64,000 bases of DNA from Nitrospira sp. (lineage in GTDB: Bacteria > Nitrospirota > Nitrospiria > Nitrospirales > Nitrospiraceae), in contig CP060501.1 of assembly GCA_024760545.1 (NCBI GenBank), forward strand, positions 2,331,501-2,395,500. The letters are read 5' to 3'. Positions within the stretch are counted from its first letter, which is position 1; each line of letters opens with the position of its first letter. Shown here piece after piece: positions 1 to 64,000 of this stretch. The notes under the pieces are model-generated. The model was not told where the DNA came from, did not search any database, and saw nothing but the letters and a program-made list of their open reading frames with translations. A program made the position numbers and the translations under genes.

Positions 1-245
1 CGATCGTATGAACTTTCGAGAACAAATGCATCCACAGTCTGCGTGCCATTTGCCCGCGCCTTACTGGTGACTCGCCAATAGAGGTTCTCTGGATCAAGCA
101 TCCCTTTTGATTTTTCCAGGATGACGTTAGGACAAAGCTTCGTCCCTTTGGCCACCTTGACATACTCGCCTTTATCCACGATTTGAGCGAAGCCTGACAG
201 GGGCAATCCAATAATGATGGTAAGAACCAGCAGCCACCCGAACAT
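1..245 (-). CDS. Secreted protein, N-terminal part only
   Basis: The frame opens with an ATG at 245 and runs off the left edge, so only about 81 residues are visible. Residues 1-20 form a typical signal peptide: a short start, the hydrophobic run LLVLTIIIGLPL, then an SGFA cleavage-type site. The mature part begins QIVDKGEYVKVAKGTKLCPN. I do not recognise the family. Export to the periplasm or envelope is inferred from the signal peptide. It is too short for a functional call. Confidence 0.6.
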   Translation of the reverse strand, partial: MFGWLLVLTIIIGLPLSGFAQIVDKGEYVKVAKGTKLCPNVILEKSKGMLDPENLYWRVTSKARANGTQTVDAFVLESSYD

Positions 246-299
246 GCGATCTTCCTTCGTGAAAGCGTATGAAGACATCTGTGGGCGATCCAGACAGAC

Positions 300-512
300 T
301 TAAACAGAACCGGCTAATGCACGCGCTTCAGATGTTCGGTCATTCGAAGATTTTCGGTCAAGAATCGCCAACAGGACTTTCTTGTTCTTTTGCAAGTCTT
401 GCCGCATGGTCTGGTTGTCCGTGTGACCAACCTCGGTACCGAGGTCCGAGATGGCACTTGTGACCGCCCCCAACAATACCTCCTGCTCCTCAGGTGTCAG
501 CGTCAGCTGCAT
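300..512 (-). CDS. Small conserved-looking hypothetical protein
   Basis: A 70-residue soluble protein starting MQLTLTPEEQEVLLGAVTSA. The start at 512 is preferred over an in-frame ATG at 536 because AGGAGG lies about 5 nt upstream of it. The protein is predicted all-helical, with a Thr-Pro-Glu-Glu N-cap and a basic C-terminal half. No catalytic motif is visible. It lies between a secreted protein and a BCAM0308-type gene on the same strand. Function unknown. Confidence 0.6.
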   Translation of the reverse strand: MQLTLTPEEQEVLLGAVTSAISDLGTEVGHTDNQTMRQDLQKNKKVLLAILDRKSSNDRTSEARALAGSV

Positions 513-627
513 AGTATCCTCCTGCATGAGCCCCACTCCTTATGCACACATAGACTGAAAAGGAGCCCAGGCAGAGCCTCCTCTGCCTCAGTCGATCGGC
601 AGAGAGGTGTGGTTCTTACCTATCCAC

Positions 628-1125
628 TTAGCTCTCCCAGTTCGCCCGAAGCAGATCTTCCTTCTCTTCATACCGACAGGTGAATATGCCATGATGCGCG
701 TGATGCAGAGCCTCGCCGATGCGCCGTGCGAGATGGGGGTCGGTCGTGGTGATGACCATCCCACCCGGGGCTTCGGCCTGGTCCTCGATCTTGATAATTC
801 GCGCCAGTGGATGTTCGGCTTTGATGCGGGCCTCTTCATTGCGGGCAAGCCCAAGCACTTCGTCTCGATGCTTGGCGACAAACTCGCCGGTGAGCAGGAG
901 CACCCCGCTCGGCACGCCATCCCCTATCCGTGCACACGCAGGACACATCACCTCGTGACTGTCCGAGGGGACAGGATCCCAGGTCCACCGGCCTTTGTGA
1001 TACACCGCTTTGCATTCAGGGCAGACCGACGGCTCCCGGAGTTTGCCCTTCGCCTTGTACTGGTCATGCTTCAAAGGGTGAACCGACCGATCTTTCATAT
1101 CTCGAGGGAGATGTGACGGCAACAT
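628..1125 (-). CDS. BCAM0308-family zinc-ribbon protein
   Basis: A 165-residue protein. The start at 1125 is chosen because AAAGGAGC sits just upstream; an earlier in-frame start at 1164 lacks such a site. Two Cys pairs (CPECKAVYHKGRW, then CPACARIGDG) predict one zinc ribbon near residues 35-75. The rest is an alpha/beta region with repeated His and Glu. The CPEC-AVY-KGRW-W signature is what I associate with the uncharacterised BCAM0308 family. Its role is unknown; binding to RNA or the ribosome is only suggested by the zinc ribbon. Confidence 0.65.
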   Translation of the reverse strand: MLPSHLPRDMKDRSVHPLKHDQYKAKGKLREPSVCPECKAVYHKGRWTWDPVPSDSHEVMCPACARIGDGVPSGVLLLTGEFVAKHRDEVLGLARNEEARIKAEHPLARIIKIEDQAEAPGGMVITTTDPHLARRIGEALHHAHHGIFTCRYEEKEDLLRANWES

Positions 1126-1781
1126 AACAGCTCCTTTATTCGCTTCGTGTATGGATCGCCTCATACTTCGGACATGCTACCAAGCCCCAGGGGGTCGGTC
1201 GTAACACGAAGGTGACTGATACCGAACTACTTCAATCCCACACTAGGAGTGCATGTCTAGTGCCACAGGCGGAGGTCAATTTTGTATTACCCGCGCTAAG
1301 GCTAAGCGAGGGAAACGGCAACGATCCTTCGCAAGTAGAGACGCTAATCCATAGCTGCTAAGCCAGTCCGCACAGGCGAGGTACGTCGCGCCGCCAACTT
1401 CGCCATTGAGAGCAGCGTGAACCGTGCGGCTACGATTCCTACAGCCATTATAATCAGCAAATGGGACGTGCTATCGGATGGTGCCCGCGGAGCGCCACAA
1501 TTCAATATCGGTTGCACTGGCTGGTGCATTGGCACTAGTGGGGCGATTATTATCGTTGAGATGCCAACCACAGACTGTCGACTATTATGCCGTGCATCTG
1601 GCCGTTGAGCTCAATGAGCATTTTATGCATGGCCCACGGTTGTGGCGGCAGGTGGGGTGAACTGTTGCAGCACACGAAGACATAACTCCGCCGCCAGTTT
1701 ACGCGTAGACGTCAGTGCCCTCGTTGGACCCAATTTAGGAGGTAACACCCCCTGGTTCCAATTTATCCTTCTCGATACCGC
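1126..1781. other. Intergenic, no supported gene
   Basis: About 650 bases without a convincing gene. Both strands have frames of 60-75 codons around 1344-1660, but none has a ribosome binding site or a recognisable protein, and they overlap one another. The composition looks like decayed coding sequence, but I cannot name a parent gene. Confidence 0.4.
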
Positions 1782-2237
1782 TTAATCTTCTCCTGACGTG
1801 CCGAGGCCAACCCACGCTCGCAAAAGATCGTGTCGTGTCACAGAATACGCAACCCTCCCATCCTTCATCACAGGAAGATTCAGCAAGCGCTTCTCCTCCA
1901 TCGTTTTCACCGCTTCTTCGATCGTGGTCTGGGCCGTGACGGCGATTCGATCGTGAACCATGATGTCTTCTGCGGTCAGCTTCGAAAGATCCTTGCCGGC
2001 CTCCAACGCCCGGAGGACATCGAATTCGCTGATGAATCCAATGAACTCGTTTTGATCATCGACCACCGGCGCGCCGGGAGTATGAGTGGACAGTAATTCC
2101 AGAGCCACGAGCATCCCATTTTGGCCGGCGTGTAAGATCAGAGTATTCGTCCCCCTTATCTGCCCAACCTTGCGTAATCCTCCGGCCGGCACTCCTGGTA
2201 GTTCCCACCTTGTCATCTTGTGCTCTTCCTTCCGCAT
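1782..2237 (-). CDS. CBS-domain protein
   Basis: A 151-residue stand-alone protein with a tandem CBS pair (Bateman module). The first unit holds TPGAPVVDDQNEFIGFISEF near residues 52-75. The second holds the IMVHDRIAVTAQTTIEEAV and LNLPVMKDGRVAYSVTRHDL segments near residues 90-140. Such modules bind adenine nucleotides and act as energy sensors. AAAGGAG precedes the ATG at 2237. There is no attached effector domain and no partner gene next to it, so the target is unknown. The family assignment is firm. Confidence 0.85.
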   Translation of the reverse strand: MRKEEHKMTRWELPGVPAGGLRKVGQIRGTNTLILHAGQNGMLVALELLSTHTPGAPVVDDQNEFIGFISEFDVLRALEAGKDLSKLTAEDIMVHDRIAVTAQTTIEEAVKTMEEKRLLNLPVMKDGRVAYSVTRHDLLRAWVGLGTSGED

Positions 2238-2828
2238 GTGACTCTCCTTTCAGTTTCACCTTGCTTGATGGTGTGTGGCTGTGAGGACGGCAGCTGGCCC
2301 GCGCGGGGCATGTTAGCTACGCATAAAGCGAAGAGCATGCCATGGAGATCTAACGAGAATTCTGGTATTGAGAGGACAGAGTGCCGCGAGATTTGAGGTG
2401 AAACTCCTCACGCGGAAGGGCACCGAATGAGGCATTTTGCAACAAAAGGCTGTTCCCATGCGGATCAGTGCACTGACCAGTATTTCGCGAACATCTGTTA
2501 AGACTTACCATTCTCACCGAAATGTAACATCACATGCAGCTCCGGAAAATGACCAGCCGCGTCACTGACACCTACCGAAGGCTATTATCATCGTCCCCAC
2601 GGTGGTGTGTTTGTTCTCGCCTATACGCGTGTGAAAATCGGGAAAGGAGCATGGAAATTTCCAGACTCCCCACTGCTCTGGTCAATAGACTCTCGCCATT
2701 GACGAGCCTTGGTTTTCGATGAAGGGTAATTCGAAGTCGGATTGTGCCGTACCCCTTTTGAATGCTAGATTTTAAAAGGGGGTAGGACAGAAAGTGGGCC
2801 ATATGGCGAGGGGTAATGTGAAGAGTAT
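2238..2828. other. Intergenic region with an inverted repeat
   Basis: About 590 bases between divergently transcribed genes. No supported gene is present. An imperfect inverted repeat lies at 2752-2781 (CCCCTTTT, 14-nt loop, AAAAGGGG), shortly before the following plus-strand gene, and could be a structured leader or operator. The overlapping frames on the two strands look random. Confidence 0.4.
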
Positions 2829-3509
2829 GTGAAGGACATTTCACAGGCGCAGGGAATGCGTCCTTCTACGCGTCAATCTCGATCTGCGATCCACTTCAGA
2901 TTGGGAGTATGGTACGCGCTTCTGTACCTAGCGGCGAGTGCGGTCTTTCCTCCCCACGTCCTGGCCGGAGTATTGGACCAACTTGTTGACTTGACCGACA
3001 AAGCGGCTCAGGTCGTGGTCACTCTCAAAGGCCGCGACAACTTCAATAGCGAGTATCTGTACGATGTGAGTGTGAAGAACTTGTCGTCCGATTCTTTGGT
3101 GGGAGGGTCGCTCATCATTGTTCTTGACAAGATCACCAATATCGGTGGCGACGAATGGTCGGCGGGCACGAGCGAATCAAACCTGACACGCATGGAGATC
3201 CTGGGGCAAGATGGCGAGACAGCCGACGGTAAGCCTTACTTTCTGATCCCTCGCGGATCCGGTCCAGATCTGCCACCCTACACTGAAAGTAGTCCTGCTA
3301 CCGTGCGCATTCGCAATAAAGACTATCTCATCGTGTTCACTCCGTTTTTTCGTGTGTATGGACTGAAACGGCCGCCCGTTTCGTCGAAACCGAAGGAGCC
3401 GGTGCCGGCATTGCCTTCAGCTATGACCCCCACCGATAAGCTTATTCAACTACTCATCCGGAAAGGCCTGCTCTCTGAAGAAGAAGGACGTACGCTTTAT
3501 CCACAATGA
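2829..3509 (+). CDS. Secreted hypothetical protein
   Basis: A 226-residue protein from a GTG at 2829; an ATG at 2856 is an equally possible start. A basic region and the hydrophobic run WYALLYLAASAVFPPHVLAG form a signal peptide ending near residue 46. The mature part looks beta-rich (VVVTLKGRDNFNSEYLYDV, then SDSLVGGSLIIVLDKITNIG), like a small beta-sandwich. A Pro-rich linker follows, then a helical tail (TDKLIQLLIRKGLLSEEEG). That tail resembles short oligomerisation segments of outer-membrane proteins. Function unknown. Confidence 0.65.
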   Translation: MKDISQAQGMRPSTRQSRSAIHFRLGVWYALLYLAASAVFPPHVLAGVLDQLVDLTDKAAQVVVTLKGRDNFNSEYLYDVSVKNLSSDSLVGGSLIIVLDKITNIGGDEWSAGTSESNLTRMEILGQDGETADGKPYFLIPRGSGPDLPPYTESSPATVRIRNKDYLIVFTPFFRVYGLKRPPVSSKPKEPVPALPSAMTPTDKLIQLLIRKGLLSEEEGRTLYPQ

Positions 3510-3715
3510 CCCATCCCGGAGGAATGGAATTCATGGAGACAGTTGGTATGATCGGTTCCCACAGCATTGCTCAGAGTCGACAGACCGCTATATCATAGTG
3601 GGTAGCCACCTATTGACGAGAATCCAGAGAACAACCAAGATGATGCAATGGTTTCGAGCATAGAGCAAATCCGGCAGGCATTGGAATTGAGGCTGTTGTC
3701 TACAACCACGACGGG

Positions 3716-4056
3716 TCAGTCTAGGCGTCCGATGAGAGCTGGATGCTCGCAGAGATTGGCAAAGAGCATTTCAAGCTTGGCCACGCGCCGGTTCTTACGA
3801 CCGGCCAACACTCTCGCGGTGGCACCCAATGCAATGGGTCCGTCCCTCCGAAAGACGCGAGTGACGTAGCCACACATCGCCGTACGGTCATGGTTGGCTC
3901 AAGCCAAGCCTCACATGGAAGGTCTCGGAAACACTCGCCGTAATTATTTATTTCATTGACACTCTGCAGTTCCCGATACATCCTGTCCAACAACGCACTC
4001 TTGCCACCAGTGAGCGGCACATCCTCAACCCGATTTCCTCGAACCAGTGAATCCAT
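3716..4056 (-). pseudogene. Decayed region with PEP synthase N-terminal scrap
   Basis: The frame from 4056 begins MDSLVRGNRVEDVPLTGG and continues KSALLDRMYREL. This matches the N-terminus of the intact PEP synthase in this window (IEDIPLVGGKNASLGEMYRE) over about 25 residues, then loses all resemblance. In another minus frame, from roughly 3885 to a stop at 3716, a separate protein-like piece reads GPIALGATARVLAGRKNRRV and ends HPALIGRLD. I cannot name it. The stretch is best read as remnants of two genes joined by deletion. Confidence 0.55.
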
Positions 4057-4084
4057 GGCCTGCCTGTCGTCCCGACGACCACGA

Positions 4085-5884
4085 TCATCCTGCTTCGTCC
4101 CTCATGTGCGACCGGTCAGGCTGCAAGGGCTCCACAGGCTCATCCGGAAGACGGTACGCATTGTAGACATATTGGCTCATCATCCGATGCGTGTTGAAGA
4201 AGCCGCCGTTCAGTGCGATCGTGTGCCGCATGATGCCCACGAATCGCGAACGATCCTCATAGAAGCAGGGTGCCACCTTTTTCGCCAGCTTGTCATAGAG
4301 CGCGTCGGCATGGCAGGCATCCATCCCCGAGGCTGGGATCAGGCAGGCGTCGACGCCCTCGCCGATCGACCAGCCCGTGACATCTTCAACATGTCCCTCG
4401 ATCCACCAGCCGTCGAGCACGCTGAGGCTGGGTACGCCATTGATCGCCGCCTTCATGCCGCTCGTCCCAGAGGCTTCCAGCGGTGGGATTGGCGTGTTCA
4501 GCCACACGTCCACCCCGGCGCAGACCTGCCTGGCCAAAGCCATGTCGTAGTTGGCCAGGTATGCGACAGGGATCACGCCCTTGAGAGCTTCGCGCATAGT
4601 GTGGATCTGCCGAATCACTTCTTTGCCGTCATGGTCTCTCGGATGGGCCTTCCCGGCGAATACAATCTGCAGGCGGCCCACCTGCGCGACGACCCGCCTC
4701 AGCCGGTCCAGATCGCGAAACATCAACGTCCAGCGCTTGTAGCCGGTCGCTCGCCGGGCAAAGCCGAGGGTTAGCACATCGTGATCGAAGCCTGCGTTAG
4801 TCCCACGGTTAACGGCATCCACCAAGGCGCGCTTGGCGTCCATATGCGCCTCCCAGATTTCCGCCTCGGGAATACTCACTGCGTAGCGCAGCGACAACTG
4901 ATCGCGGCGCCAGTCCGGAAGAAGCCGGTCGTAGAGCGCTTGAAACGACGGCGCGGCCCAGGTCACCGCATGCACGCCGTTCGTGATAGAGCGGATCGGA
5001 TATCCGGGGAACAGAGTCCGCGATACCTCCCCATGTTTCATGGCCACGCCGTTGATGAACCGGGAACAGCGCAGTGCCACATCGGTCAGGTTGACATTCT
5101 GGTCCTGCCCACAGGCCTTGAGCCAACCAACCCGGCGCTCGCCGACGACGTGTCGGACCAAATCGAGTGAAAACTGGTCATGCCCGGCCGGCACCGGCGT
5201 GTGGGTAGTGAAAACACAGCGGGCGGCGACGGTTTCAATCGCTTCAGGCGACGGGGCGATACTTTCTCCGCGCTGCGCGAGCTGCTCCTCCAGCAACGCG
5301 AGGATCAAGAGGGCCGCGTGCCCTTCGTTCAGATGGAACCGTGTAATCACCTGGTACCCCAGAGCCCGCAGCATTCGGATGCCGCCGAGACCCAAAACCG
5401 CTTCCTGTCGAAGGCGGTACGAGTCATCCCCCCCGTACAGGTGATCCGTCAAGGTTCGGTCCTCGGGGGCGTTCTCCTTCAGATTGCTGTCGAGGAGATA
5501 TACGGGTACGATATGTCCCGCAACCCCCTTGAACTGATACCGCCAGGTGCGGATTTGTACGGGCCGGTCCTCGAGGGTAACTGTCACGTGAGGCTCCATT
5601 GGTTCGAGAAAATCATCCACGGACCATGAGACCGGCTCCTCGGATTGGCGACCGAGGGAGTCCACCCGTTGATAGAAGTAGCCGCGTCGATGCAATAACG
5701 TGACACCCACCATGGGAATGCCGAGATCAGCTGCCGCCCGGAGCGTATCCCCGGCTAGGACCCCAAGTCCTCCTGAATAAGTAGGAATCGAAGACTCGAG
5801 GGCAATCTCCATCGAGAAATAGGCCACCAGAAGCATCCTGTCCATACGCGAGTCTCTCATCGAAATTTCCGGTTGCTTAACCAT
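4085..5884 (-). CDS. glgP: Alpha-glucan phosphorylase, short form
   Basis: A 599-residue cytosolic enzyme that would release glucose 1-phosphate from glycogen or maltodextrin, using pyridoxal phosphate. The N-terminal AYFSMEIALESSIPTYSGGL and the C-terminal block SGTSGMKAAINGVPSLSVLD are hallmarks of the short alpha-glucan phosphorylase family (TIGR02094 type). The Lys in GMKAA is the expected cofactor-binding residue. Length fits the short form rather than the 800-residue GlgP. GGGAAGGG lies upstream of the ATG. Together with the PEP synthase nearby it points to storage-glucan and gluconeogenic metabolism. Confidence 0.93.
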   Translation of the reverse strand: MVKQPEISMRDSRMDRMLLVAYFSMEIALESSIPTYSGGLGVLAGDTLRAAADLGIPMVGVTLLHRRGYFYQRVDSLGRQSEEPVSWSVDDFLEPMEPHVTVTLEDRPVQIRTWRYQFKGVAGHIVPVYLLDSNLKENAPEDRTLTDHLYGGDDSYRLRQEAVLGLGGIRMLRALGYQVITRFHLNEGHAALLILALLEEQLAQRGESIAPSPEAIETVAARCVFTTHTPVPAGHDQFSLDLVRHVVGERRVGWLKACGQDQNVNLTDVALRCSRFINGVAMKHGEVSRTLFPGYPIRSITNGVHAVTWAAPSFQALYDRLLPDWRRDQLSLRYAVSIPEAEIWEAHMDAKRALVDAVNRGTNAGFDHDVLTLGFARRATGYKRWTLMFRDLDRLRRVVAQVGRLQIVFAGKAHPRDHDGKEVIRQIHTMREALKGVIPVAYLANYDMALARQVCAGVDVWLNTPIPPLEASGTSGMKAAINGVPSLSVLDGWWIEGHVEDVTGWSIGEGVDACLIPASGMDACHADALYDKLAKKVAPCFYEDRSRFVGIMRHTIALNGGFFNTHRMMSQYVYNAYRLPDEPVEPLQPDRSHMRDEAG

Positions 5885-6718
5885 TTATCGCCCTTCCCGA
5901 TGTCACCTTCCCGGATTCAGCCTCTCCTTGTGGTCCGTCCAGATCTGTGCATCACAAGCGACCGCCATCAGGACTAAAAATACCATGAGTTGGGACACGA
6001 TCTCATGCAAGTCAAGCCAAGGAATGGTGCAAAAGTTGGCTAAAACCCGACTATATTATTTCCAATTTCTCTAACTTGCCCAACGCTGTCCGGTTCTTCG
6101 AGGATCAGTGATTCATAGTGCACTGATCTGGCGAGTTTGGGTATGCCATGAGCAGCGCTTAACCCGTCGTATCTTGGATCAACTTACCTAAACTGTCGGG
6201 CAAAATGTCATTCACTAATGTAAGAAGAGACGGGCAAGAATCGTGGCCATGAGAGGCGAGCCCAACTCTTTGATACTGACCTTCCGCCATTGACGAAACG
6301 GCCGGCATTGAAGGGTGAGCTCCTGTGAGGAGATCCGCTACAAAGATCAACTCCATGATGTCGCCAAAGGGCACAGGCATCCCCAGGCCCGAGAGTTCTG
6401 GGCCATTCTTTTTTAGATTCGACACTCCAACAGCCAGCCGATGTCGGCGAGTTTGTTCTGCAAACACTCACCAACCCTCATTCAAAGAAAAGTGAAAACG
6501 CTCCGGCACTCCAATTGCTCCTTCAAGCCGCGGCGAAGGATTTTTCCCTTAACTGAGGAGGTAGCGGTCGGAATCGAGTTACTTACTCTCACCACGACGG
6601 GATGGTACGCAGCGATGCGTTGATCCATCTTTTCTGCGCGGAAACATTAGGCATCTCATCAGGCAAACCGTGCGCGTTCATCAAGAAAGTGCCGTGACGA
6701 CTGAGAGAGGAAGGTGCC
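5885..6718. other. Long intergenic region, no supported gene
   Basis: About 830 bases. A perfect 8-bp inverted repeat with a 10-nt loop (GATCAGTG / CACTGATC) lies at 6103-6128. Overlapping minus-strand frames around 6159-6474 have no ribosome binding site and no recognisable motif. I read the region as non-coding or decayed. Confidence 0.4.
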
Positions 6719-6959
6719 ATGACGGTTTCACGCGTATGTGGAAGAAGCAGCCGGAAAGCTGGGGGTGGCTGCGCGGCAGATCGCGCTGGCGCATGAAGGC
6801 CCCGACACATGTGAGAACCAGAACGCCTGTCTGGAAGCGGTCACGGCCTACTGCGAGGCCCTTGCCGACATCCATACCTTTAATAACAAGTCCATTCACG
6901 AGAAACTACACGAGTTGGCGGGACGGATAGGTTTGAGAAAGCTTCCGTCCTCGTCCTAG
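6719..6959 (+). pseudogene. Small gene broken by a frameshift
   Basis: GAGGAAGG precedes an ATG at 6719, but that frame stops after 25 codons. One base further on in phase, from about 6735, an open frame continues YVEEAAGKLGVAARQIALAH and later LEAVTAYCEALADIHTFNNK, ending at 6959 after a helical, protein-like sequence. The likely ancestral product is an 80-residue helical protein. The family is unknown. A sequencing error in the run near 6734 would also explain it. Confidence 0.45.
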
Positions 6960-6986
6960 ACATACGAGACGATGTTATGCACTAAC

Positions 6987-7409
6987 ATGAGGCCGTTGCG
7001 TCTTGCAGTCATCGGAGTCGGGAGGGTCGGACAGCCCTCCGCGGGTCTCATCGCTCTGAGCCATGACCTCACGCTTGGGGCATTCGTTCGTCGTCCAGTC
7101 TGTGGAGCGGAAGGACTGCGCGACCACCTCCGGCGCATTCCGCTGGTGAACCATGTGGGTCAGGACCTGGAAAGCCTCCCTTCAGTCGAACAAGAAGGAC
7201 GGGGTGTCGTCCTCGACCGGCGAGTTTTTTCACAACGGTTCGGTCGCCAGCACTTCGTGTTGGAGAGGCGTTTCGATGAAGCAGCGGTGCTCCCCGAAGT
7301 CATGCTCGCGGCGGCCCGTGCTCCGGCAGACGTTGACCCCGGCGCCTATTCTCTTGTGGACCTTCCCCTCAGTCCCGTGTGGAGCGAACGGACCGACAAG
7401 GAAGAGTGA
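6987..7409 (+). pseudogene. Diaminopimelate dehydrogenase-like gene with internal deletion
   Basis: The N-terminus, MRPLRLAVIGVGRVGQPSAG, is a Rossmann NAD(P)-binding fold with a GxGxxG-type turn. The C-terminal half (LERRFDEAAVLPEVMLAAAR, then GAYSLVDLPLSP) resembles the end of meso-diaminopimelate D-dehydrogenase-like proteins. Those proteins are normally around 300 residues; this frame has only about 140, so the substrate domain is mostly missing. The reading frame stays open across the join. An in-frame deletion derivative without activity is the simplest reading. Confidence 0.5.
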
Positions 7410-7431
7410 GAATGGCTCTAATGGCGATGCG

Positions 7432-7926
7432 ATGACGGCATTGCTCACAGAAAAGCGGAAGGCAGAACTTCCAGTGGTCTGGGCGGCCTTTCCCTCATGG
7501 GCACAGTTCAGTTGGCTCTACCTCTTGAGCGCCCTATCCGCTTTACGTGGCACGCTGTTTCATAGATTCGGCGTGAGCGGGTGGGATATGTGGGTAGTAG
7601 GAGCAGGGAGCCTGCTTGCCTGCGCCGCTATCCTGCGGCACTGGCCACACTACGAACTCACGAGGGATCAAATCATGATGCGCAACGGCTATACGAGACA
7701 CGAGATTCAATCTATTCTCTTAACCGAGGTGGGAAACATAGAGGTACGACAAGACGTGATGGATGATTTCTTTGGGATCGGCACGGTGCTCGTTCAAGCT
7801 CGAAGCAGCGACCGAGTGCTGTCTCTGCGAGGCGTGAGCGATCCAGAACAGGTCAGGATCCGCATCGAAGCCGAAGCTTGGAAGCATCATCAAGCTGCAA
7901 CGAATTCACAGCCAGTGAGTGCGTGA
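7432..7926 (+). CDS. Small membrane protein with PH-like domain
   Basis: A 164-residue protein from the ATG at 7432. Two hydrophobic segments lie near residues 20-65 (SWLYLLSALSALRG and WVVGAGSLLACAAILRHW). A cytosolic beta-rich part follows (YELTRDQIMMRNGYTRHEIQ, then IEVRQDVMDDFFGIGTVLVQ). That layout is typical of bacterial PH (bPH2/YdbT-type) membrane proteins. The specific role is unknown. It lies downstream of the deleted dehydrogenase and upstream of clpB. Confidence 0.6.
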   Translation: MTALLTEKRKAELPVVWAAFPSWAQFSWLYLLSALSALRGTLFHRFGVSGWDMWVVGAGSLLACAAILRHWPHYELTRDQIMMRNGYTRHEIQSILLTEVGNIEVRQDVMDDFFGIGTVLVQARSSDRVLSLRGVSDPEQVRIRIEAEAWKHHQAATNSQPVSA

Positions 7927-8151
7927 TCGAGATAGGCGGTCACGGAATGATTATTGTCCGTCATCAGCCATGATCGAGTGACAGACATAGGAGAGGCGCA
8001 GGATGTGCTGTGAGGTCCTCTAAAGCAACGTTCAACTCCCTGTCGGTCTGGGACGACGGAGCCTTTCCCTTGCGCTCGATGATTGGCTGGAAGCGGAAGA
8101 GATCTTTTCGGACACTCGCATCTAGAAAGAGCGCAACGTTGGGAGGGACGT

Positions 8152-10755
8152 ATGGACATGAACCGCATGACACTGAAGCTTCAGGAGGCACTGCAGGCAG
8201 CCTCAGCCCACGCGACGCGCCGAAGCCATCAAGGCATGGACATCGAGCACCTGCTGCTCGCGCTGATGGAGCAAGAGACGGGTCTGACGGGTCCGCTGCT
8301 AGAACAGGCGGGGGTCTCTCCGGCCGCGGTACTGAAGGCCGCCGAGGCGACCTTAAACAAGCTTCCACAGGTGCAGGGATCTGGCTCCGCGCCCGAACAG
8401 ATCTATGTGACGCAGCGCTTATCGCACGTGCTGACCCAGGCCGAACAGGAGATGCGAGGACTACACGATGAATACGTGAGCGTTGAGCATGTCCTTCTCG
8501 CGATGGTGGGAGAAGGGGGTATTTTTAGACAGCTCGGATTAACCCGCGATCGGCTGTTATCCGCGCTTCAACAAATACGGGGGAATCAACGGGTGACCAG
8601 TCAGGATCCTGAAAGCACCTATCAAGCGCTTGAAAAGTATGGTCGTGATCTCACCAGATTAGCCGGACAAGGCAAGCTGGACCCGGTTGTGGGACGGGAT
8701 GAAGAAATCAGACGGGTGATTCAGATCCTGTCCCGACGGACGAAAAATAATCCGGTGCTCATTGGTGAGCCCGGGGTGGGGAAGACGGCGATTGTGGAGG
8801 GATTAGCCCAGCGAATTGTCAAAGGAGATGTGCCCGAAGGCCTGAAGCACAAACGCCTCATCGTGCTGGACATGGGAGCCTTGATCGCTGGAGCCAAGTA
8901 TCGTGGGGAATTCGAGGAGCGCCTCAAGGCGGTCCTTAAGGAGGTCCTGTCGGGCCATGGGCAGATTTTGATGTTCATCGATGAGTTGCACACCGTCGTT
9001 GGGGCGGGCGCAGCTGAAGGCGCGATGGATGCGGCCAACATTCTCAAACCCATGCTGGCCCGTGGTGAACTGCATATGATCGGGGCGACTACACTCGATG
9101 AGTACCGCAAGCATATTGAAAAGGATGCTGCGCTCGAACGCCGGTTTCAGCCGGTCTTGATCGGTGAACCGACGGTTGAGGACACGATCTCGATCCTACG
9201 AGGGCTCAAAGAGCGATACGAAATCCACCACGGTGTGCGTATCAAAGATGCCGCACTGATCGCAGCCACCCGATTATCGCACCGATATATTACAGACCGT
9301 TTCTTGCCAGACAAGGCCATTGACCTCATGGATGAGGCGGCCGCGCGCCTCCGGACTGAGATCGACAGTCTGCCGGCAGAGTTGGATGAGATCTCGCGGA
9401 AGGTTCTGCAGTTGGAGATTGAGCGGGAGGCCCTCCGCAAGGAAACCGACCCCGCCAGCCGTGCACGATTAGAGGCGCTCGAAGAGGAGCTGGCCGAAAA
9501 GGTGCGCGATCGGGATGTGCTGAAGACCCACTGGGAAACAGAGAAAGTTTCTGTCGGTCGCCTGCATAAGCTTCGGCAACAGATCGAAGGCATGAAACAG
9601 GAGATGGAACGGGCCGAGCGGGCGTACGACCTGAATCGAGTCGCAGAATTGCGGTATGGCGAATTGCCAAAGCTGGAGCGGCAACTCACCGCAGAGGAGC
9701 AGCACCTGGCGAAGAAGCAAAACGGACACCGGTTGCTGAAGGAGGAAGTGGATGAAGAGGACATTGCGGAGGTCGTCAGCCGCTGGACCGGCATTCCCGT
9801 CGCTCGTCTGGTGCTAGGTGAGATGGAGAAACTGCTGCATCTGCAGGACCTCTTGCACAAGCGTGTGGTCGGTCAGGAGGAGGCGGTTCGAGCTGTTGCA
9901 GATGCTGTGATACGTGCTCGGTCGGGGATCAAGGATCCTTCCCGGCCGATCGGCTCATTTCTGTTCCTCGGTCCAACCGGCGTTGGAAAAACAGAGCTCG
10001 GCCGCGCCTTGGCTGCCACACTCTTCGATGATGAAGCGAATCTCATTCGCATTGATATGTCTGAATATATGGAGAAACACACCGTCGCTCGGCTCATCGG
10101 CGCTCCGCCCGGCTATGTAGGGTATGAGGAAGGCGGCCAACTCACTGAGGCGGTCCGGCGTCGTCCATTTTCCGTGGTTCTGTTCGACGAAATCGAAAAG
10201 GCGCACCATGACGTGTTCAACATGTTGCTCCAGGTGATGGATGACGGCCGACTCACCGACTCGCATGGCCGCACCGTGGATTTCAAGAATACAGTACTCA
10301 TCATGACCTCGAACATCGGAAGTCAGGACATCCTGGAGGCCCAGCAGCGACAGGTGCCGTATGAGGAGATGAAGAAGGTGGCCATGTCCGACCTTCGCCG
10401 GCTCTTCAGGCCAGAATTTTTGAACCGCGTTGATGAGACGGTGGTGTTCCATCCACTCTCCACGGCGCAGTTGGTCGCGATTGTGGACATCCAATTGGCT
10501 CGCTTGGAAAAGCGTTTGGCCGAGCGGAGGATTGCTCTTGAACTCACGGCTCAGGCGAAGGCTGACCTCGCTCAACGCGGCTATGATCCCGTGTACGGTG
10601 CGCGCCCACTGAAGCGATTAATCCAGCAGGATCTTGAAACACCGATCGGTTATGCACTCGTGAAGGGGGAGCTACGAGACGGCGATATGGCTCATGTGGA
10701 CTTCAAAGACGGGAAGATCGTGCTGATTCCAACGGTCCGGCCTCAAGTCGCGTAA
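8152..10755 (+). CDS. clpB: ATP-dependent disaggregase ClpB
   Basis: An 867-residue hexameric Hsp100 chaperone that would extract proteins from aggregates together with DnaK/DnaJ. An N-terminal double Clp repeat (residues 1-145) precedes AAA domain 1 with Walker [10 protein letters not shown] and Walker [10 protein letters not shown]. The long coiled-coil M domain lies near 400-525. AAA domain 2 has [14 protein letters not shown] and [15 protein letters not shown]. Start 8152 is chosen for GGGAGGG just upstream and agreement with the family N-terminus ([12 protein letters not shown]). ppsA and the cbpA-cbpM pair follow. No clear sigma32 or CIRCE element is seen upstream. Confidence 0.97.
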
Positions 10756-10870
10756 ACGAAGCAAGGACGCACCGGAAGGACTTGGCGATGTCATCCTCAG
10801 GGGCGGGATGAAAAATTCAACACTCAAAATGAGAATTCCTTGAACAACATTCCAGATGGTGAGGTGCTCT

Positions 10871-13282
10871 ATGGCAGTGGTCACGCATGCCGTGTCGTCG
10901 ATCCGCTGGTTCGAAGAAATCGGCATTGAGGATATTCCGCTCGTCGGAGGAAAAAACGCCTCGCTGGGTGAGATGTACCGCGAACTTGCACCCCAGGGAG
11001 TTAAGGTGTCGAACGGGTTTGCCATTACCGCAGACGCCTATCGAGAGTTTCTCCGAGGGACGAAGCTGGATAGGACAATCGAAGAGATTCTTCAAAGCCT
11101 AAATACGCAGGACCTCGCCAATTTGCGGCAGCGAGGTCGGCACGTGCGGGAAGCGATTCTCGCAGCGAAGCTACCGGCACACCTCCAGCAGGCAATCTCC
11201 GAAGCGTACGTTCGGCTCAGCGGCGGGAGTCACGATCTTGTGGACGTGGCGGTCCGGAGCAGTGCGACAGCCGAAGATCTCCCGGATGCGAGCTTCGCTG
11301 GCCAGCAGGAAACTTACCTCAATGTCCAAGGACCTCAGGCGTTGCTGGACGCGTGCAAACGGTGTTTTGCCTCGCTGTTTACCGATCGTGCCATTTCGTA
11401 CCGAGTGGACAAGGAGTTCGGCCATCTGAAGATCGCGTTGTCCATCGGCGTACAACGAATGGTCCGCTCCGATCTGGCGACGTCAGGCGTTATGTTTTCC
11501 ATCGATACCGAAACGGGATTCAAGGATGCCGTCTTGATCAACGCGGCCTATGGCTTGGGAGAAAATGTGGTCCAGGGTGCGGTGAATCCGGACGAGTACT
11601 ACGTATTTAAGCCGACCCTGAAGCAAGGCTTCCGTCCGATTCTGCAGAAAATGATGGGAACCAAGGAGTTTAAGCTCATCTATGATGTGGGTGGTGGGAA
11701 AATGGTCAAAAACGTCCCGGTGCCTCCGGACGACCGCGTCCGGTTTGCCATGGGTGATGATGACATTCTCACACTCGCGCGGTGGGCCTGCGTGATTGAG
11801 GACCACTACAGTGCAAAGAAGGGCCGGCCGAGTCCGATGGACATGGAGTGGGCGAAGGACGGGCATACCGGCGAATTGTTCATACTCCAAGCGCGACCGG
11901 AAACCGTGCAGTCGCAGAAAGACTGTGACACCATAGAGACCTACCGCTTGAGGCAACGAGGTCAAGCACTGGTGAAAGGGCGAAGTGTCGGGGAGAAGAT
12001 TGCGTCAGGTCCGGTACGCGTGATCAAGAGTGCCCAGTATCTTCAGCAGTTCAAGGAAGGCGAAGTGTTGGTTACCGATAAGACCGATCCAGACTGGGAG
12101 CCGATCATGAAGAAAGCCGCTGCCATTGTAACCAACCGAGGTGGGCGCACCTGCCACGCCGCGATTGTCAGCCGTGAGTTGGGATTGGCAGCCGTGGTGG
12201 GGACTGAAAAGGGAACTGAAGTGCTGAAGGACGGACAGATGGTCACTGTGTCAGGTGCCGAGGGAGATATCGGGATCGTCTATGAAGGCAAACTGGCCTT
12301 CGACGTGGACCGTGTCATCCTCAAGGGCCTGCAACGTCCCAACACGAAGGTCATGATGAATGTCGGGAACCCAGAGGAAGTGTTCAGCTTGTCGGTTATC
12401 CCCAATGACGGCGTCGGCCTCGCACGGGAAGAGTTCATCATCAGTACATACATCAAAGCTCATCCTCTGGCATTGCTGGACTATGACCGACTTGACGACA
12501 TTGCGGTGAAGGCCGAGATCGATCGGGTGTCCGTGGGCCATCCGGACAAGCCGCAGTTCTTTGTCGACAAGCTCGCCGAGGGCGTGGCGATGATCGCGGC
12601 GGCCTTCTATCCCAAAGACGTTATTGTGCGGCTCAGTGACTTCAAGTCTAATGAGTACGCCAACCTCATCGGGGGGAGGCGATATGAACCCACCGAGGAA
12701 AATCCCATGCTTGGTTTCCGCGGTGCGTCTCGTTACTACAACCCACGGTATCAGGCGGGCTTTGCCCTGGAGTGCACAGCGATGAAGAAGGTGCGGGAAG
12801 AGATGGGACTGATCAATGTTAAACTCATGATTCCGTTCTGCCGTACGGTGGAGGAAGGACGTCTGGTCCTTGCAGAAATGGAGAAGCACGGCCTCAAGCG
12901 CGGCGAGAAAGGTCTTGAGGTCTATGTCATGTGCGAAATCCCTAGTAATGTCATTCTTGCTGAACAGTTCGCCGAGGTGTTTGACGGTTTTTCGATCGGC
13001 TCCAATGACCTGACCCAGCTCCTGCTCGGTGTGGATCGAGATTCGGAAATCATAGCGTACCTCTTTGATGAGCGAAATCAGGCGGTGAAGTCTATGGTTG
13101 CCAGCGTCATCAAAGTTGCGAAGGCGAAGGGGAGAAAGATAGGGATCTGTGGTCAGGCCCCTAGTGATTATCCGGACTTCGCAAAGTTTTTGGTTGAGCA
13201 AGGCATTGATAGCATCTCGCTTAATCCCGACGCGGTGATGAAAACCACCGCCATGATTCTGGAACTAGAACAGTCTGTGTGA
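10871..13282 (+). CDS. ppsA: Phosphoenolpyruvate synthase
   Basis: An 803-residue pyruvate, water dikinase converting pyruvate and ATP to PEP, AMP and phosphate; in an autotroph it feeds gluconeogenesis from fixed carbon. An N-terminal ATP-grasp-like domain (IEDIPLVGGKNASLGEMYRE) is followed by the swivelling phosphohistidine domain with the catalytic His in GGRTCHAAIVSRELG near residue 425. The C-terminal PEP-binding barrel ends GICGQAPSDYPDFAKFLVEQ and holds the catalytic Cys. Start 10871 gives the usual N-terminus; GGTGAGG lies upstream. A scrap of a second copy survives at 3950-4056. Confidence 0.95.
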   Translation: MAVVTHAVSSIRWFEEIGIEDIPLVGGKNASLGEMYRELAPQGVKVSNGFAITADAYREFLRGTKLDRTIEEILQSLNTQDLANLRQRGRHVREAILAAKLPAHLQQAISEAYVRLSGGSHDLVDVAVRSSATAEDLPDASFAGQQETYLNVQGPQALLDACKRCFASLFTDRAISYRVDKEFGHLKIALSIGVQRMVRSDLATSGVMFSIDTETGFKDAVLINAAYGLGENVVQGAVNPDEYYVFKPTLKQGFRPILQKMMGTKEFKLIYDVGGGKMVKNVPVPPDDRVRFAMGDDDILTLARWACVIEDHYSAKKGRPSPMDMEWAKDGHTGELFILQARPETVQSQKDCDTIETYRLRQRGQALVKGRSVGEKIASGPVRVIKSAQYLQQFKEGEVLVTDKTDPDWEPIMKKAAAIVTNRGGRTCHAAIVSRELGLAAVVGTEKGTEVLKDGQMVTVSGAEGDIGIVYEGKLAFDVDRVILKGLQRPNTKVMMNVGNPEEVFSLSVIPNDGVGLAREEFIISTYIKAHPLALLDYDRLDDIAVKAEIDRVSVGHPDKPQFFVDKLAEGVAMIAAAFYPKDVIVRLSDFKSNEYANLIGGRRYEPTEENPMLGFRGASRYYNPRYQAGFALECTAMKKVREEMGLINVKLMIPFCRTVEEGRLVLAEMEKHGLKRGEKGLEVYVMCEIPSNVILAEQFAEVFDGFSIGSNDLTQLLLGVDRDSEIIAYLFDERNQAVKSMVASVIKVAKAKGRKIGICGQAPSDYPDFAKFLVEQGIDSISLNPDAVMKTTAMILELEQSV

Positions 13283-13374
13283 AGATGACAGAGGTAGGTT
13301 CATCTCTACGCCCGATATCGTAATGGCATCAACATCCCCCGACGTGGTCGATTGAACAGCTAGAACGAAGCGAC

Positions 13375-14307
13375 ATGGAATTCAAGGACTACTACAAGCT
13401 ACTCGAGATTGAGCGCACGGCGACGGCCGACGACATCAAAAGCGCATATCGCAAACTGGCACGAAAATATCATCCGGACGTAAGTAAAGAGCCGCAAGCG
13501 GAAGCGCGCTTTAAGGAAATCGGCGAGGCTTACGAAGTGCTTCAAGACCCGGAGAAGCGCGCCGCCTACGATCAACTTGGCAATCACTGGCGGGCAGGGC
13601 AAGAATTTACCCCTCCGCCAGACTGGGCTGCGGGCTTTGAGTTCACCCCCGGCGGCGCTTCCATGGCGGATGGCACAGACTATAGCGACTTCTTCTCCGC
13701 CCTTTTCGGCAACTTCTCGCGTCACAGCGCCTCCACCCGCGCTCATGGCGATGACCATCATGCCAAGATCTTCATTGCTCTTGAAGACGCGTTTCACGGG
13801 GGAACACACACGATCACCCTGCGCTCACCCCAGATGAATGCGCAAGGTCAGCTGGTACTTCGGGAGCGGTCGCTCAACATACAGATTCCTAAAGGCATCC
13901 GTGCAGGCCAGCACATCCGACTGGCGCGGCAAGGCGCGCCAGGTGCCAACGGAATGCCCGCCGGAGACCTCTATCTCGAGATCTTTTTCCATCCCCACCC
14001 TCTGTACCACTTACAAGGCCCCGACCTGATGCTCTCATTGCCGCTTGCACCGTGGGAAGCGGCGCTCGGAGCCACGGTCAAGGCGCCAACCCCGACCGGT
14101 GTGCTTGAAGTCAAAATTCCCCCCGGCTCGCAAAGCGGACGAAAGCTAAGACTTAAGGGACGGGGCATCCCCGGCGAACCGGCGGGCGATCTTTATCTTG
14201 TCCTAGAAGTGGTTCTTCCGACAGCGGATACGGAGTCGGCACGACAGATCTATCACACCATGGCACGGGAACTGGCCTTCAATCCGCGCCAAGCACTGGG
14301 AGTCTAA
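13375..14307 (+). CDS. cbpA: DnaJ-type co-chaperone CbpA
   Basis: A 310-residue curved-DNA-binding/DnaJ-class protein. The J domain occupies residues 1-70 with the HPD motif in KYHPDVSKEPQAEARFKEIG. A short Gly/Phe linker follows, then two C-terminal beta domains (IQIPKGIRAGQHIRLARQG and VKIPPGSQSGRKLRLKGRG). There is no zinc-finger region, as expected for CbpA. It is followed after one base by the modulator gene cbpM, the usual pairing. It should stimulate DnaK and act with ClpB. Confidence 0.93.
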   Translation: MEFKDYYKLLEIERTATADDIKSAYRKLARKYHPDVSKEPQAEARFKEIGEAYEVLQDPEKRAAYDQLGNHWRAGQEFTPPPDWAAGFEFTPGGASMADGTDYSDFFSALFGNFSRHSASTRAHGDDHHAKIFIALEDAFHGGTHTITLRSPQMNAQGQLVLRERSLNIQIPKGIRAGQHIRLARQGAPGANGMPAGDLYLEIFFHPHPLYHLQGPDLMLSLPLAPWEAALGATVKAPTPTGVLEVKIPPGSQSGRKLRLKGRGIPGEPAGDLYLVLEVVLPTADTESARQIYHTMARELAFNPRQALGV

Positions 14308-14308
14308 T

Positions 14309-14680
14309 ATGGATAGGGAGGAGGAGCTTCTGACAGGAAGCGTGATCGGGGATGAGGGGGTGCTGTCGATCGAGGAGTTGGCGAGAGTCTGTAGCGCGGA
14401 GCCGCAGTGGATCATAGAATTGGTGGCCATGGGGGTGCTGAAGCCGCAAGGTACTGAGACCTCGCGCTGGCGATTCCGTGGGACGGATCTCAGCTGTGCC
14501 TGCCGGGTTGCCCGTCTCCAACGGGATTTTAATGCCAGTCTCGACGCGGCCGCAGTGATGCTCGATCTGCTCACTCAGATCGAACAGTTGCGCGCTCGAC
14601 TGACGCGGGCTGGCCTGGATGTGGAATGGGCCTGCAGCACAAGTGATGAGGGGGAGCGTGACTCATCATGCCGCTCTTAA
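14309..14680 (+). CDS. cbpM: Chaperone modulator CbpM-like protein
   Basis: A 123-residue protein starting one base after cbpA, so the two are co-transcribed. The central part (LSIEELARVCSAEPQWIIEL) and the helical region RVARLQRDFNASLDAAAVML resemble CbpM, a MerR-like fold that binds the J domain and inhibits CbpA. A C-terminal acidic/serine tail is extra. The assignment rests on position plus moderate sequence resemblance. Confidence 0.8.
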   Translation: MDREEELLTGSVIGDEGVLSIEELARVCSAEPQWIIELVAMGVLKPQGTETSRWRFRGTDLSCACRVARLQRDFNASLDAAAVMLDLLTQIEQLRARLTRAGLDVEWACSTSDEGERDSSCRS

Positions 14681-15066
14681 GTCACAGTCGTAGCCTGCTT
14701 CTGGCACCTGGACTGCATTGAGGTGGATTCAAGTCTTCCGAGAATCGGGATACCCCGTCCATGAAAGCTCTGAAGGCGATGACATGCGAGTTGAGCTCAT
14801 GCCCCTCCGGAGCAACTCAAGTATTCTTGTGAGGCTCGTGGATATTCACGGGGTCAGGTACCTAACTCTTCTCGTTAATCGGATACCGCTCCTTCGAGCG
14901 GCGTGCAAGATATCCCTACGAGCCAAACCCGGTAATGCCTCAGGGACATATACTCCAATAAGTTCGTGCGGCATGCACTTCACGAACAGGGCTGCCAGAT
15001 TGGTAGTGCCCTAGGCAATTGGTGACGACGGAATTCTTCGTCGACGCAACTGAAACAACGAAGTGA
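14681..15066. other. Intergenic region at the left border of the ars island
   Basis: About 390 bases with no supported gene. A frame at 14718-15014 would need a TTG start, lacks a ribosome binding site and resembles nothing I know. The upstream part of the truncated integrase may have lain here before deletion. Confidence 0.35.
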
Positions 15067-15360
15067 ACGCTGAGCAAGGGAAAGATCGAGGAGTTTCATT
15101 TCCACGATCTCCGGCATACCTTCGCCACGCGGTTAGTGCAGGCGGGCATCGATCTCTATAAGGTGCAACAGTTGCTGGGACACAAATCGCCCATCATGAC
15201 CCAACGCTACACGCACCATTATCCGGAAAGTCTGCGTGACGGGGTGGCGATTTTGGATCGCCCGCGAGATTTAGCACAATCGCGGGCTAGTCTATCAGGC
15301 GTGTCTTGTAAGTTATTGAATTTGGTGGGCCGTGTAGGGGTCGAACCTACGGCCCGCTGA
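15067..15360 (+). pseudogene. Tyrosine recombinase, C-terminal fragment
   Basis: The open frame from 15067 to 15360 encodes the end of a phage-type integrase. FHDLRHTFATRLVQAGIDLY carries the HxxR pair, LLGHKSP the second His, and TQRYTHHYPE the nucleophilic Tyr. There is no start codon and the N-terminal two thirds are missing, so it is inactive as drawn. The last 11 codons (VGRVGVEPTAR) are simply the tRNA-Lys 3' end read as protein, showing that the gene abuts its attachment site. It probably belongs to an older element left of the ars island. Confidence 0.85.
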
Positions 15361-15367
15361 TTAAGAG
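15321..15367. repeat. Left attachment repeat, tRNA-Lys 3' half
   Basis: A 47-bp sequence identical to 19432-19478, from the CCA end of tRNA-Lys to the anticodon loop. It is a partial tRNA copy with no 5' half, hence an att site left by integration. Together with the intact tRNA it delimits a 4.1-kb island. Confidence 0.92.
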
Positions 15368-15718
15368 ACCGTCAATGGCCATTTTTACAAGGGTTTGATC
15401 GGTCAACGGTTTCCCCGTTCTTATATGAAATCGGGCGATTGCGAGTCCTCGATATATTCTACAGAGTCCATAGATTCTGTGAATTTGACCCGCTCTATCA
15501 CAAGTTATCACACACCGAAGGCCCATCCCTCATACAGCTGAATCAAGGTCCTTTAGGTGCCACTCGACATCTATCGCGACCCCTTGCTGATATTATTCAG
15601 AAGTTTCTCAACCTCGGCTGCTTATTAAGTCTGCGCAGGTATCGTTGGATCGTTTTCCTGTGGACGATTTCATCTCTTGCCCTGTTTCACGGGTGCTAAT
15701 ATGAGCGCAGGAGGTTTC
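15368..15718. other. Intergenic region inside the ars island
   Basis: About 350 bases following the left repeat. A frame at 15439-15699 has no ribosome binding site and no recognisable features. I see no transposase or excisionase. Confidence 0.35.
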
Positions 15719-16363
15719 ATGAAACCGGAGCTTTTACGGAAGCTGGGTACGCTCTTGCGTGGCGGCATCACTAACGAGCCTCAGGCTGTATATCTCCTGG
15801 TAGAGATAAGAAAGCTTTTGGAGCAGCAGGACGCGAGACAGCAGTATTCCTACCTGACATTTCATTGCGATTGGGCGTTGCATAGCAAGCTTTCTCGTAA
15901 CGCCGCAAAGAATGTTTTGAACCATTTCAATCATGCGAATACCCATCTTAAAACCGGCAAGCATCTTCATGAATTACCCCGCGATCAACGCACCGAGATC
16001 GACAACATATCGCAAATGAAGCTCTTCGAAAGCGAGCTTAAGGCGTTCTTAAAGGCGAATGAGCTTCCTTCTATAAATGCGACTCGTTCCGATGGCTGGA
16101 CACATTTCTTATACTTCTATGTCAATGTAATTTCCGATTGCCCTTTAGTCATTTCCAGCAACAACACCGCGTCAGAAATTGAAAGCGTTACGGTAAATGT
16201 TGAACTTGCCAATCAACCAGTGGGCGATGAGATGGTGTTCCGGGTAACGTGGAAGATTCGGGACAAGAACGGGCTTTCGGGGTTGCTTGAGATTTTCAAT
16301 TCCTTTTCCTCGATCCGGTACGCGGCGAGTAGGCAAGGCGCAGCCTGCTTCATAGGTGGTTAA
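15719..16363 (+). CDS. Hypothetical island protein
   Basis: A 214-residue protein. AGGAGG four bases before the ATG at 15719 decides the start over earlier in-frame codons. The N-terminal half is helical (MKPELLRKLGTLLRGGITNE, then AVYLLVEIRKLLEQQDARQQ). The C-terminal half is beta-rich (VTVNVELANQPVGDEMVFRV). I recognise no family. It lies just upstream of arsR, whose promoter starts 12 bases after its stop, so it is probably not part of the ars transcript. Possibly cargo unrelated to arsenic. Confidence 0.6.
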   Translation: MKPELLRKLGTLLRGGITNEPQAVYLLVEIRKLLEQQDARQQYSYLTFHCDWALHSKLSRNAAKNVLNHFNHANTHLKTGKHLHELPRDQRTEIDNISQMKLFESELKAFLKANELPSINATRSDGWTHFLYFYVNVISDCPLVISSNNTASEIESVTVNVELANQPVGDEMVFRVTWKIRDKNGLSGLLEIFNSFSSIRYAASRQGAACFIGG

Positions 16364-16374
16364 AACTTCCGGTC

Positions 16375-16403
16375 TTGACAAACTCCTATTAGTCCATTAT
16401 TCT
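16375..16403 (+). promoter_or_regulatory. arsR promoter, near consensus
   Basis: TTGACA (16375-16380), 17-bp spacer, TATTCT (16398-16403). A short GTCC / GGAC dyad at 16392-16407 overlaps the -10 box and could hold an ArsR dimer. The predicted transcript start coincides with the arsR ATG at 16410. Confidence 0.7.
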
Positions 16404-16409
16404 GGACAT

Positions 16410-16787
16410 ATGGAAAGCAATGAAGCCGTAGCCGCGTTTGACGCTCTTTCGCAGGAAACCCGCTTGCGGGTGTTCCGCTTGCTGGTGGAATACGGACAGG
16501 CTGGGACACCAGCCGGAACGCTGAGCGAGACGCTCGGTATTCCCCATAACACCCTCTCCTTTCATTTAGCGCACATGAGCCATGCCGGGCTTGTCCTCTC
16601 GCAGCGGGAAGGCCGCTCCATTATTTACAGGGCGAATTTTGAGTTCTTCACTGACCTCATACGCTACATGGTGAAGGATTGTTGCCGCATGGAATTTGCC
16701 AGCATCCGCGAGGATAAAAAACGCGGCTGTTCTGTGATCGAAATGCCAAGCTATTGTCCGCCTAAAGGAAAGGAGAAAACCCGATGA
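16410..16787 (+). CDS. arsR: ArsR-family metalloregulator
   Basis: A 125-residue winged-helix repressor. Its recognition region reads AGTLSETLGIPHNTLSFHLA. The C-terminal part has a CC pair (VKDCCRMEF) plus two further Cys (RGCSVIEMPSYCPP), candidate As(III)/Sb(III) ligands. The ATG at 16410 fits the family N-terminus. It has no ribosome binding site and sits about 7 nt after the -10 box, so translation is probably leaderless. It overlaps arsI by 4 nt (ATGA), placing arsR-arsI-arsC-acr3 in one autoregulated operon. Confidence 0.9.
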   Translation: MESNEAVAAFDALSQETRLRVFRLLVEYGQAGTPAGTLSETLGIPHNTLSFHLAHMSHAGLVLSQREGRSIIYRANFEFFTDLIRYMVKDCCRMEFASIREDKKRGCSVIEMPSYCPPKGKEKTR

Positions 16788-17257
16788 AACGCCTGCACAT
16801 CCATATCGGTGTAGAAAATATTGAGCAAGCCATCCCCTTTTACAGTGCCCTCTTTGGTGCCGCTCCGGTGAAGACCAAAGCCGACTATGCGAAGTGGCTG
16901 CTCGATGACCCGCGCGTGAATTTTGCGGTTTCGACCCGCGCCAGCAAGAAGGGTGTCGACCATCTCGGGATTCAAGTTGATGACACTGGCGAGCTGGATG
17001 AATTACGCGGACGGATGAAAAGCGCAGCGTTGCCCGTGTTTGATGAAGGTGAAACGGTCTGTTGCTATGCCAAGTCCGATAAAACTTGGGTGCAAGACCC
17101 TGCGGGCGTGGCATGGGAAACCTACCGGACGATGGAAGACGCCCAGATTTTTGCTGAGAAACCCGTTAGCCCAGAAAGTGCCTGCTGCACACCGGAAACG
17201 ATGGGCACGCCGAATTGCTGCGAGCCTTCCGAGAACACAGCGGGATGTTGCGGCTGA
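16784..17257 (+). CDS. arsI: ArsI/CadI-type vicinal-oxygen-chelate protein
   Basis: A 157-residue VOC-fold protein. MKRLHIHIGVENIEQAIPFY opens the first beta-alpha-beta unit with a metal-ligand His. KKGVDHLGIQVDD supplies another His. ETVCCYAKSDKTWVQDPAG carries the vicinal Cys pair that ArsI enzymes use to bind trivalent organoarsenicals, and a Glu ligand follows in WETYR. ArsI cleaves the C-As bond of methylarsenite; the related CadI binds cadmium. The C-terminus adds further Cys pairs (ACC, NCC, GCCG), probably metal-binding. A role in arsenic demethylation or metal buffering is inferred from the operon. Confidence 0.85.
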   Translation: MKRLHIHIGVENIEQAIPFYSALFGAAPVKTKADYAKWLLDDPRVNFAVSTRASKKGVDHLGIQVDDTGELDELRGRMKSAALPVFDEGETVCCYAKSDKTWVQDPAGVAWETYRTMEDAQIFAEKPVSPESACCTPETMGTPNCCEPSENTAGCCG

Positions 17258-17709
17258 TGGAAAAGCATCCGCTCAAAGTGCTGGTGCTGTGTACGGGAAA
17301 TTCCTGCCGCTCCATTATGGCCGAAGCCCTGATTAACCATTTCGGCCAAGGCTGCTATCAGGCATGGAGCGCCGGAACCATGCCAGCGCGTTATGTTCAC
17401 CCGAAGTCGATTGAGACTCTACAACGACATGGTATCAGTCCCGGAAATCCAAGCAGCAAGTCAGTGGATGAAGTGGCTTGGCAAGCATACGACCTCATCA
17501 TCACGGTCTGCGACCAAGCCGCCGGAGAAACCTGCCCGATATTTCCCGGTCAGCCAAAGAAACTACACTGGAGCACGCCCGACCCAGCCAAGGCTTCCGA
17601 CAGTGAGTCCGATGCCGCCTTTGATACCGCGTTTTTGATGCTTAAAAAGAATGTAGTGGAGTTAACCGATGGCCGCCTGCTGCTCACCCCGACGCCTGTC
17701 GTTTCTTGA
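17257..17709 (+). CDS. arsC: Arsenate reductase, low-molecular-weight phosphatase type
   Basis: A 150-residue enzyme reducing As(V) to As(III) for export. The active-site loop [20 protein letters not shown] has the CX5R phosphatase signature, and [19 protein letters not shown] carries the redox Cys residues of the thioredoxin-coupled ArsC family. Its ATG overlaps the arsI TGA by one base (TGATG), arguing for start 17257 and translational coupling. Its 3' end overlaps acr3 by 41 bases. Confidence 0.92.
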
Positions 17710-18760
17710 CCGCTACCTCACCGTCTGGATTTTTTTGGCGATGGGCGCAGGGATCGCCCTTGGTTCCCTGTTTACGAAACTACCGGATGTGCTGAATAGC
17801 CTGTCGGTCGGCACGACGAATCTCCCAATTGCCATCGGCCTGATTCTGATGATGTACCCGCCGCTGGCACGGGTGAAATATGAAGAACTCCCGCTCATCT
17901 TCACGGATTGGAAAATCCTGCTGCTCTCCCTTGTGCAGAATTGGGTAATCAGCCCGGTGCTGATGTTTGGCTTAGCTGTCTTCTTTCTGCATGACTATCC
18001 CGAATACATGACCGGAGTCATTCTCATTGGCCTTGCCCGCTGCATTGCGATGGTCATTGTCTGGAACGACTTGGCCGAGGGCGATAACCAATATGCCGCC
18101 GCGCTGGTGGCCTTTAACAGCGTGTTCCAGCTTCTGTTTTTTAGCGTCTATGCATGGCTGTTTATCAGCGTGCTGCCGCCGCTGTTCGGGCTAAGTGGCC
18201 AGATTATTGAGGTCAGCTTCCGCACCGTTGCCGAAAGTGTGTTCATTTACCTTGGCATTCCTTTTCTCGCCGGATTCTTGTCCCGTATGGTGCTAATCCG
18301 ACAGAAAGGCCGCGCCTGGTATGAGCAGAACTTCATGCCGAAGATTGCGCCGCTGACCCTGATAGCGTTGTTGTTTACTATCTTTGCGATGTTTTCACTT
18401 AAAGGCGGCATGGTGATGGAATTGCCGCTTGATGTGCTGAGGATTGCCATCCCGCTGGCGATTTATTTCGTGGTGATGTTCTTTATCAGCTTCCTGATGG
18501 GCAAAGCCCTAGGGGCTGATTACGGAAGGACAACCGCGACCAGCTTTACAGCGGCCAGCAATAATTTCGAGCTGTCCATCGCTGTGGCCATTGCCGCGTT
18601 CGGACTCAGTTCTTCCGTCGCGTTCGCTACCGTTATCGGCCCCTTGGTTGAAGTTCCAGTTCTCATTTCTCTGGTGAGTGTCGCGTTTTGGCTGCGCGAG
18701 AAATTATTCACCAACTATCAAAACAGGTCAGCGACAGATTTAGCGAAAGCCCAATCCTAG
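17669..18760 (+). CDS. acr3: Arsenite efflux transporter ACR3
   Basis: A 363-residue inner-membrane carrier with about ten predicted helices, exporting As(OH)3 using the proton gradient. [20 protein letters not shown] is the typical ACR3 N-terminus. The conserved Cys lies in [20 protein letters not shown] and the conserved Glu in [16 protein letters not shown]. The ATG at 17669 lies inside arsC, so the two are tightly coupled. It ends the operon, completing a reduce-and-export arsenic resistance pathway. Confidence 0.95.
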
Positions 18761-18791
18761 CACCGTACCGTTGCCTGCTACCATTTACCAC

Positions 18792-19001
18792 TCACGCGCT
18801 TTGCCGCTGCATCTGCACGGGTGGGCATTTTACCGACCCATAGGAGCAGAACACGCAGCAGTCCCCATCTTTTCGCCGCAGCACCGCTTTGCATTGTGGG
18901 CATTCGTAAACCTGCAAACATGCGTCTATCGGCATTGTTTCTGTCACAGCATTCTGACATTGCGGGCACGTCAAAACCGATTGGAGCAGTGCGTCTGCCA
19001 T
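18792..19001 (-). CDS. GDCCVFCSYG-motif small Cys-rich protein
   Basis: A 69-residue protein with two CxxC pairs (LTCPQCQNAV, YECPQCKAVL) that should form a zinc ribbon, and the block GDCCVFCSYGSVKCPPVQ near the C-terminus. That block is typical of a short uncharacterised protein found beside mercury and other metal resistance genes. AAAGGAG lies 5 nt before the ATG and inside the end of the merP-like gene, so the two are co-transcribed. The family is recognised; the biochemical role is not known. Confidence 0.75.
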   Translation of the reverse strand: MADALLQSVLTCPQCQNAVTETMPIDACLQVYECPQCKAVLRRKDGDCCVFCSYGSVKCPPVQMQRQSA

Positions 19002-19002
19002 A

Positions 19003-19200
19003 TCACTCCTTTCCCATTACCGAGGGGTATCCCGCCTCGGTCGTGGCTTTTGTCAACATTCCCGGCGTGGCCTTGTCAGAGTCGAAGGTTACCGTGGCAG
19101 TTTTCTTGTCAAATTCCACCGTAACATGGCTCACTCCCGGCACTTTTTCGAGGGCTTTCTTTACGGTGACGGGGAAAAGTTCGCACGTCATATTCTTCAC
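19003..19200 (-). CDS. MerP-like metal-binding protein, truncated and altered
   Basis: A heavy-metal-associated (HMA) fold: FPVTVKKALEKVPGVSHVTV, then DKATPGMLTKATTEAGYPS, as in MerP. Two things are odd. The signal peptide of MerP is absent: the frame is blocked by a stop about 22 codons before the ATG used here. The metal site reads NMTCELFP where MerP has a CxxC-type pair, so the second Cys is replaced by Phe. It is probably cytosolic and weak or inactive in Hg(II) binding. An 8-bp hairpin (CCGCCGCG / CGCGGCGG) lies upstream at 19391-19417. No merT or merA is nearby. Confidence 0.6.
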   Translation of the reverse strand: MKNMTCELFPVTVKKALEKVPGVSHVTVEFDKKTATVTFDSDKATPGMLTKATTEAGYPSVMGKE

Positions 19201-19431
19201 GTTGAGCTCGGACGAAAAGGGGTCGGGAGTCTTTTTACCAGACGGGTCGAGCGGAGCTTAGTATTGCAGTTTGACGGAAGGACGCTGGAGGGGGTTTTCC
19301 GCGCGCAGCAAATTACCTTACAGCGATAAATAGCGCGCGGCCCACACGAAGGGCGGTATTGAAATTAATCTCCTGGAGGTATTGAATATCCGCCGCGATT
19401 TGATCGAACGCGGCGGCACGCGCAAGCGAGG

Positions 19432-19509
<78 letters not shown>

Positions 19510-19551
19510 CACCGGGTATTGAATTGTTGATACCGACTACCAGAGGCGGTT

Positions 19552-19628
19552 TGGTGCGCCTGACAGGATTTGAACCTGTGGCCCTCAGCTCCGGAGGCTG
19601 ATGCTCTATCCAGCTGAGCTACAGGCGC
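19552..19628 (-). tRNA. tRNA-Arg (CCG)
   Basis: 77 nt with encoded CCA. Acceptor GCGCCTG / CAGGCGC, D-loop AGCTCAGCTGGATAGAGC, anticodon loop CTCCGGA giving CCG, T-arm AGGTTCAAATCCT. It lies 42 nt from tRNA-Lys on the same strand, probably in one transcript. Confidence 0.97.
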
Positions 19629-19675
19629 TCCTGCAACCAAGGAAGCTCACCTTAGCATAGCGCCAAAGACACTGT

Positions 19676-20329
19676 CTAGGTCGTGTCAGTCGCTGTTCCC
19701 GCCTCGGATTCAGGCAAGAAAGCATACGGCAAAAGCAGCTCCTCGCCCTCGGCTCCCAGCCGGTCACGCAAGGTTCCAAGCTCTTCCGCTTCCCTCTCCA
19801 CGAGACGGCTCTCTTGCTCGCGAAGCGCGTTGGACAGGCGGATAAGCGGAACGGCGGTTTGCACCACACAGGCGCCATGGACGCGTTCTCCGTCATCCGT
19901 GGGAATTCCCATAGAGCGACAGACCAGCGGGCGAAAGTCATAGAGTCCACAGCTTCCATCGCGTTCCAAAGCCGGACAAGGCAGGGCATCGAACCGCTCG
20001 ATGAGGCCATCGATTTCCCCATCCGGCCATCGATCGATGAAGTGATTCGTGATCAGTGCAGGTGCCGCAACGGCGAGCGTGCTGACTTGCTCTCTAGCTT
20101 TCTCCTCTATCCTCATCCGGTGTTCGTCAGGCAGCGACCGAAGACCGCGCTGAATCTCCCGCTTGTCGAGGAGGGTTACAGGAAACAGGCCCATACAACA
20201 GTGGGAGCAACCTTGGCGACACGGGAGAGTTCCAAGAAGGGCGGCGCCGGCGCGATCAAACCATTGCGAGGTGTTTTGAAAGAGTTGAGAGGGTTGCACG
20301 AGAAACACTCCCGGCAGATCAGCTCTCAT
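19676..20329 (-). CDS. YkgJ-type cysteine cluster protein
   Basis: A 217-residue protein with the CxxxCxxCC cluster CRQGCSHCCMGLFPVTLLDK near residue 37 and later Cys in LPCPALERDGSCGLYDFRPL and VCRSMGIP. This is the pattern of the YkgJ (CxxCxxCC) family, proposed to chelate Zn or an Fe-S cluster. The ATG overlaps the upstream gene by 11 bases, so the pair is translationally coupled. Function unknown beyond metal binding. Confidence 0.75.
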   Translation of the reverse strand: MRADLPGVFLVQPSQLFQNTSQWFDRAGAALLGTLPCRQGCSHCCMGLFPVTLLDKREIQRGLRSLPDEHRMRIEEKAREQVSTLAVAAPALITNHFIDRWPDGEIDGLIERFDALPCPALERDGSCGLYDFRPLVCRSMGIPTDDGERVHGACVVQTAVPLIRLSNALREQESRLVEREAEELGTLRDRLGAEGEELLLPYAFLPESEAGTATDTT

Positions 20330-20879
20330 CCGAGCCCGACAGATCCACGATCAAATCGCCCTTCGGCGAATAAAAGCCTTGGTTGTCGATCTGTACGATA
20401 CCGTTGCATTGTTCTTGATAGAATTCGAGGATCCATCCATTGAAATCATAGCCCTCGTCTGTCAGATCCTTCTCAGCCATCCGCGTCGTCAGAATGAACC
20501 GGCACCGCGTGACGTACTCGAGAGCCAGCTGCGCCTCCACCTCATCGTGAGCGGTGAGCATGTTCACGAATTGGGCTTTTTCCTGATCGAACACATCCCG
20601 ATAGCTGCCACGATCTCGTAGACAGAACAGATGGATCGGTTTGCGATCCCGATGGTACCCCAAGGCCACGTGAACCCAAGCCCATTCCTGGAGCACCGCT
20701 TCATCCAGATTGGGAGGCAGGATCGGACTTTGCCCGCGGGACTTTAAAAAATCGATCAACAGCTGGAGTGGAGGTGAGTTTTCCTTCTGGCAGAATACAC
20801 GAGAATAGAGAACACTCTCGGTCTCCCCTGGGACACTCTCTTCTTTACCTAGGTGTAATAATGGCAGTTCTTTACCCAT
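20319..20879 (-). CDS. Conserved-looking hypothetical protein
   Basis: A 186-residue soluble protein. A central Trp-rich segment (VLQEWAWVHVALGYHRDRKP) and the region LEYVTRCRFILTTRMAEKDL look well folded. There is no signal peptide or membrane segment, and I recognise no family. It is coupled to the YkgJ-type gene downstream, so the two may act together. TGGAAG precedes the ATG. Confidence 0.65.
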   Translation of the reverse strand: MGKELPLLHLGKEESVPGETESVLYSRVFCQKENSPPLQLLIDFLKSRGQSPILPPNLDEAVLQEWAWVHVALGYHRDRKPIHLFCLRDRGSYRDVFDQEKAQFVNMLTAHDEVEAQLALEYVTRCRFILTTRMAEKDLTDEGYDFNGWILEFYQEQCNGIVQIDNQGFYSPKGDLIVDLSGSDES

Positions 20880-21010
20880 AATCTTCCACTATGTCAAGAG
20901 CCGTTTATGCCGATCGTCTGAGACCAACCAGCTCTACTGTACCCTTCCATTTGTTGCTACCGCAAGGGGTGGTATAGGCATTTTCCCTGCGCCAGACGCA
21001 GTTTTTCTCG

Positions 21011-21039
21011 TTGACAGCCCTCAGACTCTTGGCTACACT
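21011..21039 (+). promoter_or_regulatory. Probable promoter of the HU gene
   Basis: TTGACA (21011-21016), 17-bp spacer, TACACT (21034-21039). The predicted transcript would start near 21046, leaving a leader of about 125 nt before the HU start at 21172. The 20880-21010 stretch upstream shows nothing else. Confidence 0.6.
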
Positions 21040-21171
21040 CTCGCGGGCTTTCACCATATGAACATTGGTCAGCATTCGACGATGCCAAGTGCCGGTCTAG
21101 ACGTTTTCCCACGAGGCACGTCAGCGAGAATGTAGACTCACTTCATCTCTCACCTTCAAGGAGGTTCACGA

Positions 21172-21459
21172 ATGGCAAAATCAATGACGAAGTCACAGAT
21201 TGCGGATTACTTGGCCGGAAAAGCCGGCATCACGAAGAAAGGTGCGGTCCAGATCCTCGATGATCTGGCGGCTTTGGCTTATCGTGAGGCCAAGAACGTC
21301 TTTACCGTGCCCGGCATCGGCAAGCTCAAGTTGGCCAACCGAAAGGCTCGTATCGGCCGCAACCCTCAGACCGGCGCAGAGATCAAGATTCCGGCAAAGC
21401 GGGTCGTCAAGTTTCGCGTAGCGAAGGCTGCTAAGGACTCGATTCTCGGCAAGAAGTAA
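21172..21459 (+). CDS. HU-family DNA-binding protein
   Basis: A 95-residue nucleoid protein that binds and bends DNA as a dimer. MTKSQIADYLAGKAGITKKG forms the helical base. The beta-arm signature GIGKLKLANRKARIGRNPQT contains the conserved RxGRNPQTG turn, followed by IKIPAKRVVKFRVAKAAKD. AAGGAGG precedes the ATG. It is followed by a strong hairpin terminator, so the gene is probably transcribed alone. Confidence 0.95.
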   Translation: MAKSMTKSQIADYLAGKAGITKKGAVQILDDLAALAYREAKNVFTVPGIGKLKLANRKARIGRNPQTGAEIKIPAKRVVKFRVAKAAKDSILGKK

Positions 21460-21540
21460 AGAGGGTTCCGGCATTTGAGCGCCGTGCCGGCGCCTGATCC
21501 GTTTGGATGAGATTCATCCGCTGACCGACAACATACGAAG

Positions 21541-21569
21541 GGGGTCGAGACCGCCGAGGTCTCGACCCC
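21541..21569. terminator. Hairpin terminator after HU
   Basis: Perfect 12-bp stem GGGGTCGAGACC / GGTCTCGACCCC with a 5-nt loop, followed on the plus strand by TTTCCTTTTCTT. It lies between convergent genes and may also stop the minus-strand MoaD-like gene. Confidence 0.88.
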
Positions 21570-21591
21570 TTTCCTTTTCTTCGTCTACCCC

Positions 21592-21867
21592 TCAGGGATC
21601 CGATGGCCCAAGTCCGCTGCCTCCCATTCCATCGTGCCCGATCAGACGAATGGCATCTCCATCCTGAACAAGCGAATCCTCACTGGCTATCCGCTTATTG
21701 ATGGTTACAAACACCTTCTTTTCCCGCAGCAACTGCAGGAGGTGGCGAAGCTGCACTCCTTGCCGTTGGATCAGTCGGCGGACAGACATGGGCTGGTCGA
21801 GTTCACATGCCAGATCCCGCTCTCCATCCACGGTTTGCAGTTGCCCGGTCAACATGATGGTCACCAT
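21592..21867 (-). CDS. MoaD/ThiS-like ubiquitin-fold protein with C-terminal extension
   Basis: A 91-residue beta-grasp protein: VRRLIQRQGVQLRHLLQLLR, then KVFVTINKRIASEDSLVQDG and DAIRLIGHDGMGG. Sulfur carriers of this family end in an exposed Gly-Gly that is adenylated and thiocarboxylated. Here Gly-Gly is followed by eight more residues (SGLGPSDP), so either a protease must trim it or it is not a carrier. No E1-like (MoeB/ThiF), moaE or JAMM gene is adjacent. The target pathway is unknown. Confidence 0.7.
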   Translation of the reverse strand: MVTIMLTGQLQTVDGERDLACELDQPMSVRRLIQRQGVQLRHLLQLLREKKVFVTINKRIASEDSLVQDGDAIRLIGHDGMGGSGLGPSDP

Positions 21868-21949
21868 GCCTGTTGTTCCTCATCTGTGTGAAGGTTCCCC
21901 ATGGTGGGATAGTTGACTCGCCCGGCATCTCTCCTGATAATGGGCGAGT

Positions 21950-22375
21950 ATGCCATCGCTTGATGTTCAAAACCCCGAAATGCCCGACCTCCAGTTTGTC
22001 CTCTTCGTTGCAGCTCTTTGCACGTCTGATCTGCCGACGCTGAACATCTCGCCGGAGCTCCGGACCACCATTTTTGACCGCTGCTGGGCGCTCATCCACA
22101 CCGAGCCGCCTCCGACGAATCCCAAAGAACGAGTGCTTGACCTTCGAGGAGGAACGGAGCTGACACTCGACGCCTGCGCTTCTACGATCCGATCTCTCTT
22201 CACCGAAGCCAACATTACCACCCTCGTGTGGGACCATCCGGTGAGTGAACCGAGCATGAACAGCTCCCCTGAGGCCCTTCCGCTTATTGATCGCTTGGGG
22301 CGATTGTATCCCGGTGACCCGAACGTCGTCGATCCTTCTCATCAGCCCCCTGGCGGGTCGAATCCAACGCAATGA
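21950..22375 (+). CDS. Hypothetical protein
   Basis: A 141-residue protein starting MPSLDVQNPEMPDLQFVLFV. The middle region (KERVLDLRGGTELTLDACAS, then TTLVWDHPVSEPS) looks alpha/beta with no identifiable motif. No signal peptide is evident. It ends 12 bases before rfbC, so the two are probably co-transcribed. I recognise no family. Confidence 0.5.
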   Translation: MPSLDVQNPEMPDLQFVLFVAALCTSDLPTLNISPELRTTIFDRCWALIHTEPPPTNPKERVLDLRGGTELTLDACASTIRSLFTEANITTLVWDHPVSEPSMNSSPEALPLIDRLGRLYPGDPNVVDPSHQPPGGSNPTQ

Positions 22376-22387
22376 CCAGAGGATACC

Positions 22388-22948
22388 GTGCGTGTGACTT
22401 CCATTGACATTCCTGGTGTGCTCTTGCTCGAACCCTCTGTCCTTTCCGATCGTCGAGGGCGTTTTATGGAAACGTATCACGAGCGTCGTTACCGAGAAGC
22501 CGGCCTCGAAGAGGGATTCGTCCAGGACAACTACTCCAAATCCGTCCGGAATACCGTGCGCGGCCTTCATTTTCAAGAACCTCGGGCACAGGGGAAGCTC
22601 GTCATGGTCCTTGAGGGGACTGTGTACGACGTCATCGTCGATATCCGCAAGGGGTCGCCGACATTCAGCAAGTGGTACGGCGTCGAGCTCTCAGCTGAGA
22701 ATCCGCTGCAAATTTACATTCCTCCGGGCTGCGCTCATGGTTTTTGCGTGACGAGCGACACCGCCTCCTTCTTGTATAAGTGCACGGCCTACTATTCGCC
22801 GCAAGATGACCGAGGCATCCTCTGGAACGACCCTGCTTTGGGGATTCTCTGGCCGGTCAGCGAGCCTATTCTCTCAGCAAAAGACCAAGGCCACCGTACA
22901 CTGGCAGGAATGGAAGCAGAATTGCCCGTCTATAGACCGACGACCTAG
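22388..22948 (+). CDS. rfbC: dTDP-4-dehydrorhamnose 3,5-epimerase
   Basis: A 186-residue cupin enzyme of dTDP-L-rhamnose synthesis for surface polysaccharide. It starts at a GTG (MRVTSIDIPGVLLLEPSVLS). RGRFMETYHERRY and VQDNYSKSVRNTVRGLHFQE carry the substrate-binding and catalytic His; YKCTAYYSPQDDRGILWNDP is the usual C-terminal signature with the catalytic Tyr. Length is normal. rfbA, rfbB and rfbD are not in this window. Confidence 0.95.
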   Translation: MRVTSIDIPGVLLLEPSVLSDRRGRFMETYHERRYREAGLEEGFVQDNYSKSVRNTVRGLHFQEPRAQGKLVMVLEGTVYDVIVDIRKGSPTFSKWYGVELSAENPLQIYIPPGCAHGFCVTSDTASFLYKCTAYYSPQDDRGILWNDPALGILWPVSEPILSAKDQGHRTLAGMEAELPVYRPTT

Positions 22949-23085
22949 CTGAATCCTCACTCTCGGATCGTGTTATACCAGCTGTACCACTGACTTTGCC
23001 GACAAGGACATGGGTCCGGCTGTCCTAGTGACAGCACAACCACGAGTGTGGTATGAGTCCTCGTAACTTCTACCCATATTGGCAC

Positions 23086-23163
23086 GTCCCCATCGTCTAG
23101 CCTGGCCTAGGACATTGCCCTTTCAAGGCAGTAACACGGGTTCAAATCCCGTTGGGGACACCA
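23086..23163 (+). tRNA. tRNA-Glu (TTC)
   Basis: 78 nt with encoded CCA. Acceptor GTCCCCA / TGGGGAC, anticodon loop CTTTCAA giving TTC, T-arm CGGGTTCAAATCCCG. The gene remains whole after integration of the element to its right. The 3' half also encodes, on the opposite strand, the end of the serine integrase. Confidence 0.97.
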
Positions 23164-24786
23164 CTGACCAGGGAGCAGAAATTCTGTAGCTTTTTCAAAG
23201 AGTGGCAGATAGCTTCCGGTTCCGAGAATTCGATACCCCCGCCGTTCCCCGTTCCGAACAATTTCAAATCGTAGCGGCTGATCCAGAAGAGTCCTCAGTA
23301 GCTGGCGAGCCCCGGGCACATGGCGGCTGAGCAGTCCCTGCAGGTCAGCAAGCCGGGATTTGAGTTCCCGTTTTAATCGACCCTCATCTAACGAATCGAT
23401 CGTCGTCTCCCTCTCGGTGAGCTGCTCCAGTTCCTTGGTTAGTTCCACTCGTCTGGCTTCCTCGACCTGCAGTTGCTTGAGGAGAGGATCCATCGCCTGA
23501 CCCTTGCCGATGGCGTCGACGAGATTCTTTTCATAAGCTTCAATCAGAGATAACTCCCGCTCAATGGCAGTCTTTCGATCCAGCTGCGGACCCTGCCCAG
23601 CCCTATGTTTCTCAAGGGCCTTTCTGATCGCCACCTTGATCATGTCTTCGCTCAACGCTTCTTCCAGCGACTTCAGCACAATCTGATCCAGGAATTCTTG
23701 CTCAACCAGGGAAGAGTTCTTACAGATGGATGACCCTCGCTGCTTGTAATACGCGCAGCCGTAGTAACGTCCCTTCTTTCGTTGATAGTCCTGCCCTACA
23801 ATCTGCATCGGTCCTCCGCAATGCCCACAGCGGGCCATCCCGGTAAGCAGATATTTGGATTCGGTGTCTCTGAAAACGGGCTTAGCTTTCTCCTGATTGC
23901 TGGCTAATCTTGCCTCGACATGTGTCCACACCTGCGAGGTGATAATCCTCAGATCTGGTGCATCCATCCGGATGACTTCCTTTTCTGCACGCTGCCGGCG
24001 CCGCTTCGTTCCACCGCGCACGAACTTCTGAAGGCGCCCATAGACAATTTCACCCCGATAGAGTGGCCGATAGAGAATTTCTCGAACGGCACTGGGTGCC
24101 CAGCCACGCGGGCTTCGACGCGGCGCCAGCACCCCTTCCGCATTCAACCGTTTGGCGATTCGCCCAATGCCTAGCCCGCCGGCATACATGTCGAAAATCT
24201 GTCGGACAATCGTCGCCTCTGTTTCGTTCACGACTCGCAATACATGGAGCCGCCGGCCCGCGGATGAGAGGACCTCTTTGTTGTCATATCCGTATACCTT
24301 GCCTCCAGTGACATGGCCGGCCTTCGCCTTCCTGAGCATTGCGTCATAGGTGCGCTGCTTCGCCCGCTCTCGCTCCATTTCTGAAGAGAAGTTCACGAGC
24401 GACAGCATAACCTTATCCATGGCATTGTCGAGTGTGCGTTCCCGGTCCTCCAGATAGAAGAACACGCGGACACCAGCATCAGTGATCCGTTTCAGCGCAT
24501 ATGCCGTTTCAATCTGCTCGCGCCCAAGTCGGGATTCTTCGGACATGATCAGAATCTGAAAGGCCGGGCGAGGACTGAGCGCATTCATCAACCGAGTGAA
24601 GCCCGGCCGCTTCACGAATTCCGCTCCGGATATCCCGTCGTCGACAAAGATATGCTCATCAGAAAGGCCCCAGCCCTTCTTTGCAGCATAAGCCTTTGCA
24701 TGCTCAATCTGTCGGGTTACAGACTTCTCTTCATCGCTCACGCCGTTTTGTTCAGTCGATTTGCGGGCATAGATTGAAGCAATCAT
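23107..24786 (-). CDS. Large serine recombinase (integrase)
   Basis: A 559-residue site-specific integrase. The N-terminal catalytic domain begins MIASIYARKSTEQNGVSDEE with nucleophile Ser10, plus SEESRLGREQIETAYALKRI. The recombinase domain lies near 170-290 (YGYDNKEVLSSAGRRLHVLR). A zinc-ribbon (CGHCGGPMQIVGQDY, later Cys in YGCAYYKQRGSSICKN) and a long coiled coil (about 390-480) follow. The last 57 bases lie in tRNA-Glu, which supplies the final residues (DLNPCYCLERAMS) and stop. Joining the element ends instead gives a 24-residue tail. It overlaps the upstream small gene by 4 nt. Confidence 0.93.
   Translation of the reverse strand: MIASIYARKSTEQNGVSDEEKSVTRQIEHAKAYAAKKGWGLSDEHIFVDDGISGAEFVKRPGFTRLMNALSPRPAFQILIMSEESRLGREQIETAYALKRITDAGVRVFFYLEDRERTLDNAMDKVMLSLVNFSSEMERERAKQRTYDAMLRKAKAGHVTGGKVYGYDNKEVLSSAGRRLHVLRVVNETEATIVRQIFDMYAGGLGIGRIAKRLNAEGVLAPRRSPRGWAPSAVREILYRPLYRGEIVYGRLQKFVRGGTKRRRQRAEKEVIRMDAPDLRIITSQVWTHVEARLASNQEKAKPVFRDTESKYLLTGMARCGHCGGPMQIVGQDYQRKKGRYYGCAYYKQRGSSICKNSSLVEQEFLDQIVLKSLEEALSEDMIKVAIRKALEKHRAGQGPQLDRKTAIERELSLIEAYEKNLVDAIGKGQAMDPLLKQLQVEEARRVELTKELEQLTERETTIDSLDEGRLKRELKSRLADLQGLLSRHVPGARQLLRTLLDQPLRFEIVRNGERRGYRILGTGSYLPLFEKATEFLLPGQWCPQRDLNPCYCLERAMS
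23148..23163. repeat. Left attachment core, tRNA-Glu 3' end
   Basis: CCCGTTGGGGACACCA, identical to 47614-47629. These 16 bases cover the acceptor arm's 3' strand and the CCA end. Flanking bases differ on both sides. Confidence 0.88.
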
Positions 24787-24986
24787 TCGACGGACTCTCC
24801 TGAGAGGACGGCAGTATTCTCCTGTGCGCTGGATCTGTCAATGCTAACTCCTGAAGATAGCTGAGGATATCGCCTGAGATCTTGTAGCACGAGGTCGGCG
24901 AGTAAGTCCGTGATCTGCTCGAAGACATCGTGCGGATAACGACTTCCTCGTCCTTGATCGATGTGTTGGACAACAGGGGCGTTCAT
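24783..24986 (-). CDS. Small hypothetical protein between helicase and integrase
   Basis: A 67-residue frame starting MNAPVVQHIDQGRGSRYPHD and continuing VFEQITDLLADLVLQDLRRY. The start at 24986 follows the helicase stop by a few bases, and the stop overlaps the integrase ATG by 4 nt (ATGA-type), supporting a three-gene operon. The helical middle looks protein-like. The position suggests a recombination directionality or replication accessory factor, but nothing in the sequence proves it. Confidence 0.55.
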   Translation of the reverse strand: MNAPVVQHIDQGRGSRYPHDVFEQITDLLADLVLQDLRRYPQLSSGVSIDRSSAQENTAVLSGESVE

Positions 24987-24990
24987 CGCA

Positions 24991-26313
24991 CTAAGATTCC
25001 AGATCCTCAAACCGCACATACTGTTTCACAAATCCAAGCCGCAGCTCACCCGTTGGGCCATTTCGATGCTTACGGACCAAGATCTCGGCAAGACCCTTAT
25101 CGAGTGATTCTTCGTGGTAGACTTCGTCCCGATACAGCATGAGCACGATGTCAGCATCTTGCTCGATGGATCCACTCTCACGAAGATCAGAGAGAATCGG
25201 GCGCTTACTCTCACGCTTTTCACATTCCCGCGAGAGTTGAGACAGCGTGACGACGGTCACTTCTAGCTCTTTAGCCAGGGACTTCAGACCTCGGGAGATT
25301 TCCGACACCTCGACCTGGCGGCCGTCTCGCTTCCTCACTCCTTCCATGAGTTGGAGATAATCGAGGAAGAGAATATCCACTTGCTTCTTGACCCTGAGCT
25401 GGCGAACCTTCGCTCGTAATCGATCGATGTTGAGCATGCCGGAGTCGTCGTAGTGGATTGGAAGGTTACTGAGTGACATCGCCGAAGTGGCCACCCGGCG
25501 TTTCTCGTCGTCACTCAGCTGCCCATTGTTCAGCGCAAATAGATCCACGCCCGCGTCAATGGCGACCATCCTCATGACCAACTGGCGCCGACTCATTTCG
25601 AGGGAAACAATTGCCACGTTAGACCCTGCACGTGCCGCGGCCATGGCAGCCTGACACATGAGCGAGGTTTTACCCATCGAAGGTCGAGCGGCCATAACCA
25701 CCAAGTCACTCTGTTGCCATCCACCCAACATCCGGTCGAGGGCTATCAATCCTGTAGTGATGCCGCTGATCCTTTCTCCACGGCACTGCATCATCTCGAT
25801 ATGATTCAAGGTCTCGTGAATCACGTCCATGTGCGATTGCCAGACCCGGACCTGCCGCGCCCAACAGGCGTTGTACAGCCGGCGTTCTGCTTCGATCGCA
25901 ATTAGTTCGGAAGACTTCTTCTCCTCGGACCTCGTGAGGATTTCGCGTCCGATGTCGCGTAAGGCCCGCAACACTGAGAGTTCCTTGACCATCCTTATAT
26001 GGGTCTGAATGTTCGAAGCCGATGGCACGGCTAAACTGAGCTCGTTGAGATACGCGAGGCCTCCGATCTCTCGAATCACACCGGCTGACTCCAATTCATT
26101 CGAGACTGCGAGCGGCTCAATCGTGTCATTCCTTCCAGCGACGCGTTTCATCGCGGCAAAAATCTGTTGGTTCCGACGGAAGTACCAATCCTCCTCGCTG
26201 ACCACCTCCGCGACGTCATCGAACGATCCTCCGAGAAGCAGGGCTCCGAGGACAGCCATTTCGATTTCTTCACTATGCGGTGGCAGTGTTGGGAACAGTT
26301 GCGCGTCGCTCAT
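24991..26313 (-). CDS. DnaB-like replicative helicase
   Basis: A 440-residue hexameric 5'-3' helicase. The N-terminal domain starts LPPHSEEIEMAVLGALLLGG. The RecA-like domain has Walker A in AARPSMGKTSLMCQAAMAAA and Walker B in DILFLDYLQLMEG, then SQLSRECEKRESKRPILSDL and SGSIEQDADIVLMLYRDEVY, all DnaB signatures. AAGGAG before the ATG decides start 26313. It overlaps the replication protein upstream by 41 bases. Element-borne DnaB with a DUF1376 protein is a phage-type replication module. Confidence 0.93.
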   Translation of the reverse strand: MSDAQLFPTLPPHSEEIEMAVLGALLLGGSFDDVAEVVSEEDWYFRRNQQIFAAMKRVAGRNDTIEPLAVSNELESAGVIREIGGLAYLNELSLAVPSASNIQTHIRMVKELSVLRALRDIGREILTRSEEKKSSELIAIEAERRLYNACWARQVRVWQSHMDVIHETLNHIEMMQCRGERISGITTGLIALDRMLGGWQQSDLVVMAARPSMGKTSLMCQAAMAAARAGSNVAIVSLEMSRRQLVMRMVAIDAGVDLFALNNGQLSDDEKRRVATSAMSLSNLPIHYDDSGMLNIDRLRAKVRQLRVKKQVDILFLDYLQLMEGVRKRDGRQVEVSEISRGLKSLAKELEVTVVTLSQLSRECEKRESKRPILSDLRESGSIEQDADIVLMLYRDEVYHEESLDKGLAEILVRKHRNGPTGELRLGFVKQYVRFEDLES

Positions 26314-27202
26314 GGTACTCCTTGTGCTCAGCACACAACGGACGCCCGCAGACCTCTGTGATTACGGGCTGCCCGCATAGCTTCAGAGATATTCCACACT
26401 GCACCCGCTCTTGGCACCCTTGCGTCGAAGCAGGCTTGAGATCGATCAGAGTGTCGTAATTTCCGGCTTCGATTTTGTCCAGGTTCGTCGGCGCCAGGGC
26501 CCAATCGAGGGAGGCGTGAAAGGGCGGCTTCCCGCAGTTGGTCCGCCCGCAGAGGAAGTCTGACCCTTGGATGCGCTGGAAGAAAGTTTCCCACCAGGCC
26601 GCGTCCGGATATTGCTTCAGCCGAGCCTGTATGCGTGCTCGGATCGTCGTTCCCAGCGCTTTGCAGAGTTTGACACCAGGAATGGCATTCCAGCGTTGTT
26701 GGACTTCTTCAGGACTCTGCTTGAGCGAAGAGGAGCCCGTGTGTATCTCTCTTTCCTTCCTTCTTGAAGATGGGATTGGGATTGAAGAGTTCGGCTTTTG
26801 TTCAACAGGTGCTGAACGTTTGTTGAACACATGTTCAGTATCATTTGTTCTCTGCTTTAGCCGACTTGCGCCACTTTCTCGACCGGCACGTCTCCGCTCT
26901 TTCTGAATCCGGAGATATTTTTGATGTTCAGCATACAAGCGGATGTTTGTCAGGAATCCAGGCTTCTTTGGATGGGACTCGAACGCCTGTTGAACAGGTG
27001 TTGAACGGGTGCTCCAGTGCTCCCGAAGTTCGGAAAGTGCCGCTAGGATGGCCGGATCATCGGGAAGAGAACAGTCGTCAGTATCCCAACAATGACACAG
27101 CAGATTCATGTAGGCGGCTTGCTGGTCAAGGGCCATGGCGGCGCGCTTCTTACTGGTCAACCAGTCCTTGACGTATAACTGAAATGCGGGTGGACGTCCC
27201 AT
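26273..27202 (-). CDS. DUF1376-type replication initiation protein
   Basis: A 309-residue protein whose first 100 residues (MGRPPAFQLYVKDWLTSKKR, then LDQQAAYMNLLCHCWDTDDC) match the DUF1376/YdaU domain of phage replication initiators. A variable basic linker follows, then a C-terminal part like that of phage O-type proteins (IQGSDFLCGRTNCGKPPFHA, SLDWALAPTNLDKIEAGNYD). The extreme C-terminus adds two Cys pairs with His that could bind zinc. It probably recruits the DnaB-like helicase encoded next. Confidence 0.85.
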   Translation of the reverse strand: MGRPPAFQLYVKDWLTSKKRAAMALDQQAAYMNLLCHCWDTDDCSLPDDPAILAALSELREHWSTRSTPVQQAFESHPKKPGFLTNIRLYAEHQKYLRIQKERRRAGRESGASRLKQRTNDTEHVFNKRSAPVEQKPNSSIPIPSSRRKEREIHTGSSSLKQSPEEVQQRWNAIPGVKLCKALGTTIRARIQARLKQYPDAAWWETFFQRIQGSDFLCGRTNCGKPPFHASLDWALAPTNLDKIEAGNYDTLIDLKPASTQGCQERVQCGISLKLCGQPVITEVCGRPLCAEHKEYHERRATVPNTATA

Positions 27203-27373
27203 TTAGATCCTCACCCCACTTTGTTCGGCGATCGCCAAGAACTCTTCATCGGTTAGGTGACGTCCCATCTCAGATTCCAACCGAGGACGCAATTCAGCCC
27301 GTCGACTGACTTCCTTGACGACATCACTCAAGGCTAAGGAAATGTGGATAAAACCCGTTACCTTTTTTCCCAC
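27203..27373 (-). CDS. Possible 56-residue protein
   Basis: A short open frame, likely from a GTG near 27373, encoding LALSDVVKEVSRRAELRPRL and then HLTDEEFLAIAEQSGVRI. Its stop overlaps the start of the DUF1376 gene (TAAATG), and its 5' end overlaps the HTH gene by 16 bases, as in compact phage operons. There is no clear ribosome binding site. The C-terminal helix is protein-like. Function unknown. Confidence 0.4.
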   Translation of the reverse strand: MGKKVTGFIHISLALSDVVKEVSRRAELRPRLESEMGRHLTDEEFLAIAEQSGVRI

Positions 27374-27546
27374 TTCTTAGCCCTCAGCTCCTTGGCAAGC
27401 TGCTCGACATCACTCAACTTAAAGAAGCGTTGCCCGCTTCGAGTTTTCTGTGCTGGCAAGCGTCCTTCTCGTTCATAATCGCGAACACGCTCGACGGATC
27501 GGCCGAGTAATTTGGCGGTGTCCAAGGTCGTAAGATATTCGTTCAT
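27358..27546 (-). CDS. Excisionase/AlpA-like HTH protein
   Basis: A 62-residue MerR-like winged-helix protein: NEYLTTLDTAKLLGRSVERV, then VRDYEREGRLPAQKTRSGQR and FFKLSDVEQLAKELRAK. GAGGAGG precedes the ATG. It is the first gene of the leftward replication-integration cluster. Small proteins of this type act as excisionases or as AlpA-like activators of satellite excision. Which role applies here cannot be told. Confidence 0.8.
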   Translation of the reverse strand: MNEYLTTLDTAKLLGRSVERVRDYEREGRLPAQKTRSGQRFFKLSDVEQLAKELRAKKWEKR

Positions 27547-27666
27547 TGCATCCTCCTCGCATTGCTGGAGCCAGGGTACTGCATGCAGAATGGGAGACGC
27601 ATTAAACGGACAAACTCTGCCAGCTAGAAAAGAAACCGAAGAAGAAATATATTGAAGTGAGTGAGA

Positions 27667-28899
27667 CTAGAGAATGAAACTGGAACTAACACGACGTCGT
27701 AGTGCTTCGGGCGAAGGTAAGTCTCGATCAGGGTATCGTAGCTGCCACAGGGCTATGATCTGCTGCCATAGAACTCGCGGTATTGCTGTTTTGCTATCCC
27801 AAGATTTTCCTTTCATGTGTGGCCGAATCCGAACGGCCAATGGTCCCGCACATGCTGTCCAGAATCCCTGGCTGGTCGGTGATCCGTCGTAGCGTGTAAT
27901 CCCACCTCTGCCCCAATATGCAGAAGCATGTTTCCTCTTTCGCGATGAACCGTGAGCCGTTTTAGACACTTTCATGAGAAAGGAGAGATCATATGGTGGG
28001 AGATACGTGAGATCCAGGAATTCCCATGCAGTAATTCCCATATTGTTGCTCCAATCTTGCGTCTGCCGAACAAACGATTCTCGCGAGAGCGCCTGCCAAT
28101 GATCAGCTTCACGTATGCACCAGGCCAAAGCAAGAGCGGCACGTCTCCTTCCGGTCAGGTTTCTAGAACTTTCTCGCCATCTCGCGTTGAACGATTCTTG
28201 AAGCGGTACGGGAAGATCGCCTACCAGGTCCTTCCATAAGTTATTGCGACTTTGGACCCACCAGAAGCTCATGAGAAATGTTCTTGGGAGATGTCCACAC
28301 TCCTTGCAGCTATTTACAAGGTAATCATTGACAGCATATTCCTTATCGCCATTTGGAAGAAACTTGCTGACACTATGTGTGGGCTCCGAATCGTGTCGAA
28401 GTGATAACATCCCTTCCAATTCCTCAACTGGAGGTAGCTTTCGTGTGAGGATATTGGGGGCAGTAAATCGATCGGCCGATTGCTCTTCAGTAACTGATTC
28501 CACTCGACAGCCATCACATTGCTGATTCGAATTGCGGCGCGACCGGTCAAAGAAAAACCTCCGGCACTTCTTGCATCCCTTCAGGCGCCGCGGTTGTGAA
28601 GAGCATAGCCATGCATTCAATGCTTTTTGAAGCTCTGTTCGCTCATCTCCTTCTTTCTTGTAGAGTTTATTGAACAAGCTTTTGGCTTGTTTTAACCCAT
28701 GCCTCCTCAAGCTCAGCACTACCACTCTTGCGTTCTTATCCCGGGCGTACAGTGAATTAAGAACTAGGAGCAGGCGTGGCAGGGCCAAAGTCCCATACAC
28801 AGTGTTTCGAAGAAGGGGCGGGCGGGTTTTGTCCAAAGGTCTCCTATCCTGAATAGGATCCTGGATCGAGGAGTGGAGGCACGGATGCCAGGAACGCAC
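27667..28899 (-). CDS. Unknown protein with a zinc-finger-like Cys cluster
   Basis: A 410-residue protein from a GTG. A cluster near residues 108-132 (LKGCKKCRRFFFDRSRRNSN, then QQCDGC) gives a CxxC...CxxC finger reminiscent of CGNR-type zinc fingers. A second pair lies in VNSCKECGHLPRTF. The remainder is basic and Trp-rich with no enzymatic motif that I recognise. Base composition is more AT-rich than neighbouring genes, suggesting separate origin. No ribosome binding site is evident at the GTG. A regulator or defence sensor is possible but unproven. Confidence 0.5.
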   Translation of the reverse strand: MRSWHPCLHSSIQDPIQDRRPLDKTRPPLLRNTVYGTLALPRLLLVLNSLYARDKNARVVVLSLRRHGLKQAKSLFNKLYKKEGDERTELQKALNAWLCSSQPRRLKGCKKCRRFFFDRSRRNSNQQCDGCRVESVTEEQSADRFTAPNILTRKLPPVEELEGMLSLRHDSEPTHSVSKFLPNGDKEYAVNDYLVNSCKECGHLPRTFLMSFWWVQSRNNLWKDLVGDLPVPLQESFNARWRESSRNLTGRRRAALALAWCIREADHWQALSRESFVRQTQDWSNNMGITAWEFLDLTYLPPYDLSFLMKVSKTAHGSSRKRKHASAYWGRGGITRYDGSPTSQGFWTACAGPLAVRIRPHMKGKSWDSKTAIPRVLWQQIIALWQLRYPDRDLPSPEALRRRVSSSFIL

Positions 28900-29135
28900 G
28901 CCGATCGGTTCATGTAGCTGACCGTTCGCGACAATTTATAGCATCGCACCCTGAAACGGCAAGCTCGCTACCTCACAAGCAACATTGATAGCGTTGACAA
29001 GTGTTTTAACACACGCGAGAATCTCGACCCTATAAGCAATTCTTTGTTGGTGCGTACTTTGCTGCTTCCGTAACTAAGCAAATATCGAGTCAAATGGTCT
29101 TAGGCACATGCTCTTTCTAGGCATTCCTTCTGCAT

Positions 29136-30047
29136 ATGATCCGTTTTAAGCGGTTGACGACACAACATCTCGATGCGTGGTTGGTTGACCAACGCATTGT
29201 CAGTACCCATGCGAATTACCGATTGAGGGTCTGGCGCGAGAATCGTCCTGGTCTGGCAGCGATTCGATCTGAGCTAATCGCCTACATCGAGGAAGCAATC
29301 GATGATGCACGTCGACGGATCCGGTGTGGATTTGAGGACAGCCTATCACCATTCAATGACCCCATGACAGATCCAGCAGCGAACTACCCCGCGCAACTTC
29401 ATCGCATTACGTTGCAGGGATATTGGGGAGAAACCCTCGCGGCTCTTGCGGTCGAGCACTGGGGTGCTCACGGCAATACGGATTGGAGCATTCCAGCCTT
29501 TCTCTTCCGGATGCACGAACAGGAATTTCAGCACCTTGATGCTATCAACGAGCGCCTTCTCACTGGTGAGGCCTATGAGGCCGATTCCATTGCTGAACGG
29601 CGTCCTGGCCGCACTGGTGATGACGGTCTCGCATTTCGAAAAAACGGTGAGAACGCCATCACCGAAGTTCTGGTGATTGAGGCGAAGTGCCTTGATGCAA
29701 ATAACAATGAGAAGATCAAGGAAGCGCATGAGAAGCTTGCAGCTGGCGGGGTGAGACCATCGGGCGTCCGGGAACTTATCAATCTTCTTGAGGAGTATGC
29801 CACGCCTGATGCCCAGGCATGGCAGGAAGCGTTGCTCAAGTTATGGCGAGATGGTTATCGGGTCGCAATACGCCACGACGCGATTGGATATACGTGTGGG
29901 AGTGTTCCAACTCGGGGTAGGCGTGTGGCTTGGTTACCTGGAGATGCACCCCATGCAGCCTACACTGCGTCGCGAAGACTAGAAGGGATGGAATTTCAAT
30001 TCGAAGACCTGGCTACTATTATCGACACTCTCTACCGAGGTGCCTGA
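29136..30047 (+). CDS. PD-(D/E)xK nuclease-like protein, HamA/AbpA-like partner
   Basis: A 303-residue protein. I read a nuclease core as Glu99 in QGYWGETLAALAVEHWG, Asp162/163 in RTGDDGLAFRKNGENAITEV, and Glu182-x-Lys184 in LVIEAKCLD. That order and spacing fit the PD-(D/E)xK fold. It directly precedes a large Ski2-like helicase, with the stop one base before that gene's ATG. This two-gene layout matches Hachiman (HamA DUF1837 nuclease plus HamB helicase) and AbpAB. The exact family needs profile comparison. Likely role: DNA cleavage in anti-phage defence. Confidence 0.65.
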   Translation: MIRFKRLTTQHLDAWLVDQRIVSTHANYRLRVWRENRPGLAAIRSELIAYIEEAIDDARRRIRCGFEDSLSPFNDPMTDPAANYPAQLHRITLQGYWGETLAALAVEHWGAHGNTDWSIPAFLFRMHEQEFQHLDAINERLLTGEAYEADSIAERRPGRTGDDGLAFRKNGENAITEVLVIEAKCLDANNNEKIKEAHEKLAAGGVRPSGVRELINLLEEYATPDAQAWQEALLKLWRDGYRVAIRHDAIGYTCGSVPTRGRRVAWLPGDAPHAAYTASRRLEGMEFQFEDLATIIDTLYRGA

Positions 30048-30048
30048 G

Positions 30049-33000
30049 ATGGCAAATGCAGCCACTATTGAAGTTGCGAGGGGCATCCGTCATAGCCTAG
30101 CAGGTAGCGCACTCACCGGGAGACAAGCCAAGCTCTACAGTCAACGTTTGCGTCGTGACATGGGTCGTGACGGTCTAGCAAGCTTTTTGCCCGGCGATGT
30201 TGACGCCTTTCTAGATGAGGCTATGCTCCTGTTGCACTGCGGCCTACTTGAAAGGCGCGACAATCGGTCGAGCGCCTGGCGGGATGCGATCAAGCGCGCA
30301 GCGGAAATCCTGGAGTGGTTATCACAATCCAGCCTCAAGCCTCCCGAGGCACCCTTGCATCTTCTTGCTGCGGCTGCATATCAGCTAGCGGACTATCCAG
30401 CTATGGCACTCGGCCACCTCCGTCATGTTCCAGACAATCAACCGGTTTCTGTCATGCTACGCGAATTACTACGGGCCGATTTCCCAGCAGCACTCAAAGC
30501 GGTGCACGATTTCTGGCTCAAACAATTAGCTCTTGGAGGAACAGACCCAACCGCGCCATTAGATCTCACAATCGACACGTTTAAGCATGTTGTCATGTGT
30601 TTAGGAACAATATGCACCTACCTACGGACCGGCGATGGAATGACGGATCGTGCGCTCGTAAAGCTTGAGAAGCTTGCGGCGAGCCTCCTCCACAGCCACG
30701 ATCCTTACTCCTATCTCCTTGCCATGCTGACAGCTACAAGCTGCCGACAATTTGTTGAAACCTGTCTGTGGCCACAGGTTGAGCGTCTCAGTGAAGGCTC
30801 CACAAGCGCAGCTCGCGAGGCATTCATCCAGTTTGCACGATCCGCCTTTGTTAACCGCCGCGCACTCATCTGGCCGGCGCAAGCTGCTGGCATCGAACGC
30901 CTGCCTGAGAACTCCTCGTTCGTTCTCTGCACACCGACTGGATCCGGCAAGACAACCGTCGCCACTCTGGCTGTGGTACAGGGCTTGTTCGCCGCCCCTC
31001 CAGAAAACTCGCTCGACCTTTCTGAATTTGGGCTGGGAAACCTAGTCCTCTACATTGTGCCCTCACGCGCACTTGCAGCTGAAGTCGAGGGTCGTCTTGC
31101 ACAGGATCTAAAAGGGATTGGTGCAGCCCCGATCGTCGTCACGGGACTATACGGCGGTGTCGACTGGGGCCCAACCGATGCATGGATACAAACAGGTACG
31201 GCTACCATCGTTATTTGCACGTTCGAGAAAGCGGACGCCCTGATGCGATATCTTGGGGTCTTTTTCCTTGCCCGTGTCCGCTTGGTGGTCATTGATGAAG
31301 CTCACATGGTCGAACAAGATCGAGTTCGTGTTGGTGGGCTTGAAGATGGCTCTTCACGCGCATTCCGTCTCGAACAGCTCGGTGCGCGTCTGCTTAGGGC
31401 CCGTAACAATTACGGTTTTAGAGTACTAGCGCTCTCTGCCGTTGCGGCTCGCGCAGCTCCGGCCTTAGCCCGATGGATTTCCAACTCACCTCATGCAGTT
31501 CCGACGACATCGTCCTACCGCAGCACCCGACAAATGCTTGGCCGACTGGAGGTAAGCGCCGGAGGCCAGTACACCATCCGTTATGATTTGATGGATGGGC
31601 GATCCCTTAAGTTCGACGACGAACGCCCGGATGATACACCTTTTGTCCGCAGTCCCTTCCCTCCGTTGCCTGGTGGTATCAACGGAGAAGAGGGGCCCGA
31701 GGTACGCATGCGCGCTCCGACCCTCTGGGCTGCCTTACAACTCGCTGCTGAACGGCAAGACGGATCGAAACCGTCCGTTCTAATCTCATTGACGCAGAAC
31801 GTTGAAGCATTTTCCGCAACATGCGCAGACCTCATGGATCGTTGGTCAGAGAATGAGCTGCCAAACTATCGAGCCTTAGACGAGACCAATGACCTATGGG
31901 TTCGATGTCTCGCCAGCGCAGAGGATTACTTCACGGTTCAATCTATAGAGTATCGACTGCTTCGTCGCGGAGTAGCCGTCCATCATGGAAAAATGCCTGG
32001 CCTTCTCGCCAGACGGCTCAAGGCTGTTATCGACCAAGGTCTTGTACGGATCATCATCGCAACTTCGACGCTTTCGGAAGGCGTCAATATTCCCGTGAGT
32101 TTCTTGCTGATCCCTAGTGTTTGTCGTGGCTCGGCCGTAATGAGCCTGCAAGAATTTACAAATCTTATTGGTCGAGCTGGCCGTCCTGGCGTTTCCTCCG
32201 AGGGTAGCGCGCTTGTCGTCCTGCCTGAGAGGCTCGTGACACGTAATCCCAAAGGCCGCCCGCGACTGACTTCCAGCCGGCAATGGAAGGGCTATGAAGG
32301 TTTGGTAGCTGGCATCGAGGAGACAACCATGGCCTCAAGGGATGGGGCGCCGGAGGATGCAGCATCAAGTCCGCTTGCTCACCTGCTTCGTGCCCTCGAA
32401 GCCGCATGGGTACAACTAACAGGCGGTGGTACCCACGAGCACTTTATGACATGGCTCGAACGCACGGCTGTCATTGGCGATGATGGAGAAGCAGGATTGG
32501 CCTATAGATATCTGGACACCCTGGATTCCTTCCTAATCGCAGCGATTCAAGAGGTCGAGGATTTGCAGCTCGCGGAGTTGGCAACTGAGCAGCTTGAGGC
32601 GGAACTCACCGCTATTTGGCGCCGAACATATGCATTCGCTTCAGTCCATGAGGAGGAACGCCTGGCCGAGATTTGGTTTGCGCGAGGGCGTGTGATCAAA
32701 GCACATTATCCGGAGGCAACCCAGCGACGTCGCATCTACAAAACAAGTTTGTCACCAAGGTCGGCGAGGAGTCTTTTGGATCTTGTCGACACCGCTCGAG
32801 CTACTCTTGAAAGCGGTGCTGGTTATTCACGATGGACGTCCGAACAACGATTTACCTTTATTCGTGATGTAGTGGCTCTTTTGTCTCAGGTGCCTTCTTT
32901 TAAAATCTCAACCACCCTCGGTAGACGTCGGAATTTCCACGACTGGCCAAGACTGTTGCGTTGGTGGCTTGCAAAACCTAGCTTGTCAGTCCTGCCAGTA

Positions 33001-33636
33001 CCAGGAGAGATCACAACATGGTATGAGTTTGTCGCACAGAATTTCGTTTACCGAAGTGCGTGGGGGCTAGGAAGCCTGATCGGTCTTCTCTTGGATGCAG
33101 GTCAAGGTGAACGGCCGATTCGCGCCCTTGAGATCAGTGACTGGCCTCGAAGCGGCCTGCCCTGGATTGCTTTCTGGATGAAGGAATTGATTACCTGGGG
33201 CACGCTCGATCCCGTTGCTGCATTCTTACTCGCCCGAGGAGACGCCATTGATCGTCCTCGAGCCGAGGAGCTAGCTCGTAGCTACTATGACAGCTTTCCT
33301 GAAGGCGCCGACCCCAACGAAGTGTTGGATCCCAGGACAGTGCGTGACTGGGTCGACGTTCGACGCATTCCTCCAGAAGAGTCTCGGACAGTCCGAGAGT
33401 TGTTCATCGCCAGCGATCTTGTTCGCCCAGTCTCTGAATATCAACAGTCTCGCCTTATGGTTTCGCCGCTTGAGCATGAGGACCGGCTGAGTTGGATTGA
33501 CTCCGCCGGCTATATTGTTGCGCAGAGCGAAAAGCCCGTTGACTGGCCTGATAATTTCTCGACTTTCGAGTTCGAGCTTAACGTTCCAGATAGAAGAATT
33601 GTGGGCAATCCATATCTCCGATACGCGCAACAGTGA
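30049..33636 (+). CDS. Ski2-like DEAH helicase, HamB/AbpB-like
   Basis: A 1195-residue superfamily 2 helicase. A helical N-terminal region of about 290 residues precedes the motor: Walker A in CTPTGSGKTTVATL near 295, motif II in VVIDEAHMVEQDR near 413, motif III in LALSAVAARA, and motif VI in SLQEFTNLIGRAGRPGV near 705. A 450-residue C-terminal region follows without known motifs. The ATG at 30049 (GAGG upstream) is preferred to a GTG at 30040. It is the motor partner of the nuclease gene upstream; together they look like a self-contained defence system. Confidence 0.8.
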   Translation: MANAATIEVARGIRHSLAGSALTGRQAKLYSQRLRRDMGRDGLASFLPGDVDAFLDEAMLLLHCGLLERRDNRSSAWRDAIKRAAEILEWLSQSSLKPPEAPLHLLAAAAYQLADYPAMALGHLRHVPDNQPVSVMLRELLRADFPAALKAVHDFWLKQLALGGTDPTAPLDLTIDTFKHVVMCLGTICTYLRTGDGMTDRALVKLEKLAASLLHSHDPYSYLLAMLTATSCRQFVETCLWPQVERLSEGSTSAAREAFIQFARSAFVNRRALIWPAQAAGIERLPENSSFVLCTPTGSGKTTVATLAVVQGLFAAPPENSLDLSEFGLGNLVLYIVPSRALAAEVEGRLAQDLKGIGAAPIVVTGLYGGVDWGPTDAWIQTGTATIVICTFEKADALMRYLGVFFLARVRLVVIDEAHMVEQDRVRVGGLEDGSSRAFRLEQLGARLLRARNNYGFRVLALSAVAARAAPALARWISNSPHAVPTTSSYRSTRQMLGRLEVSAGGQYTIRYDLMDGRSLKFDDERPDDTPFVRSPFPPLPGGINGEEGPEVRMRAPTLWAALQLAAERQDGSKPSVLISLTQNVEAFSATCADLMDRWSENELPNYRALDETNDLWVRCLASAEDYFTVQSIEYRLLRRGVAVHHGKMPGLLARRLKAVIDQGLVRIIIATSTLSEGVNIPVSFLLIPSVCRGSAVMSLQEFTNLIGRAGRPGVSSEGSALVVLPERLVTRNPKGRPRLTSSRQWKGYEGLVAGIEETTMASRDGAPEDAASSPLAHLLRALEAAWVQLTGGGTHEHFMTWLERTAVIGDDGEAGLAYRYLDTLDSFLIAAIQEVEDLQLAELATEQLEAELTAIWRRTYAFASVHEEERLAEIWFARGRVIKAHYPEATQRRRIYKTSLSPRSARSLLDLVDTARATLESGAGYSRWTSEQRFTFIRDVVALLSQVPSFKISTTLGRRRNFHDWPRLLRWWLAKPSLSVLPVPGEITTWYEFVAQNFVYRSAWGLGSLIGLLLDAGQGERPIRALEISDWPRSGLPWIAFWMKELITWGTLDPVAAFLLARGDAIDRPRAEELARSYYDSFPEGADPNEVLDPRTVRDWVDVRRIPPEESRTVRELFIASDLVRPVSEYQQSRLMVSPLEHEDRLSWIDSAGYIVAQSEKPVDWPDNFSTFEFELNVPDRRIVGNPYLRYAQQ

Positions 33637-34072
33637 TTGTTCGAAGATTGGCAGTAAGAACAGGCGCAACCCCTAAGCGAGTCGCGCAGTTGCTAATGCT
33701 TCATCTTTTTGAACAGAAAAAGATGAGGACGCATAAAAAACAGCTGAGCCCCTTTTCGACGAGCTCCTGAACAATCTTACAGCCCCACCGTCTGGCCATC
33801 TAACGACACCCATTCACAGATAGCCGCTCGCGTAGCCATACCATTTTTGATGTGCATCCTCCATTTCCCCGATAAGAGGGACATAGAGGGGCTAATTCTG
33901 AGGCGAAACAATCAGGGGACTTGTTCAGCCTGTCCTGAAAACCCCATAAATTTCCTAATCAGCGACCCCGCTATTCATGCGGGGGTAGCGCCTTGGTTTC
34001 CGTTGTCCTATATACATTTGATTATAGGACATATGCCATGTATATTATTCGCCATACATACGGAGGCCTAAC
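33637..34072. other. Intergenic region with three inverted repeats
   Basis: About 435 bases between the helicase and the resolvase. A perfect 10-bp hairpin (TCATCTTTTT / AAAAAGATGA, 6-nt loop) at 33701-33726 may end the defence operon. A CCCCGC / GCGGGG hairpin lies at 33966-33984, and an 8-bp dyad is listed separately. A frame at 33847-34071 has no ribosome binding site and looks spurious. Confidence 0.5.
34005..34030. promoter_or_regulatory. Dyad upstream of the resolvase, possible res site or operator
   Basis: GTCCTATA, a 10-bp AT-rich spacer, then TATAGGAC, a perfect 8-bp dyad 43 bases before the resolvase ATG. Serine resolvases bind such imperfect dyads as recombination sites or to repress their own gene. 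Confidence 0.45.
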
Positions 34073-34657
34073 ATGAAGAAGCGCGTGGCGTTATATGCCC
34101 GGGTCAGCACGGATGGACAGAGTGTGGAAAACCAGCTAGGCGAGTTGGAGGCTGTGGCTGTGAAAGAAAATTGGTTCATCGTGAAGAAATTTATCGATCA
34201 GGGGATTAGCGGGTCCAAAGGGCGAGAGGGGCGGACTGGCTTTGACGCCCTGCACAAAGGCATTGTGCGCCGAGAATTTGATCTGGTGGCGGCGTGGTCG
34301 GTGGATCGTCTGGGCCGGAGCCTGCAAGATTTGGTGGCGTTACTCAATGAACTCCACAGCAAACAGACGAATCTGTATCTGCACAAGCAAGGGATCGATA
34401 CGACGACACCCGCGGGGAAACTGCTCTTTCAAATGTTAGGGGTGTTTGCCGAATTTGAACGCAGCATGATCGTGGAGCGCGTCAAGGCTGGTCTGAAGCG
34501 AGCCAGGGTAGAGGGTAAGGTCTTGGGTCGGCCTCGCGTGAGTGCCGATATTGAGGCCAAGGTGCTCACGTTGCGGGGCAAAGGCGTGGGAATGCGGAAG
34601 ATTGCGCGGACGCTCGGAATTGGTAACTGCACGGTACAGCGCATCGTAAACGCCTAA
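34073..34657 (+). CDS. Small serine recombinase (resolvase/invertase)
   Basis: A 194-residue enzyme. The catalytic domain starts MKKRVALYARVSTDGQSVEN with Ser12. WSVDRLGRSLQDLVALLNEL and GVFAEFERSMIVERVKAGLK are family signatures. A C-terminal helix-turn-helix follows (GKGVGMRKIARTLGIGNCTV). GGAGG precedes the ATG. It is the resolvase/invertase type, distinct from the large integrase at the left end. It may act on the dyad upstream or be a remnant of the element that brought in the restriction genes. Confidence 0.93.
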   Translation: MKKRVALYARVSTDGQSVENQLGELEAVAVKENWFIVKKFIDQGISGSKGREGRTGFDALHKGIVRREFDLVAAWSVDRLGRSLQDLVALLNELHSKQTNLYLHKQGIDTTTPAGKLLFQMLGVFAEFERSMIVERVKAGLKRARVEGKVLGRPRVSADIEAKVLTLRGKGVGMRKIARTLGIGNCTVQRIVNA

Positions 34658-34905
34658 TGGGAAGTAGTATCCCTCACACCTGCATGGCCGGGACAGCTGC
34701 TTTGTACCGGTTGCCTGTCAAAATCTCCATCTGCTGTACCTCCACCGGCCCGCGGTGCCTCTCACACATGCCTCCAATGTGCCCATGTACCCACAAGGAA
34801 GTCTGGGTGATTTCTCGCAGTGAAAACGGGTATTCTGCGCAGACAAATGTGCTGCTTATCCTGGCATATTAAGTGCCCGATAAAGGCCGTGTTTCCCCTT
34901 TCTCC

Positions 34906-36405
34906 ATGAACAATATGCCTGTCACCCTGGGCCAGCTTGAATCCCATCTTTGGGAAGCCGCCAACATCCTTCGTGGGACGGTGGATGCTGCCGATTTCAA
35001 GACGTATGTGTTTCCCCTTCTCTTCTTCAAGCGTATCTCCGATGTCCACGACGAGGAATACGAGGCGGCGCTGAAGGAGTCAGGGGGAGACGAAGCCTAC
35101 GCGCTCTTTCCCCAAAATTACCGATTCCAGATCCCGGATCATTCACACTGGAGCGATGTTCGAATTAAGACGGTGAATGTCGGTCAAGCGTTGCAGACCG
35201 CGATGCGCAGGATCGAGAAGGCCAATCCTGAAACCCTCTATGGGATCTTCGGCGATGCCGCATGGACGAATAAAGAACGATTGCCCGATTCTCTCTTGCG
35301 CGATCTCATTGAACATTTCTCTCGCATTAACCTTGGCAATCAGGCGGCGCAGGCGGATGTCCTCGGACAGTCCTACGAATACCTGATCAAAAAATTCGCC
35401 GATCTCACGAACAAGAAGGCCGGAGAGTTTTACACGCCGCGTTCGGTCGTCAAGTTGATGGTCAATATTCTGGATCCAAGGCAGGGCGAGTCTATCTACG
35501 ATCCAGCGTGCGGGACGGGCGGTATGTTGTTGGAGGCCATCCACCATGTTCGTGAACGCAACGAGGATGACCGCACGCTGTGGGGTAAGTTGTTCGGGCA
35601 GGAGAAGAACCTGACGACTTCTGCCATTGCCCGCATGAATCTCTTCTTGCATGGCGCGGCAGACTTCCAAATCGTGCGAGGGGATACCTTACGCCAGCCG
35701 GCATTTTTCTCCGGTGACAATCTCGCGACTTTTGACTGCGTCATCGCCAATCCCCCGTTCTCACTTGAGAAGTGGGGGGAGGAAGTCTGGTCCAGCGATC
35801 CGTATGGCCGAAACTTCGCTGGGATGCCGCCAGGTAAGACCGGGGACTATGCCTGGGTGCAGCACATGGTTAAGTCCATGGCCCCGGGGACCGGTCGTAT
35901 GGCAGTTGTTCTTCCGCACGGCGCCCTATTCCGCATGGGCAAGGAAGGCGCGATTCGGAAAAAGATTCTGGGCATGGACTTGATCGAAGCCGTCATTGGA
36001 CTTGGCCCGAACTTGTTCTATGGCACAGGTCTCGCCGCCTGCATCCTTGTTTTTCGGCAGAGGAAGAAGAGAGATAGGAAGGGGAAGGTGCTCATCCTTG
36101 ATGCTTCCCACCAGTTCAAGACTGGCCGGGCGCAGAACGAACTTCTGCCCGAGCACGTCGAACGGATTTACGGCTGGTATCGCGACTATAAAGATGTGGA
36201 AGGTGTCGCCCGCGTAGTCACACTCGACGAGATCGTAGCCAATGACCACAACCTGAACATTCCCCGCTACGTTGAGCCAAAGAATGAACAGGAAGTGCTG
36301 ACGGTAGAAGAAGCCATGAAACGCTTAAAGGGCAGTGCCGAGGCCGCTTTTGCGGCGGAAGCTAAACTGATTACCATCCTGAAACGGGAAGGTCTTCTGC
36401 TATGA
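34906..36405 (+). CDS. hsdM: Type I restriction system, HsdM methyltransferase subunit
   Basis: A 499-residue N6-adenine methyltransferase. The N-terminal helical domain starts LGQLESHLWEAANILRGTVD. The AdoMet motif I DPACGTGGMLLEA is near residue 199 and the catalytic NPPF motif near 281. The start is uncertain: ATG at 34906 or 34915 fits the family, while a GTG at 34873 also lies in frame. It overlaps the next gene by 4 nt (ATGA). That next gene carries a second M domain, so this stand-alone M probably pairs with the fusion protein. Confidence 0.92.
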   Translation: MNNMPVTLGQLESHLWEAANILRGTVDAADFKTYVFPLLFFKRISDVHDEEYEAALKESGGDEAYALFPQNYRFQIPDHSHWSDVRIKTVNVGQALQTAMRRIEKANPETLYGIFGDAAWTNKERLPDSLLRDLIEHFSRINLGNQAAQADVLGQSYEYLIKKFADLTNKKAGEFYTPRSVVKLMVNILDPRQGESIYDPACGTGGMLLEAIHHVRERNEDDRTLWGKLFGQEKNLTTSAIARMNLFLHGAADFQIVRGDTLRQPAFFSGDNLATFDCVIANPPFSLEKWGEEVWSSDPYGRNFAGMPPGKTGDYAWVQHMVKSMAPGTGRMAVVLPHGALFRMGKEGAIRKKILGMDLIEAVIGLGPNLFYGTGLAACILVFRQRKKRDRKGKVLILDASHQFKTGRAQNELLPEHVERIYGWYRDYKDVEGVARVVTLDEIVANDHNLNIPRYVEPKNEQEVLTVEEAMKRLKGSAEAAFAAEAKLITILKREGLLL

Positions 36406-39104
36406 CCACCCATATCACCCAACAGCAGCTTGAATCCTATCTCTGGGGCGCTGCCTCGCTTCTACGAGGAACCATTGATGCGGGCGACTACAAGCAGTTC
36501 ATCTTTCCGCTGCTGTTTTATAAGCGCCTGTGCGATGTATTCGACGAAGAGACGCAGGCCGCTCTCAAGGAATCTGGCGGTGACGCCGAATTTGCCGGCT
36601 TCCCGGAAAACCACCGATTCCAGATTCCGGCAGAGGCGCACTGGAAGGAAGTCAGGAAGGTGGCCAAGAATGTTGGGCTGGCACTCCAGTCTGCGATGCG
36701 TGCCATCGAAACCGCCAATCCCGATAAGCTCTATGGCATTTTCGGCGACGCCCAGTGGACGAACAAAGATCGTTTGTCCGATGCCATGCTGCGAGACCTC
36801 ATCGAGCATTTCAGTACCCTGGAACTGACGCTTGTGAATCTTCCTGAAGATGAACTAGGCCAGGGTTACGAATATCTCATCAAGAAGTTTGCCGACGATT
36901 CCGGCCACACCGCAGCCGAGTTTTATACCAACCGGACCGTTGTCCACCTCATGACTGAGATGCTTGAGCCAGAGCCAGGCGAGACTATCTATGACCCCAC
37001 CTGCGGCTCCGGCGGGATGCTGCTCTCTTGCATCGCCCATCTGCGCCGGCAAGGGCAGGAGTGGAGAAACGTGAAGCTCTATGGTCAAGAGCGAAATCTC
37101 ATGACCTCCTCCATTGCCAGAATGAATTGTTTCCTCCATGGCATCGAGGATTTTCAGATTGTGCGTGGTGATACCCTTTCAGAGCCGAAGCTCGTCCAGG
37201 GCGATCGGCTCATGCAATTCGATGCCGTCCTCGCCAATCCGCCGTATTCCATCAAACAGTGGGACCGCGAGACCTTCACTGCTGACCCCTGGGGGCGCAA
37301 TCTGTACGGCACTCCGCCACAGGGCCGTGCCGACTACGCCTTTTGGCAACATATCCTGTGCAGTCTCGCCCCCAAGACTGGCCGCTGTGCGATTCTGTTT
37401 CCGCACGGAGTGCTCTTCCGTCAAGAAGAAGCCGAGATGCGGCGCAAGTTGATTGAAGCCGATACCATCGAGTGCGTGCTCGGCCTCGGACCAAATCTCT
37501 TCTATAACTCTCCGATGGAAGCCTGCGTCGTCATCTGTCGTGCGAGCAAGCCCAAGGCGCACAAAGGCAAGATTCTGTTCATCAATGCCGTGAATGAAGT
37601 CACCCGAGAGCGGGCTCAAAGCTTCCTGACAGACGACCATATCGAACGCATTGTCAAAGCTTACAAGAAGTTCAAAGACGAACCGGGCTTCACGCGTGTG
37701 GCGACGTTGGAGCAAATTCGCGTCAAGGACGGCAGTCTCAGCATCCCTCTCTATGTGGAAGGAGCCACAACCAACGGCAATCTCCCGACGACACAAACGT
37801 CTTCATTGGCAGAGGCATTGAATGGGTGGATGAAGTCGCGTGGCGAGGTTGCTGAGACTCTGACGAAGATTCTGCCGAAATCACAATCGCCTAGGCTGGG
37901 AGCTCTTTTGCGCGGCAGCGATGTCTGTGAGCTGATTAAAGGTAGGAGCAAGTGGACACGAGTCCGCTTTGGTGACCTGGTGGAAAACCTCAACGAGACG
38001 GAACGCGATCCCGCCGGTGCAGGTCTAGAGCGATTCATAGGACTGGAACATCTGGAGCCAGGTTCTCTGCATGTCCGTTCGTGGGGCAATGTGGCTGATG
38101 GTACGACGTTCACTCGCCGTTGCCGACCGGGACAGGTGCTCTTCGGAAAGCGCCGAGCCTATCAGCGGAAGGTGGCGGTAGCCGAGTTTGATGCCGTGGT
38201 GTCAGGTGACATTTATGTGCTTGCTCCGAAAGACGACCACCTCTTGCCAGAGCTTTTGCCCTTCCTTTGTCTTTCTGAGAGATTCTTCCAGCATGCTGTC
38301 GGAACTTCTGCTGGCTCACTCTCGCCTCGCACAAATTGGACCAGCCTAGCCAGTTATGAGTTCAACCTCCCGCCTCTCGACCAGCAGCGCCGTATCGCGG
38401 AAATCTTTTGGGCAGTGGATGAGGTCGTCACGAAAACATATGCTGCTTCAGAGGATGCAACCGCTGTCGTCGAAGCGGAGCTAGACAAATTTCTCTACCA
38501 CAGTCCAAGTTGGCGAATCGCTGAAAGCCGTAACTTATTGGCGGAAGGACCGCGCAATGGTTTCTCCCCTCCTGCTAACCCAAGCAGTGGTCGAGTCCCG
38601 ACGCTAAGTATCAGCGCCATTCGTGGAGGGAAAGTTGTGCCGAATGGTAGCTTGAAATACTCCGATGTCAGCGACGAAACAGTAGCACAATTCAGACTCC
38701 GCCGAGACGATATTCTTATCGTCCGTGGAAACGGAAACCGCTTGCTTTGTGGTCGTGCAGGAATCGTGGAGGACTTTCCAAAAGGCTGTTTCTATCCTGA
38801 TTTGCTCATTCGACTTCGTTTCCGAGACGATTGTCTGCTGCCTGCGTTTGCCGTGATGCAATGGAATGAGCGAAAGACTCACAAACGCTTGCTCAGGAAA
38901 GCCAAGTCTTCGAACGGCATTTACAAAATCAACGGGCAGGATATTCAGTCGCATCAACTTGTCGTGCCCCCAATCGAAGAGCAGAAGCGATTTCTTGAGA
39001 GCATGAGTACGAAGAACGCTGTCACGGATGCTCTAGACTACTCGGTAACCAACGCTGTGAAATTTCAAAGCTCCCTCATCAACACGATTTTTACTAGGCC
39101 ATGA
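36402..39104 (+). CDS. HsdM-HsdS fusion protein
   Basis: A 900-residue fusion. Residues 1-480 are a second M subunit: QQQLESYLWGAASLLRGTID, motif I DPTCGSGGMLL near 197, catalytic NPPY near 278. From about 515 a full specificity subunit follows with two target-recognition halves: KWTRVRFGDLVENLNETERD leading to LPPLDQQRRIAEIFWAVDEV, then SWRIAESRNLLAEGPRNGFS leading to VVPPIEEQKRFLESM. S subunits are normally separate. Four-base overlaps join it to hsdM and hsdR. It should set the DNA target sequence and place one M subunit per complex. Confidence 0.9.
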   Translation: MTTHITQQQLESYLWGAASLLRGTIDAGDYKQFIFPLLFYKRLCDVFDEETQAALKESGGDAEFAGFPENHRFQIPAEAHWKEVRKVAKNVGLALQSAMRAIETANPDKLYGIFGDAQWTNKDRLSDAMLRDLIEHFSTLELTLVNLPEDELGQGYEYLIKKFADDSGHTAAEFYTNRTVVHLMTEMLEPEPGETIYDPTCGSGGMLLSCIAHLRRQGQEWRNVKLYGQERNLMTSSIARMNCFLHGIEDFQIVRGDTLSEPKLVQGDRLMQFDAVLANPPYSIKQWDRETFTADPWGRNLYGTPPQGRADYAFWQHILCSLAPKTGRCAILFPHGVLFRQEEAEMRRKLIEADTIECVLGLGPNLFYNSPMEACVVICRASKPKAHKGKILFINAVNEVTRERAQSFLTDDHIERIVKAYKKFKDEPGFTRVATLEQIRVKDGSLSIPLYVEGATTNGNLPTTQTSSLAEALNGWMKSRGEVAETLTKILPKSQSPRLGALLRGSDVCELIKGRSKWTRVRFGDLVENLNETERDPAGAGLERFIGLEHLEPGSLHVRSWGNVADGTTFTRRCRPGQVLFGKRRAYQRKVAVAEFDAVVSGDIYVLAPKDDHLLPELLPFLCLSERFFQHAVGTSAGSLSPRTNWTSLASYEFNLPPLDQQRRIAEIFWAVDEVVTKTYAASEDATAVVEAELDKFLYHSPSWRIAESRNLLAEGPRNGFSPPANPSSGRVPTLSISAIRGGKVVPNGSLKYSDVSDETVAQFRLRRDDILIVRGNGNRLLCGRAGIVEDFPKGCFYPDLLIRLRFRDDCLLPAFAVMQWNERKTHKRLLRKAKSSNGIYKINGQDIQSHQLVVPPIEEQKRFLESMSTKNAVTDALDYSVTNAVKFQSSLINTIFTRP

Positions 39105-42088
39105 GCTTCACCGAAGCAAATACCGTCGAACAGATGATTCTTGATGCGGTCACCAAACACGGTGGCCGTGAGTTACCGCTGGCTGCTGAGACCCCGGCTC
39201 CCGGCTGGGGCGTTTCGCTCGGTGGGGAGTTGAAGCCGGCGCACTGGGATTATGTTCCCGCTCTCCAGATTCCTCGCCAGAGTGGCGATGTGATGGTCGA
39301 ACAATGGGTGCGCGAGGCGCTCATCCGGCTCAATCCAGAAATTGCCGCTCAACCAGATCGTGCCGATGAGGTCATCTACCACCTCCGCGCTTGCATTCTT
39401 TCCGTTCAGGCTGATGGTTTGGTCCGAGCCAACGAGAATTTCATGGCTTGGGTGCGTGGCGAGAAGACGATGCCTTTTGGTCTTCATGGTGAGCACGTTA
39501 CGGTGCGACTCGTGGACGTTACCCAGCCATCCAATAATCGGCTGACTGTCGCGAATCAATGGACCTACGTCATTGGGACTGTAACAAAGCGGTTTGATGT
39601 GGTGTTCCTCGTGAATGGTTTACCGGTCGTCATTGGGGAAGCAAAGACACCGACAAGGAGTTCGGTCACTTGGTTCGATGGCGCGTTTCAGGTCAACCAG
39701 ATTTATGAGAAGACGATCCCGGCCATGTTCGTGCCGAACGTCTTCTCGTTTGCCACAGAGGGGCGGTGCTACCGGTACGGCTCCATCCGCATGCCGATCG
39801 AGATGTGGGGGCCGTGGCGTGATGAACAGAATCAAGTCGAGGGACAGCTTCACCACGTCAAGGCCACTGTTCAAAGTATGATCCGGCCCGCCGTGGTCCT
39901 CGACATTCTGCAGAACTTCACCTTGTTTGCGACGGACAAAAAACACCGGCGGATCAAAATTATCTGCCGCTACCAGCAATACGAGACGACAAACAAGATC
40001 GTAGCCCGGGTCGTGGCAGGTTACCCAAAGAAGGGACTGATCTGGCACTTTCAGGGCAGCGGCAAATCCCTCCTCATGGTCTTTGCTGCACAGAAGTTAC
40101 GCCTGCATCCGACGTTGGGAAACCCGACTGTGATGATCGTGGTGGACCGGATTGACCTTGATACTCAGATCACGGCCACGTTCAACGCAGCCGACGTGCC
40201 GAACATGGTTGGCGTCGCAACTCGACAAGAATTGCAGAGCCTACTTGGGCAGGACGTCCGCAAAGTGCTGATCACGACGATTCATAAGTTTGCCGAGGCG
40301 GGTGGGAAGCTGAACGAGCGATCCAATATCATTGTCATGGTGGACGAAGCGCACCGCACGCAGGAGGGTGACCTAGGACGCAAGATGCGCGAGGCCTTGC
40401 CGAACGCATTCCTCTTCGGTCTCACGGGCACGCCTATTAACCGTATCGACCGCAACACGTTCTGGGCGTTTGGCGCAGACGAGGATGAAAAGGGCTACAT
40501 GAGCCGGTACTCGTTTGAAGAGTCCATCAGGGACAAAGCCACCTTGCCGCTGCATTTTGAGGCCCCGGAAGTACGGCTGAAGATTGATAAGGCGGCGATC
40601 GATGAGGCGTATGCCAGGATTACGGGCGAGCTGAGTGAGCAAGATCGTGATGACCTCGCGAAACGTGCCGCCAAGATGGCGGTGTTGGTGAAGAATCCCG
40701 AGCGTGTGCGGGCGGTGGTCAATCACATTGTGACGCATTTCCAGACAAAGGTTGAGCCGAATGGATTCAAGGCACAGGTTGTGACCTTCGACCGGGAATG
40801 TTGTGTGCTCTATAAGCAGGTCATGGACGAGTTGATCGGTCCCGAAGCGAGCGCCATCGTCATGATCAGCCAGTCCAGCGATCCTCCAGAGTGGAAGCAG
40901 CACGCTCGCAATAAAGATGAGGAAGAAAAGCTGCTCGACCGGTTCCGTGATCCAAGCGACCCGCTCAAGTTTGTAATTGTCACAAGCAAGCTCCTGACCG
41001 GTTTTGATGCGCCTATCCTTCAGGTGATGTATCTCGACAAGCCCATGAAGGACCACAATTTATTGCAGGCCATCTGCCGAACGAATCGAACTTATGGCCA
41101 AGAGAAGACCCATGGCCTTATCGTGGATTACATCGGCATTTTTGATGATGTGGCGAAGGCCCTCGCTTTCGATGAGAAAGCGGTGCAGCAGGTTGTTTCT
41201 AATATTGACGAACTGCGGAAAGCGTTGCCGGTACAGATGCAGTCCTGTTTGGCTTTCTTCCCCAATGTGGACCGGACGGTCGGCGGGTATGAAGGCCTGA
41301 TGGCTGCCCAGCAATGTCTGCCGAACAACGATGTGCGTGACAAGTTCGCCTCTGAATACTCAACGCTCGGCACGATTTGGGAAGCGCTTTCACCTGATCC
41401 AGGTCTTCTCCCTTATGAAAAGGATTATCGCTGGTTGACTCAGGTGTACGAGTCCGTGAAGCCGCCAAGCGGAAACGGCAGACTCCTGTGGCACGCGCTC
41501 GGAGCGAAGACAGTGGAGTTAATTAACGAGAATGTCCATGTGGAGTCCGTGAGAGATGATGTAGAGAGTTTGATTCTCGATGCGCAAATGCTCGAAGAAT
41601 TCATCAAGAAGAGTGGACCTGAAAAACGGGCGAGGGAAGTCGAAATCAAGTTGGTCACGCGGCTCCAGAAACATCGGGGTAATCCAAAATTTACGGCGCT
41701 CGGTGAACGACTGGAAAAGATCAAGGAGCGTCATGAACAAGGTCTACTCACCAGCATAGAGTTTCTCAAACAGATTCTTGATCTTGCGAAGGAAGTGGTT
41801 GAGGCGGAGAAGGAAACCGACCGAGAAGAGGAGCGCGACCGAGCCAAAGAGGCGCTTACGGAGCTGTTTTCAGAAGCGAAGACTCAGAACACGCATATCA
41901 TCGTCGAGCGTATCGTGGCCGATATCGACGACATCGTGAAGAAAGTACGTTTCCCGGACTGGCAGCAGACGACGCAAGGTGAACGGTTGGTGCAAAAGGA
42001 GCTACGCCGGACCTTGCTCAAGTACAAGCTACATACCGACCAAGAGCTATTCGATAAAGCCTATGGCTACATTCGACAGTACTACTAA
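39101..42088 (+). CDS. hsdR: Type I restriction system, HsdR translocase-nuclease
   Basis: A 995-residue subunit that translocates DNA and cleaves it away from unmethylated sites. The N-terminal nuclease has KRFDVVFLVNGLPVVIGEAK with the Asp...Glu-x-Lys core near residue 180. The helicase has Walker A in WHFQGSGKSLLMVFAAQKLR near 317, DEAH in VMVDEAHRTQEGDLG near 414, and later VTSKLLTGFDAPILQVMYLD. The C-terminal part is helical (KETDREEERDRAKEALTELF), typical for contact with the M subunits. Length is normal. It closes the hsd operon, and two hairpins follow. Confidence 0.95.
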   Translation: MSFTEANTVEQMILDAVTKHGGRELPLAAETPAPGWGVSLGGELKPAHWDYVPALQIPRQSGDVMVEQWVREALIRLNPEIAAQPDRADEVIYHLRACILSVQADGLVRANENFMAWVRGEKTMPFGLHGEHVTVRLVDVTQPSNNRLTVANQWTYVIGTVTKRFDVVFLVNGLPVVIGEAKTPTRSSVTWFDGAFQVNQIYEKTIPAMFVPNVFSFATEGRCYRYGSIRMPIEMWGPWRDEQNQVEGQLHHVKATVQSMIRPAVVLDILQNFTLFATDKKHRRIKIICRYQQYETTNKIVARVVAGYPKKGLIWHFQGSGKSLLMVFAAQKLRLHPTLGNPTVMIVVDRIDLDTQITATFNAADVPNMVGVATRQELQSLLGQDVRKVLITTIHKFAEAGGKLNERSNIIVMVDEAHRTQEGDLGRKMREALPNAFLFGLTGTPINRIDRNTFWAFGADEDEKGYMSRYSFEESIRDKATLPLHFEAPEVRLKIDKAAIDEAYARITGELSEQDRDDLAKRAAKMAVLVKNPERVRAVVNHIVTHFQTKVEPNGFKAQVVTFDRECCVLYKQVMDELIGPEASAIVMISQSSDPPEWKQHARNKDEEEKLLDRFRDPSDPLKFVIVTSKLLTGFDAPILQVMYLDKPMKDHNLLQAICRTNRTYGQEKTHGLIVDYIGIFDDVAKALAFDEKAVQQVVSNIDELRKALPVQMQSCLAFFPNVDRTVGGYEGLMAAQQCLPNNDVRDKFASEYSTLGTIWEALSPDPGLLPYEKDYRWLTQVYESVKPPSGNGRLLWHALGAKTVELINENVHVESVRDDVESLILDAQMLEEFIKKSGPEKRAREVEIKLVTRLQKHRGNPKFTALGERLEKIKERHEQGLLTSIEFLKQILDLAKEVVEAEKETDREEERDRAKEALTELFSEAKTQNTHIIVERIVADIDDIVKKVRFPDWQQTTQGERLVQKELRRTLLKYKLHTDQELFDKAYGYIRQYY

Positions 42089-42188
42089 CTGAGAGAGTAG
42101 CTTAGGCCTTCCAGGGTATTTGGCCCAATGCGGCGTAGACGGTTGCCTGTGATACATTACAACTATTTCCCACATCACCCTGTCATGG

Positions 42189-42237
42189 GCAACAACCGAC
42201 CGGTTGTTGCACAGAGAGCCCAACGACGAGGTTGGGC
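42189..42237. terminator. Double hairpin between convergent genes
   Basis: A near-palindrome GCAACAACCG-AC-CGGTTGTTGC at 42189-42210, then GCCCAAC / GTTGGGC with a 6-nt loop at 42218-42237 followed by GTTTGG. It lies between hsdR and the opposing downstream gene, so termination in both directions is likely. The first palindrome recurs in diverged form at 43056-43075. Confidence 0.55.
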
Positions 42238-42248
42238 GTTTGGCGCGA

Positions 42249-42893
42249 CTAAGCGCCAATACGCTCCGACCTCTGATTCTGCCTGTTCTTGTATTCCCTC
42301 ATGACATCGTCGATCCATTGCCTGACTGTGAGAGCAACAGACTCGACATCCGATCTCTTCTGTGGACATCGAGGGTGTGGACAAACTGCGATCTGCATAG
42401 AATCTGTTAGCGCGTGGTAAAACACAAACCGTCCGGCAGTGACAGACTGCCATTCAGAAATCTGGAAGAAGTCTCTTGCCGCGCCAGCCAATGTGGTAGA
42501 CGCAAGAAGCAACCCGGAGGCATTCAGTTTCTTAATCGCCTTCTGGAGTCGAGAAAACGCCAGTTCAACTTCGGGCTTCGACCGGGCAGTGAACGATTTG
42601 GACGAATCGTAGAACAGGTTGGTCTGGGAGATGGCTAGGTTCAGTTCAGTCGGTGTCCTATCTGGATTCTCGAGAGAGATATTCCACCATGCAAACCAGG
42701 ACGCGAGCCGACTGACAAATCGATCCCCCTTGCTGTTGGACTGATAATCAGTGAAGTGGGATGCCCAGGGGGGAAAGTCGCTCTCTCCTTGGGGATTTCC
42801 ATCCCTTGCTAGACCGTAGTTCAAGCCACAGATCAACAGTCCGCCATCTCGGGTAGGGCTGTCAACTGTTGATAGTCTGGGTTCTTCGATCAT
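42249..42893 (-). CDS. Unknown protein, possibly glycosylase-like
   Basis: A 214-residue soluble protein. AAGGAG lies 3 nt before the ATG. The opening strand and loop (GGLLICGLNYGLARDG), a later LAISQTNLFYDSSKSF, and the segment LNASGLLLASTTLAGAARDF recall the layout of the uracil-DNA glycosylase superfamily, where a Gly-rich loop follows strand one. That is a weak structural guess. The gene is flanked by two related palindromes and stands beside the restriction operon, so defence or DNA repair cargo is plausible. Confidence 0.5.
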   Translation of the reverse strand: MIEEPRLSTVDSPTRDGGLLICGLNYGLARDGNPQGESDFPPWASHFTDYQSNSKGDRFVSRLASWFAWWNISLENPDRTPTELNLAISQTNLFYDSSKSFTARSKPEVELAFSRLQKAIKKLNASGLLLASTTLAGAARDFFQISEWQSVTAGRFVFYHALTDSMQIAVCPHPRCPQKRSDVESVALTVRQWIDDVMREYKNRQNQRSERIGA

Positions 42894-43277
42894 GACTCCT
42901 TCGGCAGAACTATGTTAGGCCTACCCGAATAAGAGCCGGACCTGTCAGTTCCTGTCCGCATAACATGCTTCTCGCATTGAGTTCACATCCTATCCAGGAG
43001 ACTGCGGAAGCGCAAGAGCCGGCTGGAACTTTCAGAATTTGAATCCGCGTATGGACAATAACCGGTCGGTCATTGCACATCGATGAGTTGATTAAACCGG
43101 CCGGAGCTGCGGGCACCCCACATATTCCGGCACCGCGAGCTGATGATCGAAGCGAACCCATGTAACTGGTGGGTGGCTGAGAGCACAGCTACGAGCCAGC
43201 GGAGAACCAAATGACTGGATTGATACTTGCTCACCGTCTGCGCCTAATGCAGAATACCGCATTACAACTAGTCTAAT
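42894..43277. other. Intergenic region with a diverged palindrome
   Basis: About 385 bases. A 20-bp palindrome at 43056-43075 (CAATAACCG-GT-CGGTCATTG, one mismatch) resembles the one at 42189-42210, including the TTGCACA that follows. I see no gene. Confidence 0.45.
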
Positions 43278-43997
43278 ATGGAACATTTTAGCGCTCTTTC
43301 CAGAACGAAGAGGGTTAATGACCTTGTACGAGAGTTTGAAATCTACTGTGATGAATTCGACAATGCCGGTCTCTTCAGTGGGCCAAGCGTTTACTTTCAC
43401 AATAAAACAATATCTCTACTTCGAAAATATCAATCCCCTTGCCAAGTGCTTCAGGACAAAGAGTTTTATGAAAGTCTCTATGCAACTCTGGCTTCTTGGG
43501 GCCTTCATCGAATGGGACCTGGAAAAACAAAGCTCGTAAATTTTGACCAAATGGTTAACATTCTCCAAGGCCTTGAGAGCGATATAAGACACCTTGAAAC
43601 GTTACAAATCTGGAATTTGAACTCGGAACGGCTACAAGCAGTTGCAGAGCAGATATGGAGCTTGATTGCGAGACTTAAAATTGGCATTGGACAAACACGA
43701 ATTGTCAGTGGGTCGAAGGCACTTCATCACCTGATTCCTGAGCTCGTCCCCCCCATGGACAGAGAATATACTCTGAAATTCTTCTTCAATCACAAAAATC
43801 TCAATAAAAGTGGTGAGGATGCCTTCCGCGAAATGTATCCCCACTTCCATAGAATTGCCGTTTCATGTCGAGAACGAATAGAGGCGCGATTGGGCAAAGG
43901 AATGTACACGAGCTTCACGAAGGTCATTGACAATGCCATCGTTGGCTATGTTGTGAAGCATTTGAAGCAAAGTATGCATCCGGAATACAGTCCTTGA
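43278..43997 (+). CDS. Unknown element-encoded protein
   Basis: A 239-residue protein, predicted mostly helical, richer in AT than the restriction genes. The most conserved-looking block is SGSKALHHLIPELVPPMDRE, continuing YTLKFFFNHK; I believe I have seen a similar His/Pro/Asp pattern in uncharacterised bacterial proteins, but I cannot name the family. No signal peptide, membrane helix or ribosome binding site is evident. It stands alone between the restriction operon and a non-coding stretch. Candidate accessory or defence gene. Confidence 0.55.
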   Translation: MEHFSALSRTKRVNDLVREFEIYCDEFDNAGLFSGPSVYFHNKTISLLRKYQSPCQVLQDKEFYESLYATLASWGLHRMGPGKTKLVNFDQMVNILQGLESDIRHLETLQIWNLNSERLQAVAEQIWSLIARLKIGIGQTRIVSGSKALHHLIPELVPPMDREYTLKFFFNHKNLNKSGEDAFREMYPHFHRIAVSCRERIEARLGKGMYTSFTKVIDNAIVGYVVKHLKQSMHPEYSP

Positions 43998-44387
43998 AGG
44001 ATTGGAGAATGAAGCAGGAGAGCGACGGGCAAATATAGTTGCAAGGCATCATAAAGTACTGTGATGGGTACTGTCCTCTGTTGTATACCGTTCAGAGTTC
44101 TCCAGACCCAATCAAACTTTGAGTATGGAGTCAGTGGATATCGGGCTAGTTTGTTTACAGGAAGCGCACAAGACTCGGTCACCAGTTGTTTCATTGAGCA
44201 CTCCACAGACTCCAAAACATGTCGGGTCGGTCCCCTGTGGCTCCATGCCAAATAGTCGAAATCATCATGTGCCCTTTCTGACACCTCCCCGAAATCATCA
44301 CCTGCTGACAGTGGAATTATCAAAGGTCAATCGACGAAAGGGTTCCTGAATGGCCTTCGCTCGGTCCCACTTGAAGGAGACAAACTC
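43998..44387. other. Intergenic, no supported gene
   Basis: About 390 bases. Overlapping frames on both strands (44061-44349 plus, 43946-44323 minus) lack ribosome binding sites and recognisable motifs. Confidence 0.35.
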
Positions 44388-44558
44388 ATGGGTCTGTTCA
44401 GTTTTCGGATCGATCCGAGTACGACCGACAACCTTCACGAATTTCGCGTTCGGCTTGGCGGAATACCCGCGTTCAGGGTCCCAGTTCAAGGTGGTCTTAC
44501 AAGTGGGGAACTACGAAGCGAAGTCCACAAGGTAAAGCAGCTGTACGAAAGCACATGA
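44388..44558 (+). CDS. Possible 56-residue protein
   Basis: AAGGAG lies 8 nt before an ATG at 44388, followed by MGLFSFRIDPSTTDNLHEFR and LRSEVHKVKQLYEST. The spacing is good for a ribosome binding site and the C-terminal helix is plausible. On the opposite strand a 63-codon frame (44298-44489, TTG start) also looks protein-like, so only one is likely real. I prefer the plus-strand frame because of its ribosome binding site. Function unknown. Confidence 0.4.
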   Translation: MGLFSFRIDPSTTDNLHEFRVRLGGIPAFRVPVQGGLTSGELRSEVHKVKQLYEST

Positions 44559-44639
44559 GGGTGTTCCCTCGTTACTAGTCTCTCACCGAACTCATACATT
44601 GGATTTATTGCCGAGACTCTCGAACCCATAGGCGCACTC

Positions 44640-45113
44640 ATGAATAAGCGAACCATCGATGGTGTTTCCACAACCTCCCTTTCTCCCACCCATGAATGGT
44701 TGAACGTGGAGGGCCTCGCTGAGGTAGAAATCACCTCAGAGCACCCGTCTCACCCAATTGAATCCGCAGTGCTAGCCGGTCGTGGTTCGGGGTGGCGGGC
44801 CGCAGGACCCGGAAGACAAACGATCCGTATGATCTTTACGCACCCGCAGGCGCTGCGACGGATCTGGCTGCATTTCCACGAACCCGAAGTGGAGCGCACA
44901 CAAGAGTATGTCTTGCGTTGGTCGTCAGATCACGGGCAGTCGTTTCAAGAAATCGTGCGACAGCAGTGGAACTTTAGCCCACTTGGCTCAACCAATGAGA
45001 CGGAAGATCATCATCTCGATCTCCAGGCTGTTACGCTGCTTGAGTTGAGTATCATTCCGGATATAAGTCAGGGGAATGCGTTCGCGTCGTTGGCACAATT
45101 GCGACTTGCCTAA
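44640..45113 (+). CDS. Discoidin-like beta-sandwich hypothetical protein
   Basis: A 157-residue protein. The segments ITSEHPSHPIESAVLAGRGS, GWRAAGPGRQTIRMIFTHPQ and WNFSPLGSTNETEDHHLDLQ give a beta-sandwich pattern like F5/8 type C or XRCC1-N-like domains: loss of order, then Trp, then an Arg-Trp-aromatic core. No signal peptide is present, so it is probably cytosolic. The ligand is unknown. No strong ribosome binding site is seen at this ATG. Confidence 0.6.
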   Translation: MNKRTIDGVSTTSLSPTHEWLNVEGLAEVEITSEHPSHPIESAVLAGRGSGWRAAGPGRQTIRMIFTHPQALRRIWLHFHEPEVERTQEYVLRWSSDHGQSFQEIVRQQWNFSPLGSTNETEDHHLDLQAVTLLELSIIPDISQGNAFASLAQLRLA

Positions 45114-45256
45114 ACGTCAGCAGTGCATTCTCTTCCGATCCATTATTTATTGACGATCACGTAGACTCGCGTTTTATCGAGGATACTGCCGAGTTCTATT
45201 GCAGAGCGGTTCCGTTCAGTCCTAGAATCTGGCCTCCTCTCTAGTAGCTAGCGACT

Positions 45257-45388
45257 ATGAGCACCGAGCGTCCTAAACGTGAATTCATGTCCCGCGAAGA
45301 AGCCACCTTCTCGAACATATGGGAGATTGCGGTAAGCTGTATCGTGTACGTACAGCAGACTGATTGGATGAGAAATGCATCAAAATAA
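45257..45388 (+). CDS. Possible 43-residue protein, probably a truncated family member
   Basis: The frame starts MSTERPKREFMSREEATFSN and then IWEIAVSCIVY before stopping. The MSREEATFSNIWEIA start resembles a short helical protein I associate with Nitrospira-type genomes, where a longer C-terminal helix follows. Here the resemblance ends early, suggesting a frameshift or decay. No clear ribosome binding site. Confidence 0.35.
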   Translation: MSTERPKREFMSREEATFSNIWEIAVSCIVYVQQTDWMRNASK

Positions 45389-45413
45389 TTCCGAATGACA
45401 AGGGAGGTTTCGT

Positions 45414-45623
45414 ATGCGTATTTTATGCGCTCTACCTTTTGCCCTTCTGGCCGGTGTCATGGTTGCAGGCTGTGCCGATGATTCTTATTCCGGTCGACGA
45501 CCCGCGCCTGGCTACGACAACGTCAATCCGGGGACGCCGCAGCCTGGCCAACAGCATCGTTACGACGAACCTACGCCGAATTCACAACGTGATCCTTATA
45601 GCCGTCAACCTGGATACTATTAG
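45414..45623 (+). CDS. Small lipoprotein
   Basis: A 69-residue protein. The signal sequence MRILCALPFALLAGVMVAGC ends in a lipobox (VAGC), so Cys20 would be lipidated. The mature part is a short, disordered, Pro/Gly/Tyr-rich tail (DDSYSGRRPAPGYDNVNPGT). AGGGAGG precedes the ATG. Probably envelope-anchored; function unknown. A large nested hairpin follows. Confidence 0.7.
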   Translation: MRILCALPFALLAGVMVAGCADDSYSGRRPAPGYDNVNPGTPQPGQQHRYDEPTPNSQRDPYSRQPGYY

Positions 45624-45643
45624 CAGGACGCCCATGAGAGGAT

Positions 45644-45714
45644 CACCTGACCTTTCACGCTCCGTCCGTTGCCTCCGCTGAACGCTGGAGGCGGGTGAGA
45701 GTGGGGGTCAGGTG
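45644..45714. repeat. Large nested hairpin
   Basis: Outer arms CACCTGACC / GGTCAGGTG, middle pairing CTTTCAC / GTGAGAG with one G-U, inner stem GCCTCC / GGAGGC. It starts 20 bases after the lipoprotein stop. There is no T-run, so it may be a structured 3' end or a mobile palindromic repeat rather than a simple terminator. Confidence 0.5.
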
Positions 45715-45861
45715 GAGGTTCATATGGTTCTGTACCCTATTCAAAAGCCGCTCTACCTCTTCCCGTCGGATCTTAAACGGCCAGATCCTCATGAATTTCT
45801 TTATCTTTCCCCTTGGGTTCAGCGGCTCCGCAGTTCAGCGGTTCTATGCAAGCATGTCGTC

Positions 45862-46503
45862 CTATTTGATAATTCCTCTCTTAGCATACTGTCTCCGATA
45901 TTCAGCGTTCAGCCACGTCACAAAAGCCTCTTTCGAACCTTTGCCATACCCCTTTGTGATTGGTAAATGGGGCCTCAGTAATTGAGGAAGGTTGCAGTCT
46001 GATAGAGCGGCCACGAACAATCGCGCCTCCTCCGGCCGATACGCATTCAATTCGCAAAGCTCGGGTTTCCTCAAAAGGGCCGTCAATCGCATCACAGCTT
46101 CTTGCCAGACATGGTCCTGCACTGAAAGGGGAAGTGCACTGAAGTCAGCACGAGAACACTGGAAAAAGTAAAATAATCCATCAGTGTTGAGCTTTTCACC
46201 GCAAAATCGACATCCCTTCAAAATCCACCAATAGCGAGGCGCTTCTCTCCAACCGCCGGTGAGGTCCCAGCCCTGATCGAATGCCAGCATGCAGGCGATA
46301 CGGGAGATTCGGTCCTGCTGCAGAGGCCTCACGGTCGTCTCCAAGATCCAGTCCCACATACAGGGTTGAAGCACGCGATAACCTTCAGCCAGGACATCGT
46401 GTAAGACGTTTGGACGGTTCGCATCACAGGCCTCTTGAGTGGTTGCGAGTTGAACCTCAGCCTTTGTCACTCGCTGATTGAGAATCCTACTGTACACGCT
46501 CAT
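45862..46503 (-). CDS. Unknown protein downstream of the terminase gene
   Basis: A 213-residue basic protein with a Cys pair followed by another Cys (LKGCRFCGEKLNTDGLFYFF, then QCSRADF), perhaps a metal site near residues 95-120. The C-terminus is very basic (LPITKGYGKGSKEAF, then EYRRQYAKRGIIK). AAAGGA precedes the ATG. It is the last gene of a leftward run after the terminase small subunit. No known phage function is recognisable. Confidence 0.55.
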   Translation of the reverse strand: MSVYSRILNQRVTKAEVQLATTQEACDANRPNVLHDVLAEGYRVLQPCMWDWILETTVRPLQQDRISRIACMLAFDQGWDLTGGWREAPRYWWILKGCRFCGEKLNTDGLFYFFQCSRADFSALPLSVQDHVWQEAVMRLTALLRKPELCELNAYRPEEARLFVAALSDCNLPQLLRPHLPITKGYGKGSKEAFVTWLNAEYRRQYAKRGIIK

Positions 46504-46560
46504 GGGCCCGTCCTTTGCGGCAAGAGCCGCTGTTTTCGCTGGGAAATGTGCAAGTGAAGA

Positions 46561-47283
46561 TCATACACTTCTCACGCTTTGACCTTCCTTCTGTTGGGTA
46601 AGCAATTGGTCCAATTTCTCTTCCAGCGCCGTGAGCCGGCCTAGTAGAGCATTATGCTCAGCAATCTTCAGTTGAAAGTCTCGGGAGCGGAGCAGTACCG
46701 TTAGCTCATCGGTACTAAGGTCGCAGCGCGTAAAGGCTTGCTCGATCTCCTTCCAGGCGGTCATGGGGTCGTCGGCAAATTGGAGCGGCTTTCTCCATGG
46801 CGTGTCCTTCGCATAGCCCAGGACCTTTCCCATGTACTCATGCCGAGTCTTGTACGAGGTGGTTTTGTAGTCATGGCTGTAACCCGTCGGCACGGCCTCA
46901 GTTTCGCCTGCCGCCTTTTTGACCTTGGTGTACTCTTCCGTAAACTTAAATCCTTCGATAAGGGTAATTTCGTCGTCCCCAAGCTCAGTGACTGGCACGG
47001 TATTCCCGAACTGATCGAAGAGCTTTCGTGGATCGGCCCGATACAACCGCAGGCCGTCTTCGATCCATTGCTCACGGGTGAGTTGTACCTTTTCGACTAT
47101 TGGCTTCAACAGCTCTTCGATTCTTAGGGTAATCTCAGGGTCTTTCATCAATTTCGAGGCTTCGGTGTCAATTGCCGCCCGACTCATGTTCTTGGCATTA
47201 AACGCAGCTCGATACGCCCTAATCTGCGTCGCCTTTGGCTTGATCATCTCCTGACAAAACTTCTCGCGCTTGGGAGTTAACAT
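46561..47283 (-). CDS. Phage terminase small subunit
   Basis: A 240-residue DNA-recognition subunit of a packaging motor. The N-terminus has the HTH typical of the terminase_2 family: TPKREKFCQEMIKPKATQIR, AYRAAFNAKN, then SRAAIDTEASKLMKDPEITL with EELLKPI. A middle region and a C-terminal coiled coil (GRLTALEEKLDQLLTQQKEG) would form the oligomer. The ATG overlaps the end of the upstream gene (ATGTTAA). No large subunit is present, a pattern seen in satellites that divert helper-phage packaging. Confidence 0.85.
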   Translation of the reverse strand: MLTPKREKFCQEMIKPKATQIRAYRAAFNAKNMSRAAIDTEASKLMKDPEITLRIEELLKPIVEKVQLTREQWIEDGLRLYRADPRKLFDQFGNTVPVTELGDDEITLIEGFKFTEEYTKVKKAAGETEAVPTGYSHDYKTTSYKTRHEYMGKVLGYAKDTPWRKPLQFADDPMTAWKEIEQAFTRCDLSTDELTVLLRSRDFQLKIAEHNALLGRLTALEEKLDQLLTQQKEGQSVRSV

Positions 47284-47543
47284 CCGGATTCTCCTTCGCC
47301 CGGAGGATTTTCAGCTGTACCCTTCGGCGCATGAGCCAGGTCATCACGGCCGCAATGCTGGATCAACCGCGTGGCCGGCAGATGACTAGAGCAATGCTTT
47401 AGTCGATCACGTCCCCTGCAGGGGGCAAATTTGGCCTCTGTGAGGAGATCGGCGAGCTTCTTGAGGGAGGGGCCGCCCTGCTGAAAGGCAACGTATATTA
47501 GGCAGGCGTGATAACGACGAGGTGGAAGGTCGAAATGGATCAT
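47277..47543 (-). CDS. Small protein coupled to integrase (in the circle) and terminase
   Basis: An 88-residue protein starting MIHFDLPPRRYHACLIYVAF, continuing KKLADLLTEAKFAPCRGRDR, with scattered His and Cys. It overlaps the terminase small subunit by 7 bases. When the element ends are joined, the integrase stop overlaps this ATG (ATGA). In the integrated state shown here it has lost that upstream gene and perhaps its promoter. Family unknown. Confidence 0.6.
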   Translation of the reverse strand: MIHFDLPPRRYHACLIYVAFQQGGPSLKKLADLLTEAKFAPCRGRDRLKHCSSHLPATRLIQHCGRDDLAHAPKGTAENPPGEGESGC

Positions 47544-47613
47544 GCAGCCTCCACCAGAAGCTCGATTGTGAATCTTAGCGGATGCTCAGGAAGTGCTCCC
47601 TTGTCTGACGGGA

Positions 47614-47629
47614 CCCGTTGGGGACACCA
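47614..47629. repeat. Right attachment core
   Basis: CCCGTTGGGGACACCA, the second copy of the tRNA-Glu 3' end. The sequence to its right (GTGCTTTTGCACC) would have followed tRNA-Glu before integration. Confidence 0.88.
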
Positions 47630-47699
47630 GTGCTTTTGCACCACCAGTCACCGACTGCCCGATTGCCGCCGTTCCTTTTATCATCTCAAGTGCCCCCAA

Positions 47700-47728
47700 T
47701 TGATAGTCCCAGGGTCATCTGCTACAGT
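47700..47728 (+). promoter_or_regulatory. Possible promoter
   Basis: TTGATA, 17-bp spacer, TACAGT, about 135 bases before the next plausible gene. It is the first sigma70-type match to the right of the element border. Confidence 0.35.
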
Positions 47729-47862
47729 TTGCCCCACTCATGGCTAGGCCACGTTCGGGAAAAATCAAACAGCCGCATGCCTGCGTCTTAATCCTCATTT
47801 ACGGAAGGGGCTTACGTTGACGCTGCCGAAGGGGAAGTGAGATAAAGGACCTCTTGCGAACC

Positions 47863-48147
47863 ATGAGTGCCCCTATAAGATTCCTCGATCATTCACGCAT
47901 CACCGTGTATCTCATCGTCTTCCTGTGCGTCTGTGTCTTGGTGCAGATGCTCGGCTTGCCCATCACCATGCTGAATTTCTTCACTCCCGATGATCTGCTC
48001 ACCGCATCGATCTGCGCAGATCCTTCGATAGTTCCATCCGTGCCTGAACTGCATCTTACCAATCCCCTGTCCTTTTGCGTCGATCGCGACCCATCTCTCA
48101 CCCCTCCCTTGTTTATCACCTCGGTCTTCCATCCGCCTCTGACCTAA
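47863..48147 (+). CDS. Small membrane-anchored hypothetical protein
   Basis: A 94-residue protein, ATG at 47863. One long hydrophobic helix (ITVYLIVFLCVCVLVQMLGL) near residues 11-35 would anchor it. The remainder (FFTPDDLLTASICADPSIVP) is short, Pro-rich and has two Cys. AGCTAATG-type upstream signals are weak. Unknown function; it could be a false frame, but the hydrophobic pattern is persuasive. Confidence 0.5.
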   Translation: MSAPIRFLDHSRITVYLIVFLCVCVLVQMLGLPITMLNFFTPDDLLTASICADPSIVPSVPELHLTNPLSFCVDRDPSLTPPLFITSVFHPPLT

Positions 48148-48326
48148 TCCAGCTGCTCCAACTGTGTGCCTCAGCCATCGGGTTCTGACCGTGAATTTCC
48201 TATCACGCCCCATGTGCTCAGGCTCGTGAGGAAGAGCCGGAAGACCCGTCATTGCTCTGCCGCCACCTAGACTTTGAACCTAGAGTCTTCTGCATGCGGG
48301 CAGAGAATATCCGTTGGAGAGGATGC

Positions 48327-48851
48327 ATGAACATTCTCATTCTGTGTCTCATTGTCTTGATGGGCTGGGTTGCTTGGATCGGATTGCGCCGCTCGTCCCG
48401 TCATCGCACTGTCAACGCCAGCCCGCATCACCACGACAAGCCATCGCAGAATAGGGACGCTCTCAGCGTGGAACCTGCTGAGCTGATCGACAGGCCGGAC
48501 ACGCACCATCAGCTGTTAACAGCCGACAACGAACGACGGGCGTTCGAGGCTGGTCAACCGGTCTGGATCCGTTATGAAGACAGTTCCGGCCTGGTCACGG
48601 AACGGGTGGTCGAGATCTACCGTCCAAGCCATGACGAAGTGATCTACACTTGGTGCCGAAGGAAGCAGGCCCCGCGCACGTTCGCTCGCCGAAACATTCG
48701 AGACTGGCGAGTGCTGCCCGAGCGCTTCGACTTTGATCCCATCGTCGCAAAATACTGGGATGAAGAAGGGACTCGGGATCGGTCAGTAAAGAGCCCCTGG
48801 AGAGACTGGTTGCGGCGACAGCCGAAGGAGATCGCTGACCGGTACACGTAA
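48327..48851 (+). CDS. Membrane-anchored protein with WYL-like domain
   Basis: A 174-residue protein; GGAGAGG before the ATG at 48327 decides the start. A single N-terminal helix (NILILCLIVLMGWVAWIGLR) is followed by a polar linker and a compact domain: PVWIRYEDSSGLVTERVVEI, YRPSHDEVIYTWCRRKQAPR, TFARRNIRDWRVLPERFDFD. The Tyr/Arg pattern resembles WYL domains, which bind nucleic acid or nucleotides. Function unknown. Confidence 0.6.
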   Translation: MNILILCLIVLMGWVAWIGLRRSSRHRTVNASPHHHDKPSQNRDALSVEPAELIDRPDTHHQLLTADNERRAFEAGQPVWIRYEDSSGLVTERVVEIYRPSHDEVIYTWCRRKQAPRTFARRNIRDWRVLPERFDFDPIVAKYWDEEGTRDRSVKSPWRDWLRRQPKEIADRYT

Positions 48852-49017
48852 TGGAAAGATAAACATCTCAACAGACGGCCGGCCAAGAATGTACTGAAGA
48901 AGTACCGGGACAGAGAAAAGGCAAGAGGAAGAGGATCCAAGAACACAAAAATAAGGGGTTCACCCGAAGTGGAAATAGCAGAGAACGCCAGACGACTCCG
49001 AACGAAGGGTGTGAACC

Positions 49018-49221
49018 ATGGACGATGATCTCGTCAGCAACCTCTATGCCTTGGGGAAGGCGTTCTTGTATTCCCTTCCCTCGTTTATCGCCCTCGGGCG
49101 AGGGCATCGCAACTGCATCGCGATTGTGGTCGTAAATCTCGCGTTAGGATGGACGGTGATCGGCTGGGGGGTCGCGTTGGTCTGGTCGTTAAAGAGGGGA
49201 CAGAGCGAAGGCGAAGCCTAA
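49018..49221 (+). CDS. Superinfection immunity family protein
   Basis: A 67-residue membrane protein with two helices. The block IALGRGHRNCIAIVVVNLAL, continuing GWTVIGWGVALVWSL, is the signature of the Imm_superinfect family (T4 Imm-like), whose phage members block DNA injection by related phages. Bacterial chromosomal homologues are common and may have other roles. It lies outside the integrated element, 1.4 kb to its right. Confidence 0.75.
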   Translation: MDDDLVSNLYALGKAFLYSLPSFIALGRGHRNCIAIVVVNLALGWTVIGWGVALVWSLKRGQSEGEA

Positions 49222-49437
49222 CTGAACGTAAGGGCCAGTTACGGTAGAGGAAGGAACTCGCATGATACGACATCAGAAATACCGACGGTTCGTGATCTTC
49301 TCCGGACTCCGCCGCACGCGATTGCACTATCAGGGATTAGCCGACTGATCGCTACCCCTTCCTTAAACTCATATCAACGCCCAGCATCATCACTCACTGG
49401 GGTGAAGGGTACTCGGTCCTCATTGATCAGCACCGCA

Positions 49438-50646
49438 CTAGTAGTCGACTAGTCTAGCCCACTCGGCCGCTTTGAAGGCGTCTGTGCGGTTGGCGCGCGG
49501 CGGATAGATCCACTGTGTGTTGATCTCGCGCTTCATCGTCTTGGCCTTGTCGCCGTTCAGCTCGACCTTGCTGTCCCAGCCTCTGGTGAACACGGCGTCG
49601 GACGGGCCAAGATCCAGGCAGGTCACGTAGTTCTTCTGCTGATATGGTTCCAGCGGCACGCCCAGCAGGTCTGCCGCCGCGTTGAACCCGGCTGAGGCAC
49701 CGAGCCGGTTGGCATGCTGGCACGACATGAGCGCGCGGTGGCCCAGGTCGTCCGTTGCTGCGTTCGCAGTGTCCCCGGCTGCGAAGATCGCGGGCATCTC
49801 GGGAACACGCAGATTGCGGTTAACCACCAGTCGGCCGGAACGATCGCGTTCAGCCGGGACTTGCACAGTGAGTGGATTTGCCTGAAAGCCTGCCGTCCAG
49901 ATCACGGTTGCGCTCTCGATGACCTGCCCATCGCTTAGGGTGACGCCGCTCTCGCTCAACGCCGAGACGCCCACGCCGAGCCTGGTTTCTACGCCGGCTT
50001 CGCGTAGCGCCTTCTCGATCCACGGACGTGGATCGGGGCCCATCGCCGGCGCGATGGCTGCGTTGCGGTCGACAATGATGACACGGACGTTTGCCTTCGG
50101 CCCGAGGATAGCGCGCAAGCGCGATGGCATTTCGGTCGCCACCTCGATACCAGTGAAGCCGCCACCGGCGACGACCACCGTGTCTCGGGCGGCAGAAGAT
50201 GGCCGGTTCGCCAAGGCGTTGAGGTGGTGGTCGAGTGTGATCGCGTCGTCGAGCTGATCGACTCTGAAACCGTACTCGGCAAGGCCTGGGATGTCCGGCT
50301 TGACCCCTTGGCTGCCGGCAGCCAGCACCAGGCAGTCGTAGTGCAGCGAGCACCGCATCCCGTCTGGCTTGACGACCACGGCCGACTTGCTGGAGGAGTC
50401 GATGACGTCGACCCGACCCTGTTCGTATCGCACGTCGACGGCCTTGAACAGTTCGGTGAGCGGTGCCACCATGGTCTCGGGCGCACGCTCGTAGAGGCGG
50501 GGACGGATCACCAGCTGGGGCTCCGGCGCAACGACGACAATCTCAAGGGTGTCTGGCGAGACGCCTTGTTCGTCGCGCAGGCGCGCAGCGGACAGGGCTG
50601 CATACATGCCGGCGAAGCCGGCACCGATGATCAGGATGTGCTTCAT
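49438..50646 (-). CDS. NAD(P)/FAD-dependent oxidoreductase, NDH-2-like
   Basis: A 402-residue flavoprotein. The FAD-binding GxGxxG is in KHILIIGAGFAGMYAALSAA and the NAD(P)-binding one in TVVVAGGGFTGIEVATEMPS near residue 165. FAD-contact motif EMPAIFAAGDTANAATDDLG lies near 285. The overall pattern is the type II NADH dehydrogenase or ferredoxin-reductase-like group. There is no C-terminal membrane helix, so association with quinone is uncertain. AGGAGG precedes the ATG. Single gene. Confidence 0.85.
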   Translation of the reverse strand: MKHILIIGAGFAGMYAALSAARLRDEQGVSPDTLEIVVVAPEPQLVIRPRLYERAPETMVAPLTELFKAVDVRYEQGRVDVIDSSSKSAVVVKPDGMRCSLHYDCLVLAAGSQGVKPDIPGLAEYGFRVDQLDDAITLDHHLNALANRPSSAARDTVVVAGGGFTGIEVATEMPSRLRAILGPKANVRVIIVDRNAAIAPAMGPDPRPWIEKALREAGVETRLGVGVSALSESGVTLSDGQVIESATVIWTAGFQANPLTVQVPAERDRSGRLVVNRNLRVPEMPAIFAAGDTANAATDDLGHRALMSCQHANRLGASAGFNAAADLLGVPLEPYQQKNYVTCLDLGPSDAVFTRGWDSKVELNGDKAKTMKREINTQWIYPPRANRTDAFKAAEWARLVDY

Positions 50647-50808
50647 GGTCGGATACCTCCTATTCGGTTAGTCCACGGGAACCATTGAAGCTCTGATCGT
50701 CTCTATACGACTCTTTCTAGCTCTCCTCTGAAAAGGCTTGCGTTGGCAGGTGCAGCGCCGAATCCTATGAACGTAGGTCAGAAGGCGAGGAACCACGGTA
50801 CAAAAAGC

Positions 50809-51192
50809 CTAGCCCTCGAATGCATGACTACATTTTCGGCAGAGGAATTTCGACGCGATCTTATCCTTCCACTCGTTTAATTTCTGGGTATAGTTCTTAG
50901 TCTTCAATGCTCCGTATCCCACCCATACCCCCAGGAACGCAACAGAGGAGGCCACATCAGCTATTGCCATCTCGGCTTCAGATCCCTGTGGAGAAGCCAG
51001 ACTCAACATCACAGCGGCATTGACCGGGATTCCAAGTAGAAATCCGTGGAGATAGGCCCACGGCGCCTTTGGTGGGTGATAGGAGACCGGAACGTCCTCC
51101 ACTGCTTTCGGGGACGCCGTCTGCCGGAGAATATCACTAATCCGTTGTGCCTTTTCAGTGTTGCAGGTTGGACACGTTCGTTCAGCCGACAT
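50809..51192 (-). CDS. Zinc-ribbon membrane protein
   Basis: A 127-residue protein. The N-terminal CxxC (ERTCPTCNTEKAQRISDILR) and the C-terminal CxxC (FLCRKCSHAFEG) probably form one zinc ribbon split across the chain. Between them lie two predicted helices (PWAYLHGFLLGIPVNAAVML and SSVAFLGVWVGYGAL). GGAGG precedes the ATG. It is just downstream of the orphan amoC on the same strand, separated by a terminator. Function unknown. Confidence 0.6.
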   Translation of the reverse strand: MSAERTCPTCNTEKAQRISDILRQTASPKAVEDVPVSYHPPKAPWAYLHGFLLGIPVNAAVMLSLASPQGSEAEMAIADVASSVAFLGVWVGYGALKTKNYTQKLNEWKDKIASKFLCRKCSHAFEG

Positions 51193-51338
51193 GTGAGGCC
51201 TCCTTCTTACACGACATACGGATCACGGAACCTCTCCTCTTTGAACTTCTTCCCACACTCATTTTAAGAAGAAAGAAATACGTCGTGCAAGAGGCGGTAT
51301 CCGGTTCCGATGCTTTTCGACAGGGGGCAGAAATGCGA

Positions 51339-51372
51339 CGGCCCGGAACCCCTTCGACGGAGCTCCGGGCCG
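51339..51372 (-). terminator. Hairpin after amoC
   Basis: CGGCCCGGA / TCCGGGCCG stem of 9 bp with a 16-nt loop, starting about 30 bases after the amoC stop. There is no clear T-run. Probably ends the amoC transcript. Confidence 0.6.
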
Positions 51373-51404
51373 CGCCCTGACACACTCGCTCTCGGGTCAC
51401 CCGT

Positions 51405-52214
51405 TTAGTACACGGTCTTGTGCCCGGGGCCCACCTGGCTGGGGAACGGATCCAGGATGCTCTTCGGCGCGTTGTTCCAGATCACGTCCGCCAGATTCGA
51501 CATCCGGCTCACGATCTGCGCCGCCACGCCGCCTGCCGCGCCGAACAACCCGCACCACCCCAACGTCACAAAGCCCCAGTGCAACGGGGCCGAGAACAAT
51601 TCATCGACGAACCAGAACGCATGCCCCCACTCGTTCAACCCCACGTTCGGCAGGATGAACATCGGCCCCACCACCGCCGCCACCAGCGGGAACGACGTCG
51701 CCTGGGCGTACAGCGGTAACCGCGTCTGCGCATACAGGTAGCTCGCCACGCCGCACGTGATGTACAACGGGAACGTCCCGTAGAACGCCACAATGTGGCT
51801 CGCCGTGAAGCTCGTGTCCCGGATGATCACTTGGTGCCACGCCGCATCTTGCTCTAACGTGTAGCTGCCCGCGTAGTACACCCCCCAGATGTAGCAGACG
51901 AGCCAGCCCATCCAGTAAAAGTACCGCTTCAGCTCCAGCTTGTGGTCCAGGTTCGCCAGGTTCCGATCCCGCGTCACCCAGATCCACCCGATCGTCGTCG
52001 CAAAGAACACCGCGTTCGCTAAGATGTTAAACCGCCACAGCCCCATCCACACCGAATCGAACTCGGGGGTCATGGAGTCTAACCCGTGCGAGTACCCGAA
52101 CGCCCGTTGATACAGCACCCAAAACACCCCGATCCCCAGAATCGCCAGCCAGCCCAACTTCACCGGCTTCGAGTCATACCACTGCGAAATATCGTACCCT
52201 CGGTCACTTGCCAT
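51405..52214 (-). CDS. amoC: Ammonia monooxygenase subunit C, orphan copy
   Basis: A 269-residue integral membrane subunit of the copper enzyme oxidising ammonia to hydroxylamine. About six helices. By alignment with methane monooxygenase PmoC, one copper site is Asp123-His127-His140 ([10 protein letters not shown], then [16 protein letters not shown]) and the other Asn194-His198-His212 ([15 protein letters not shown], then APLHWGF). All six are present, so the copy looks functional. amoA and amoB are absent; comammox and other ammonia oxidisers often carry such extra amoC genes, linked to stress or recovery. AAGGAGG precedes the ATG. It has its own promoter and terminator. Confidence 0.95.
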
Positions 52215-52324
52215 AGTTCTTACCTCCTTCCACTGCTACCCAGAAAATAGACCCACTTATAATGTTCTTGTTCTCCATCAACGAGCATCGAACAAAATGA
52301 CCCTCCTTCTCTCACGCACTGTGT

Positions 52325-52354
52325 ATTCTATACCTCTCAATTAACCCTTTTCAA
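52325..52354 (-). promoter_or_regulatory. Probable amoC promoter
   Basis: On the minus strand TTGAAA (52354-52349), then TAGAAT (52330-52325) after 18 bp, or TATAGA after 16 bp. This leaves a leader of about 100 nt. The rest of the 354-base divergent spacer (52215-52568) is AT-rich and holds no gene. Confidence 0.5.
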
Positions 52355-52568
52355 CTCCATTTCGTCTTTTGCCGCCCCTTACAATATATTCATTCTTTCG
52401 CCCTGTTACGCTTACCATTGATCACCAGATTCATTTCAGAATACGAAAACATCGATGCGATCAATGCCGGCTTTTATCGATCGCCATGCATGTCATGTTT
52501 ACACACTCATAGCCATGGCGTAGGATGACCTGTTTGACCTCTCTCCATCGTCTAGATTTTGGAGGAAC

Positions 52569-53129
52569 GTGTCGCTACCTAAATGGGTAACTCGATTCGC
52601 CATCCTTATCATCATTGGCGCATCCGCTCTTTTGGGATACCAGCTCCTGACACGTCCGGCGACCCACAAGGAAGCGCTGATTGCTGATATCATTCAAAAC
52701 TGGCAAAACACACATCCTGCCGCACACCGCTTTGTGATACTGCCTGACTTCAACAACGACGCGGTTCTTGATAAGGATACGGGCCTCATCTGGGAGATCT
52801 CTCCACAACCAACGACCGTGACGTGGAATGAGGCTCGTGTCACTTGCGTCACCAGAGCGACGGGGGGACAGAAGGGTTGGCGCCTTCCCGCACCGGCCGA
52901 AATGCGTAGCCTCGTGGGGCCTGCAGTCGACTCACCCATTCCCAATCTTCCACCGGGTCATCCATTCTCGAATATCCAGCCGACATCCTATTGGACGGTA
53001 GTTCCTGAAGCGAATCAGCCATCCTATGCACGCTACGTGGACGCATTCCTGGGCAATGTGCTCAGTTTCATCAAAATATACACCTATCCAGTCTGGTGCG
53101 TTCGCGGACCGATTAAGGGTTTGGACTAG
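52569..53129 (+). CDS. Membrane-anchored DUF1566-like protein
   Basis: A 186-residue protein from a GTG with GGAGGAAC upstream. One N-terminal helix (FAILIIIGASALLGYQLL) anchors a periplasmic domain. DKDTGLIWEISPQPTTVTWN, then GGQKGWRLPAPAEMRSLVG and a final VWCVRG match the Lcl C-terminal/DUF1566 domain: TGLIW at the start, WRLP in the middle, a C-terminal WCVR. Such domains are secreted, often adhesion- or phage-tail-related. It is divergent from amoC, so it shares the spacer. Function unknown. Confidence 0.7.
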   Translation: MSLPKWVTRFAILIIIGASALLGYQLLTRPATHKEALIADIIQNWQNTHPAAHRFVILPDFNNDAVLDKDTGLIWEISPQPTTVTWNEARVTCVTRATGGQKGWRLPAPAEMRSLVGPAVDSPIPNLPPGHPFSNIQPTSYWTVVPEANQPSYARYVDAFLGNVLSFIKIYTYPVWCVRGPIKGLD

Positions 53130-53265
53130 CCTCCGAATCACTTCACTTACGTCCATATACTTACTTCATTTTCGTCCGTGAGCCCTCGCACTGCACAGTT
53201 ATCAAGACATTCCGTCGACTCTTCCTCTAAGCTATCGAGAGGCTTCATGCACGTATGATCAGACT

Positions 53266-54183
53266 TTAGCGAATAACCCGCTGCTGCCTCGAAAGAAGAA
53301 TCGCCAGGCGGTTGTGTAGTGCGGCAAGCTCGTCAAGAAGTTCAACTCCACTGATCTCTAAAAGGTGTTCGATCACACGCGCGCCCTGGCCTCCAATCGC
53401 AACAGACCAGGACGCTGAAAGCCCTTTCAGCTCGTCTAACAGCTTGCTGGTTGCTCCATCAGATTGCGTTTCGGTCAAGGAGAGGAGAACCAGGTCCGGC
53501 TTGACGCGTTCGCAGAATGTTTGAAGAGCTGAAATAGGAAGATTGGGACCAAGATAATAGACGTGACACCCACGTGCAGCAGCAAGATAGGCCGCAGCCT
53601 GTGCGCCAATCTCGTGAAATTCACCTTCGGGACACGCAACAAGCACCCGAGGACCGAATTCATTCACCGGCAACTGGTTCATCACGGCAAACAATTTCTG
53701 CTGGATGACTTTCGTCACATAGTGTTCAACGGCAACGGTCACCCGCCCTTCATGCCAAAGCTCGCCGATGCGGCGCTGCAACGGAAGCAGAATGCGCTGC
53801 ACGGCTTCTTCGAACGGTATCACCGCCACTGCTGCGTTGAGTTGCTGTTCAAACCTGGTCTTGTCGAGCGGATCAAGACGCGAGATCAGTTCCTCCAACA
53901 AAGAGTTATGCGGTGACAGATCCTGCTGCTTCGGGGTTGAATTGATTCGCATTCGATTAAGCAGTGAATCCCGCCCTTCGACCGCGAGCGCCCCGATTGT
54001 TTGGCCGCGGTCGAGCTCTTCCTTAAGAAAACGAAGTAAGGCGACATCTTCATCAGTGTATTCCCTATAGCGATTGGCACTCCGCAACGGTTTGACAAGG
54101 CCATACCGCCGTTCCCAGACCCTGATCACATCTCTTGAAAGCCCCACGAGCTTTGAAACTCTATGAATTCTGTGAGTGTTCAT
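53266..54183 (-). CDS. MerR-family regulator with B12-binding domain (CarH/LitR-like)
   Basis: A 305-residue regulator. The MerR HTH occupies residues 5-75 (HRVSKLVGLSRDVIRVWERR). The helical cap of CarH-type proteins is recognised by Trp143 and Glu153-His154 (ELWHEGRVTVAVEHYV, the Wx9EH motif). The Rossmann B12 domain has ExHxxG in CPEGEFHEIGAQAAA (Glu188, His190, Gly193), then YYLGPNLPISALQ. CarH/LitR proteins bind adenosylcobalamin, tetramerise on operators in the dark and release DNA in light. It is divergent from a block containing photolyase; repeats in the spacer suggest autoregulation. Confidence 0.88.
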   Translation of the reverse strand: MNTHRIHRVSKLVGLSRDVIRVWERRYGLVKPLRSANRYREYTDEDVALLRFLKEELDRGQTIGALAVEGRDSLLNRMRINSTPKQQDLSPHNSLLEELISRLDPLDKTRFEQQLNAAVAVIPFEEAVQRILLPLQRRIGELWHEGRVTVAVEHYVTKVIQQKLFAVMNQLPVNEFGPRVLVACPEGEFHEIGAQAAAYLAAARGCHVYYLGPNLPISALQTFCERVKPDLVLLSLTETQSDGATSKLLDELKGLSASWSVAIGGQGARVIEHLLEISGVELLDELAALHNRLAILLSRQQRVIR

Positions 54184-54200
54184 ATTTCATTCTTATATGT

Positions 54201-54275
54201 TGTCCAATGTTTGTCAAATATTTTCTCATAAAACACTTGACACATTGGACATATAACTGCTATACATTGAACATA
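54201..54275. promoter_or_regulatory. Operator-like repeats and promoter for the divergent genes
   Basis: Three copies of ACATTG(G/A)ACA: minus strand at 54201-54210, plus strand at 54242-54251 and 54264-54273. The two plus copies are spaced 22 bp, two helical turns. The promoter TTGACA (54237-54242), 18-bp spacer, TATACA (54261-54266) overlaps both plus copies, so binding would block transcription of the rightward genes; the minus copy would affect the regulator itself. Confidence 0.65.
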
Positions 54276-54313
54276 CATTATACAAACGATGTGCACGAGC
54301 ATGGAGGTGTTCA

Positions 54314-54613
54314 ATGGCTACTAGGACGTCGGAGCGAATCAAAGGGCAGGAGCACCATGCGGTCACTTTTACGGCAGATCCCTACCAATCAAATTGCACT
54401 AGGTGTGGAGGCCTATTGGTGAGGGACTTTTGGCAAGATCTGATGGACGCATCCAATCCCTTTATCGCCCAAAGATGTATCCAGTGTGGAGAGATCATCG
54501 ACTCCGTCATCCTCCGTAATCGTTCGCTTCAACAGCAATCAAGCGTGGTCCACCCTCTGCACGTCTCGGCTCACTGCCCGAACATGCAGACACCATCACC
54601 ACAGACGTCATGA
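54314..54613 (+). CDS. Small zinc-ribbon protein
   Basis: A 99-residue protein with two CxxC pairs (QSNCTRCGGLLVRDFWQDLM and AQRCIQCGEIIDSVILRNRS) that form a zinc ribbon around residues 28-64. GGAGG precedes the ATG. It is the first gene right of the operator region and overlaps the coding extension of the next gene, so it is the head of that operon. Probably DNA- or protein-binding; role unknown. Confidence 0.7.
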   Translation: MATRTSERIKGQEHHAVTFTADPYQSNCTRCGGLLVRDFWQDLMDASNPFIAQRCIQCGEIIDSVILRNRSLQQQSSVVHPLHVSAHCPNMQTPSPQTS

Positions 54614-54657
54614 GAGATCGTTTCCTCTTCATGCGCCTAAAGACGAAGGAGAAAGTC

Positions 54658-55635
54658 ATGCGGAGTCACCCACACATTCAAGCCAGCATACCTATGTTAT
54701 TCATCGTTCTGTTGACCGCTGGAACGATTTCCGCAGCGGCGGGAGATCCATCGGCCGTGAACAAGGACATGGTGCTCATTTCCAAAGGCGAGTTCTCCAT
54801 GGGGAGTAACGAGCACGGAGACGAAACCAAGCATCAAGTCGTGCTCGATTCCTATTGGATCGACAAGTTTGAAACATCCAATGCTCGTTACAAAGAGTTC
54901 ATGAAAGCCACCAGCCATCCCGCGCCGGCCTATTGGGACGACCCGCGACTCAATAAGCCCAACCATCCGGTTGTCGGTGTGAGCTGGACTGATGCAAGCG
55001 CATTCTGCAAATGGGACGGCAAACGCCTTCCAACAGAAGCAGAGTGGGAGCGAGCGGCCAAAGGCCCTGAAGGGGATAGACATTATCCATGGGGCCACAC
55101 GATTGATCCAAAGAAAGCCAACTATGGTCAAAACGTCGGCCGCACCATGCCTGTGGATTCGTATCCAGATGGGATCAGCGGCTACGGGGTCTACAACATG
55201 GCCGGCAACGTGTTTGAGTGGGTAGAGGATTGGTATGAACCCTCGTACTACAAGCGTAGCGTCGCTCTGAATCCGAAGGGTGCTGATCAGGGTTACAACT
55301 TCGCCAATCAAGGTCCCGTCAAGGTGCTCAGGGGAGGCTCTTGGCTCGCCCCGGAAACTTCTCTCCATACGAGTCACCGATTCTGGAATCAGCCGGACAA
55401 TAACTCCTACGGCGTTGGCCTTGGATTCCGTTGCGCCAAGTCGGCCCAGACGGTGTCCGACGAAGCCGTGCAAGGAGGCCGCGAGGCATTCATTCAGGCG
55501 CTAATCGCAATGGGTGCTGAAAAGAACGCCGATGCACTCACGTCGATTGAGAAAGCGCTGGCCGCAGACCCTGGGAACATAGAGTATCTCGCAACCCGAG
55601 ATGTGATCCGGAAAAGCCTGAACATCACGAAGTAA
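54658..55635 (+). CDS. SUMF1/formylglycine-generating-enzyme-like secreted protein
   Basis: A 325-residue protein; AAGGAG decides the ATG at 54658 over one at 54610. A signal peptide (PMLFIVLLTAGTISAAAGD) targets it to the periplasm. MVLISKGEFSMGSNEHGDET, KRLPTEAEWERAAKGPEGDR, MAGNVFEWVEDWYEPSYYKR and VLRGGSWLAPETSLHTSHRF are the standard SUMF1 blocks. Only one Cys (GLGFRCAK) of the two in true formylglycine-generating enzymes is present, so that chemistry is unlikely. A tetratricopeptide-like tail follows. It probably binds a partner or ligand. Confidence 0.82.
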   Translation: MRSHPHIQASIPMLFIVLLTAGTISAAAGDPSAVNKDMVLISKGEFSMGSNEHGDETKHQVVLDSYWIDKFETSNARYKEFMKATSHPAPAYWDDPRLNKPNHPVVGVSWTDASAFCKWDGKRLPTEAEWERAAKGPEGDRHYPWGHTIDPKKANYGQNVGRTMPVDSYPDGISGYGVYNMAGNVFEWVEDWYEPSYYKRSVALNPKGADQGYNFANQGPVKVLRGGSWLAPETSLHTSHRFWNQPDNNSYGVGLGFRCAKSAQTVSDEAVQGGREAFIQALIAMGAEKNADALTSIEKALAADPGNIEYLATRDVIRKSLNITK

Positions 55636-55716
55636 TCTGCTCAGGTGTTCAGAACTCCTATGGTGAGGCTCTTAGCAATCCGCGTAACCCGATCGCTTGG
55701 GATGGAGACGCGACCC

Positions 55717-56085
55717 ATGAGACACCGCAATTTCCACTATGCTGGGATCCTCCTCATCGCCTTGACTGTACCTCCAGACTTGTCGGCCGGTCCGCTAGAA
55801 CCGGCCGACCACCCACACCGGGAAAGCGTGATAGCCGTCCACGAAGCTGAACACGATGTCGATCATGCCTGGGAGGTGTATCACCGCGCAGCGTTAGGCG
55901 GTACGGTGGCCACTCCGCGACTGCAGGCCGAGATCGAGGAACATTTGCACGATGCCCGTGTTCTCATTACTCAAGCCCAAGAGGCCGCTGAATACGGCGA
56001 TCAACGCCAAGTGGAGCACCTCATCGAACAAGTCAGATTCCACACCACCCAAGCCATTGAAGGTAGCAAGGAACCGAAGAGATGA
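55717..56085 (+). CDS. Small secreted His-rich helical protein
   Basis: A 122-residue protein, start 55717 (an ATG at 55702 is possible). A signal peptide (FHYAGILLIALTVPPDLSAG) precedes a helical domain with many His, Glu and Asp: HRESVIAVHEAEHDVDHAWE, then EEHLHDARVLITQAQEAAEY and QVEHLIEQVRFHTTQ. This resembles small periplasmic metal-binding proteins, but it is not clearly one of them. Its stop overlaps the next SUMF1 gene by 4 nt (ATGA), so they are made together. Confidence 0.65.
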   Translation: MRHRNFHYAGILLIALTVPPDLSAGPLEPADHPHRESVIAVHEAEHDVDHAWEVYHRAALGGTVATPRLQAEIEEHLHDARVLITQAQEAAEYGDQRQVEHLIEQVRFHTTQAIEGSKEPKR

Positions 56086-56924
56086 CGACTCATTGGTGGC
56101 GGAGTTCGGGGCGATTCACTGAAATAGCGACCCTGGCAGTTGTGACGCTGTTCGCGCTCTCGCAGTCACTCGCCGCCGAATCGCAGCCCTCGGCGAAAGA
56201 CATTGACCCCGTTCCGATGATCACAATTCCAGCCGGTGAATTCTTGATGGGCTCTGCGGAAAGAGAAGGGCGGGCCGACGAGTGGCCTCAACGGTCCGTA
56301 TACTTGGACACATTCCTCATCGATCAGGTCGAAGTGACGAACGCGCGATATATGGAGTTTGTCAAGGCAACAGGCCACCGACCTCCTCCTAATCCCTATG
56401 GTACCGGTACGTTGCAGGCCGCCAAAGGCATTGAGCAACTGCCCGTGGTCCAAACGACCTGGTACGACGCCAAATCCTATTGCGCCTGGGCCAAGAAACG
56501 CTTGCCGACCGAAGCAGAATGGGAAAAGGCCGCTCGCGGGACCGATGGCCGGCTGTATCCATGGGGTAATGAGCCGCCGACTGGGAAACACGCGAACTTT
56601 GATCGTGAATGGGAGGATGAGCACACCCTCCATATGGTCGGGTCTTTGCCCGGAGGAGATTCCCCCTATGGGGTGAAGGACATGGCGGGCAATGTCAGAG
56701 AGTGGGTCTCCGATTGGTATGACTCGGAATATTACAACTACGCGCCCAATCGGAACCCGCAAGGCCCCGACAAGAAAGGAGTGGTTCGTTCGATCCGAGG
56801 CGGCTCCTGGCATAGTCCGAAATCCGACATCACTACATCGGCACGGGGTCGTGGCGGGTTCGCCTTGCAAACCCATGGCACTGGGTTTCGGTGCGCCCGC
56901 AATCTCGAGAGAACGAGTCACTAG
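56082..56924 (+). CDS. Second SUMF1-like secreted protein
   Basis: A 280-residue paralogue of the gene two positions upstream. A signal peptide (IATLAVVTLFALSQSLAAES) precedes the SUMF1 domain: MITIPAGEFLMGSAEREGRA, KRLPTEAEWEKAARGTDGRL, MAGNVREWVSDWYDSEYYNY and IRGGSWHSPKSDITTSARGR. Again only the final Cys (GTGFRCARN) is present. Lacks the C-terminal repeat tail of its neighbour. Translationally coupled to the His-rich protein; the three likely act in the periplasm together. Confidence 0.82.
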   Translation: MTTHWWRSSGRFTEIATLAVVTLFALSQSLAAESQPSAKDIDPVPMITIPAGEFLMGSAEREGRADEWPQRSVYLDTFLIDQVEVTNARYMEFVKATGHRPPPNPYGTGTLQAAKGIEQLPVVQTTWYDAKSYCAWAKKRLPTEAEWEKAARGTDGRLYPWGNEPPTGKHANFDREWEDEHTLHMVGSLPGGDSPYGVKDMAGNVREWVSDWYDSEYYNYAPNRNPQGPDKKGVVRSIRGGSWHSPKSDITTSARGRGGFALQTHGTGFRCARNLERTSH

Positions 56925-57298
56925 GCATTGGAGAAGCGCCCTCATGCTGTGTCGGAATAGAATAACCAATCAACACTGCTGGAGGTTGGCTTCCGGTTTG
57001 GTCAAGGTGACGCCGGAACTCCGCACGGCGTCACCCGCTGAGGCAGACAGGTCTCCCTTTCATGAGGGGGATCTGTCACCTCGGTGGAGCACAACCGCAG
57101 CCGTCCACGCATGTTTCGGGCGTGGGAATATAGGAAAGATCACGTGGACCTGAGGACCCGAGAAACGACCCGTTGGTGCAACAGATGAGTTGTCCCAAGT
57201 CTGTCTCACATGGCTCAACCAATCTACGTTAGGATAGGGTCCGAATACATGCGCATGATTGACGATGTCATGTCAGCGGCGATTCCGGGGATGGGCCT
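56925..57298. other. Intergenic region with a strong inverted repeat
   Basis: About 375 bases. A perfect 10-bp inverted repeat (GGTGACGCCG / CGGCGTCACC, 10-nt loop) at 57006-57035 may end the SUMF1 operon; there is no T-run. I see no gene. The region before 57299 could contain the promoter of the photolyase block, but no consensus is clear. Confidence 0.45.
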
Positions 57299-58213
57299 AT
57301 GAATATCGTAGTAGCCGGAGCAACTGGATTCATTGGCCGGGCACTATGCACAACGCTACTCCATGCAGGCCACAGAGTCAGCATCCTCACGAGAAATGCT
57401 GGACAGGTCTTTAACCAGCCCGGGATGAGCGTGAACCAAGTCCCGTGGAACGCACGAGATACAGGACTCTGGGAGAAGGCTCTTGAAGGAGCAGATGCAG
57501 TCATCAACCTCGCCGGTGCACCAATTGCCGAGGCACGCTGGACAGATGCACGCAAGCGACTCATTACCGATAGTCGCGTGCTCACCACTCGCTTACTGGT
57601 CAGAGCCCTTTCACAGCGTTCTGCTCGGCCTGCCACATTCATCAGTGCGTCCGGCATCGGGTATTACGGGGCCACCGACGATCGCTGTCTTGACGAGGGG
57701 GCCGCACGCGGTCCGGGGTTCTTAGCCGATCTGTGCCTCGCATGGGAAGCGGAGGCCCTTCGGGCTGCGGAATTCGGGACGCGGGTCGTCCTCCTACGAA
57801 CCGGAATGGTGCTCGAACGAGATGGTGGAGCGTTGCCTAAGATGCTGTTGCCCTTTCGACTCTTTGCAGGCGGTCCGATCATGCCGGGCAGCCAATGGGT
57901 CTCCTGGATCCACCGGCGTGACCACATCGGTCTGATCCAATGGGCGCTCTCGACGGCAACTCTTTCCGGTCCGCTCAATGCCGTGGCCCCGGAGCCGGTG
58001 ACAATGAATACATTCTGTGAGGTCCTGGGGCGAGTGCTTCACCGTCCGTCATGGCTTCCCGTTCCAGGCATTGCCTTGAACATCCTGCTTGGTGAACTGG
58101 GGTCACTGATGACAACCGGCCAGCGCGTGATCCCTGCAAAAGCGATCGCGGGAGGTTATGCATTTCAGTATCCGACGCTCGAACCAGCCCTGAGCGCCGT
58201 GCTCAAAACATAG
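57299..58213 (+). CDS. TIGR01777-family NAD(P)-dependent epimerase
   Basis: A 304-residue short-chain dehydrogenase/reductase. NIVVAGATGFIGRALCTTLL is the NAD(P)-binding start (GATGFIG). GADAVINLAGAPIAEARWTD and ARPATFISASGIGYYGATDD match the YfcH/SulA-type TIGR01777 family. WVSWIHRRDHIGLIQWALST and the C-terminal domain ending LEPALSAVLKT are typical. The substrate is unknown. In light-regulated clusters this gene is often found with photolyase and a DUF523 protein, as here. Confidence 0.87.
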   Translation: MNIVVAGATGFIGRALCTTLLHAGHRVSILTRNAGQVFNQPGMSVNQVPWNARDTGLWEKALEGADAVINLAGAPIAEARWTDARKRLITDSRVLTTRLLVRALSQRSARPATFISASGIGYYGATDDRCLDEGAARGPGFLADLCLAWEAEALRAAEFGTRVVLLRTGMVLERDGGALPKMLLPFRLFAGGPIMPGSQWVSWIHRRDHIGLIQWALSTATLSGPLNAVAPEPVTMNTFCEVLGRVLHRPSWLPVPGIALNILLGELGSLMTTGQRVIPAKAIAGGYAFQYPTLEPALSAVLKT

Positions 58214-58232
58214 CCCGGAAAGAGGTGGTCTC

Positions 58233-58334
58233 ATGAGAATGTCCGCCATCCCTGGTTATGTTGCCGCAGGCTTGATGACAGGCTTTCTAGCGGTGGCGAC
58301 ACTTTGTCTGCTTGGATTGGTGAGTCTTGGATAG
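58233..58334 (+). CDS. 33-residue membrane peptide
   Basis: A short frame MRMSAIPGYVAAGLMTGFLA followed by VATLCLLGLVSLG, almost entirely one transmembrane helix. AGAGGTGG lies upstream of the ATG at 58233. It sits between the epimerase and photolyase on the same strand with short spacing, so it could be a genuine small membrane protein of the operon. No homologue is known to me. Confidence 0.5.
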   Translation: MRMSAIPGYVAAGLMTGFLAVATLCLLGLVSLG

Positions 58335-58380
58335 TCCTGGACGTTCGGAACGATAGTGATTCGAGGCAGAAGGAGAGCGG

Positions 58381-59826
58381 ATGCGCGGGATCGTCTGGTT
58401 CAGACGCGATCTTCGATTGCACGATCAGCCGGCCCTGACGGCCGCCTGCAAAGAATGCGACGAAGTCATTCCACTATTCGTGTTCGATGAGCCGCTGCTG
58501 CAGTCGCATGAGTTTGGGTCAGCGTGTGTGAACTTCATGCTCGGATGTTTAGAGCATCTTGGATCTTCGTTGGAAGAATTGGGAATCTCTCTTCGGTGGC
58601 GGCGCGGGGAGCCGGCCGAAGAGGTGGTTCGCGCTGCGCGCGAATGGCAGGCCGACATCATCTATTGGAATCGCGACTACGACCCATCCGCGAAGACGAG
58701 GGACCGGCAGGTCCAAGAACAATTGGCGCAATTGGGTGTGTCCGTACGGACCTTCAAGGATCATGTCGTATTTGAAGCCGAAGAGATTCGTGGAGCGACA
58801 GGCGATCCATTACAACGATATAGCGCGTATCGCGCTCGTTGGTGGACAACGTGGCAGGCTTGTAAGCCGGCCATATTACCGGTTCCGAAAATGACCGGAC
58901 GAGCGAAACCGGTTTCATCACTCTCCATCCCCAAACTTCCTTCACCGCACGACTTAGGATACGAGACCCTGACACCCTGGATTGAACCAGACGAACACAA
59001 CGCCCGCAGACGATTGCGGAGTTTTCTTGATGGCCCGATCCTCCAGTACGCGGATGGACGAAATCTCCCCGGAATTGACGGAAGCTCAAAACTGTCTCCC
59101 CATTTTCGTTTCGGAACACTCTCACCTCGGGTGGCCATTCACGCGGCCTTGGCAAAGCTGGCCATAGGTGGGCACCGGTCCCGTCCCGACATCGTCACGT
59201 GGATCGATGAACTCATTTGGCGTGAATTCTTCCAGCAAGTCTTAGAGTCATTCCCTCATGTGGCCGCGGGACCATTCCGCACTGTGTCCGTGCCGCCGCC
59301 GCGTGAGCCTGGTCCGGAACGTGACGCGCTCTGGGAAGCCTGGTGCGCCGGGCGAACCGGTTATCCTATTGTGGATGCGGGCATGCGGCAGCTGAACCGG
59401 ACAGGTTGGATGCACAACCGTGTGCGGATGATCGTGGCCTCCTTCTTGATCAAGGACCTTCGAATCGACTGGCAAAGCGGTGAGCGGTACTTCATGAACC
59501 ACCTGCTCGACGCGGATCTGGCAGCCAACAACGGGAACTGGCAGTGGTGTGCCTCGACCGGCACCGACAGCATGCGGGGTTATCGCGTGTTTAATCCTGC
59601 GCTCCAGAGCAAGAAGTTCGATCCGGACGGTGCGTATATTCGCCTCTACATACCCGAACTCGCCAAGGTGCCGGCGAACAGGATCCATGAGCCGCATCTG
59701 ATGTCTTGTGACGAGCAAAACCGCTATGGCTGTCACATCGCGATTGATTATCCATCTCCCGTCGTTGATCACAGTCAAGCTCGCCAGGAATATTTAGAGT
59801 TGGGCAAGCGTCAGGCGACACTATGA
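58381..59826 (+). CDS. phrB: Deoxyribodipyrimidine photolyase
   Basis: A 481-residue light-driven repair enzyme that splits cyclobutane pyrimidine dimers. The N-terminal antenna domain starts RGIVWFRRDLRLHDQPALTA. The FAD/DNA-binding part has WIDELIWREFFQQVLESFPH, AGMRQLNRTGWMHNRVRMIV, and GERYFMNHLLDADLAANNGN with the Trp and Asn typical of class I photolyases. YWNRDYDPSAKTRDRQVQEQ is in the antenna-cofactor pocket. Its stop overlaps the next gene by 4 nt. Position supports control by the CarH/LitR-like regulator. Confidence 0.95.
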   Translation: MRGIVWFRRDLRLHDQPALTAACKECDEVIPLFVFDEPLLQSHEFGSACVNFMLGCLEHLGSSLEELGISLRWRRGEPAEEVVRAAREWQADIIYWNRDYDPSAKTRDRQVQEQLAQLGVSVRTFKDHVVFEAEEIRGATGDPLQRYSAYRARWWTTWQACKPAILPVPKMTGRAKPVSSLSIPKLPSPHDLGYETLTPWIEPDEHNARRRLRSFLDGPILQYADGRNLPGIDGSSKLSPHFRFGTLSPRVAIHAALAKLAIGGHRSRPDIVTWIDELIWREFFQQVLESFPHVAAGPFRTVSVPPPREPGPERDALWEAWCAGRTGYPIVDAGMRQLNRTGWMHNRVRMIVASFLIKDLRIDWQSGERYFMNHLLDADLAANNGNWQWCASTGTDSMRGYRVFNPALQSKKFDPDGAYIRLYIPELAKVPANRIHEPHLMSCDEQNRYGCHIAIDYPSPVVDHSQARQEYLELGKRQATL

Positions 59827-60776
59827 TCGCTTCACCGATCCGTCTGGGCATCAGTCGCTGCCTCCTCGGTGATGAAGTTCGCTTTGATGGCGGCCACAAG
59901 CGCGATCACTTTCTCACGAAAGTTTTGGGCCGCTACGTTGAATGGGTGCCCGTCTGTCCTGAGGTCGAGGCGGGATTCGGCACCCCGCGGGAAGCCATGC
60001 GGTTGGTGGGCAATCCGCATCATCCTCGGCTGATGACGATCACCAGCAAGCGCGATCATACCGAGTCGATGAAGGCCATCATCCCTGCGCGTCTCGACTC
60101 CCTCGAGCGACTCGATCTCTCCGGGTTTGTCTTCAAGAAGGGCTCACCCAGTTGCGGCGTCGAGCGGGTGCGCGTGTATACCGTCCAAGGGATGCCGAGT
60201 CACAGCAGATCAGGGATCTTCGCGGGTGCCTTTATGGAGACGTTTCCGTTGATTCCCGTCGAGGAGGAAGGTCGGCTCTGCGATCCTGCCTTGCGGGAGA
60301 ACTTCATCGAACGAGTGTTCTGCTATCGCCGATTCCAAGATCTGATGCAGAACGGGCTCACGCGACAGGCGCTGGTACGCTTCCATACGATCCACAAGTA
60401 CCTGCTCCTGTCCCATAGCCAACAGCATTATGAGACAATGGGCCGGCTGGTCGGACAAGCGGAACGATATCGGCCCAAGGAATTGACGGTGAAGTACGGG
60501 GACCTTTTCATGAAGGCTCTCGCCGTGAAAGCGACGGTCCGCAAGCATGTGAATGTGCTGCACCACATTGTGGGATACTTCAAGAGTCGACTGACGACGC
60601 ATGAAAAGGCCGAGCTGTTAGGCGTGATCGACGACTATCATCGAGGGCTTACTCCCTTGATCGTCCCGCTCACACTGATTCAGCACTATGTCCGGGTGTT
60701 CGACGTGAGCTACATCCGTGATCAAGTGTATCTCCATCCACACCCGAAGGAACTGATGCTGCGAAATCACGCATAG
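59823..60776 (+). CDS. DUF523-DUF1722 protein (TudS-like plus YbgA-like)
   Basis: A 317-residue fusion. The DUF523 part (1-150) has Cys13 (GISRCLLGDEVRFDGGHKRD), Cys45 (VPVCPEVEAGFG) and Cys111 (GSPSCGVERV). In TudS, a DUF523 enzyme removing sulfur from thiouracil, three Cys hold a [4Fe-4S] cluster; the spacing here is similar. The DUF1722 part (160-317) is helical (FHTIHKYLLLSHSQQHYETM, VKATVRKHVNVLHHIVGYFK). The fusion commonly neighbours photolyase genes. The overlap with phrB is 4 nt. Confidence 0.88.
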   Translation: MIASPIRLGISRCLLGDEVRFDGGHKRDHFLTKVLGRYVEWVPVCPEVEAGFGTPREAMRLVGNPHHPRLMTITSKRDHTESMKAIIPARLDSLERLDLSGFVFKKGSPSCGVERVRVYTVQGMPSHSRSGIFAGAFMETFPLIPVEEEGRLCDPALRENFIERVFCYRRFQDLMQNGLTRQALVRFHTIHKYLLLSHSQQHYETMGRLVGQAERYRPKELTVKYGDLFMKALAVKATVRKHVNVLHHIVGYFKSRLTTHEKAELLGVIDDYHRGLTPLIVPLTLIQHYVRVFDVSYIRDQVYLHPHPKELMLRNHA

Positions 60777-60784
60777 GAGGGTTC

Positions 60785-61294
60785 ATGACGACAGACAAGC
60801 GAGGGGTGGTTCTGGTGGGTCATGGCGGCATCCCCAAGGATTGTCCACAGGAATTGGTGACCAGACTGAAGCGGTTGGAAGCCCAACGGCGCGCCGCCAA
60901 ACAACCGCCATCCCAGGAAGAGCTCGAATTGGACACGAAGATCCGGCGTTGGCATAGGACCGCAGAAACGGACCCGTATCAAGCAGGTCTCGAGACAGTT
61001 GCCGCACGCCTTCGACCCCAGCTCGACGGCGCGCTGTTTGCCGTGGCCTATAACGAGTTTTGTGCGCCGACGTTGGAGGAATCGATCGAGTCGCTGATTA
61101 AGCAGGGCGCGACTCACATTACCGTGGCAACCACGATGTTCACCCCAGGAGGTTCACATTCGGAAGTCGAGATTCCTGAAATTCTCGATCATTTACGCCC
61201 ACAGTACCCTGGAGTCGAGCTGCGTTATGCCTGGCCATATGATCTTCAACTGGTCGCGACCACCTTGGCGGAACAGATTCGACAGCACTCCTAA
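60785..61294 (+). CDS. CbiX/SirB-like chelatase
   Basis: A 169-residue single-domain protein of the sirohydrochlorin cobalt/ferrochelatase group. RGVVLVGHGGIPKDC holds the first metal His. A second conserved region, THITVATTMFTPGGSHSEVE, holds another His with Glu. An insert with charged residues (PPSQEELELDTKIRRWHRTA) is unusual for short CbiX forms. GGAGGG precedes the ATG 8 bases after the DUF523 gene. Given the B12-dependent regulator nearby, cobalt insertion is attractive, but iron insertion cannot be excluded. Confidence 0.8.
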   Translation: MTTDKRGVVLVGHGGIPKDCPQELVTRLKRLEAQRRAAKQPPSQEELELDTKIRRWHRTAETDPYQAGLETVAARLRPQLDGALFAVAYNEFCAPTLEESIESLIKQGATHITVATTMFTPGGSHSEVEIPEILDHLRPQYPGVELRYAWPYDLQLVATTLAEQIRQHS

Positions 61295-61392
61295 GCACGT
61301 CCCATGCAAAGCTGTGAAAAGGCATGCCATGAGCCGGGCGAGCGGTGTAGAATGCCGGCGCCCATCGACTGCCACACGAAGGAGGATGACCG

Positions 61393-61968
61393 GTGATGCT
61401 TCGGGAACAATTGGCGAACGCGTTCCACGAGACCCAATCTTTTAAGTGGGATCGCGAGAACGGATTTAAGCTCGCATCGGGTGAAATGAGTCCATTCTAC
61501 GTCGATTGTCGCACACTCATGGCACATCCGGGAGCTCGCCGACTGGTCGGAGAGCTTGCCTATGAGGGTCTCGCCGGGATTGAATTTGATTGTCTGGGCG
61601 GCCTCGAGCTTGGAGCCATCGCTCTCTCCGCGACCATTTCTGATTTTGCCTATGCCGCCTCTCGTCAGCGCGTCTGGAGGACGTTCGTCGTACGAAAACA
61701 GGCCAAAGACCATGGATTGGGCAGACTGATTGAGGGCAGTATTCATCCTGGCGATCGAGCATTGATTGTCGACGATGTACTCACGAGCGGTGGGTCGGTG
61801 CTGAAGGCGATAGGCGTCGCGCGGGAAGCCCGCCTCAAAGTGGACCATGCGCTGGTGATCGTGGATCGCCAAGAACAGGATGGAAAAGCGCGACTAGAAA
61901 GAGAGGGGGTTCGGGTGCTGAGTCTTTTGACTATTCAGGATCTCATGCATGCCATGAAACACTCCTAA
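61393..61968 (+). CDS. pyrE: Orotate phosphoribosyltransferase
   Basis: A 191-residue enzyme converting orotate and PRPP to orotidine 5'-phosphate in pyrimidine synthesis. The PRPP-binding motif ALIVDDVLTSGGSVLKAIGV lies near residue 122 and the LASGEMSPFYVDCRTLMAHP loop near 29. AGGAGG is 7 nt before a GTG at 61393; an ATG follows directly at 61396. Slightly shorter than the E. coli enzyme. It ends the rightward gene run. Confidence 0.9.
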   Translation: MMLREQLANAFHETQSFKWDRENGFKLASGEMSPFYVDCRTLMAHPGARRLVGELAYEGLAGIEFDCLGGLELGAIALSATISDFAYAASRQRVWRTFVVRKQAKDHGLGRLIEGSIHPGDRALIVDDVLTSGGSVLKAIGVAREARLKVDHALVIVDRQEQDGKARLEREGVRVLSLLTIQDLMHAMKHS

Positions 61969-62004
61969 TACGACCGGCTGGACGACGCGGCGTTACGCTC
62001 CCAT

Positions 62005-62322
62005 TCATCTGCACTCGAACTGAATCCCCCATCGCCGCTCCTCCACAAGTTCCTGCGCTCCATCAAGGGGACTCACGACCCGAGTCCGTCCTTTTGCTTC
62101 TCCTTCGCGAACGACACTGTAGGGCTTGCCGTTGCATTTTTGCTTCATGAGGTCGAGGGCATCTTTGCGAAACGACGAAAGCATGTGGCCCTGACCATCT
62201 TTGAAGGGATAAATGACGACCCCACCCATGTCGTGTTCCTGAACGATCTTTGCCCCGTCGGCACAGCCTCCAAGAATCAGACAGGCCATTGCCGCTGCGG
62301 CTATGGGCCAAGGATTGATCAT
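62005..62322 (-). CDS. Lipoprotein
   Basis: A 105-residue protein. The signal sequence MINPWPIAAAAMACLILGGC has a lipobox (LGGC) with Cys20. The mature part is small and mixed alpha/beta (IVQEHDMGGVVIYPFKDGQG, then LMKQKCNGKPYSVVREGEAK). Its ATG overlaps the upstream stop (TAATG). Envelope-anchored; function unknown. The longer frame from 62433 overlaps the upstream gene and is not used. Confidence 0.72.
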   Translation of the reverse strand: MINPWPIAAAAMACLILGGCADGAKIVQEHDMGGVVIYPFKDGQGHMLSSFRKDALDLMKQKCNGKPYSVVREGEAKGRTRVVSPLDGAQELVEERRWGIQFECR

Positions 62323-63224
62323 TACCTTGAACTCACCCCGATCACGGTGGGCAACGGAATATGAGTACCTGCGGTTCCGCTGAACAAGCTCTTCCATGAA
62401 GCATGTCCCAGTATAGGCATGTCTTTCTGCCACAGCGACTCCAAAATTCGGACATCGGATGAGGACCCTCCATCCATCGCCATAGCCTGGCGCACAGCCA
62501 GAAACCCGTCCTTAAAGCACCGACCCAAATCGTACAGGGGGACAACCCCCAGACTCTTGAAGATGAGAATGTGTCCATTCTCGGCTTCGGCTACGATCGT
62601 CTGATAGGCATGTTTCCCGGTCTCGCGGACACGGATCTTCCCGGATTGATCGAGGAGCATCAGGGCCTGTGCGGCCTCCCGGTAAGGCGGTTGATCTTCG
62701 TCGAAGCTGTCCGATTCCAAATCAAGGACTCGGGCTTTTTTCACTCCCGTCATGGACGGTTCTGCCACAAACAACCCTTGCCACTGCGCGTGGCGCCGGC
62801 TTCCCAAAGAACGGCCATCTTTGTAAAGCAGACCGAGATAGGTGAAGTTTTCACGGAACAATCCCGCGTTGAACACCACATGATGGCCAGTGCGCTTTTG
62901 CCATTCCTCGATCGTGAGAGGGTGTGAAAGTCCCTCCTGTGCATAATGGTGGATCGAGAAGCGCGCACGTTCCGGGTCCATATCCACAACCAGCATGGTC
63001 GGCACGGTAGGACAAGAGTCTCCCGGCTTCCACACCGAGACCGTGAGGCCCTCAGACAGGCGCTCCCACGCAATATTCTGGGCTAGGCTCAGACTGGGCA
63101 ACAGGAACACGGCTAAAACGACGCAGCTCACCCCATGTGTGTTTCCATATGATCGACGGCATCGATCGATGTTGGGCCCTGCGGAGACCCAACGGTGGAG
63201 GGCATGCAGGTATCGACGGCTCAT
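62322..63224 (-). CDS. Phosphodiester glycosidase (NAGPA) family protein
   Basis: A 300-residue protein. A hydrophobic N-terminal segment (SCVVLAVFLLPSLSLAQN) targets it for export. The catalytic-fold blocks HHVVFNAGLFRENFTYLGLL and RQAMAMDGGSSSDVRILESL (the MDGGSSS motif) identify the NAGPA domain, which in other members hydrolyses sugar phosphodiesters of glycans or exopolysaccharide. The long N-terminus before the hydrophobic part means a later start is possible. It is coupled to the lipoprotein downstream. Confidence 0.8.
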   Translation of the reverse strand: MSRRYLHALHRWVSAGPNIDRCRRSYGNTHGVSCVVLAVFLLPSLSLAQNIAWERLSEGLTVSVWKPGDSCPTVPTMLVVDMDPERARFSIHHYAQEGLSHPLTIEEWQKRTGHHVVFNAGLFRENFTYLGLLYKDGRSLGSRRHAQWQGLFVAEPSMTGVKKARVLDLESDSFDEDQPPYREAAQALMLLDQSGKIRVRETGKHAYQTIVAEAENGHILIFKSLGVVPLYDLGRCFKDGFLAVRQAMAMDGGSSSDVRILESLWQKDMPILGHASWKSLFSGTAGTHIPLPTVIGVSSR

Positions 63225-63227
63225 GGT

Positions 63228-64000
63228 TCAGGATCGTTCTGGGAGTGATGGCTGCTCAATCGTCTCCGGTTGTTGATCGACTTTCGTCCGCTCGGCTGGC
63301 AGCAGGTCGAGCAGCTCGCGAACTTTGCCGGCTAAGGCCTCCGGCGTGAACGGCTTTTGCAGATACGCGCTGGCGGCATCACCGGCACCGATACCGACAT
63401 CATCCGTATATCCGGATATGAAGAGAAGCTTCAGTTCCGGCTTGATCACGCGAAGATGCCTGGCAAGTTCCGTCCCGCTCATGCCTGGCATGACAATATC
63501 TGTGAGTAACAGCTTGAGCTTCCCTATATAAGGTGTGGCCACGAGACACGCCTCGATACCGTTTCTCGCTTCGACGATTCGATACCCCAGCTTGCGAAGC
63601 TCATCACGAATCAGTACGCGAACACTTTCGTCATCCTCGACAAGGAGAATGGTTTCATGACCGCCCATCGATTGGAACGTCGCATTGACTCCCGATGGGG
63701 GTTCAACCTCGGTCATGACACGCGGGAGGTAGACATCGAACCGCGTCCCCTCTCCGATCTTGCTGGTCACATCCAATCCTCCACCGCTCTGGGTGACGAT
63801 GCCGAACACAGTCGACAGCCCAAGTCCCGTTCCCTTTCCTTCTTCCTTGGTCGTAAAGAATGGCTTGAAAATATGCGCTTGCACTTCAGGAGTCATTCCG
63901 CACCCGGTATCGGATACCGAAAGTCTCACGTACTCTCCGGGCAGTACCGGTCGCGCGTGGTAGGCCGGCGTGTGGTCGAGATCGATCGAAGCGGTTTCAA
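63228..64000 (-). CDS. Hybrid sensor histidine kinase, C-terminal part
   Basis: The frame is open past the right edge, so only the final 257 residues are seen. The HATPase end includes VSDTGCGMTPEVQAHIFKPF, FTTKEEGKGTGLGLSTVFGI (G1, F and G2 boxes). A receiver domain follows: TILLVEDDESVRVLIRDELR with acidic DD, LLLTDIVMPGMSGTELARHL with the phosphorylated Asp, and a Lys in SAYLQKPFTPEALAG. Likely a sensory kinase relaying to itself; the sensor part is outside the window. Confidence 0.92.
   Translation of the reverse strand, partial: ETASIDLDHTPAYHARPVLPGEYVRLSVSDTGCGMTPEVQAHIFKPFFTTKEEGKGTGLGLSTVFGIVTQSGGGLDVTSKIGEGTRFDVYLPRVMTEVEPPSGVNATFQSMGGHETILLVEDDESVRVLIRDELRKLGYRIVEARNGIEACLVATPYIGKLKLLLTDIVMPGMSGTELARHLRVIKPELKLLFISGYTDDVGIGAGDAASAYLQKPFTPEALAGKVRELLDLLPAERTKVDQQPETIEQPSLPERS

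Follow-up and report, generated by a model that had tools for sequence, protein, structure and literature searches.

On contig CP060501.1 of Nitrospira sp., a gene for a PD-(D/E)xK-like nuclease is followed directly by one for a large Ski2-like helicase. The initial annotation of the stretch of 64,000 nucleotides that we analyzed (hereafter, the window) likened this pair to both Hachiman and AbpAB, saw it as not clearly either, and guessed at a divergent subtype. To which system, if any, do these genes belong, and how would their products act? Homology of the helicase to HamB and of the nuclease to HamA, the conserved catalytic residues and the strict pairing of the two genes bear out that guess. 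On the basis of sequence comparisons and a predicted fold, the pair very probably belongs to the Hachiman (HamAB) anti-phage system as a divergent subtype.

The gene pair and its helicase

Both genes lie on one strand and adjoin in the order HamA then HamB, as in Hachiman (Table 1). Both are intact, and the helicase ORF, which ends at 33636, encodes 1195 residues from the ATG at 30049 (automatic ORF calling places the start at a GTG, position 30040). A single base separates the nuclease stop codon from this ATG (TGA-g-ATG). The 303-residue nuclease with E99, D162/D163 and E182-x-K184, the 1195-residue helicase behind it, and the tight junction in HamA-HamB order were all located as initially described, and the order is kept in 15 relatives. 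Promoter and terminator scans at the locus gave chance-level results only.

Table 1. Coordinates of the nuclease-helicase pair, its sequence motifs and the edge of the surrounding island in the window
Feature	Position	Strand	Basis or remark
Divergent HamA-family PD-(D/E)xK nuclease, 303 aa	29136..30047	+	ORF, family profile, hhalign, model
E99 of G-x-x-GE motif	29430..29432	+	Invariant in variant and canonical HamA
Enlarged loop, residues 126-160	29511..29615	+	Joint alignment; equivalent to the HamA 102-117 loop contacting HamB (PMC12278908)
D163, catalytic Asp (by homology)	29622..29624	+	Invariant in alignments
E182-A-K184, ExK active site	29679..29687	+	Invariant; aligned to HamA E138-x-K140
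HamB-family Ski2-like helicase, 1195 aa	30049..33636	+	PADLOC HamB1; family profile to 8vx9_B
N-terminal region corresponding to the helical bundle (NAH) by which HamB binds HamA	30049..30903	+	Collinear profile match from 54; length like canonical HamB
Walker A TGSGKT	30937..30954	+	Canonical HamB here: TSAGKT/TSSGKT
Walker B DEAH	31294..31305	+	Canonical long HamB: DEGH
Helicase motif VI GRAGRPG	32170..32190	+	Alignment
tRNA-Glu, edge of the mobile island carrying the pair	23086..23163	+	
Island-encoded large serine recombinase; overlaps tRNA-Glu	23107..24786	-	Pfam Resolvase, Recombinase and Zn ribbon

The best PADLOC match of the window helicase was HamB1 (PDLC00174; 196 bits, over residues 256-1123), and a second profile (PDLC00192) covered residues 61-506. 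When the single sequence was queried against the PDB with phmmer, HamB (8vx9_B, 1174 aa) came first (E 7.1e-26, 93.4 bits); SLH1 was nearly level, but its match was only local. A profile of seven variant helicases again placed 8vx9_B at the top (201 bits, E 2.4e-58), in a collinear alignment of residues 54-1013 to 53-990 that included the N-terminal domain. SLH1 was the next helicase found with this profile, matched over the core only at 152 bits, 49 bits below HamB.

The N- and C-terminal regions, of 290 and 450 residues, had been thought oversized for HamB, a concern that the known proteins dispel. In the 1174-residue HamB of ECOR31, the helicase core occupies residues 286-731 (PMC12278908); about 285 residues before the core and 443 after it are therefore the normal HamB layout. 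The canonical long HamBs that we aligned have about 300-390 residues before Walker A and 447-484 after motif VI, and the complete variant helicases have 297-347 and 462-497, respectively. Profile collinearity and the lengths of both ends indicate that the window protein possesses the N-terminal bundle of HamB as well as a C-terminal region that extends far past the Ski2 core. As judged from its sequence, the helicase is a HamB.

The wider kinship of this helicase raises another reading, namely a pair related to Hel308/Ski2 that serves the host in DNA repair or plasmid maintenance by processing stalled forks or breaks. Hel308 and SLH1/Brr2 were the next helicase matches, and HamB itself resembles Hel308 (PMC12278908). 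However, the collinear match takes in the N-terminal domain that HamBs have and related Ski2 helicases lack (PMC12278908), and the partner nuclease is HamA-like. The window helicase reached 69.4 bits with the NCBIfam Hel308 equivalog, the cut-off of which is 1200.

Homology of the nuclease to HamA

Taken singly, the window nuclease matched no Pfam, NCBIfam or PADLOC family (nothing up to E 1 with PF08878 or the PADLOC HamA models), single-sequence phmmer against the PDB returned noise only, and none of the 13 variants scanned one by one passed the Pfam HamA model (DUF1837, PF08878) at its cut-off. Relatives came from tblastn searches of plasmids, a scan of genome contigs and other Nitrospirota genomes. 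When a profile of 13 nuclease sequences without any annotated HamA was searched against all 177,635 PDB sequences, HamA (8vx9_A) was the best match (E 2.3e-5). This profile aligned E182-x-K184 of the window protein with E138-x-K140 of HamA, and the mutant PDB chain E138A/K140A scored 9 bits lower (E 0.012). In 395 Nitrospirota genomes it recovered a canonical HamA (E 2e-4) that is independently known from a PF08878 search. Reciprocally, canonical HamA HMMs gave 14-37 bits for all 15 variants and no more than 5.5 for 1,517 decoys; with the profile of long-HamB-type HamAs, the window nuclease obtained 15.8 bits against 15.8-16.1 for accepted short-HamB-type HamAs (L020/L021). Alignment of the variant and HamA profiles with hhalign yielded a probability of 98.7 (E 2.8e-16, 255 columns), and all controls, 13 unrelated and 6 shuffled, stayed below 2. 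Residues E99, D163, E182 and K184 were invariant both in the 13-sequence variant alignment and among 24 joint sequences of variants and canonical HamAs.

These profile, HMM and hhalign tests are independent of any fold model, and by their evidence the nuclease is homologous to HamA. The profile comparison that had been proposed for both proteins thus succeeded outright for the helicase (196 bits), while the nuclease found HamA through the family profile and not singly. Judging from these comparisons, the real divergence of the pair lies in the nuclease, which goes undetected by the Pfam, NCBIfam and PADLOC HamA models; we assign it to Hachiman as a divergent member through profile, fold and pairing and not through the PF08878 or PADLOC HamA cut-off. 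In databases, members of the sister nuclease group (L006, L009 and other Rhizobiales plasmid relatives) go under the names 'aminotransferase', as some do in RefSeq, or 'hypothetical protein'. A canonical HamA of Candidatus Manganitrophus (L043) is annotated as a SAVED protein, next to a HamB ORF cut to 553 aa.

Structure prediction pointed in the same direction. An AlphaFold model from five variant-only sequences had a pLDDT of 36 and was discarded; an eight-row alignment, three rows of which were canonical HamAs from viral contigs, gave a pLDDT of 74.6 and a pTM of 0.77. When this model was compared with the PDB by Foldseek, the only significant matches were two HamA chains (8vx9_A, E 1.8e-5), and a Foldseek comparison with viral structures returned nothing. 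VIA matched the model to HamA with a Z of 18.8 over 246 residues and to the HamA-like part of AbpA with a Z of 12.4. Everything else stayed at Z <5, including other PD-(D/E)xK nucleases (MspJI, FokI and Shedu), which were rejected as fold matches. For the nuclease half of the structure check that had been suggested earlier, the outcome is a predicted fold that matches HamA, and not the lack of a DUF1837-like fold that would have spoken against the assignment. Because the canonical HamA rows help the model, it supports a HamA fold and adds to the sequence evidence but cannot stand in for it.

The resemblance of the model to AbpA also bears on the possibility of an AbpAB-type system, in which the nuclease would act via a Cap4-like domain and its HamA-like part would be inactive. 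It is the C-terminal domain of AbpA that matches. Against this, the 303-aa protein can be aligned with HamA over its full length, without any additional nuclease domain at the N-terminus, and its D-ExK residues are invariant, unlike the HamA-like domain of AbpA, which lacks catalytic activity (PMC12278908); the single window helicase sequence scored 23.8 bits with AbpB versus 93.4 with HamB. We consider such a system hardly credible: of the two likenesses first noted, that to Hachiman holds and that to AbpAB is far more distant.

Strict pairing on mobile DNA

The two genes stood side by side in all 15 loci examined, which span several phyla and include plasmids (from Nitrospira, Methylocaldum, a Bryobacterales MAG, Nitrobacter, Rhizobium, Paracoccus, Leisingera, Calothrix and two IMG/VR contigs), always with a HamB of one clade, and this conserved adjacency excludes pairing by chance. 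On a plasmid of Calothrix sp. PCC 6303 (L005:5983-10686), the variant nuclease and helicase form a single polypeptide of 1567 aa, which argues for a physical complex. Many relatives reside on conjugative plasmids. Among Nitrospirota, the pair occurs in 4 of 395 genomes and is absent from a same-species genome. Its neighbours vary and many are defence genes, namely a type I RM system in the window and Lamassu LmuB, ABC-3C, AbiH and AbiE at the loci of relatives. This patchy distribution, the conjugative plasmids and the defence-gene neighbours also count against a housekeeping role in repair or plasmid maintenance, which we regard as very unlikely. No third conserved gene was found beside the pair, tblastn against phage records retrieved no relative, and viral contigs scanned with three queries, namely the helicase, the sister nuclease of Nitrospira (L028) and HamA (L023), yielded no match.

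Within the window, the pair sits between the tRNA-Glu/large serine recombinase module and a resolvase followed by the type I RM operon. The same-species genome (G320) shares the recombinase end (21955-24948) at 86.5% identity and also the resolvase, with other genes in between, and lacks HamAB at the corresponding site; the pair is cargo of the tRNA-Glu mobile island. DnaB-like helicase and DUF1376 genes come after the recombinase; together with the tRNA-Glu (23086-27202) they mark a phage-like integrative island, the cargo of which (HamAB here) differs in the same-species genome. The type I RM operon (34873-42088) encodes two HsdM-type proteins, one of 510 aa and one of 900 aa that carries a fused specificity domain, and then HsdR. 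Upstream of the pair, positions 27667-28899 on the minus strand encode a 410-aa protein with a Cys-rich zinc-ribbon-like motif, which has no family match and is not kept beside the pair elsewhere.

Further observations concern the host and its congeners. An amoC gene (ammonia/methane monooxygenase subunit C; 51405-52214, minus strand) indicates a comammox Nitrospira, and nxr-like genes, identified by eye, adjoin the pair in a congener. The same genome carries a second, canonical Hachiman (C1:879524; L020:7336-10894) with a 318-aa HamA and a short, 867-aa HamB. In another Nitrospira (L028:1102-12214), the pair comes directly after genes for an HmaB-like methylase and an SNF2/PLD-type helicase, 75 bases apart, and the four genes possibly form one unit. 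In a further congener (L026:6769-7794), the nuclease frame leaves the family after residue 288, probably owing to a frameshift or assembly error near the C-terminus.

A divergent Hachiman and its proposed mode of action

In the HamAB of ECOR31, HamB carries out surveillance and is activated by 3' DNA ends and ATP hydrolysis, after which HamA is released, DNA is cleared and infection is aborted (PMC12278908). By homology with this E. coli system, the N-terminal helical bundle of the window HamB would bind the nuclease and hold it inactive. A 3' single-stranded DNA end, arising from phage replication or DNA damage, would enter the helicase as the trigger, and ATP hydrolysis would then shift the bundle and free the nuclease. 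The freed enzyme would degrade the DNA of phage and host alike, and the infected cell would die without releasing phage. The intact catalytic residues suggest an effector role for the nuclease, in which it would differ from AbpA and from the protease-fused HamAs (PMC12799240).

What sets the variant apart lies in both proteins. In the joint alignment, R125 and the invariant G161 are separated by 35 residues in the window group, by 26 in the sister groups and by 10 in canonical HamA, an excess of 16-25 residues in the docking loop. In the complex from ECOR31, it is with the corresponding loop (102-117) that HamA touches the N-terminal domain of its HamB (PMC12278908). The sister plasmid group of nucleases has a further insertion downstream of ExK. 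The variant helicases carry TGSGKT, DEAH and STL(S/T)EG, whereas long canonical HamBs mostly have TSAGKT, DEGH and (P/T)TL(S/A/G)QG. The 15 variant HamBs form one clade (SH-aLRT 100) apart from 12 HamBs beside recognised HamAs, in a tree without outgroup that was rooted for drawing only and from which we claim neither a nested nor a sister position relative to canonical HamB. As the variant HamBs are a separate clade and the nuclease loop differs, nuclease and helicase have diverged together, and the enlarged docking loop has probably co-evolved with its own HamB clade, leaving the two proteins matched within the subtype.

Do these differences alter function? It seems rather doubtful that the clade represents a Hachiman subtype of distinct function, in which enlarged loop and altered motifs confer another activation trigger or another restraint on the nuclease. 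Equally, a Hachiman-related pair might use the same parts with a different trigger or substrate, as the extra residues in the HamB-contacting loop, the replacement of TSAGKT and DEGH and the separate HamB clade could indicate; but every catalytic and helicase motif that the known mechanism needs is present, and canonical HamA and HamB subfamilies differ equally, with the accepted HamAs L020/L021 at 16 bits and the window nuclease at 15.8 bits with the long-type profile. We judge this unlikely, and favour a divergent Hachiman that would act like the known one. The family is thereby widened to a nuclease group missed by Pfam, NCBIfam and PADLOC models, and better defence annotation would follow in nitrifiers, rhizobia and cyanobacteria. 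In addition, the difference in the interface loop, together with the natural fusion, offers a direct test of the restraint of HamA by HamB.

Compared with the HamAB of ECOR31 (PDB 8vx9; PMC12278908), the window pair agrees in the order of the genes, their tight junction, the length and domain layout of HamB, an end-to-end HamA fold and the invariant GE, D and ExK residues. On the other hand, HamA identity is about 14-15%, the docking loop is longer, Walker A TGSGKT, DEAH and motif V STL(S/T)EG stand where ECOR31 has TSAGKT, DEGH and PTLAQG, and the helicase core is about 40 residues longer. PADLOC HamB1 PDLC00174 and PDLC00192 are the best profiles for the helicase and cover most of it; since none of the PADLOC HamA models matches the nuclease, detection that needs both genes probably misses the locus. 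AbpAB (PDB 8zue) likewise combines a nuclease with a Ski2-like helicase, and the HamA-like C-terminal domain of AbpA shares the fold; unlike in the window pair, the N-terminal part of AbpA is a Cap4-like nuclease, its HamA site is dead, and AbpB is short (729 aa). Finally, the protease-fused Hachiman HamMAB (PMC12799240) is, like our pair, a Hachiman variant marked by a change in HamA, but whereas HamMAB lost the HamA active site and gained the pro-nuclease HamM, the window pair has kept its active-site residues and has no conserved third gene.
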